Source: a virus. Taken from it: a stretch of DNA of 30,226 nucleotides. The notes under the pieces were generated by a model. That model saw nothing but the letters and a program-made list of their open reading frames with translations. It did not search any database and was not told the origin of the DNA. Positions 1 to 30,226 of the stretch are shown piece after piece. Every line of letters starts with the position of its first letter. Positions within the stretch are counted from its first letter, which is position 1. A program made the position numbers and the translations under genes. The stretch spans positions 1 to 30,226 of IMG/VR virus record IMGVR_UViG_3300008262_000219, one strand, 5' to 3'.

Positions 1-1055
1 GCATATACTGCTTCTTGCGCACCCCTTCCGCTTTCAGCGGTTATATATACTATGTATCTTCGTTCCATGTTATGTATCCTTTCTTTGTTTATATACTTCT
101 TATATATACGCTATATATACGTGCTATATATTTATATACCAAAATTCCGTCTTGCCAAAAGGTCCTGCGCAAATTCCAGTTTTATATAGTTACTATATAC
201 TTTATATATATATTTATATTACCCCAGGGGTTTATATAAGTAAAGGGTTTCGTACCTGCCTTCCCTTTGTATAGTACCCCTGCGGTTCTATACGTATATA
301 TTACCACCCCCGTATATAAAGTAAAGGGGTCAGTTTTTCGCGCCGTTGCGCGGTTTTGTATACATAGGGTTTTCTAGCGCAAAGAAAAAGGGGGTTTTCA
401 TATATCGGGTTTTAGGGTCGCCAAAGGGCGCGGTAGCGCTTCGGGTATAGTTCGTATATAGCGTATATAACCCGTATATATTGCTTTCTCCCTTGAATTA
501 TATCGCGCGTGCGCGCGTTCTATATAAATATTTCTGCGCCAGCGTGCGTGTGGGGTTACCCCTACCCCCCGCGTGTGTGTGCGCTCGCCAACGGTTTACT
601 CGATGTATACACACACTCGTTCTAAAAGCATAATTACCCGCAAGCGGTAAAAGATATATACCCGCAAGCGGGCTGTATATATAAATAAATATGATAAAAA
701 GATAAGGGGTAGTATTAACTCTTTAAGACCTATACGGGATGAGTATATTACCCCCTTATTAGGGCATATACGCCCCCCAGGGGCGGGATTATATAAAAGT
801 TGATATATTCCAGATCCAGTTTTAATTTCAGATTATTTTTTGAGATATATGACAAATAGGATGGATAGTATTAGCGCTATATATATCATTTTTTGAATAG
901 GAGTATTCCTATATATACGATTATTATAACTAGAAGTAATGACATAAAACCTAATACTCCAAGCGCTACAGGGTGTACAGGTGTATTAGAAGGGGAAGAT
1001 GATATTGAGTGATGTGTATTAGGTCTTACAGGGATGTAAGTATTACCTACCTTTA
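1..1055. other. 1-kb non-coding spacer of TATATA tracts and GC-rich dyads
   Basis: I see no credible gene here; the only open frame of any length (15-239) translates to a Tyr/Ile/Phe-rich product of the TATATA tracts. The DNA is dominated by alternating pyrimidine-purine steps: many TATATA runs, a CG/GC run near 503-518, and GT/GC runs near 543-590. Short inverted repeats of G/C are set between them: CCGCT/AGCGG (28-40), CGCGC/GCGCG (339-352), GCGC/GCGC (428-439), GGGG/CCCC (about 553-565), CCCGC/GCGGG (661-672) and CGCCCC/GGGGCG (771-785). Some units recur: TATATTACCCC-like at 215-225, 297-311 and 744-755; TATATAAGTAAAGGG-like at 233-247 and 313-329; CCCGCAAGCGG at about 637-647 and 661-671. 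The function is unknown; a replication origin, packaging site or genome-end spacer are possibilities. It lies upstream of the terminase genes. Confidence 0.6.
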
Positions 1056-1607
1056 TCATTTAAAGAATACCGTATATATAAATAACCCTAATAGTGCTAT
1101 TTGAGTAAATATCAGTTTTAACTTTAATGTTTCTATATCAATGTCATGGTCTAGTGCGTATTTTTTGAGTATGTCTATATGCTCTGCTAAGGTGTTGTTA
1201 TCTATTCTCTCTTTTAAAGGGGAAAGGTCTGTATCTTCACAGACGCATTCATACTCGCCACAGTCTAAGCAACCTTCAAAGTCTTTGAAGTAGAAAGCAC
1301 GGGTCTGTCTTGGGTCGTGATGTTTATCTCCTACCAGCTTGCCCTCTTTCCATAACTCTACAGCTTCATCAACGCCATAGTAATCATCTGGGTTTATACC
1401 AGGAGACTTATAGGTAGACTGCATCTCACCCACCATACTGTCTATGGTGGCATCTATAACGCTTGGGTGTACCCAGGTCATTTTCTGTTCTAACTTCTTA
1501 CCAGTCTTGCTATCAAACGCGGTTAGGGTAAATGCATCCCCAGATATAGATTTTTGAATGTTTATTGAAATCTCGCTGTTTACGTATAAAACCTGTTCCT
1601 TATCCAT
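1056..1607 (-). CDS. hypothetical protein, probable C-terminal membrane anchor and Cys cluster
   Basis: A 183-residue protein of unknown family. A tight cysteine cluster (C113, C116, C121, C123, pattern CxxCx4CxC) could bind a metal. Residues about 165-182 form a single hydrophobic segment followed only by a final Lys, as in a tail-anchored membrane protein with its bulk in the cytoplasm. It is the only leftward gene in the first 15 kb and is transcribed away from the methyltransferase-terminase block. The start at 1607 is favoured because an extended -10 box, TGATATAAT, lies on the minus strand exactly 6 nt before the ATG, which predicts a leaderless transcript. A hairpin (CTTACA/TGTAAG, 1025-1040) follows the stop codon but lacks a T run. 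No function can be assigned; a role at the host membrane is only a guess. Confidence 0.7.
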   Translation of the reverse strand: MDKEQVLYVNSEISINIQKSISGDAFTLTAFDSKTGKKLEQKMTWVHPSVIDATIDSMVGEMQSTYKSPGINPDDYYGVDEAVELWKEGKLVGDKHHDPRQTRAFYFKDFEGCLDCGEYECVCEDTDLSPLKERIDNNTLAEHIDILKKYALDHDIDIETLKLKLIFTQIALLGLFIYTVFFK

Positions 1608-1647
1608 ACCCCTATTATATCACCCTTGGGTATGTGATAATACACGT
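1608..1647. promoter_or_regulatory. divergent extended -10 promoters, both predicted leaderless
   Basis: On the minus strand TGATATAAT occupies 1622-1614 and is followed by 6 nt and the ATG ending at 1607. On the plus strand TGTGATAAT occupies 1633-1641 and is followed by 6 nt and the ATG at 1648. Each has the TGn of an extended -10 element and no recognisable -35 box, and with a normal -10 to start distance transcription would begin on the A of each ATG. The two boxes are only about 16 nt apart, so the two polymerase footprints would exclude one another, giving a simple switch between the leftward and rightward units. Confidence 0.7.
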
Positions 1648-2853
1648 ATGGATAACAAATTATTACTACCTATAAGCAGTCTTAAAAACTGGGATAAGAA
1701 CCCAAGAGCAATCAAAAAAGATAAGTTTGAAATATTAAAAAAGAGGATCAAGAAATATGGTCAATTCAAACCTGTACTTGCCACAGCAGATGGTGAGGTA
1801 CTGGGAGGAAATATGAGGTTACGCGCTATGAGGGAGTTGGGTGTGTCAGAGGTATGGGTAAGCGTGGTAAACCCTGCTAATGAAGCGGAGAAGATAGAAA
1901 TAGCGTTATCAGATAATGAGGAGATGGGGTTTTACGAAGAGGATAAGCTGGCAGAGCTGGTGTATGACTTCAAAGACGAGATAAAGCTGGAGGACTTTTC
2001 TATACACTTAGGAGCGGAAACAGACCTAGCGGAGCTGTTAAATAGGTTTGCGCCAGAGGAGATAGTAGAGGACACGCCTGCAGACCTAGAAGATGACTAC
2101 TTCTCTATTAAAGGTGCTGTGTACCAGTTAGGACCACACAGACTAATGTGCGGGGACGCGACAGACCTAAACCATGTGGAAACATTAATGGACGGTAAAC
2201 AGGCATATATGGTATTTACCGACCCGCCATACAATATCGATTACGAGGGTAAGACAAAGAAGAAGTTAAAGATCCAAAACGATAAGTTTGAAGGTGACGG
2301 TTTTTATGAGTTCCTAAGGAGTGCGTTTACTAATATGAACGCTGTACAAATACCAGGGGGCGCTATTTATATATGTCATGCTGATATGGAGCGTATAGCA
2401 TTTCAGACTGCCATGATGGATAGTGGTTACCTAGCAAAACAAAATATCATCTGGGTTAAAAATACGATAGTTATGGGGCGTCAAGATTACCATTGGAGAC
2501 ATGAACCTATACTTTACGGTTGGAAAGAAACAGGGGGCGCACACGTATGGCACTCTGATAGAAAACAGGACACCGTATGGGAAGTTAACCGTCCTACCAG
2601 GTCTGAGGCGCACCCTACTATGAAACCGTTAGAGTTATGCGCTCGCGCTATAAGAAACTCAAGCATGGAAGGGGATATAGTATTAGACCTATTTGGAGGG
2701 TCTGGATCTACCCTTATGGCATCTCACTCTCTTAAAAGGGTGTGTTACACCATGGAGTTAGATGAAAGATATTGTGACGTGATAAGAAAGAGATACGCAA
2801 CAGCGTTAGGAAAGGCGGAAACATGGCAGGAGGAAACCCCAAGAATCGCCTAA
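1648..2853 (+). CDS. ParB-like nuclease domain fused to beta-class DNA methyltransferase
   Basis: A 401-residue two-domain protein. Residues about 5-115 match the ParB/sulfiredoxin-like fold found at the N-terminus of many phage methyltransferases, including the GGNMRLRAM segment that follows a VLATADGEVL stretch. The C-terminal half is an S-adenosylmethionine-dependent amino-methyltransferase: motif IV DPPYNIDY is at residue 192 onward and motif I-like LFGGSGST at about 348-355. That motif order (IV before I) marks the beta class that makes N4-methylcytosine or N6-methyladenine. I place the start at 1648 and not at the upstream in-frame ATG (1558), because the first 30 residues of the longer version overlap the divergent gene and its promoter, and GATAAT lies 6 nt before 1648. 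No cognate restriction enzyme is adjacent. It overlaps the next gene by 31 nt. Protection or marking of phage DNA before packaging is plausible but inferred. Confidence 0.88.
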   Translation: MDNKLLLPISSLKNWDKNPRAIKKDKFEILKKRIKKYGQFKPVLATADGEVLGGNMRLRAMRELGVSEVWVSVVNPANEAEKIEIALSDNEEMGFYEEDKLAELVYDFKDEIKLEDFSIHLGAETDLAELLNRFAPEEIVEDTPADLEDDYFSIKGAVYQLGPHRLMCGDATDLNHVETLMDGKQAYMVFTDPPYNIDYEGKTKKKLKIQNDKFEGDGFYEFLRSAFTNMNAVQIPGGAIYICHADMERIAFQTAMMDSGYLAKQNIIWVKNTIVMGRQDYHWRHEPILYGWKETGGAHVWHSDRKQDTVWEVNRPTRSEAHPTMKPLELCARAIRNSSMEGDIVLDLFGGSGSTLMASHSLKRVCYTMELDERYCDVIRKRYATALGKAETWQEETPRIA

Positions 2854-3371
2854 AACCATCAAAAGAATTACACGTAAGAGTTCCAAAACCACCCGCAAAT
2901 GCAGTCGGTAGACCTAGCAAATACAACGAGGATGCGGTAAAGAAATTGTTAGATGTGTTTAAATTGGGAGGATCGGTAGAAGAGGCGTGTAGTTACGCAG
3001 GGATTTCTAAGGTTACTTATTACGCCTGGGTTGAGAAGAGACCTAATTTGTTAACGGAAATCGAGCAAGCGAAGCTATATCCTTCAATCGTGGCGCGAAA
3101 TATCATTGTAGAGTCCATGCAACGAAACAGGGATGTGTCTACTGCTAAGTGGTATTTAGAGAAAACCGCGTTTAAAAATACAAATAACCATAGCGGTGAT
3201 GGTATGAACCACAGTGGTACTCCACAAGTTAATATAGTATTTCCTGACTTAGTTAAAAACAGATACGCAGATGTAGAAATACAAGGAGAAATAGTCGATG
3301 ACAGCAAACAAAAAGGAAATGAACTTATCGTTTCATCCAGCTCAACAGAAGATTTACCAGTCAAAGAGTAG
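2823..3371 (+). CDS. terminase small subunit (TerS)
   Basis: A 182-residue protein with the usual small-terminase layout: a basic Pro-rich N-terminus, a helix-turn-helix DNA-binding unit at about residues 34-75 (GGSVEEACSYAGISKVTYYAW), a central helical part that in this family forms the oligomer ring, and an acidic, Ser-rich tail. It would recognise the packaging site and load the large subunit. It overlaps the methyltransferase by 31 nt and the large terminase gene by 74 nt, so the three are translated from one message. An AGGAAAGG stretch 8-15 nt before the ATG can serve as ribosome binding site. The assignment rests on the HTH plus its position directly before TerL. Confidence 0.82.
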   Translation: MAGGNPKNRLKPSKELHVRVPKPPANAVGRPSKYNEDAVKKLLDVFKLGGSVEEACSYAGISKVTYYAWVEKRPNLLTEIEQAKLYPSIVARNIIVESMQRNRDVSTAKWYLEKTAFKNTNNHSGDGMNHSGTPQVNIVFPDLVKNRYADVEIQGEIVDDSKQKGNELIVSSSSTEDLPVKE

Positions 3372-4617
3372 ATTTAAGGTTATATGTTCAGGAAGACGGT
3401 TTGGTAAGACTTACCTTTGTATATCAGAAATATTATTTTTTGCCCTAAATAATCCTGGATCTAAAATTGTATATTTTGCACCTACTATATCCCAAGCGCG
3501 AGATATTGTATGGAAGGAGTTAAAGGGTAAAACATACGACTTCTGGGTCAAAGAACCTAATGAAACACGTATGGAGATTGTAGTTAAAACCAAAGACACT
3601 ACTGACCCTGTAACTGGCGTTACCACCCTATCAGACAAAAACCCGACAGAGATATGGTTACGAGGTACTGAAAACATTGAGTCCGCTAGAGGTAATGGTA
3701 TTCACCTGCTAGTAGTAGACGAGGTGGCGTCAATACGTAACTGGAATTACGTGTGGAACACCGTGCTTAGACCTACACTTACCGACACAGTGGGTAAGGC
3801 GATATTTATCTCTACCCCTAAGGGGTTTAATCACTTTTATGACATGTACAACAGGGCGTTAGAGGATAAAGATTACGCATCTTTTAACTACACTACTTAC
3901 GACAACCCGCATATTCCTAAAGAGGAGATAGATAAGGCAAGAAAAGAGGTAACAGAGGACCAGTTCAGGCAAGAGTACTTAGCAGAGTTCGTATCCGTAT
4001 CAGGTCAGGTATATAAAGAGTGGAGTATGGAGAGGCAATTTATTGATATGGAGTATGACCCAGAGCTGGAGTTACACGTATCCTTTGACTTTGGAGTAAA
4101 AGACCCGACAGCAATACTTTGGATACAAAAGATGGGGTCGGAGTACCGCATAATTGACTACTATGAGCAGTCAAACGCGTCTGTTGAGCACTTTGTACAC
4201 GTCTTAAACTCTAAACCTTACAAGAAACCGACGTTATATACAGGAGACCCTGCGGGAAGAGCGCGAAATAACGTCACTAATACCAGTGTCATTACCGAGT
4301 ATGGACGAAACGGGATACATATAAAGACTATTCCAGGGGTTCGTATCGAGGACCAGATAAGAATGACCAGCAAATATATACCTGCCCTATACGTATCTAA
4401 CAAACTGACCCGTATAAGGGACTGTATTTTAAACTATCGCTACCCAGATAAAGAGGGGCATACTAATACATCTAATGAAGATCCTATCCATGACGAGTAC
4501 TCGCACGCCATGAGAGCGCTGGAGTACTATTTTACAAACATAGACCAGGGTGTCGCTAACGCTAATAAGTGGGTAAATATCCCCCAAAACCTATTTAAGG
4601 GTTGGAGTCTAGAATAA
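3298..4617 (+). CDS. terminase large subunit (TerL), packaging ATPase-nuclease
   Basis: A 439-residue packaging motor. The ATPase domain has Walker A GRRFGKT (residues 32-38) and Walker B LLVVDE (acidic pair at 141-142), with an ISTPKGFNHF segment behind it that resembles coupling motif III. The C-terminal RNase H-like nuclease has the expected acidic residues in DFGVKDP (from 264), in TGDPAGR and in DPIHDEYSHA (near 395-403). Its length is normal for the family. The start at 3298 is supported by AAGGAG about 9 nt upstream, within the small-subunit gene; the internal ATG at 3319 has poorer spacing. It pumps DNA into the prohead through the portal encoded next and cuts the concatemer. The long overlap with TerS suggests coupled translation in fixed ratio. 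Confidence 0.95.
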   Translation: MTANKKEMNLSFHPAQQKIYQSKSRFKVICSGRRFGKTYLCISEILFFALNNPGSKIVYFAPTISQARDIVWKELKGKTYDFWVKEPNETRMEIVVKTKDTTDPVTGVTTLSDKNPTEIWLRGTENIESARGNGIHLLVVDEVASIRNWNYVWNTVLRPTLTDTVGKAIFISTPKGFNHFYDMYNRALEDKDYASFNYTTYDNPHIPKEEIDKARKEVTEDQFRQEYLAEFVSVSGQVYKEWSMERQFIDMEYDPELELHVSFDFGVKDPTAILWIQKMGSEYRIIDYYEQSNASVEHFVHVLNSKPYKKPTLYTGDPAGRARNNVTNTSVITEYGRNGIHIKTIPGVRIEDQIRMTSKYIPALYVSNKLTRIRDCILNYRYPDKEGHTNTSNEDPIHDEYSHAMRALEYYFTNIDQGVANANKWVNIPQNLFKGWSLE

Positions 4618-4619
4618 GT

Positions 4620-4655
4620 TGGACATTTTAATATTTATTTATTATTTATAGAGTA
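4620..4655 (+). promoter_or_regulatory. structural-class promoter, site 1 (portal)
   Basis: The -35-like TGGACA (4620-4625) is 17 nt before TATTTA (4643-4648), which sits inside the conserved TTTATTATTTATA (4638-4650). Six nt after TATTTA comes the ATG of the portal gene, so the predicted transcript starts on the start codon and needs no Shine-Dalgarno site. None is visible upstream. Confidence 0.75.
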
Positions 4656-6727
4656 TGGCAAAAAAGAAAACCGAGAAACCTAAATATTCGTTTCAAGACC
4701 CTGAAAAATTTGAAAGTTTAATGTACCACTACACCTTTTCCCAAGACGATATGGAGAAAAGAAAACTTAGAAAGAACGGTTGGGACGATATTTTAAAGGC
4801 ATACTTTGGATATTTGCCTGCAAACTGGGCATATATGTCAAAGGTGACAGACCCTGTTATTAGAACTACCATTTTAGAAAAGGTATCTAGAATGTTTGCG
4901 GGAAAACTGCGGGGAACTGTAGTACCAAGAGAAGTAGATGACGCTATAAAATCAAAAATTATTAACGCAAAACTAGACTTTGACTGGGATAGCGCAAATG
5001 AGGGCGGAACTATGATTGAAAAGTGTATCTTAAATGATATACAAGCGAGAATCTTTGGCGCATCTTTTGTTTTATGCTACTGGAACGTGCGAGAGGTCAA
5101 CGGAAAGATTATCCAAGGACCTGATATTAAGGTATTAGATAACAGAGATGTCTTTATTGACTACCAAGCAAACCATATAAAGAGCGCTAACTGGGTTCAA
5201 ACCAGAGAGTGGGTTACATGGCAAGATTTAGAAAATAGAAAAAACACAGACGGCACACCTTTTTACAAAAACTTAGATGTATTAAATGAGAGGATGAGGG
5301 CGGACAAAGACCAAATGCCTAAACCTGAAAGAAGAGATAATAGATATACATCAATTACAAAACAAATCAGATCATTAGAGGATAGAGTTGGACAAGACCT
5401 CTACTACCCAATTATTGAGGTAGTAACCGAGTGGACCAAAGAGGAGATGACAATATTCTCACCAAGACATGGAGTCATTTTATTTGAAGGTCCTAATCCA
5501 CACAACTCAAAAGAAATTCCTATATCAATGCTTAGGTACTATCCAATTGGAGATGACGTATATGGTGAGTCAGAGGTAGAGTCAGTTCTTCCTCTTTACA
5601 GAGCAATTAACGCGGTGTTATGCGGTTACCTTGATATGCAGGCGTTAGCATCTAGACCTCCGATTAAAGTGTCAAACAACTCAACTGGAGTTAGACTAGA
5701 CACCCTTGTATATGGTCCAAACGCACTATGGTTGGTCGGGGATAACCCAAACAATGTGGTAGAGCATCAAACCTCTAACCAGGTTATTGCGTTCTTTAAT
5801 ACTACCTACCCCGCACTTAAGTCTGCGTTCCAGTTAGCGATGGGTGATAACTCGATGGGTATATCAACTATTAACCCATTAGGTAAGGGCGAGAGAACTG
5901 CTACTGAAATTAGGGCATCAACTAAACAACAAATTGCCAGGGATGCTTATAACCAAATATACCTAGAGGAATTCTTAAAAGACGTTATGAACTGGTGGAT
6001 TAAAATGAACCAGCAGTTTCTATTTACCGATCCAAACCAACAAACTTACATAGTAAGAGTCCTTGGTAAGGAAATATTAAATGAGTTAGAAGCATCAGAG
6101 TTAGGTCAAATGGAAATACCAGACGAAATAGTAACTCAAACTGCAGACCTTATTGAGCAGTCACCAAGAGGATTAGATGAAGCAGAGTTAGAGGTAATTA
6201 AAGAAGTATCCCAAATGCCTAAGTACCCTGTACAGGACGACAACGGAAATATTAGACCTAAATTAGACAGAACAAAAGGAGACTCAATAGCACAGTTATT
6301 TATGGAGGAAGATGACCTTCAAGGTTTCTTTGACTACATACCAGATGTTAAGTCTATGCAAATTGGTGTATCTGAAGAGGCAATTAATGGTAGAAACCAA
6401 GCTTTATACATTCTTCTATCCCCAGGAGTTCAACAACAGCTTCAAATGGAGGGTTCTAGTGTAAATGTTAAAGATTTGTTAATATCAGTATTAGAGGATA
6501 ACGGCATACGAAATGCCAGAAAGTTATTTAAAGATGGACAACAACCTACACAAGTACCTACAGGACCTGCAGGAGGACTACCAGGCGGACAACCAGCTGG
6601 ACTCTCCAACGTTGGAGCAGGCGAAATGCCTATGGGATCTCCAGCAGAGCAAGGGTTGGGAGTACCTTCTCAATTACTTGGTACAAATCCCGAAGTATCC
6701 CAATCCAGCGGATTACCGATCATATGA
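4655..6727 (+). CDS. portal protein
   Basis: A 690-residue protein directly after TerL, in the position and size range of podovirus portal (head-tail connector) proteins. The portal forms the dodecameric ring at one capsid vertex through which DNA is pumped and later ejected. Visible features are a lysine-rich start, a mixed alpha/beta body with Trp/Tyr-rich segments, a helical section near residues 400-450 with TATEIRASTKQQIARDAYNQ, and a C-terminal tail from about 630 that is low-complexity and rich in Gly, Pro and Gln. That tail is encoded by DNA that also encodes the next gene in another frame (6513-6727), which may explain its odd composition. Translation is predicted from a leaderless message. 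The family call is by position, length and general resemblance. Confidence 0.85.
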   Translation: MAKKKTEKPKYSFQDPEKFESLMYHYTFSQDDMEKRKLRKNGWDDILKAYFGYLPANWAYMSKVTDPVIRTTILEKVSRMFAGKLRGTVVPREVDDAIKSKIINAKLDFDWDSANEGGTMIEKCILNDIQARIFGASFVLCYWNVREVNGKIIQGPDIKVLDNRDVFIDYQANHIKSANWVQTREWVTWQDLENRKNTDGTPFYKNLDVLNERMRADKDQMPKPERRDNRYTSITKQIRSLEDRVGQDLYYPIIEVVTEWTKEEMTIFSPRHGVILFEGPNPHNSKEIPISMLRYYPIGDDVYGESEVESVLPLYRAINAVLCGYLDMQALASRPPIKVSNNSTGVRLDTLVYGPNALWLVGDNPNNVVEHQTSNQVIAFFNTTYPALKSAFQLAMGDNSMGISTINPLGKGERTATEIRASTKQQIARDAYNQIYLEEFLKDVMNWWIKMNQQFLFTDPNQQTYIVRVLGKEILNELEASELGQMEIPDEIVTQTADLIEQSPRGLDEAELEVIKEVSQMPKYPVQDDNGNIRPKLDRTKGDSIAQLFMEEDDLQGFFDYIPDVKSMQIGVSEEAINGRNQALYILLSPGVQQQLQMEGSSVNVKDLLISVLEDNGIRNARKLFKDGQQPTQVPTGPAGGLPGGQPAGLSNVGAGEMPMGSPAEQGLGVPSQLLGTNPEVSQSSGLPII

Positions 6728-6857
6728 GGAGCTGATGATACAGTACACTAGAGCACACGGTATGTATCAGGCGGTTGAGGAAGTCATAAACTTCATGAAA
6801 CAACAAAAAGGTATCGTGGAGCGTGCTAAACAACAAAAAAATGAAACCTACGAATAA
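6513..6857 (+). CDS. small phage protein overlapping the portal gene
   Basis: A 114-residue helical protein of unknown function that I consider real. Its distal part (from GWEYLLNYL through ADYRSYEELMIQYTRAHGMYQAVEEVINFM) has the composition and rhythm of conserved small proteins encoded just after podovirus portals. Up to 215 nt of the gene lie inside the portal's 3' end in another frame. The start is uncertain: 6513 and 6534 are both ATG; neither has an ideal ribosome binding site (GAGG at 6494 is distant from 6513; GAAAG at 6518 is 11 nt before 6534). A later start would leave the conserved part largely outside the overlap. It overlaps the following gene by about 17-35 nt. Confidence 0.7.
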   Translation: MPESYLKMDNNLHKYLQDLQEDYQADNQLDSPTLEQAKCLWDLQQSKGWEYLLNYLVQIPKYPNPADYRSYEELMIQYTRAHGMYQAVEEVINFMKQQKGIVERAKQQKNETYE

Positions 6858-7068
6858 CGAACCGAAGGAATTTTACGAGCATACAACTAAAGTCGACCCT
6901 AACATTTGCGACCATACTTTTACTAGACTATCCGCGACAAGAGTATTATGTAAAAGATGCGGACTTGGATTTTTTGATAATCCTCTAGATCCGTTTCCAG
7001 TGGAAGAGATAAACAAACTTATAAAAAAAGAAAAGAAAGAAAAAAGAGTTATTGAAAAAAACGCATAA
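6823..7068 (+). CDS. small zinc-ribbon-like protein
   Basis: Up to 81 residues with C29, H31 and a CKRCGLGF knuckle (C43, C46), a pattern able to hold one zinc ion, followed by an acidic DPFPVEEIN stretch and a Lys/Glu-rich tail. Similar short proteins with an ATRVLCKRCGLGF-like core are common next to portals in environmental phages, but their role is not known to me. The start is either GTG 6823, which has GGAG just upstream but at short spacing, or ATG 6841, the more natural protein start, in which case the upstream overlap with the preceding gene provides coupling. It ends just before the next promoter. Confidence 0.65.
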   Translation: MLNNKKMKPTNNEPKEFYEHTTKVDPNICDHTFTRLSATRVLCKRCGLGFFDNPLDPFPVEEINKLIKKEKKEKRVIEKNA

Positions 7069-7087
7069 CTTTATTATTTATTTAGTA
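7052..7087 (+). promoter_or_regulatory. structural-class promoter, site 2 (internal protein)
   Basis: TTGAAA (7052-7057), 17 nt, then TATTTA (7075-7080) within TTTATTATTTATT (7070-7082), 6 nt, then ATG 7087. It is the same geometry as the portal promoter, again without a Shine-Dalgarno sequence. The -35 box lies in the end of the preceding gene. Confidence 0.78.
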
Positions 7088-8112
7088 TGGCATCATTAAA
7101 AGACTCTTTAAAAGCTGAACAAAAGCAATTAAAAAATAATCAAAAAGAAATTGACAAAGCATATGGTCAGGCACTTGGTATGTACGATACGCAGTTATCT
7201 CAGTTACAAGCGCTTCAACCACAATATGAACAGACAATATCTCAAGGTTATGAGTCCCAAAGACCAATACTTCAACAGCAATTTGAATTAGGGCAAGCAA
7301 ATATCGGCGCTCAAAGAGAGCAAGTCGGTCAACAAAGAGAAACCGCATTGTCTAGTGCCAGAAGGCAGTATGAACAAGGACTTCAAAGGTCTCAACAATT
7401 ATTTGGCGGGGTTGGTGGTTCATCAACAGGTCAGGCAAGTGCTGAGTTACTTGGAGCTGAAACTGCTAGAACTATGGGTCAAGCAAGAATGCAGTCCGCT
7501 CAAAACTTTCAACAGTTAGCGACTGCCGAAAGAGATATCCAAGCACAGTTAACAAACCAATTACAACAGTTAGAGGTTAAAAAGACTCAAGATATTATGA
7601 GAGCAAGAGATGTTTTCAGACAAGAAATTAACCAAATTAATACTGCTAGAGCATCACTTGGGTTAAATAAAGCGCAAGCACAGTTAACCGCATTACAAGA
7701 TTACAACCAAAGAAAAAGAAACTTGGAAGATTACTACATGCAACAACAATCATCGTTAGAGCAATACCAAAGACAACTAAAAGACACTAGAGATACATGG
7801 ATGATGCAAACAAACTATACAAACAGTTTAAATCAGGCAAACAACCCAACCTTTTCAGCAAACCAAACAAACTTTAGGGGTTACGGATATGGAAACGATG
7901 CCTCAAGAGGCGCTGTTATTAATCAGTTAATGGGTACAAGTGCTGGGCAAAGACAGTTACAAAATCTAGGTTATGACATTTACGGTGATTACATCCAAAA
8001 CAGAAATAGTGGAGAAACCTACGATAGATTTGGATTAAGATACAAAGACTGGGGAATTAGAGATCAAAAACAAAAGAATCTAGAGAGAGTTCCAACAGGA
8101 CAAAACGAATAA
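7087..8112 (+). CDS. Gln-rich coiled-coil internal virion (ejection-type) protein
   Basis: A 341-residue protein with a very high Gln and Ala content and long predicted helices (residues 1-100 and 130-240), broken by a Gly/Ser hinge GGVGGSSTGQ near residue 107. The C-terminal 100 residues are less helical and rich in Asn, Tyr and Gly. No membrane segment or catalytic motif is seen. Size, composition and its place between portal and two giant helical proteins resemble the smallest of the three core/ejection proteins of podoviruses (T7 gp14 position), which leave the capsid first during DNA delivery. That function is inference; another possibility is an accessory scaffold. The message is predicted to start on its ATG. 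Confidence 0.65.
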   Translation: MASLKDSLKAEQKQLKNNQKEIDKAYGQALGMYDTQLSQLQALQPQYEQTISQGYESQRPILQQQFELGQANIGAQREQVGQQRETALSSARRQYEQGLQRSQQLFGGVGGSSTGQASAELLGAETARTMGQARMQSAQNFQQLATAERDIQAQLTNQLQQLEVKKTQDIMRARDVFRQEINQINTARASLGLNKAQAQLTALQDYNQRKRNLEDYYMQQQSSLEQYQRQLKDTRDTWMMQTNYTNSLNQANNPTFSANQTNFRGYGYGNDASRGAVINQLMGTSAGQRQLQNLGYDIYGDYIQNRNSGETYDRFGLRYKDWGIRDQKQKNLERVPTGQNE

Positions 8113-8116
8113 AGAA

Positions 8117-8152
8117 TTGATTAAAAGCTCCCGATTTATTATTTATAAAGTA
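8117..8152 (+). promoter_or_regulatory. structural-class promoter, site 3 (metallopeptidase-like protein)
   Basis: TTGATT (8117-8122), 17 nt, TATTTA (8140-8145) within TTTATTATTTATA (8135-8147), 6 nt, ATG 8152. The whole element fits in the 39-nt gap between two genes, so the gap appears to exist only to hold the promoter. Confidence 0.78.
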
Positions 8153-9966
8153 TGGAGTTAGACAACTACAAATCTTCCAAAATAAACGAAGGTCAAAAGG
8201 CAATTGATATTATAAAAACACAAGGCGCGGGGTCTAAACCTATGAACGTGTTTGATCAAATCAGGTCTACATATAACGACTATATGCAAACAGGCATCTC
8301 CATACCTAAGTTTCAGGAAAGCGGTGAAACCGACTACGTACCACGGTTTGCTAACGCTGTAACTACAGGTTTAATAGAGGACACACTTAACTCTCCAAGG
8401 ACTATAAGTCAGGGAATTGATTTAATAAACCAAGGGAAAACCGCAGAGGGTACAGGTAAGTTAATAACAGGTGCTCTAGACCTTCCAATTCCTATTGGTA
8501 AAGGTATTGGACTTGTCGCTAAGGGTATTAAAGGAGCAAAAGCGTTAGGTATGTTAGATAACGTAATCGCAAAAGAAATATTACAAAGCGGTGCATACGG
8601 ATTTGGTAGCGGTCTACAAAACTATGGTCAAAACCCTGAACAGGGTGCTTTAAGCACTGTGGGTGCGGAAACAGCTCTTGGTATAGGTACAGCAGGTTTA
8701 TTTGGAAAAGGCGCGCCTATGGTGGCAGGTCTACTAGGTGACCAATTTGGTAAGGGGTTTAAAAAAGCACAGAAAGAAGGCAAAACATTCATAGACTTAG
8801 ACGGAAGGGAAAAATACGAAATACCTGACTGGGAGTCTGAGGTTAATGTGACAAATAGGTGGTACAAGAAAAACCCTTGGAACAACGAAACAAGAGTCTT
8901 TACCCTAAATGATAATGAGTTAAATAAAAATCTGTTATCAGTTATAGAGGGTAAAGCGAGGATTGGTAATCAGATTTACTTTGACGCTGAGAGTTTCCCA
9001 ACAAGAAAAAAGGTTGATAACTATATAACAGAATTAAAAAAGTTTTCTAGTGAAGAGTTTGCTCGTATCGAGGACTTCCCAAAAGCAAACGAAGCAAAAA
9101 AATATTTTGAAAAATTCCCTAAACTTGGTGACGTAATAACCCACCAAGAATTCTTTAAAGAGTACCCTGATATGAAGGATATTAGAGTAATTTTAAATAA
9201 TGGGGATATAGATAACATGGGTACATATATAGCGGAAGACTTACCAGGAGGACCTTATATATTAATAAACGTGCCTTCATTTATCATGATGAAGGATAAC
9301 GATGCGTTTAGAAACACAGTTTTACATGAAACCCAGCACGCTATCGATATATCTAAAAATTACAACTTTAGATCCCCACAGCTTTCAAAAAAATATTTTA
9401 ACGACAGGTATGAACAAAACCCTGAATTTAAATCTTTAGTAGATGAAACAGTAGCAAAAATTAACCAAATTGGAGAGTTAGAGAATTTAGAAAAACGATA
9501 TAGAAACAAAATGTTAATAACTAGTGATAATAAAGAAGTTTCATCATTGGCGACCGAACAATCTAAAGTGTATGACGAAATTAAAAAATTAAGAGAAGAG
9601 GTAGAGTCCTTACAACCACAATTCAACAGTCTTTTTGCTGACCCTAATAAAGGTTTTAACTTCCCTGTAGATAGCAGGCAGGCATGGTTAAACAATGAAA
9701 GTCGAAACGGGGATGAAGGTTACTCGAAAGACAAATTATTTAGAGCATTAACAGTTGAGCAATATCCATTAGACTTTAGAGGGTATTTAAGCGGTAGAGG
9801 AATGGAGATGTACGGTAGAGAGTTAGTGGAGGCAAACGCTAGAGCTGTAGAGGCAAGATCATTTATGACCCCAAAACAATTAGAAAAAGATCCGTTCACT
9901 GAAACAAGAAAAAGAGGAGCAACTATGCGAATGCCTATATTAAACGAAAGTGATTTAAAATATTAA
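8152..9966 (+). CDS. internal virion protein with HExxH zinc-metallopeptidase-like motif
   Basis: A 604-residue protein. Residues about 100-215 are Gly/Ala-rich and amphipathic to hydrophobic, such as could insert in a membrane. In the C-terminal half VLHETQHAID carries HExxH at 392-396, in the form seen in peptidase-like domains of phage polyvalent proteins, where a downstream acidic residue is the third ligand; the segment ELVEANARAVEAR (557-569) is a good candidate, with E560 or E567. A Glu/Lys coiled coil lies between (about 430-490). It is preceded by its own promoter and followed after 1 nt by the 1491-residue gene. Processing of internal proteins, or attack on a host protein after injection, would fit; neither is shown by the sequence. 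The protein could also be an inactive relative. Confidence 0.68.
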   Translation: MELDNYKSSKINEGQKAIDIIKTQGAGSKPMNVFDQIRSTYNDYMQTGISIPKFQESGETDYVPRFANAVTTGLIEDTLNSPRTISQGIDLINQGKTAEGTGKLITGALDLPIPIGKGIGLVAKGIKGAKALGMLDNVIAKEILQSGAYGFGSGLQNYGQNPEQGALSTVGAETALGIGTAGLFGKGAPMVAGLLGDQFGKGFKKAQKEGKTFIDLDGREKYEIPDWESEVNVTNRWYKKNPWNNETRVFTLNDNELNKNLLSVIEGKARIGNQIYFDAESFPTRKKVDNYITELKKFSSEEFARIEDFPKANEAKKYFEKFPKLGDVITHQEFFKEYPDMKDIRVILNNGDIDNMGTYIAEDLPGGPYILINVPSFIMMKDNDAFRNTVLHETQHAIDISKNYNFRSPQLSKKYFNDRYEQNPEFKSLVDETVAKINQIGELENLEKRYRNKMLITSDNKEVSSLATEQSKVYDEIKKLREEVESLQPQFNSLFADPNKGFNFPVDSRQAWLNNESRNGDEGYSKDKLFRALTVEQYPLDFRGYLSGRGMEMYGRELVEANARAVEARSFMTPKQLEKDPFTETRKRGATMRMPILNESDLKY

Positions 9967-9967
9967 T

Positions 9968-12900
9968 ATGAATGACAAAATATTTGAAATAGCAAAACAG
10001 ACAGCAATACAACTTGGAAAAAGAGAGTTGGAAAAACTACAGCAAAAAGTAACCGCCCCGTTTACTAACTACGCAAAAGATGTTCAAACCTATTACAGGC
10101 AATCTGTTGAACCTTACTTTACTGAAATTGGTAAAGGTATAGAAAGGGGTAAGAAACCTGAAACTCAACCTACACCTACAGAGTGGAGGTCACCTCTTTC
10201 GCAGTACTCTGAGAGGGTAACTAGACCTTTCATTCAAGGTACTATCGGAATCCAAGAGTTAACCCCAAGTGCGACAAACGCTATAAGACTATCTAAAGAG
10301 CAAGACTTACAAAATAAACTTGGAAGAACTTTAAACGAAGAAGAAAAAATTAAATTAGGTGAGGAAGTGTACGGACCTCTTTATAAAGATAGAAACGCTT
10401 TAGCATCTTTTGATGTGTTAAATCAAGGTCTTGTACAACCTGTATATGACAGATTTAAACTAGAGTTAGCAAACATAATTAACCCTGGCGCAATTGGGGG
10501 ATATGATAATTACAAAGAATTAAGACAGGGAACTGTTACAGGAAAAAGAGAATTAACCCTAAATGACGTATTTGGTACAAATGAAAAAAGTAATCCGATA
10601 GTTTACCAAGTAAATAGATTTATAGACTTCATCCCAGAACTACTTGCCCCGACAGGAGGGTCAGCAATAATAAAAGGCGCATCAAAAGCAGGACTCTTAG
10701 GTAAGGGTGCAAAAGAAGGCGGGGAAGTGCTTGCGTTTGCAGGACCTAAAATAAGTCCAGAGTCTTTAGAAAAGATTGCCATGAACAGCTCAGATATAGC
10801 AAAGTTCGTTGACTCATTCAAAGCGCAAGGCGGTGAGTTAACTAAACAAGCAGAAGATTTTATTAGAAACAGATTTAGAACTGCGGAAGATATTAATAAA
10901 TACGTAAACGAACAATCAAGTTTAAAAACATCAATTGACCAAAACGTTGGTGATTTGAATAAATATATAGATGACCAAGTTAAAAGATCACAACCTGCTA
11001 AAGAGGGTATCGCCCAAAGAGCAGGGGGCATTGTTGACTGGTATGTTAAAAACTTCGAGGACTCAATAAACCCTCTAAGTAAGTTAATAAATCAAGCGGT
11101 TAAGGGCGGTCTAAAACTTACTGAGAAAAATGATGTTTTAGCGCAAATTGAAAAGGTAAAAAGGTCCAGGCAAATCGCTGACACGTTTATGACAGAAAAC
11201 GGTCTAACCGATTTGATACAAGGTATAGACTCTTGGAAAAATTATTTAAGATTTGGTGAGTACTTAAAAGCAAAAAGATTTTTAGAAGAGTTTAGAAATG
11301 CCCCTGAAGGTACTGATTACAATAAATTATCTGGAAGAGATTTAGCAAAGGACCAAAATATCGTATCTCAATACTCGGAGGCATTTGAAGCAAAATCACA
11401 AGAGTTTAGAGAGTACTTTAGAAAACTTGCTGGGGTACTAAAAGAGTCATCTTTAATTAGCGAGAAACAATACCAGGGGTTAATTGAAAAGGTAGACTAC
11501 GCGCCAGTTCAAAGAGTTTTTGAAGAGGTAGAAAACGTTACTGCGGGCATGAAACCATCCGCACTTGCCTCTATTTCAAAGGAAGGTGTTATCAAAAGAT
11601 TTATAGGTTCAACCAGAGGTGTCGTACACCCAGTTGAAAGCGCAATTGATATGACCTACAGGATCATAAGAGAGGCGGAGGTAAACAAAGCATCCAGGAT
11701 GATAGTAGATATGGTCAAAGAAGGTATTATCCCAGGAACAGTTGCTCGTGACGCAGACAAGGTTCTTCAAAGAATTGCTTTAGCAGGTGAGATAAAAACT
11801 TATGTAAAACAAATAAACAAAATAGTAAGAACTATTACCACCAGAAAAGGTTGGGCAAGAAAACTACAGACTGAAGTAAATAGACTAAACAAAAAGGGTT
11901 ATGACATATTTGCTAAAAGAACAGGCGAACCTGATAAGTATGTTGATGAGTTAGCGCAAGCAAGAATTACAAAACTATACAATTCAAAAGACAGATGGTT
12001 TGAAGTTTTACTCCAAGACATTTACTCTGATGTGTCACCGCTAATAGATAACTTTGCTAGAGAGTTTTTTGATAAAAACGTAACCCCAGCGCAAAAGAAA
12101 GAGTTTATTAAAAATTTAACAAAAGAGCAGTTAAACGACCTTATTACACCGCTAGTTAATATGCCTTACGGTCAATATAAGAGGTTCTATAACAAGGTTT
12201 TGAAGAAAAATGAAAAACTAGACGAGCTGGCACAAGAGTTACAAAACTTAAGAGACGGTCGGGAGTTAAACCAAGTTGTAAATAACCTAATTAACAGAGA
12301 CCCTGAAGAGTTACAAAACATTAGATCCTTACTAGATAAAAAGACACCTATATTAAACAAACTAGTAGACGAGATAACCACTCTAACTGACAACCTACAG
12401 CAAAACAAAGATTACGTTAAATCGTTAAGAGAAGAGTCTAGAGAGTTAAAAGACTTAGACACTAAGTTTGAAGGCACTATCAGCGGTTTAAAAGACGGTA
12501 TTAAAGAAACTGTTATTATGGACAGAAACGTAACTGACGCTGTCAAAGGACTGTCCGTTGAGAAACTAAACACACTAAACAAAATATTAAGGTCATCTAT
12601 TAGAGTTGCGAAATTTGCATTTACAGGGGGTAACGTGCCTTTTGTTATAGCGGATATGATAAGAAACGACTGGCAAACAGTACTTTTCTCAAAAAGAGGA
12701 CTAAGGGACTCAATTGTAAACCCTCTAAACCTATTTGGATCTTTATTTGATATGGTTGGAAAAAGCGACATTTACATGGACTTCTTAAGAGAAGGTGGTG
12801 GAGACACTATCGTATCTGCTGGAAAAATAGAAGAGCAAACTGTCAAAAAGATAATGTCTGGTAAGAACCTACTTACTAAAACAGGTTATATTATCAAAAA

Positions 12901-14443
12901 CCCACAAGAGTGGTTTTCAATGATTGAAGACTCGCTGGCAAGTCCTCAAAAATTACAAAAGTTTAACTTCTATAAGATGTACCGAAAGCAGTTAGAAAGA
13001 GAGGGTTACTCTCCTGCTGACGCAAATTACATTGCTATATCAAAGACACGAGACGCCTTAACTAACTTTTACAGGTCTGGTGATATAGGTAAGGTGTTAG
13101 ACACAGTATTTGTATATTTTAACGCGGGTATCCAGGGTGCGGTATCCCTTAGAAGATTAGCACTTCAAGACCCAAAGAAGTTTGCCATTGGGTTTACTAC
13201 TACTCTCGCAATCCCTGAGATAGTATCTACCCTATACAACATCTCAACACCAGAAAGAAAAGAAGCGTATGACAAAATTCCTGAGGGTGATAAAGAAAGA
13301 AACTTTATTATTTTACCTGAAACTCCTATATACAACGAAAAGGGAGAACCTTTTTTCTGGGCAGTACCTAAACCATTAGGTTTAAATAATCTTATTAACC
13401 CTGTCAGAAAATTCACACTTGGGTCTTATAACTATGACGCAAAAACAGCAATGGATATATTTAACGAGTTAACAGGGGCGTTTACAGGTTTCAAAGCGCC
13501 ATCTCAAGACGGAGGTGTAAACCCGTTAGCATCTCAAACTGTTCCGTGGTTAACAAGAGGTTTAGTAGAAACCGCTATAAATAAAAACCTATATACAGGA
13601 AGGGAAATTGAGGATGCTGATATGAGAAGGTTACCTGTAAGCGAAAGAGTTGAAACAAACACTTCTTTTACCTCAAGACAAATAGCAAAGGGATTACAAG
13701 ACGCAGGTATTGAGATATCCCCGCTCATGGTAGATAACTTTATAAACTCACAATTTGGTGCTGTCGGAAGGCAAGTACAAAACAAACTAGATACAGGCGC
13801 AGTAGCATTAGGATTAGCACCAGAGGAGCAAATAGGCGGAAAAGAAATTGGGCAGTCTATTAGCGAGGTTATTTATAGGGCAAGGGGCGGTGAAGATATT
13901 AGAAAACTGTCAAAACAACAGCAGTTAGAAGCACAACAGTTAGCATTACAAAAACTACAACTTCAAAGAGCTTTAAGCAGTAATGATATTGCCACAGCAA
14001 ATAATTTAATTCCTAACCTAACAAAGACAGAGTTCAACAACCTGGTAGACAGCATGCAAAAAGACGTTATTAGAGACCAAATGACAAACATGCAAAAATA
14101 CCTATTTAACAGGAGCGAGGCAGAGTTAAAAAAGATAGAGTTGTCAAACCCTGAGTTAGCAAACGATATTAAGTTTGTAAGAGAGGCAAAAGAGGTAGTT
14201 AAAAATACAACATTACCTTCTGTGGATCAATTAGAGTTAAACTTCAGACCTTCAGGAACTGGGGGAGCAAAGATGAGTACTACTGCTAAAAAGATATCTA
14301 TAAAGGGCGGTACAGGTAGAAGAAAAACATCTATTGCTAAAGCAAAAGCACCTAAGTTAAAAGGCGTAAAAGTTAAAAAGAGCAAGTTAGCAAAGATGAA
14401 ACAACCTAAATTTAAACCTATTAAAATTAAAAGAAATGTTTAG
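9968..14443 (+). CDS. giant polyvalent internal virion protein (1491 residues)
   Basis: The largest gene in the window. The protein is mostly helical with long Lys/Glu/Asn-rich stretches and a coiled-coil region at about 730-860. Residues about 885-1050 contain GGNVPFVIADMIRNDW and later FYRSGDIGKVLDTVFVYFNAG, which resemble the large polyvalent-protein-associated domain (LPD38-like) found in phage injected proteins. The last 60 residues are strongly basic (repeated Lys and Arg with SIKGGTGRRKTS, KAPKLKG), suited to contact DNA inside the capsid. By place and size it corresponds to the large ejection proteins of podoviruses (T7 gp15/gp16 role). I see no lytic transglycosylase signature with confidence. 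It starts 1 nt after the previous stop without a clear ribosome binding site, so translation is likely coupled. Confidence 0.72.
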   Translation: MNDKIFEIAKQTAIQLGKRELEKLQQKVTAPFTNYAKDVQTYYRQSVEPYFTEIGKGIERGKKPETQPTPTEWRSPLSQYSERVTRPFIQGTIGIQELTPSATNAIRLSKEQDLQNKLGRTLNEEEKIKLGEEVYGPLYKDRNALASFDVLNQGLVQPVYDRFKLELANIINPGAIGGYDNYKELRQGTVTGKRELTLNDVFGTNEKSNPIVYQVNRFIDFIPELLAPTGGSAIIKGASKAGLLGKGAKEGGEVLAFAGPKISPESLEKIAMNSSDIAKFVDSFKAQGGELTKQAEDFIRNRFRTAEDINKYVNEQSSLKTSIDQNVGDLNKYIDDQVKRSQPAKEGIAQRAGGIVDWYVKNFEDSINPLSKLINQAVKGGLKLTEKNDVLAQIEKVKRSRQIADTFMTENGLTDLIQGIDSWKNYLRFGEYLKAKRFLEEFRNAPEGTDYNKLSGRDLAKDQNIVSQYSEAFEAKSQEFREYFRKLAGVLKESSLISEKQYQGLIEKVDYAPVQRVFEEVENVTAGMKPSALASISKEGVIKRFIGSTRGVVHPVESAIDMTYRIIREAEVNKASRMIVDMVKEGIIPGTVARDADKVLQRIALAGEIKTYVKQINKIVRTITTRKGWARKLQTEVNRLNKKGYDIFAKRTGEPDKYVDELAQARITKLYNSKDRWFEVLLQDIYSDVSPLIDNFAREFFDKNVTPAQKKEFIKNLTKEQLNDLITPLVNMPYGQYKRFYNKVLKKNEKLDELAQELQNLRDGRELNQVVNNLINRDPEELQNIRSLLDKKTPILNKLVDEITTLTDNLQQNKDYVKSLREESRELKDLDTKFEGTISGLKDGIKETVIMDRNVTDAVKGLSVEKLNTLNKILRSSIRVAKFAFTGGNVPFVIADMIRNDWQTVLFSKRGLRDSIVNPLNLFGSLFDMVGKSDIYMDFLREGGGDTIVSAGKIEEQTVKKIMSGKNLLTKTGYIIKNPQEWFSMIEDSLASPQKLQKFNFYKMYRKQLEREGYSPADANYIAISKTRDALTNFYRSGDIGKVLDTVFVYFNAGIQGAVSLRRLALQDPKKFAIGFTTTLAIPEIVSTLYNISTPERKEAYDKIPEGDKERNFIILPETPIYNEKGEPFFWAVPKPLGLNNLINPVRKFTLGSYNYDAKTAMDIFNELTGAFTGFKAPSQDGGVNPLASQTVPWLTRGLVETAINKNLYTGREIEDADMRRLPVSERVETNTSFTSRQIAKGLQDAGIEISPLMVDNFINSQFGAVGRQVQNKLDTGAVALGLAPEEQIGGKEIGQSISEVIYRARGGEDIRKLSKQQQLEAQQLALQKLQLQRALSSNDIATANNLIPNLTKTEFNNLVDSMQKDVIRDQMTNMQKYLFNRSEAELKKIELSNPELANDIKFVREAKEVVKNTTLPSVDQLELNFRPSGTGGAKMSTTAKKISIKGGTGRRKTSIAKAKAPKLKGVKVKKSKLAKMKQPKFKPIKIKRNV

Positions 14444-14456
14444 TACTTTAAAATTA
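14421..14456 (+). promoter_or_regulatory. possible structural-class promoter variant (small basic genes)
   Basis: TTTAGTACTTTAA (14439-14451) is a degenerate copy of the promoter core and is followed by AATT and an A at 14456, the same bases that precede the start A at two of the six leaderless sites. TTAAAA (14421-14426) sits at the -35 place, 17 nt upstream of TACTTT. Here the predicted start is 24 nt before the ATG and a GAAAGG ribosome binding site lies in between. It overlaps the end of the giant gene. Weaker than the other sites. Confidence 0.4.
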
Positions 14457-14479
14457 GTAACAAATTGAAAGGTAATAAC

Positions 14480-14641
14480 ATGCCAATGGTCGGAAAAAAG
14501 AAATTCCCATATACAAAAGAGGGAAAGAAAAAAGCAATGTCTTACGCTAAAAAAGAAGGCAAAGAAATGAAGATGTCTAAAAAAGCATACATGAAACATG
14601 AATCTTCAGAGTACAAAATGAAAGGCAAAAAGAAAAAGTAA
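14480..14641 (+). CDS. tiny Lys-rich virion-associated protein A
   Basis: A 53-residue, strongly basic protein beginning MPMVGKKKFPYTKEGKKKAM, with about a third of its residues Lys. Proteins with this start (MPMV.GKKFPYT) recur in environmental podovirus genomes, near capsid genes. GAAAGG 7 nt before the ATG is a good ribosome binding site. The stop TAA shares its last A with the ATG of the next gene (TAATG). Likely role is binding DNA or neutralising charge in the head; this is inference from composition only. Confidence 0.72.
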   Translation: MPMVGKKKFPYTKEGKKKAMSYAKKEGKEMKMSKKAYMKHESSEYKMKGKKKK

Positions 14642-14811
14642 TGCCACTCAAAAAAGGTTCTTCTAAAAAAGTAGTTAGTTCCAACATCAGAGAACTTTAC
14701 AAAGACAATAAAAAGTCAGGTAAAGAAAAAGGTGCTGGTGGTAAAGCAAGAAGTAGAGCGCAAATAATTGCCATCGCTCTTGCTAAAGCAGGTAAGTCAA
14801 GGAAAAAGTAA
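14641..14811 (+). CDS. tiny Lys-rich virion-associated protein B (DUF6496-like)
   Basis: A 56-residue basic protein, MPLKKGSSKKVVSSNIREL at the start and AQIIAIALAKAGKSRKK at the end. The end resembles the QAIAIALSKAG signature of the short phage family DUF6496. It begins on the A of the preceding stop codon and ends on the A of the next ATG, so the three genes form a TAATG-linked chain that must be translated by re-initiation. Function unknown; DNA binding is likely from charge. Confidence 0.72.
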   Translation: MPLKKGSSKKVVSSNIRELYKDNKKSGKEKGAGGKARSRAQIIAIALAKAGKSRKK

Positions 14812-15086
14812 TGGCATACAAGACTCCCGCATGGCAAAGGAAAGCTGGTAAAGACCCTAAAGGCGGTCTTAATAAGAAAGGGATCGCATCTTACAGAAGA
14901 GAAAACCCTGGCAGTAAATTGTCATCCGCAGTCACCACACCCCCATCCAAACTTAAAAAGGGTTCAAAGGCGTATAACCGAAGAAAGTCTTTTTGCGCGA
15001 GGATGGGAGGTATGCCTGGTCCTATGAAAGACGAAAAAGGGAGACCTACTAGAAAAGCTTTATCACTTAGAAAGTGGAACTGTTAA
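14811..15086 (+). CDS. small basic protein C (DUF6321-like)
   Basis: A 91-residue basic protein, MAYKTPAWQRKAGKDPKGGL at the start, with two Cys (C67 near FCARMGGMPGP and the final C91). Relatives with the opening AYKTPAWTRKEGKNPxGGL are frequent in marine and freshwater phages and I recognise the pattern as DUF6321-like. It is linked by TAATG to the gene before it. Its last 24 nt overlap the 3' end of the leftward XRE gene, so the two units converge here. Function unknown; a head or DNA-associated role fits its charge and place. Confidence 0.75.
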   Translation: MAYKTPAWQRKAGKDPKGGLNKKGIASYRRENPGSKLSSAVTTPPSKLKKGSKAYNRRKSFCARMGGMPGPMKDEKGRPTRKALSLRKWNC

Positions 15087-15323
15087 TTTTTTCGGTGTTT
15101 TAAATATATTTTCTTTTAAATCTAAAGCGTAATCGCAAACAAATATAATCTTAAAAAAAATGTCTAAACTAGGGGATACCTGACCCTTTTCATAAGCAGA
15201 TATTGTTTTACCAGAAACCCCTACTTTCAAACCTAACCTTTCCTGACTAAGACCTTTGTCTACTCTAAGTTGTCTAATAAAAGCTGGTACATCAATGAAA
15301 TCAGGCAAAGTGTAATTTAACAT
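15063..15323 (-). CDS. XRE-family helix-turn-helix regulator
   Basis: An 86-residue DNA-binding protein. Residues about 12-65 form a Cro/C1-type HTH (IRQLRVDKGLSQERLGLKVGVSGKTISAYEKG), including the conserved LSQExLG and ISxxExG segments. It consists of little more than the HTH, as in Cro-like repressors or antitoxin-like regulators. It is the only leftward gene in the structural region and is driven by its own perfect extended -10 box. It probably controls neighbouring genes or itself; an inverted-repeat operator is not obvious. It could belong to the inserted patch with the following two genes. No integrase or partner repressor is present to argue for lysogeny. Confidence 0.88.
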   Translation of the reverse strand: MLNYTLPDFIDVPAFIRQLRVDKGLSQERLGLKVGVSGKTISAYEKGQVSPSLDIFFKIIFVCDYALDLKENIFKTPKKLTVPLSK

Positions 15324-15340
15324 CTGGCACGATTATATCA
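15324..15340 (-). promoter_or_regulatory. extended -10 promoter of the XRE gene
   Basis: The minus strand reads TGATATAAT (15340-15332) and then 8 nt to the ATG that ends at 15323. It is an exact copy of the extended -10 box of the leftward 183-residue gene. The leader would be at most two nt, so this message is also effectively leaderless. Confidence 0.7.
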
Positions 15341-15378
15341 AACATAGTAATCTTTGGATAAGCACAGGAGGAGATATT

Positions 15379-15597
15379 ATGCCCCACTTTCATTTTGAAC
15401 TTCACATTGTCCTTGTGAAGTTTGGTGAGCAACCTGTTCATATGACGCGCCGAGTACTTGATATTTACATGTCAATTATTGTCGAGCTGGCATATAACAT
15501 GGCAAAGAGTTACATCAAGGATGGGTGGAAGATTGCGGAGTTAGAAACAAGGGACTTTGTCTTTCATGAGGACATAGGTACAGCATGGAACGATTAG
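15379..15597 (+). CDS. hypothetical protein, 72 residues
   Basis: A short protein of unknown family, starting MPHFHFELHIVLVKFG. The first strand-rich part alternates His, Phe and Glu, and the rest is amphipathic (helical VELAYNMAKSYIKDGW). The start is well defined by a strong AGGAGG at 15366-15371, unlike most genes here, and the base composition looks less AT-rich than the flanking virion genes. The stop codon overlaps the ribosome binding site of the HNH gene, so the two are one operon. It is likely part of an accessory insertion. Confidence 0.6.
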   Translation: MPHFHFELHIVLVKFGEQPVHMTRRVLDIYMSIIVELAYNMAKSYIKDGWKIAELETRDFVFHEDIGTAWND

Positions 15598-15607
15598 GAG
15601 GTTTTAT

Positions 15608-15868
15608 GTGTCAAGACTCAGTAAAGAGTTCAGGTATAAGATACTTGAGCGGGATAACTTTCGTTGCAGGTTTTGTAATCGGGGTGGTCGGTATTCTGAC
15701 TATATTCTCGAAATACACCACATCGTCTGGAGGCGACACGGTGGATCGGACAATCCTGCTAATTTAATGACCATATGCTCAAGGTGTCATGACATCTTGC
15801 ATTACGGGGTCGAAAGCGGGAGACCTTATACCTTCAGAGAACTCAAAAACAGACAGGGCGGAGTCTGA
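15608..15868 (+). CDS. HNH endonuclease
   Basis: An 86-residue HNH nuclease. A first zinc knuckle CRFC (near residue 20-23) precedes the His-His of IHHIVWRRHGG, the Asn of DNPANLM and a second knuckle CSRCHDILH that supplies the final His. Both the ββα-metal core and the structural zinc site look complete. The start is GTG 15608, placed by AGGAGG 6 nt upstream; the ATG two bases earlier is in the wrong frame. Small free-standing HNH proteins in phages act as homing endonucleases or as helpers of DNA packaging; its place between virion genes, away from terminase, and its Shine-Dalgarno and base usage favour a mobile gene. Confidence 0.88.
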   Translation: MSRLSKEFRYKILERDNFRCRFCNRGGRYSDYILEIHHIVWRRHGGSDNPANLMTICSRCHDILHYGVESGRPYTFRELKNRQGGV

Positions 15869-15879
15869 AATTTCCGCCC
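15856..15879 (+). terminator. stem-loop at the end of the HNH gene
   Basis: GGGCGGA (15856-15862) pairs with TCCGCCC (15873-15879) across a 10-nt loop that contains the HNH stop codon. No T run follows, so it is a weak intrinsic terminator at best; it might separate the accessory patch from the capsid promoter 15 nt further on, or protect the 3' end of the message. Confidence 0.4.
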
Positions 15880-15893
15880 ACTTTCCAAAACAT

Positions 15894-15929
15894 TTGACAA
15901 CAAAATATCTATTTATTACTTATTGATTA
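15894..15929 (+). promoter_or_regulatory. structural-class promoter, site 7 (scaffold-capsid), with leader
   Basis: A perfect TTGACA (15894-15899), 17 nt, TACTTA (15917-15922) within TTTATTACTTATT (15912-15924). The predicted start is the A at 15929, in GATTAG, 57 nt before the scaffold ATG. This is the copy that separates promoter from translation signal: the motif keeps its -35 spacing although no start codon follows it. The perfect -35 box suits the high demand for capsid protein. Confidence 0.75.
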
Positions 15930-15942
15930 GTTTTATAGGGTG

Positions 15943-15967
15943 ATGCTCGCCCACATAAATAGAGCAT
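15943..15967 (+). promoter_or_regulatory. 5' leader stem-loop of the scaffold-capsid message
   Basis: ATGCTC (15943-15948) pairs with GAGCAT (15962-15967), 14 nt from the predicted 5' end and just before the AAGG ribosome binding site at 15971. A 5' hairpin in this place may stabilise the message. The same bases form an 8-codon open frame, ATG at 15943 to TAG at 15967-15969. Both readings are tentative. Confidence 0.4.
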
Positions 15968-15985
15968 AGAAAGGTAAAACTAAAA

Positions 15986-16780
15986 ATGGATGATTTAAAT
16001 CCAAATTTAAATGGCACACAACAAAGTGGTGAGTTAGAAACCATGTCAGAATTGCCAACTGAAGAAATGTCTAACATAGGTTCAGAGGAGGACTTTTCAC
16101 TGCCAGAAAACTCTAACGATAGAACCAAGGAACAATTTTCTAAATTGCTTCAAAGCAATAAAGAGTTGAACCAAAGTAATAAAGAGCTGATGGATAAACT
16201 TCAGCAATTAGAAAGTCTTAAGCAAACTGAAAAGAACGCTTACTCTTCAGTTTATGAAACTTTCAAGAGCGACCCTTTCTCAGCGGTCACAACTCAAGAC
16301 TATGAGTATGTGGACGAAAACGGAGAGGTTGATATCGAGAGGTTAAATAAAGACCTCAAAGAATTAAAGATGTCGACTCTTGAGGCAAAGCGCCTTGCAG
16401 AACAAGCAAGAGAGGAAGTTGAAATCAGGGAGGCACATATGAAGCACCCTTATCTAGACCCTCAAAACCCGAACTTTGACTCCCAGTTCTTTGAACTGGT
16501 TAAAGACAGAGTTCTAAGGCAAAAGTTTTATGAGAAGAAGAATATTCCTCTCGTAGCAGTTGCTGACCAAGTATTTAATTTCTATAAACCGAACGCTAAA
16601 CCAGTCGGTAAAACTGTAGAGGAACAAAAGAAAGTTCAACAACAGGTCACTCAAAATGCTCCTATTTCTTCGAGTACTGGTCGAAGACAAGACGGACCAA
16701 ATATTGAAGATCTAAAAACTCGAACTCTCAAAGGCGACTCTAGAGCAATACAAGAAAGACTGAAAGCACTCGGTATATAG
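15986..16780 (+). CDS. capsid scaffolding protein
   Basis: A 264-residue, acidic and highly charged protein immediately before the major capsid gene. The N-terminal 45 residues are disordered and acidic, a coiled coil with SNKEL repeats spans about 50-90, a second helical stretch about 115-155, and the C-terminus is Gln-rich and ends in a basic helical segment (SRAIQERLKALGI), where scaffold proteins usually bind capsid protein. There is no protease motif. Length, composition and position all match podovirus scaffolds, which fill the prohead and leave before DNA enters. The AAGG site is 11 nt before the ATG, a slightly long distance. Confidence 0.85.
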   Translation: MDDLNPNLNGTQQSGELETMSELPTEEMSNIGSEEDFSLPENSNDRTKEQFSKLLQSNKELNQSNKELMDKLQQLESLKQTEKNAYSSVYETFKSDPFSAVTTQDYEYVDENGEVDIERLNKDLKELKMSTLEAKRLAEQAREEVEIREAHMKHPYLDPQNPNFDSQFFELVKDRVLRQKFYEKKNIPLVAVADQVFNFYKPNAKPVGKTVEEQKKVQQQVTQNAPISSSTGRRQDGPNIEDLKTRTLKGDSRAIQERLKALGI

Positions 16781-16806
16781 TGCCAAAAGAAAAGAGGTGA
16801 ATTAAC

Positions 16807-17697
16807 ATGGCAATTGGATTAGGAACATACCAAGACGCATCAAGAAGAGAAGACTTATTGTCTATCTTAAGAGATGTATCTCCATTAGGAGGAAACTACC
16901 TTATGGGAAACCTTGGAACTTCCGTAGCAAGAAACACACTACACGAGTGGGTAACTTACTACCAATCAAGACCTACTTCAGTAACATTTACACCAGAAGG
17001 TGCTGATGCAACTGTAGTAGACTTGACAGCTCCTGTTAGAAGTAACAACTTCACATCTATTATTAGAGAAGTTGTACAAGTAACTGGATCTGAAAGAGCA
17101 GTCACCGTAGCAACCAATCAAGATCCTCTAGCGTTCCAAAAGGAAAAAGCTTTGAAGAGAATGAATGCAACTATGGAGTATGCACTTATTAACGGTACTA
17201 AAGCATCTGGTAACTCAGGTGTAGCAAGAGGAATGTTAGGAATGTTAGGTTGTATTACAACTAACGTTTCTTCTATCTCTGGTGTTTCTTTAAGCATGTC
17301 TATCGTAGAGGATGTAATCAACACTTCATGGGACAAAGTTGGTGCTGAATATGTAGCAGATACAATCATCACAACAATGTACTTAAAGAGAAGATTTACA
17401 ACTTTCGGTACTTACGTAACTAACTATGCTTTGAATACAAATACATTCTTTAATAATGTATCAACATTCGAGTCATCAGCTGGTACTGTAAACATCGTTC
17501 CTCACAAGGACATTCCTACAGGAACATTACTAGGTGTAAGAATGGACACATTCAAGATCGCTTTCTTAGAAGGTAGAGAACCTCAATGGGTTGAACTAGC
17601 AAAAACTGGTGACGCCGATAAGGGAATGTACATCACTGAGATGACACTTGAGTCCTTAGCACAACCTGCTTCTGTTAAAGTTACTGACTTATTCTAA
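16807..17697 (+). CDS. major capsid protein, SU10/DUF5309-like
   Basis: A 296-residue protein after the scaffold gene. The opening, GTYQDASRREDLLSILRDVSPLG, and the following NTLHEWVTYYQ resemble the SU10/DUF5309 family of HK97-fold major capsid proteins, where TY...REDL and a Trp-containing helix are typical. A late segment (VNIVPHKDIPTGTLLGV, EPQWVELAKTGD) matches the family's C-terminal A-domain layout. It builds the icosahedral shell. AGAGGTGA 7-14 nt before the ATG is a strong ribosome binding site. A strong terminator follows. No upstream promoter of its own is seen, so it depends on the scaffold promoter. Confidence 0.9.
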   Translation: MAIGLGTYQDASRREDLLSILRDVSPLGGNYLMGNLGTSVARNTLHEWVTYYQSRPTSVTFTPEGADATVVDLTAPVRSNNFTSIIREVVQVTGSERAVTVATNQDPLAFQKEKALKRMNATMEYALINGTKASGNSGVARGMLGMLGCITTNVSSISGVSLSMSIVEDVINTSWDKVGAEYVADTIITTMYLKRRFTTFGTYVTNYALNTNTFFNNVSTFESSAGTVNIVPHKDIPTGTLLGVRMDTFKIAFLEGREPQWVELAKTGDADKGMYITEMTLESLAQPASVKVTDLF

Positions 17698-17721
17698 TAA
17701 GGCTGTGATTTAACAAAGATT

Positions 17722-17748
17722 AAGGCAGGGGTCAAACCCTGCCTTTTT
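17722..17748 (+). terminator. intrinsic terminator after the capsid gene
   Basis: A 9-bp stem AAGGCAGGG (17722-17730) / CCCTGCCTT (17737-17745), six-base loop GTCAAA, and a T run (17744-17748). It is a textbook Rho-independent terminator 25 nt after the capsid stop codon, and the only convincing one in the window. It separates the capsid unit from the glycosyltransferase operon. Confidence 0.92.
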
Positions 17749-17790
17749 CTTTACCCTGCGGTCCTACCGCTCTGAGTGTTCCGTGGGGTG

Positions 17791-17803
17791 TATAATTAAA
17801 ATA
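17791..17803 (+). promoter_or_regulatory. TATAAT promoter of the glycosyltransferase operon, leaderless
   Basis: A perfect TATAAT (17791-17796) is followed by 6 nt and ATG 17803. The -35 position has no match to TTGACA. It lies 43 nt after the capsid terminator, so the operon must start its own transcription here. Confidence 0.68.
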
Positions 17804-18210
17804 TGGATACAAGAAGAGCAACCGAAGAAATTGACATTCGTTACGTAGAAGTTCCAAAATTAACATTAGACAAAGTAGACCGAATTGTTGAGCTGGCAAA
17901 AGACAGACCAACTTTTATTGATGGAGATAAAGACTGGGAGATTATCTGGGAGTTATTCACGCTTTGGTGTGATCAATACCCTGCTCACTACATGGAGTTT
18001 CAAAAGTCTATTAAGATGATTAGAGATACTTTAAAAGATGAAAACGGATTTATTAAAGAGGACGGTGGGTTAATTCAAAAGCAATTAGAAGTTCCAGAAA
18101 CCTTTTATACAATGATTAAAATATTTTACCCCGACCAGAAGTGGGATAGAAAGTTCGTTGCTGGTTTAGCAAAAAGAATTCCAATACTAAAGGTTGCTAA
18201 AAATATTTGA
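17803..18210 (+). CDS. hypothetical protein, 135 residues
   Basis: An acidic, Trp-rich protein of unknown family, first gene after the capsid terminator. A hydrophilic N-terminus is followed by a helical body (DWEIIWELFTLWCDQYPAHYMEF, FYTMIKIFYPDQKW) and a basic end. No motif, membrane segment or signal peptide is visible. Its position at the head of a glycosyltransferase operon may be incidental; it could equally be a virion component such as a head-completion protein. The start is fixed by TATAAT 6 nt upstream. Its stop codon TGA forms part of the next promoter. Confidence 0.7.
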   Translation: MDTRRATEEIDIRYVEVPKLTLDKVDRIVELAKDRPTFIDGDKDWEIIWELFTLWCDQYPAHYMEFQKSIKMIRDTLKDENGFIKEDGGLIQKQLEVPETFYTMIKIFYPDQKWDRKFVAGLAKRIPILKVAKNI

Positions 18211-18224
18211 TACAATACCAGTGA
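18208..18224 (+). promoter_or_regulatory. extended -10 promoter, TGATACAAT, before the glycosyltransferase gene
   Basis: TGATACAAT (18208-18216) has the TGn extension and a one-mismatch -10 box and is followed by 7 nt and ATG 18224. The TGA is also the stop codon of the preceding gene. It matches the extended -10 design of the boxes at 1614-1622, 1633-1641 and 15332-15340. Confidence 0.55.
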
Positions 18225-20047
18225 TGGTAAGGATCGCATTAACATACATTATTAACGATAACCGAGATTACCCCAAGTTTGAAAAATCACTTAAATCATT
18301 CACCCCTTATTTTGATGGACTTTTTGTCTTAATAAACGGTCTTTCAGGTGACCATGACAAGATAATTAAGTTAGTAAACAGGCATAAGGGTAAGATAAAA
18401 ATTATTAACGAGAAAACAAACCCTGAAGTGTATCATCAAAAACCTGATGGGTCTTGGAGATTTCAAAGATTTGATTTAGCAAGACAGATTATATTTGATG
18501 AAGTACCAAACAGTTATGACTATATATCCTGGGCGGACTATGATGACATGTTATTTGGCGGAAACGAGATAAGACCTATGCTTGAGAAAGCGTGGGCAAA
18601 CAAAGTTGACGTTATCTTCTGTGACTATTTATACAAAAACGTCTTTAATGAAAAAGGCGAGTATGTAGAAAACCTTATTCCACACATCAGAGAGAGATTT
18701 ATTAAACCAAATACTGCATTCTGGAAATCAGATTTACATGAGGTGATGCTTCCATTTAATACTGAAACTTGGAGAAGAGACACATACTTATACGACCCAA
18801 AGAAGGGTAGAAACTTAGCGTGGGTTCATCACGAGATAATAACTCACTCTGACGCAAAGATGCAAAGGAACAGAGAGATACTTGAGGTTCAAGCACAGAG
18901 AGAAAACGAGCAAGACCCAAGAACATTATTTTCATTAGCAAAAGTCTATGTTGAGATGTCTGAACCTGTACTTTGGAAGGAAGCATTAAGACTTATCAAC
19001 AAATATTTATCTTTGTCAGACTGGGCAGACGAAAGGGCGTATGCCTGCGAGTATGCCAGCAAAGTGTACTCTTTATTAGGTGAGCATGAAAACGCTGTCA
19101 CAGCGCTTCACATGGCGTTAAAAGAGGACATTACAATGCACACCTGTTACTTAAAACTAGCAGAGTTATATTTTCATAAAAACGACTTAGAAAAAGCAAA
19201 ACACTGTATTAAAACTTATGAGGGCATGCCCGAGATGAAGTCCGAGGGTACTGTGTCAAATATAGGTGAAGCAAAACTTTTATACTTTAACGCAAAAATG
19301 CATGAGGCATACAGGGAAGGAAAAATAGACGAAGCAGTTAAATGGGCGCAAGAAAGACATGACTTCTTTTTATTAACAGAACCAGGATGGAAAGACGACG
19401 GGGTGTTAAAAGAGATGAAAGACATACAGGCAAATGAGACGCTTGCTAAGGCATTCATAAACGTAGCGCAATCTCATATTACTGCTAAAAACTTTGATAA
19501 GTTAGAGTCGCTTGTTAGCGCATGCCCAAAGCATTTAGAAAAAGAAAAGTTTATGCTTGATATTACAAGGGCATTTCCATCAAGAACCTTTGGTCCTAAA
19601 ACTATTGTTTACCTAGCATCTTTATATCAACCGCATTTTGAAGAGTGGAACGGAGATAGCGTTAAAAAAGGAATTGGCGGATCTGAAACCGCAGTTATTA
19701 TGTTAGGTGAAGAGTGGGTCAAAAAAGGTTACGACGTGTGGGTGTTCTGTGATACACCAGAAGATACTGTAATCAACGGGGTTAAATATGTTAAGTATTG
19801 GAAATTTAACTTTTTAGATAATTTTGATATTTTAATATTTTGGAGAACACCTTTTTATTTACCAAAGAGACCAAATGCCAGAAAGATATTTGTCGACTTA
19901 CATGACGTTATATTTGAAGATATCTGGACTAAAGAGTTTATAAACCAAATAGATAAAGTTTTCTTTAAGAGTACAAGTCACAGGTCGCAGTTATCTAAAT
20001 TACCAGATGATAAAGCAGTAGTTATTTCAAACGGAATAGTTTTATGA
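18224..20047 (+). CDS. multidomain glycosyltransferase: GT2-like, TPR repeats, GT4 N-terminal half
   Basis: A 607-residue protein. Residues 1-200 form a GT2-like (GT-A) domain with IALTYIINDN at the start and a YISWADYDD acidic motif at about 100-108 for the metal-nucleotide. About 225-350 are tetratricopeptide-like helix pairs (SLAKVYVEMS, YLKLAELYFHKNDLEKAK). From about 450 the protein is the acceptor half of a GT4 (GT-B) enzyme with GIGGSETAV at about 482-490 and it stops at VVISNGIVL, the point where GT4 proteins cross to their donor-binding half. That half is the next gene. I prefer ATG 18224 to an upstream TTG (18194), because the protein begins properly there and TGATACAAT precedes it. 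It may glycosylate virion proteins or host surface sugars. Confidence 0.85.
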   Translation: MVRIALTYIINDNRDYPKFEKSLKSFTPYFDGLFVLINGLSGDHDKIIKLVNRHKGKIKIINEKTNPEVYHQKPDGSWRFQRFDLARQIIFDEVPNSYDYISWADYDDMLFGGNEIRPMLEKAWANKVDVIFCDYLYKNVFNEKGEYVENLIPHIRERFIKPNTAFWKSDLHEVMLPFNTETWRRDTYLYDPKKGRNLAWVHHEIITHSDAKMQRNREILEVQAQRENEQDPRTLFSLAKVYVEMSEPVLWKEALRLINKYLSLSDWADERAYACEYASKVYSLLGEHENAVTALHMALKEDITMHTCYLKLAELYFHKNDLEKAKHCIKTYEGMPEMKSEGTVSNIGEAKLLYFNAKMHEAYREGKIDEAVKWAQERHDFFLLTEPGWKDDGVLKEMKDIQANETLAKAFINVAQSHITAKNFDKLESLVSACPKHLEKEKFMLDITRAFPSRTFGPKTIVYLASLYQPHFEEWNGDSVKKGIGGSETAVIMLGEEWVKKGYDVWVFCDTPEDTVINGVKYVKYWKFNFLDNFDILIFWRTPFYLPKRPNARKIFVDLHDVIFEDIWTKEFINQIDKVFFKSTSHRSQLSKLPDDKAVVISNGIVL

Positions 20048-20598
20048 AATTAGGGTATTTTTCGTCATACGACCGAGGGTTATATTACCTTCTAAAACAT
20101 TGGAAACACTTACAAGAAAATATCCCGAACTTAACCTTAGAGGTGTGTTACGGGTGGAACTTATACGACGTGGGGCATGCTGGGGATGCTGAAAAGATGA
20201 AATGGAAAGAGATGATGGTTGAGATGTTAAAGCAACCAGGTATTACAGAGCACGGTAGAGTTTCAAAAGAAAGATTAGATGAGATATCAAAAGAATGTCA
20301 AATATGGGCATACCCTTGCGACTACCTTGAGACTAATTGTATAACCGCATTAAATAGTCAAAAGTTAGGTCTTGTACCTGTAGCAGTAGTATTTGGAGGG
20401 TTGCTTGAGACTGTTTACTCAGGAGTTAGAATTGAAGGCGAAATTAAAGACGAGGAAGTACAAAAGAGGTTCTGTGAAGAACTGATAGCACTTTCTAAAG
20501 ACCCTGTTAGACTAAAAGAAGAAAGCGAAAAAGCAAAAGCAGGGGCGCATAAATTCTCATGGGAAAACATAGCAACCGAGTGGGAAAAGCATTTTTAA
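20044..20598 (+). CDS. GT4 glycosyltransferase C-terminal (donor-binding) half as a separate gene
   Basis: A 184-residue protein beginning MKLGYFSSYDRGLYYLL, which corresponds to the first strand and the SSYDRGL motif that opens the second Rossmann domain of GT4 enzymes. Later parts fit too: VCYGWN, the GRVSKERLDEISKECQIWAYPC segment, and ETNCITALNSQKLGLVPV in place of the E-x7-E nucleotide-sugar site. It completes the domain at which the preceding protein stops. Start and stop overlap as ATGA, in the -1 frame, so the halves are either made separately and pair, or are a split of one former gene. The sequence across the junction has no classical slippery heptamer. Confidence 0.85.
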   Translation: MKLGYFSSYDRGLYYLLKHWKHLQENIPNLTLEVCYGWNLYDVGHAGDAEKMKWKEMMVEMLKQPGITEHGRVSKERLDEISKECQIWAYPCDYLETNCITALNSQKLGLVPVAVVFGGLLETVYSGVRIEGEIKDEEVQKRFCEELIALSKDPVRLKEESEKAKAGAHKFSWENIATEWEKHF

Positions 20599-21474
20599 AT
20601 GAGAGGAAAAAAACTAGCATTTATTTTTACAGAGGAAAAAGACTCTGATTTTATCATCAGATTGTATTCTGGACTCTTTGCCTCATTTAGATACCTAACT
20701 CACAACTTCCAAACTAAAGTTTTTACTAAATCAGATCAAATGAACGTTATACAGCGGGGGTTTTATGACATCTATTTAAGAGAGTCTTTAAAAACTCTAA
20801 ACTTTGCTGTTAATACATTCTTTGAACCGACCCATGTATTCTTCATAACTAAAAGCATGACTAACATTGAAGATTACAACTTACCTAAAACAGTTCCAAA
20901 GTTTGTTATCTATAAGGGAAAAGAACACTCTAAAGAGTACGGCAATAACTTCAAAAAAGTAATAGTTGAGTTACCCGAAGAAGTAAAGCATTACGAAAAC
21001 GCGGTGTACAAAAGCGTGGTAAACACAGACAGTTTTAACTCTTTCAATGCTGGTAAGTTTTACACAGTTTGTTTTCCTCAGGAACACTCCCCTGAAGATG
21101 ATGATATTTTTCCGCACGTAAACGTGTTTGGTAGTATATCCTGGAACTACCCTACTACAATAAATATGCCGATGTTTGACACCGATATACAAAACGTTAT
21201 TTTCAACCAGTCAAAGTGTGTTTTACTTTTAAACGACAATGACAGTGTGGAGTTTGCATTGTCAGCGCTTGCTTGTAACACACCAGTTGTAGCGGTGGAG
21301 GGGATAAAGGCATCTAAAATCCCTGGGGTCTTAATAGCAAAAAGAGATCCAGCAAACATTATAGATTTAGTAACAAAGGCGTGGAATGTAAAATATAATT
21401 TTAGAGATGCATTTATTACACCAAATTTTAACCCTAAAGGATACGCAGAAATGATTATGGAGGTAGTTCAGTGA
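20599..21474 (+). CDS. putative glycosyltransferase-like protein
   Basis: A 291-residue protein that starts right at the previous stop codon (TAAATG). The C-terminal 100 residues (FNQSKCVLLLNDNDSVEFALSALACNTPVVAVEG, followed by IPGVLIAKRDPANIIDLVTKAW) read like the donor-binding end of a GT-B glycosyltransferase, with the acidic Glu in SVEFALSALACNTPVV. The N-terminal part is diverged and I see no sure acceptor domain. It likely takes part in the same sugar pathway as the two genes before it. The TGA stop overlaps the GTG start of the next gene. Confidence 0.65.
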   Translation: MRGKKLAFIFTEEKDSDFIIRLYSGLFASFRYLTHNFQTKVFTKSDQMNVIQRGFYDIYLRESLKTLNFAVNTFFEPTHVFFITKSMTNIEDYNLPKTVPKFVIYKGKEHSKEYGNNFKKVIVELPEEVKHYENAVYKSVVNTDSFNSFNAGKFYTVCFPQEHSPEDDDIFPHVNVFGSISWNYPTTINMPMFDTDIQNVIFNQSKCVLLLNDNDSVEFALSALACNTPVVAVEGIKASKIPGVLIAKRDPANIIDLVTKAWNVKYNFRDAFITPNFNPKGYAEMIMEVVQ

Positions 21475-21800
21475 GCGGTGGTAAGACTAGCAGACGTAAA
21501 GGACATAACTTCGAGAGAGAAATTGTTAACGCTCTTAAAGATGTATTCCCAGACGCAAAGAGGAATCTTGAATATCAAGAAGGTCAGGGAGTTGACATTG
21601 CTAACACAGGGGAATTTTCAATCCAATGCAAGGTGGGTAAGAGCTTTAGAATTGAACCTGCTCTCCATGAAGCATACAAAAAAGACAAAATCGCACTTGC
21701 GATTACGAAAAAGGACAGGCAAGACATTATAGTTTCCATGTATTTTGAAGATTTCAAAAAACTTTTAATTGCTTATCTTAACAATCAAGTTGCTAAATAA
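21471..21800 (+). CDS. PDDEXK-type nuclease, Holliday-junction-resolvase-like
   Basis: A 109-residue basic protein with the core of a small PDDEXK nuclease: RRKGHNFEREIVNAL (acidic E15/E17 on the first helix), GQGVDI (D42) and FSIQCKVG (Q52, K54, in the place of the E-x-K pair). Gln in place of the second acidic residue is known in some members of this superfamily. Archaeal Hjc-like and phage resolvases have this size and order. It would resolve branched DNA before packaging. It starts at GTG 21471 with GGAGG 7 nt upstream and overlaps the preceding stop (GTGA). Its place in a sugar-modification operon is unusual. Confidence 0.72.
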   Translation: MSGGKTSRRKGHNFEREIVNALKDVFPDAKRNLEYQEGQGVDIANTGEFSIQCKVGKSFRIEPALHEAYKKDKIALAITKKDRQDIIVSMYFEDFKKLLIAYLNNQVAK

Positions 21801-21825
21801 CGCCCGATTTAGTATTTATAAATTA
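21790..21825 (+). promoter_or_regulatory. structural-class promoter, site 4 (fibre module)
   Basis: TTGCTA (21790-21795), 17 nt, TATTTA (21813-21818) within TTTAGTATTTATA (21808-21820), 6 nt, ATG 21825. The -35 box is inside the end of the nuclease gene. One base of the core differs from the majority (G for T at position 5). Confidence 0.74.
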
Positions 21826-22205
21826 TGTTAGGCGCAGAAGATGTTAAAAACATTCAAATAAATCAAGCACAACCTCAACCTCAGGAAATAAATACAGACA
21901 CAGAACCTAAGGTTAATTTAGTGTTACCAGATGAAATGAGCAAATACAAAATTGCTGAAATATTTGGATTAGATAAAATGAAAGATTTAGATACCCACTC
22001 TGTTGAGATAAACAGGATCATGGACTATTTAAAAGACGTTAACGCTCAAACTGTGGATGACATTGTTTTCTTTACCAGGTCTCTTGCCTCAAAATTAGGT
22101 AACGTGCCAGGGGAAAACAAAATTAAAACAGTCAGCAGATACCTTTTTCTTTCCAGGGAAAGAGATGAAATAAATAAAAGAATTGAAAGGTTAACCCAGG
22201 CATGA
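21825..22205 (+). CDS. hypothetical structural-module protein, 126 residues
   Basis: An acidic, Gln/Asn-rich N-terminus (residues 1-35) followed by a helical domain (EINRIMDYLKDVNAQTVDDIVFFTRSL, RYLFLSRERDEINKRIERL). I do not recognise a family. It is the first gene of the fibre module, driven by a structural-class promoter, and overlaps the next gene by ATGA, so it is probably a virion protein or a small chaperone for assembly. Confidence 0.7.
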   Translation: MLGAEDVKNIQINQAQPQPQEINTDTEPKVNLVLPDEMSKYKIAEIFGLDKMKDLDTHSVEINRIMDYLKDVNAQTVDDIVFFTRSLASKLGNVPGENKIKTVSRYLFLSRERDEINKRIERLTQA

Positions 22206-22519
22206 GCGGTGTAACAGAGTTAGGTAACGGAAGATTATCCCCCGAGGCAATAATGATGTATGAGATGTTTTCACGTGTTGGAAACAGTACAAGCGGTCAG
22301 GCATACATAAGAGTCGGAGGGGTAGACCAACAACAAATAGTCGAGCAAATTGGTAACTACTATTACGTGGGTTATGCGCAACCGACTGTTGGGGAAACAG
22401 AAGCGAAATGGAAAATTAAAAGAGTAGACGTCACAGGACCTATCTATACCAAATGGGCGGATGGTTCAACTTTATATAATAAACAGTGGAGTCAGAAGGG
22501 TACTTACACTTATCAATAA
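22202..22519 (+). CDS. hypothetical virion protein, 105 residues
   Basis: A 105-residue protein with a helical first third (LSPEAIMMYEMFSRVG) and a beta-rich, aromatic remainder (YIRVGGVDQQ, YYYVGYAQPTVGETEAKWKIKRVDV, KWADGSTLYNKQW). The second part resembles short beta-sandwich phage decoration or fibre-base proteins, but no family is certain. It starts on the preceding stop (ATGA) and ends two bases before the large fibre gene, which suggests that it helps attach or assemble that fibre. Confidence 0.7.
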   Translation: MSGVTELGNGRLSPEAIMMYEMFSRVGNSTSGQAYIRVGGVDQQQIVEQIGNYYYVGYAQPTVGETEAKWKIKRVDVTGPIYTKWADGSTLYNKQWSQKGTYTYQ

Positions 22520-22521
22520 CT

Positions 22522-25149
22522 ATGGCAATAAAATATGACCCAATTCTTGACGCACTTAGAGAAGCAGACACTTCAGGATCTTCTGATACCGCTTCAAACA
22601 TTGGATCTGGAGAAGGTGTTTATTCTTCTAAAATCAGCGGTAATTTTAATTTTAGATCTCTTCTCGGTGCTTCTAACATTACTGTCGCATCTGGTCTTAG
22701 TGGCAATATCGATATTAAATTAAATGAGGATATATCAGTTAGAAACGTATCTAACGCATCTTCTATTTCAACACAAGTACTAAACGCGGTTACAGTAAAT
22801 ACTGACTCTATATACTTTGATACTTCTCAAACAACCGCACCTGTAGAGGGGCAGGCAATTTGGAATGACGACTCAAAGACTTTAGAGTTAGGACTTAAAA
22901 ATAACTTTAACTTAGAGGTGGGTTTACAGTTAGTTGAATTATGTGTAAATAAAACAGGAGTTCAAATTGATAAAGGAAAAGTAGTTTATATAAACGGCGG
23001 TCAGGGAAACAGACCTACTATTACCTTAGCAGACAATTCATCAGACGCGACATCAGCTAGAACATTTGGTGTAGTTGCTGAAGATATACCAAATAACAAT
23101 TCAGGATACGTTGTATCAAGTGGGTTAGTTTATGGTCTTAATACTAACGCTTATACAGCAGGAACACTTTTGTATCTTGGAACATCAGGAAATATGACTT
23201 CAACCAAACCACAAGCACCGACTCATATGGTTTATGTAGCTAAAGTAATAACTCAAAGTTCAACTGTTGGTGTTATTCACGTAGCAGTTATGAACGGGCT
23301 TGAGTTAAATGAATTACACGATGTTCAAATCACTACACCTGTATCAGATAAAAGTGTTATTGCCTGGGAAAGTTCCTCAAACCTTTGGAAAAACATTACA
23401 ACATCAACTTTAAAAACTAATCTTGACCTATCGGGAACAAATACAGGTGACGTGACTGTCACTGACTCTTCAACCATAGACTTTACCCTTACAGGACAAG
23501 CGTTAACTGGATCTGTTATTCAGTCTGGTATTACACACAACAACTTAGGTTCATTACAGGGAGGAACAGCAGGTGAGTATAACCACCTAACTAATGCTCA
23601 AGTAACTAACTTAAATAATCAGTCAGGCACTAATACAGGCGATGAAACAAAAACCTCCATTGAAACAAAACTTGGGGCGGCTTCATCTACAAATAGTGGG
23701 TATTTAACTTCAACTGACTGGTCAACATTTGATGGTAAACAAAATGCTTTAGGGTACACCCCTGAGGATGTGGCAAATAAAGAGGACTCGGTTCTAAGTA
23801 CAAGTTCTATTAAGTACCCTACAGTTAATTTATTAAAAACAGGCTTAGATAATAAAGTTACTAAAAACTTTTTAATTACAGGTGATACAAAAACAAAAAT
23901 AACTTATGACTCAAAAGGATTAGTAACAGCAGGAGTAGATGCTACAACAGCAGATATTGCTGATAGTACAGATAAAAGATATGTTACAGATGCTCAACTT
24001 GTAGTTATTGGAAATACAAGTGGTACTAATTCAGGAAATGTAACTGTTACAGACTCATCAACTATTGATTTTACTTTAACAGGACAAGCACTTACAGGTT
24101 CAGTAATTCAAGGAGGAATTACACATAATAATTTGAGTGGATTAACAGTAGGCGACCCACATACTCAATACTTATATTTAAATAATAGAGGTGCAACCCA
24201 AACTGTAAATGATCCCGTAATTATTAAATCCTCAAAGACAAGTGGAAATTTACTTGAATTACAATATACGACCACAGGAACTTCAGGGGATGCTATTGGT
24301 GCTAATTTTGATTACACAGACACAGGTGGGGGAGTTAAAACAATTTATGCTCATAGAGCAAAATTAACATATAACGGAAATACAAGTATAAGTGGAGTAC
24401 AAGCAACATCTAATCAAATTGTAGTAAATGGTGGAGGTACAGTCACAGCACTTGAAATACTTACATCAAATTTTGAAGTAACTAATAATTCAACAGTGAC
24501 AGACGCAAAACTTATAAGATTATTTGCCCCAATAGTTAATACAGGTGGAAGTATTGGAACGTTAATTGGATTATCAATTCCAAACCTAACCCAAGGAACA
24601 AATAATTATTCTATTTATTCTGAGGGAGGAATAATGTACCACGCAGGGAATGTGGGGATTGGGCAAACAAACCCTATTTCACCATTACACGTAACAGGTG
24701 ATATTAGAAATTCAGGAGATGTAATAACATCTGGGGATAATATTATTACTGGTCGTTCATATACAGGTGCTGGAACTGCCGCCTTACCATCGCATTCATT
24801 TTCATCAGACGCAAATACAGGTATGTATAATATTGCTGCGGATACCTTAGGATTTGCTACAGCAGGTTCAGAGCAAATGAGAATTACAAGTGGAGGTAGA
24901 GTTGGTATAGAACAGACAAACCCAACAGCACAATTGCACGTTACACAACCTTCAACAACTGGAGCAATACCTGTTTTAACAGTTGGACAAGCGGATGTTG
25001 ATGATACTTTTATTAACTTTGCAGGAACACAATCAACCACAGCAAACGATAGGTCTATTAGAATTGGTAATGTTACAGGAACACGTGCGGGTAGAGTTAG
25101 AATAGAAGTGAATGGAACATTGTATTGGTTAGGATTTGAAAATACATAA
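22522..25149 (+). CDS. tail fibre/spike protein, mosaic, 875 residues
   Basis: A long, Ser/Thr/Asn/Gly-rich fibrous protein. Motifs shared with many phage fibres are present: GTNTGD repeats, EYNHLTNAQVTNLNNQSGTN, STNSGYLTSTDWSTFDGKQ, GYTPEDVANKEDS. The C-terminal part has head-domain-like repeats (GNVGIGQTNPISPLHVTGD and GRVGIEQTNPTAQLHVTQP), a bacterial and phage fibre pattern. A 41-residue unit occurs twice. The start is ATG 22522; the in-frame ATG at 22486 would overlap the previous gene by 34 nt and adds 12 residues that do not look native. From about 23,800 to the end the codon choice turns visibly more AT-rich, which points to recombination. It is the best candidate for receptor binding. 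Confidence 0.82.
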   Translation: MAIKYDPILDALREADTSGSSDTASNIGSGEGVYSSKISGNFNFRSLLGASNITVASGLSGNIDIKLNEDISVRNVSNASSISTQVLNAVTVNTDSIYFDTSQTTAPVEGQAIWNDDSKTLELGLKNNFNLEVGLQLVELCVNKTGVQIDKGKVVYINGGQGNRPTITLADNSSDATSARTFGVVAEDIPNNNSGYVVSSGLVYGLNTNAYTAGTLLYLGTSGNMTSTKPQAPTHMVYVAKVITQSSTVGVIHVAVMNGLELNELHDVQITTPVSDKSVIAWESSSNLWKNITTSTLKTNLDLSGTNTGDVTVTDSSTIDFTLTGQALTGSVIQSGITHNNLGSLQGGTAGEYNHLTNAQVTNLNNQSGTNTGDETKTSIETKLGAASSTNSGYLTSTDWSTFDGKQNALGYTPEDVANKEDSVLSTSSIKYPTVNLLKTGLDNKVTKNFLITGDTKTKITYDSKGLVTAGVDATTADIADSTDKRYVTDAQLVVIGNTSGTNSGNVTVTDSSTIDFTLTGQALTGSVIQGGITHNNLSGLTVGDPHTQYLYLNNRGATQTVNDPVIIKSSKTSGNLLELQYTTTGTSGDAIGANFDYTDTGGGVKTIYAHRAKLTYNGNTSISGVQATSNQIVVNGGGTVTALEILTSNFEVTNNSTVTDAKLIRLFAPIVNTGGSIGTLIGLSIPNLTQGTNNYSIYSEGGIMYHAGNVGIGQTNPISPLHVTGDIRNSGDVITSGDNIITGRSYTGAGTAALPSHSFSSDANTGMYNIAADTLGFATAGSEQMRITSGGRVGIEQTNPTAQLHVTQPSTTGAIPVLTVGQADVDDTFINFAGTQSTTANDRSIRIGNVTGTRAGRVRIEVNGTLYWLGFENT
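23434..23556 (+). repeat. fibre repeat, copy 1
   Basis: Encodes 41 residues (305-345 of the fibre) beginning GTNTGDVTVTDSS. Copy 2 lies at 24022-24144. 36 of 41 residues agree. In the identical run of 24 residues starting VTVTDSSTIDF, 16 of the 24 codons differ only in synonymous bases. Confidence 0.85.
24022..24144 (+). repeat. fibre repeat, copy 2
   Basis: Encodes residues 501-541 beginning GTNSGNVTVTDSS. It uses A- or T-ending codons almost throughout, whereas copy 1 has a mixture including GTG, GTC, ACC and GCG. Confidence 0.85.
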
Positions 25150-25163
25150 AGAAAGGAAAATAT

Positions 25164-25442
25164 ATGGCATTAAGTAAAAACATTGAAACAAGTTTTGGAG
25201 TTACAACAAATTATCACAAGATAGTTGATATAAATATATCTTGGCATAAAAAAGAATGTGGAGTAACTATTGAATGTTACTTAAATGAGCAAGCAAGATT
25301 AGATAACAAATCACCTTTAACCTCATTTTTTTACTATTATGATGGAGTTAGTTTTGACATTGATGTAGAGGGTAACTTAACAGAACAACTTTATAGTAAA
25401 ATTAAGCAAGAAAGTGAATTTATAGATGCAACAGACTGCTAA
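25164..25442 (+). CDS. small fibre-associated protein, 92 residues
   Basis: A short beta-rich protein. The opening MALSKNIETSFGVTTNYHKI resembles small proteins of the form M..K..ET.FGV...YHKI that many tailed phages encode next to fibre or baseplate genes. Its role there is not known to me. AAAGGAAA about 7 nt before the ATG serves as ribosome binding site. The base composition is very AT-rich like the second half of the fibre gene, so the two were probably gained together. The 3' end overlaps the next gene. Confidence 0.72.
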   Translation: MALSKNIETSFGVTTNYHKIVDINISWHKKECGVTIECYLNEQARLDNKSPLTSFFYYYDGVSFDIDVEGNLTEQLYSKIKQESEFIDATDC

Positions 25443-25614
25443 TGAAATGACAGTAGAACAAGCTTTAAATATTTTATCTCAAGTTGCTAGTCAATTTAGA
25501 GGTACACTACAAGATCATCAAACAATAATAAAAGCATTTGAAGTTATTAAAAAAACTTTAGATGAACCAAAGATACAAATTAAAGCCGATAAGATAGAAG
25601 AAGTTTCTAACTAA
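25426..25614 (+). CDS. small helical protein, up to 62 residues
   Basis: A short acidic helical protein (TVEQALNILSQVASQFRGTL, HQTIIKAFEVIKKTLDE), perhaps one coiled coil, as in chaperones or adaptors of fibre assembly; the family is unknown. The start may be ATG 25426 or ATG 25447, five bases after the previous stop; the latter gives 55 residues starting MTVEQAL and is at least as likely. It shares the AT-rich composition of the preceding genes. Confidence 0.62.
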   Translation: MQQTANEMTVEQALNILSQVASQFRGTLQDHQTIIKAFEVIKKTLDEPKIQIKADKIEEVSN

Positions 25615-25617
25615 CAG

Positions 25618-25653
25618 TTGAAATAACACTCTCAATTTATTATTTATAATGTA
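25618..25653 (+). promoter_or_regulatory. structural-class promoter, site 5 (connector)
   Basis: TTGAAA (25618-25623), 17 nt, TATTTA (25641-25646) within TTTATTATTTATA (25636-25648), 6 nt, ATG 25653. It fills the whole gap after the preceding stop codon. Confidence 0.8.
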
Positions 25654-26318
25654 TGGCAACATCATTCTATAACGTATCAGACATCTTAAAATCCGTGGGC
25701 GCTTTAACTGAAACTGAAGCAATCCTTCCAACTGGAACAGATCTTTCTGTAAGAATTCAATATATTAACGATGCGTTAGGTGAGTGGGCGGATACATATA
25801 CCTGGACTGACCTTAGAAGTACATACAACATTTTAACAAGCGGTGTTACAACCACTCAAATATCTCTACCAACAGATTTTAGAGAACCGCTATCTACTCT
25901 TTACGCATATGACAACGCAGACGGACTCCCAACAGAGTACCCTTTAATTGATGCTAGAGATAGATTTTCAAAATATGGAACAGACAAATACTGCTACTTG
26001 TCAGGAACTTTTAGAAATAAGGTTTTAAATATACCAGTGGGATTAGCAAGTGGAATTTCATGTCAAATAGACTACATGACGTTTCCAACTACAGTTACAA
26101 CAACATCAGATTACGTGCCAGTTTCATCTTCTCAATACATAGTTAAAAGAGTAAGTGCCATGGTATTTCAAGCAAGAGGTGATTCAAGATTTCCGTTATT
26201 ACAAGCAGAGGCACAGAGATTATTATCCAACGCAATCGAGGAACAAAATGTGCCATTTGGTAAGGTCAACAGAATACCTATGAACACTCAAAGTTTCACG
26301 ATTGGAGTTGACGGATAA
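25653..26318 (+). CDS. head-tail connector / tail tubular protein A-like
   Basis: A 221-residue protein, helical at the N-terminus (VSDILKSVGALTE, RIQYINDALGEWADTY) and the C-terminus (YIVKRVSAMVFQAR, FPLLQAEAQRLLSNAIEEQ), with a beta-rich middle that contains SLPTDFREPLSTLYAYD. That pattern, where a helical bundle surrounds an LPxDFxxP strand, is common in the adaptor proteins that sit below the portal in podoviruses (T7 gp11 role). The position just before the larger tube-like protein supports this. It overlaps the next gene by a shared A (TAATG). Confidence 0.72.
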   Translation: MATSFYNVSDILKSVGALTETEAILPTGTDLSVRIQYINDALGEWADTYTWTDLRSTYNILTSGVTTTQISLPTDFREPLSTLYAYDNADGLPTEYPLIDARDRFSKYGTDKYCYLSGTFRNKVLNIPVGLASGISCQIDYMTFPTTVTTTSDYVPVSSSQYIVKRVSAMVFQARGDSRFPLLQAEAQRLLSNAIEEQNVPFGKVNRIPMNTQSFTIGVDG

Positions 26319-28276
26319 TGCCACTATTAAATTCTCGAACCCCAGCATATCAACCTCAACCTAAGTACACCTCAAACTATAACGGTTTCGCGGGTGGTTT
26401 AAATTTGTTTTACACACCAACAGAAATTAAATCTACTGAGTTAGCACAATCAGATAACTGTATGCTTGTTGGTGAAGGGGTTGTGACAGGAAGATGGGGA
26501 TCTAAAACTTACTTTACAGCTTCCACAGGTAATAGAGTTAGGATGCTTTCTAAATATGAAAATTTAAATACCAGCGCTAATGAACTTTTAGTTTTTACAG
26601 ATGACGGTTATTTAAGAAAAAAATCAGGAGTTAGCGCAACTGTAATAGCAGGGGCGTCTTTTGTATCTGGCGCTACTATGAACTCCACTCAAATAGCAAA
26701 TTATCAGTATATCGTATCCTCATCAAATAACTTTATGAGGTACAACGGAACATCACTCCAAACATTTGTTGGTATATCTAGACCTTCATTAACAGCAGTA
26801 ACACTTGCCTCAGGAGTCACAGGTACTGCAACATGGTCTTACAAAATAACAGCTTTTTCTATATTTGGAGAAACACTACCGTCAACTGCCGTTACACTAT
26901 CAAACGTGTCTTTTGATAGAACTCTTTTTACAAGTAACCTAACTTGGGTACAACCCTCAACTGCTAGTGGTTATATAACAGGGTTTGGTATATATGTGGG
27001 ACTCCCAGGCGATGAAACTCTTATCGCTACAGTCGGTCCAGCAAGCACAACATATACTGATACAGGTGTTGAACAGTCAGAGGTGTTTCCCCCAACTACA
27101 GACACAACAGCGGGCGTAAAAGCAAAGTTTATTGAAAGGTTTGAAGATAGACTTGTAATAGCAGGAATTGACGGTGACCCAACAATGGTTATGATTTCAG
27201 GTAAGTACCCTTACCAAGAAAGGTTTAACTGGCAAAACGGCGGTGCGTTTATAAAAATAGCGCCTGACTCTGGAGATGAGATTACAGGACTTAAAGTAAT
27301 AGGTCAAAACTCAACAGGAGCGGGAACATCCCCAGGCATATTGGTATTTATGAAGGAGTCAGTTCACCTTGTCACCTTATCTTTCACAGACCTTGGCGGG
27401 TATATAATAACCTCCCCTGTTACTCAACAAATATCTCCTCAGGGGGCATCTTCTTTTAGAAGTGTAGTTAACGTCCAAAACTCTACCTTTTACTTTGGAA
27501 GAACAGGGTTACAGGTTATAGGGTACGAACAAAACTTTTTATCTCAAATAAGAACTAGAGAGGTGAGCGCAAGAATTAGACCTTACGTTCAGGCAGTACT
27601 ACCAGTTGATTTACCAGAGGTTGCGTCAGGTTACCTAGACTATAAATACTTAATGTCATTTCCAAGCACCAAAGACACTATGGTTTACGACTATGAAAGA
27701 GGAGCATTTATTGGACCTTGGAAAACACCGTTTGGTATAACCCAGTGGTTAGAGTACATTGATGATAATGGCGATATATTTTACTTAGCAGGGTGTGATG
27801 ACGGCGTTGTTAGGGAGTTTTCAGCTGACTATAAATCCGACTCGGGTCAGGCAATTGTAAAAACTGTTAAAACAAAAAAAGACGACTTTGGTAACTGGTC
27901 GGTTTTAAAGACATTAGAGTTAGTAAACATGCTGTTTAGAAACGTATCAGGTACTTTATCTGTAAATATTATTTACGAAAAGAGAGACGGCACTTTTTCT
28001 AATATAGCAAAATCATTTGAATTACAAGGAGACACAGGCGGTACAGGTTGGGGTACAGACTTATGGGGTTCGCATAACTGGGGTCAGTCAAATACAAATG
28101 TTACAACACCACAACCTCAAGATACTATAAGGTGGGGATCTATTTACAAAACTGGAAGGACTATCCAAATAGAAATAATCCAAAATGGAACTGAGATTAA
28201 CTTCGAGTTAGCAGATATGAAACTATCAGCAACTTTACAACCAGAGGGAAGTTTATCTTCTTCTTTACGTATTTGA
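26318..28276 (+). CDS. tail tubular protein B-like / tail stabilisation protein
   Basis: A 652-residue, beta-rich protein. The opening (YNGFAGGLNLFYTPTEIKSTELAQSDNCMLVGEGVVTGRWG) is typical of podovirus nozzle-type proteins, where GGLN....P..I...EL..a.N......G....R.G leads into a beta-propeller-like body. It has further blades with repeated short strands (IVSSSNNFMRYNGTSLQTF, YFGRTGLQVIGY) and a fibronectin-like section at about 155-255 (ATWSYKITAFSIFGETLPS). By resemblance and position it corresponds to T7 gp12 or P22 gp10. No enzymatic motif is seen. Confidence 0.78.
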   Translation: MPLLNSRTPAYQPQPKYTSNYNGFAGGLNLFYTPTEIKSTELAQSDNCMLVGEGVVTGRWGSKTYFTASTGNRVRMLSKYENLNTSANELLVFTDDGYLRKKSGVSATVIAGASFVSGATMNSTQIANYQYIVSSSNNFMRYNGTSLQTFVGISRPSLTAVTLASGVTGTATWSYKITAFSIFGETLPSTAVTLSNVSFDRTLFTSNLTWVQPSTASGYITGFGIYVGLPGDETLIATVGPASTTYTDTGVEQSEVFPPTTDTTAGVKAKFIERFEDRLVIAGIDGDPTMVMISGKYPYQERFNWQNGGAFIKIAPDSGDEITGLKVIGQNSTGAGTSPGILVFMKESVHLVTLSFTDLGGYIITSPVTQQISPQGASSFRSVVNVQNSTFYFGRTGLQVIGYEQNFLSQIRTREVSARIRPYVQAVLPVDLPEVASGYLDYKYLMSFPSTKDTMVYDYERGAFIGPWKTPFGITQWLEYIDDNGDIFYLAGCDDGVVREFSADYKSDSGQAIVKTVKTKKDDFGNWSVLKTLELVNMLFRNVSGTLSVNIIYEKRDGTFSNIAKSFELQGDTGGTGWGTDLWGSHNWGQSNTNVTTPQPQDTIRWGSIYKTGRTIQIEIIQNGTEINFELADMKLSATLQPEGSLSSSLRI

Positions 28277-28308
28277 TTTTTAATGAAAAGTTTATTATTT
28301 ATAAATTA
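28273..28308 (+). promoter_or_regulatory. structural-class promoter, site 6 (distal tail genes)
   Basis: TTGATT (28273-28278), 17 nt, TATTTA (28296-28301) within TTTATTATTTATA (28291-28303), 6 nt, ATG 28308. The TGA of the -35 box is also the stop codon of the preceding gene. Confidence 0.8.
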
Positions 28309-28997
28309 TGGCAAATCTATATAACGTTCCACTTAAAAACGCTGTTCAAAAAATATTACAAAATACTTTGACTAGTGGTGAGACAGGAACTATTACATTT
28401 ACAACATCAGTTACATCTGACTTACAAGCGTCAGCAGATATACCAGGCATACTGGTAGTCGATAGAATTGACTCTCTTGGAAACCTAACACCAGCTTTAA
28501 CAGAGTATATTTCATTCAGCGGTGTCTCTGGGTCAACTGTTACAGGTCTTACAAGAGGACTTGGCGGTACATCAGCAAGCGGACATTCAATTGGAGCAAT
28601 CGTTGAGTTTGTACCAGACGTTGTCTGGGCAGATGCTATAAACGATGTATTTACAGAGCAACATGACGCTGACGGAAACCATAAGGTTATAGACTGGAAC
28701 ACAGCAACCGATGGGGCGACAGTTACATTTGATCTTACAACTTACAAAAAACACAGAGTTACATTAGGCGGAAACAGAACTCTTGCCTTATCAAACGTTT
28801 CAGCGGGGGACGTATTTATGATCTCACTTATTCAAGACGGGTCAGGCGGAAGAACAGTTACCTGGTGGTCTGGAATTAAATGGTCATACGGAGTCGTTCC
28901 CACCCTTTCAACAACCGCTAACAAAGCAAACGTTTACGGATTTATTCAAATTGGAACTAACTCATATTACGGGTTTACAGTTGGAGATGAATTATGA
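28308..28997 (+). CDS. tail fibre or adhesin-type protein, 229 residues
   Basis: A beta-rich protein. The N-terminal half has STVTGLTRGLGGTSASGHSIGA, a pattern of phage fibre-base proteins that starts new repeats with GLTRG and H.aGa. The C-terminal half (TFDLTTYKKHRVTLGGNRTLALSNVSAGDVF, VTWWSGIKWSYG) resembles a beta-sandwich domain repeated in many environmental phage fibres. It overlaps the following gene by ATGA. It probably forms part of the distal tail tip with the collar-like protein that follows. Confidence 0.72.
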   Translation: MANLYNVPLKNAVQKILQNTLTSGETGTITFTTSVTSDLQASADIPGILVVDRIDSLGNLTPALTEYISFSGVSGSTVTGLTRGLGGTSASGHSIGAIVEFVPDVVWADAINDVFTEQHDADGNHKVIDWNTATDGATVTFDLTTYKKHRVTLGGNRTLALSNVSAGDVFMISLIQDGSGGRTVTWWSGIKWSYGVVPTLSTTANKANVYGFIQIGTNSYYGFTVGDEL

Positions 28998-29182
28998 GTT
29001 ATTTAGTGTTTCACATAGTGGGATACGAAAAAAAAGATGAGTTTGGAAATCTACATGAAAAGGTAGTATTAAGACTCATTGATGAAACTTACGAATCAGC
29101 TCTAGAAAGAGCAAAGTTAATTATCGATAAACCCTTCTGGACTTTAGGTGAGGTAGTCGAGTACCTTATCAAGGAGGAATAG
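28994..29182 (+). CDS. hypothetical protein, 62 residues
   Basis: A small acidic protein (MSYLVFHIVGYEKKDEFGN at the start, then a helical LIDETYESALERAKLIIDKP and WTLGEVVEYLIKEE). The family is unknown. It is translationally coupled to the preceding gene (ATGA) and contains the AAGGAGG ribosome binding site of the collar gene in its last codons. Small genes in this place often encode fibre chaperones, but nothing in the sequence proves this. Confidence 0.65.
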   Translation: MSYLVFHIVGYEKKDEFGNLHEKVVLRLIDETYESALERAKLIIDKPFWTLGEVVEYLIKEE

Positions 29183-29184
29183 TC

Positions 29185-30226
29185 GTGGCAATTCCTAACG
29201 GAGTTATATTTATGTGGACTGGGACAAACTCCACAGTACCTTCAGGTTGGTCTAGAGTTACCGACTTAGATAACAAATTCCCAAGAGTTATAGATACAGG
29301 GGATACTATTAACGCAACAGGCGGTAGTGCTACCCACACTCACACCTCTCCAGCACACTCTCACACAGTAGACGCTCACACCCACACTTTTACACTTTCA
29401 GGGGTTTCAGGACCTACCAGCACAGGAGGAGGCGGGTCACAACCTGGTATTAGAAGCTCCCACTCCCACGGAACTACAACCTCAGGAGCGCAAAGTACAA
29501 GTACTTCTGACTCTGTTACTGTAACTTATAGCGCGGTTTCAAATAACCCTCCTTATTATGAAGTTATATTTATAACCTTACCTAATAATGCTGTTTCATT
29601 TATGGATGGAACTGATCTTAAAAATCTAACTTTATGTGATGGAAATAACTCTACTCCAAATCTTCTAGGTCAGTTTATAAAAGGTGCTAATACTTCAGCA
29701 AATGCTGGAGGCGCAGGAGGTTCGACTACTAACGCTCACACAATAGATCACACACATAATCATACTCACACCCACAATGCGGTGACTACAGCTTCCGCTG
29801 ACTCTTTTGTTGGTATTAACTCTGGGGGAGATGCCGCTCGTAATGGGCATACACACTCTGTTGCTCTAAACTCGCAAACTATGGTGTCTAACACCAACAC
29901 AGGAATTAGCGCTCAAGCTGAAACTGTTATTCCTCCTTACGTTGACTTACTAATAGGACAAAACAGAACAGGCGGACAATTACTGCTTCAAGGTATGGTT
30001 GGAATGTGGTTAGGACTTGAGGCAAATATCCCAGGAGATTGGGATATACAAACTAAATATGGAAGATTGCTTAGGGGATCAAATGCTTCTAACGTTGGAA
30101 ATACAGGCGGGTCAGCAACACATACCCACGCTTCACAATCCCACTCACACACATCTCCAGGACACACCCACACAACACCAGATGTTTACCACGTAGCGGA
30201 TGTGAGAGATTCATCAGGGGATAGTA
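29185..30226 (+). CDS. His-rich collar-domain tail protein, 3' end outside window
   Basis: The gene starts at GTG 29185, two bases after the preceding stop, with AAGGAGG 8-14 nt upstream, and stays open for 347 codons to the edge. Three tandem units are visible. Each has a Gly/Trp-type strand (GVIFMWTGT, then a diverged second unit, then GMVGMWLGL), a PSGW or PGDW turn, a KFPR/QFIKG/RLLRG strand, a Gly-rich loop (TGGSATHTH) and a burst of alternating His (AHSHTVDAHTHT; HTHNHTHTH; SHSHTHTSPGHTH). Units end in PPYYEVIFITL or PPYVDLLI. The pattern is that of phage collar and needle proteins, in which HxH pairs bind iron or zinc along the fibre axis. Role: tail tip or receptor contact. Confidence 0.85.
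   Translation, partial: MAIPNGVIFMWTGTNSTVPSGWSRVTDLDNKFPRVIDTGDTINATGGSATHTHTSPAHSHTVDAHTHTFTLSGVSGPTSTGGGGSQPGIRSSHSHGTTTSGAQSTSTSDSVTVTYSAVSNNPPYYEVIFITLPNNAVSFMDGTDLKNLTLCDGNNSTPNLLGQFIKGANTSANAGGAGGSTTNAHTIDHTHNHTHTHNAVTTASADSFVGINSGGDAARNGHTHSVALNSQTMVSNTNTGISAQAETVIPPYVDLLIGQNRTGGQLLLQGMVGMWLGLEANIPGDWDIQTKYGRLLRGSNASNVGNTGGSATHTHASQSHSHTSPGHTHTTPDVYHVADVRDSSGDS

Follow-up and report, generated by a model that had tools for sequence, protein, structure and literature searches.

A predicted, covarying H-type pseudoknot in the scaffold-capsid mRNA leader of uncultured phages with SU10-type capsid proteins

In this study, we concluded from comparative analysis that the leader upstream of the putative scaffold gene in a 30,226-base IMG/VR virus record (the window, meaning the whole stretch of DNA analysed) is a structured RNA and not a plain spacer, with a predicted H-type pseudoknot enclosed by a 5'-terminal helix (P0). 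About 43 other distinct phages also have the pseudoknot ahead of their scaffold gene, and it probably controls how the capsid parts are made. The reading to which we give a probability of about one half is that the leader is a cis-acting translational operator, in its simplest form serving autogenous control by a phage protein. This reading is favoured because the fold lies close to the scaffold start, 12-30 nt upstream of it in most members, and because P0 can fill the interval between the Shine-Dalgarno (SD) site and the AUG.

The scaffold-capsid promoter of the window consists of a -35-like box TTGACA (15894..15899, +) and, starting 12 nt after it, the core TTTATTACTTATT (15912..15924, +), which contains a -10-like TACTTA (15917..15922, +) at a 17-nt spacer from TTGACA. 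Judged by spacing and conservation, the predicted transcription start is the A at 15929 (+), 7 nt past the -10-like box, and near relatives have AG at the matching position. The leader (15929-15985) is thus 57 nt long, with the ATG at 15986, and carries a weak SD-like AAAGG (15970..15974, +) separated from the ATG by 11 nt. Compared with the sigma-70 consensus (TTGACA, 16-18 nt, TATAAT), the -35 box is perfect and TACTTA matches poorly; a generic sigma-70 scan omitted this promoter owing to the poor -10 match, and a phage-specific factor may act there. Other elements lie near the promoter. A small Cro/C1-type helix-turn-helix protein (HTH_3, E 3e-12) is encoded among the late genes on the opposite strand upstream of it (15063-15323, -) and is a possible regulator, and an HNH endonuclease ORF with a GTG start (15608-15868, +, E 2e-12) ends 25 nt before the -35 box. 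An ORF that is HNH-like by eye (1118-1381, -) likewise lies upstream of the scaffold gene in L057, and a tRNA gene of L001 (8996-9068, +; Rfam tRNA, 73.5 bits), close to its scaffold-capsid promoter on the upstream side, could be a clue to the host.

Scanning both strands of the window for the core consensus TTTA[TG]TA[TC]TTAT gave seven copies, all on the + strand (4638, 7070, 8135, 15912, 21808, 25636 and 28291), against a mean of 0.085 expected in first-order random sequence; the extended pattern TTG-N15-core occurs six times and was absent from 200 random sequences. Every copy except that at 15912 has an ORF start 17 nt after the core start. In these six, a -35 box of the TTGAxx type (individually TGGACA, TTGAAA twice, TTGATT twice and TTGCTA), a 17-nt spacer and a -10 box TATTTA put the predicted +1 on the A of the ATG, and we predict a leaderless arrangement for the portal gene (4638..4657, +, ATG 4655), for the SU10-type adaptor gene (25618..25655, +, ATG 25653) and for the genes behind the other bipartite copies at 7052..7089 (ATG 7087), 8117..8154 (ATG 8152), 21790..21827 (ATG 21825) and 28273..28310 (ATG 28308), all on the + strand. 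The adaptor match to SU10 is above threshold and the portal match to SU10 is below it. Bacterial leaderless mRNA promoters have their -10 box 6-7 nt before the ATG, which the six copies resemble with their predicted +1 on the A of the ATG, whereas the 15912 copy differs in its ATG 57 nt past the predicted +1. Of the seven -35 boxes, its TTGACA matches best and is the only perfect one. The earlier note had drawn attention to this copy for its lack of an adjacent start codon, its 57-nt leader with a ribosome binding site and its superior -35 box, and these observations hold, although the SD-like site is weak.

In the window leader, S1 of the predicted pseudoknot pairs GGG (15938..15940) with CCC (15950..15952), with an optional U15941-G15949 pair, and S2 pairs UGCUC (15944..15948) with GAGCA (15962..15966), extended by A15943-U15967; loop 3 is ACAUAAAUA (15953..15961), and all of these lie on the + strand. 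Both stems were assigned by covariation, and the loop is A-rich and G-poor family-wide. An energy model applied to this leader gives a nested fold of P0 and S2 only, because it cannot form S1 as well; S1 in the window therefore rests on covariation and not on the energy model, and 7 of 200 dinucleotide shuffles exceeded the window's best pseudoknot. The 5' strand of P0, AGUUUUAU (15929..15936, +), comprises the first eight bases of the predicted transcript and pairs with GUAAAACU (15974..15981, +) between the SD-like AAAGG and the AUG. With P0, the window fold reaches -14 kcal/mol, and 7 of 200 shuffles were as low.

All relatives are metagenomic contigs. The close relatives, found via the capsid protein, carry TTGACA and the block GGGTGATGCTCnCCC...GAGCA or close variants before the scaffold gene, which had given the impression of a fixed-sequence element, GGTGATGCTC...GAGCA; that candidate was discarded when wider sampling revealed that both stems covary. 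A wider capsid profile yielded 53 loci, retrieved by the capsid protein only and with the leaders examined afterwards; the capsid profile had 7 rows, 3 of them from phages first met via the leader pattern (L057, L060 and L092). The order of elements is S1, 2-3 bases, S2 starting with U, 0-3 bases, S1', an A-rich loop and S2'. S1 has 3-6 bp, loop 1 has 2-3 nt, and S2 has about 5 bp opening with an invariant U-A pair. Loop 3, usually of 6-12 nt and of 5-19 nt in all members but one, is 51% A and 5% G; it is long enough to cross S1, and together with the covariation of S1 and S2 this is what is expected of a two-stem H-type pseudoknot. S1 is GGG/CCC in the window, UGUGG/CCACA in L212, GGGAU/AUCCC in L210, AGACU/AGUCU in L223, ACUCC/GGAGU in L230 and AGCGG/CCGCU in L234. 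S2 is UGCUC/GAGCA in most members, with the variants UGCAC/GUGCA (L208 and L235), UGUCC/GGACA (L243), UGCGC/GCGCA (L248), UGAC/GUCA (L220), UUCUC/GAGAA (L225) and UGCGU/ACGCA (L244). On the capsid tree all carriers fall in a single clade (100/99) that is separate from PaP3, phiM5, Ss1 and a spring-water phage; the S1 and S2 types together need 32 changes on this tree. The capsid profile found no relative among 84,980 species genomes, and the strict pseudoknot pattern had no match in ten reference phage loci.

Among 45 elements parsed by hand, 44 of them distinct, S1 strands came in 32 kinds and S2 strands in 14. Pairing was found in 167 of 170 cells of the first four S1 pairs (165 Watson-Crick) against 48% with the 3' strands re-dealt, and in 210 of 211 cells of S2 against 88%, figures to be read with the bias of hand parsing toward paired solutions in mind. 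Blind shuffle, strict-pattern and covariance-model tests are less biased. In a blind search with 200 dinucleotide shuffles per leader, the best pseudoknot ranked in the top 5% in 29 of 48 leaders (2.4 expected) and exceeded all 200 shuffles in 12. The strict pattern occurs at the leader in 20 of 55 loci, compared with 0.0024 per 150 nt in the remainder of these sequences; it misses the window leader because no more than three S1 pairs are Watson-Crick there. A covariance model from which S1 was left out matched at E <0.5 only in the scaffold-gene leader (795 kb searched). On MAFFT alignments of hand-chosen element segments, the covariation score was 0.80 versus 0.20 for S1, counted on one loop class because MAFFT over differing loop lengths put S1 out of register, and 0.45 versus 0.13 for S2, counted on a separate alignment; none of 500 shuffles reached either score, and the signal was lost when the partner was slid by 1-3 columns.

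This covariation bears directly on the view of the earlier note, that this is an ordinary leader with an SD whose sole role is stronger translation than that of the leaderless messages. The leader, the SD-like site and the best -35 box are indeed all present, but a plain leader is contradicted by stems S1 and S2 that covary in about 44 phages and by a fold that is kept in leaders without an SD, which makes this view hardly tenable. A conserved upstream mini-ORF starting from an AUG inside the element was also considered and rejected, since its frame is not conserved and an AUG is missing from the element in several members (L225 with UUCUC, L228 with UUUGCU, L250 and L251 with UUUGCG, and L252 with GGUGCGC). 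Pattern matches in unrelated viral contigs (most of L012-L033, L040-L067, L070-L172 and L193-L196) and in bacterial contigs (L197-L206) seem to be fortuitous, and such matches lie mostly in higher-GC coding sequence.

The promoter and the leader differ in how far they are conserved. Of the 29 phages in the window's clade, 28 carry TTG[AC] at 41-49 nt before the pseudoknot, compared with a background frequency of 7.7% of windows, whereas in a second clade only 2 of 16 phages have it at this distance and the pseudoknot is kept. TTGACA itself is retained in the nearest ten relatives, and the -10 region reads TATTTC, TATTTA, TATAAA or TATAGA, with TATTTC/TATTTA at 16-17 nt in the near relatives; the 13-nt core is kept only in the nearest relatives, with L209, L211, L213, L221 and L207 among those that have other -10 regions. 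The proposal of the earlier note that the motif is kept for transcription is therefore borne out in part: it stands for the window, where the motif is separable from a start codon, and for the -35 element at its set distance within the clade, and it fails for the core, which comparison of related phages shows to be absent from most of those that keep the leader. Because most relatives lack the core and one clade has the pseudoknot without the promoter, the RNA fold appears to be the deeply conserved feature, and the comparison indicates that the leader is conserved for its own sake. In one subgroup (L219, L222, L232 and L255), a conserved ACCTC comes after the -35 box (TTGATAACCTC), a longer stretch than a -35 element needs.

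P0 is a frequent, not universal, partner of the pseudoknot, and where present it would draw the 5' end of the transcript back to the region of the SD and start codon. A significant helix of this type was found in 16 of 44 leaders against 2.2 expected, for example CUUAACUUG/CAAGUUAAG in L222 and UAUAUCCGA/UUGGAUAUA in L229; in L236 (UCCUCC/GGAGGA) and L241 (UUCACCU/AGGUGAA) it pairs with the SD itself, which lies in the 3' strand. In more than half of the members it falls short of significance, and where it lies with respect to the SD and AUG differs between members. The position of P0 raises the alternative of an mRNA stabiliser that would work without a ligand, P0 burying the 5' end and the pseudoknot blocking 5'-end-dependent or 5'-to-3' decay to give a long life to the most needed late message. 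Such a role agrees with a P0 5' strand that begins at or beside the predicted +1 in the window's group, with the fixed distance of TTG[AC] from the pseudoknot in that clade, and with the scaffold-capsid message being the only one in the window to carry this element. It is at odds with the second clade, whose 16 phages show no promoter at that distance and whose pseudoknot may be internal to a longer message, and with the pairing of P0 to the SD in several members, which a pure stabiliser would not need. We consider the stabiliser unlikely.

The SD sites bear on a further alternative, in which the pseudoknot is a ribosome recruitment or standby element that raises initiation and offsets weak or missing SDs. 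No SD is recognisable in the scaffold leaders of L060, L214, L230 and L231, which keep the pseudoknot, and in the window the SD is both weak and distant from the AUG, as this alternative would have it. The second clade, however, has mostly strong SDs (of the AAGGAGGTGA type) and keeps the pseudoknot nonetheless, so recruitment seems quite improbable. With both situations present in the family, the pseudoknot is not simply an SD substitute. The suggestion of the earlier note that leader type sets protein amounts is likewise weakened, because the leader precedes the scaffold gene and the capsid gene has its own SD (GAGGTG, 16795-16800), and because an SD cannot be recognised in the leaders of several relatives.

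The leader is followed by a putative scaffold protein of 264 aa (15986..16780, +), named from its position before the capsid gene and with no match to a Pfam family and no recognisable RNA-binding domain, and then by an SU10-type major capsid protein (16807..17697, +; PF17236, E 5e-60). An intrinsic-terminator-like hairpin follows the capsid gene (17722..17745, +), and the message probably ends at this predicted site, as a two-gene unit. This arrangement matters for the idea that the leader is an antitermination RNA modifying RNA polymerase in cis, in the manner of the HK022 put RNAs. The inferred place of the leader at the start of a late transcription unit would suit such a role, yet a strong terminator-like hairpin comes right after the capsid gene, the unit is maybe only two genes long, and the conservation tracks the start of the scaffold gene; antitermination is accordingly very improbable in our estimate. 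A stability or antitermination role would yield the same conservation as a translational operator.

Considering the translational operator as the preferred reading, we propose that P0 and the pseudoknot, once folded, would keep the region between SD and AUG helical and impede binding of the 30S subunit. The folding balance would be shifted by the state of the host or by a phage protein, for which the scaffold protein is the simplest candidate, and the shift would let scaffold and capsid be produced when they are needed and in suitable amounts. Promoter copies that lack a leader would be without this layer of control.

Among experimentally known systems, gene 32 comes closest. The leader pseudoknot of T4 gene 32 is bound by gp32 and is a site of translational autoregulation, and a 2010 review regarded gene 32 as perhaps the only viral pseudoknot in translational autoregulation (PMC3014915). 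The gene 32 leaders of T4, T2 and RB69 share with ours an H-type pseudoknot in a phage mRNA leader. They differ in that the gene 32 pseudoknot belongs to a single-strand DNA-binding protein gene and lies 67 nt upstream of the start codon, with an unstructured A+U-rich stretch after it, whereas the scaffold-leader pseudoknot is nearer to the start codon, often has an enclosing helix and precedes a putative scaffold gene that adjoins the capsid gene, has no Pfam match and is not recognised as a protein of the gene 32 type. The operator of rpsO (ribosomal protein S15) is also a translational operator with a pseudoknot (PMC3014915). It belongs to a cellular gene, unlike the leaders described here, which have no Rfam match.

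At the gathering score of Rfam 15, no match was found in the window, L003, L005 and 12 relatives, and L001 gave only the tRNA outside the leader; the best sub-threshold matches in the leader scored 23.2 of 77 and 13.7 of 115 bits. Among small riboswitches, preQ1-I, SAM-II and NAD+-II are compact H-type pseudoknots in leaders near the SD, and the scaffold-leader pseudoknot is likewise compact, H-type and near the SD. It differs from them in reaching no gathering score, in preceding a structural phage gene and in the variation of S1 and much of S2, which leaves few fixed residues for a ligand pocket. In P22, the scaffolding protein exerts autogenous control of scaffold synthesis, and post-transcriptional control of scaffold in a phage scaffold-coat region is the shared element, being only proposed for the leader here; we know of no pseudoknot defined in P22 scaffold control. 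No description of the pseudoknot element was found in the open-access papers searched. H-type pseudoknots and phage leader operators are already known, and the scaffold-leader pseudoknot appears to be a new family of them.

Very few cases of phage mRNA pseudoknots for translational control are known, chiefly T4 gene 32, and here a compact, strongly covarying pseudoknot accompanies the scaffold-capsid unit throughout a clade of uncultured phages with SU10-type capsid proteins, in which the structured leader precedes the scaffold-capsid gene pair. The contrast between leadered and leaderless messages thus hides a structured, probably regulatory RNA. We advance only tentatively the broader idea of an undescribed viral leader RNA family that would respond to scaffold or capsid protein in free form, or to an infected-cell metabolite, and would govern the ratio and timing with which capsids assemble clade-wide, the other late genes being leaderless in phages like this one. 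The pseudoknot permits a cheap and concrete test of whether, through RNA, capsid assembly exerts feedback on the message that encodes its parts, and it could serve as an RNA mark for spotting the clade in metagenomes.

Several minor observations concern the surrounding genes. Between the terminator-like hairpin and the ORF at 17803 of the window lies a second strong hairpin (17750-17795, +), and the whole stretch 17698-17802 has a z-score of -4.5. A 1491-aa protein with an LPD38 domain (E 9e-22) is encoded at 9968-14443 (+). The capsid gene of L060 (7850-8842) is split, with a 227-aa ORF, resembling a homing endonuclease by eye, between the part for residues 2-48 and the remainder, which suggests an intron or intein-like insertion. 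The capsid match starts only at residue 32 in L253, L254, L256 and L258, and L253 and L254 have an ORF of about 170 aa that stops about 215 nt before it; these look like further interruptions of the capsid gene.
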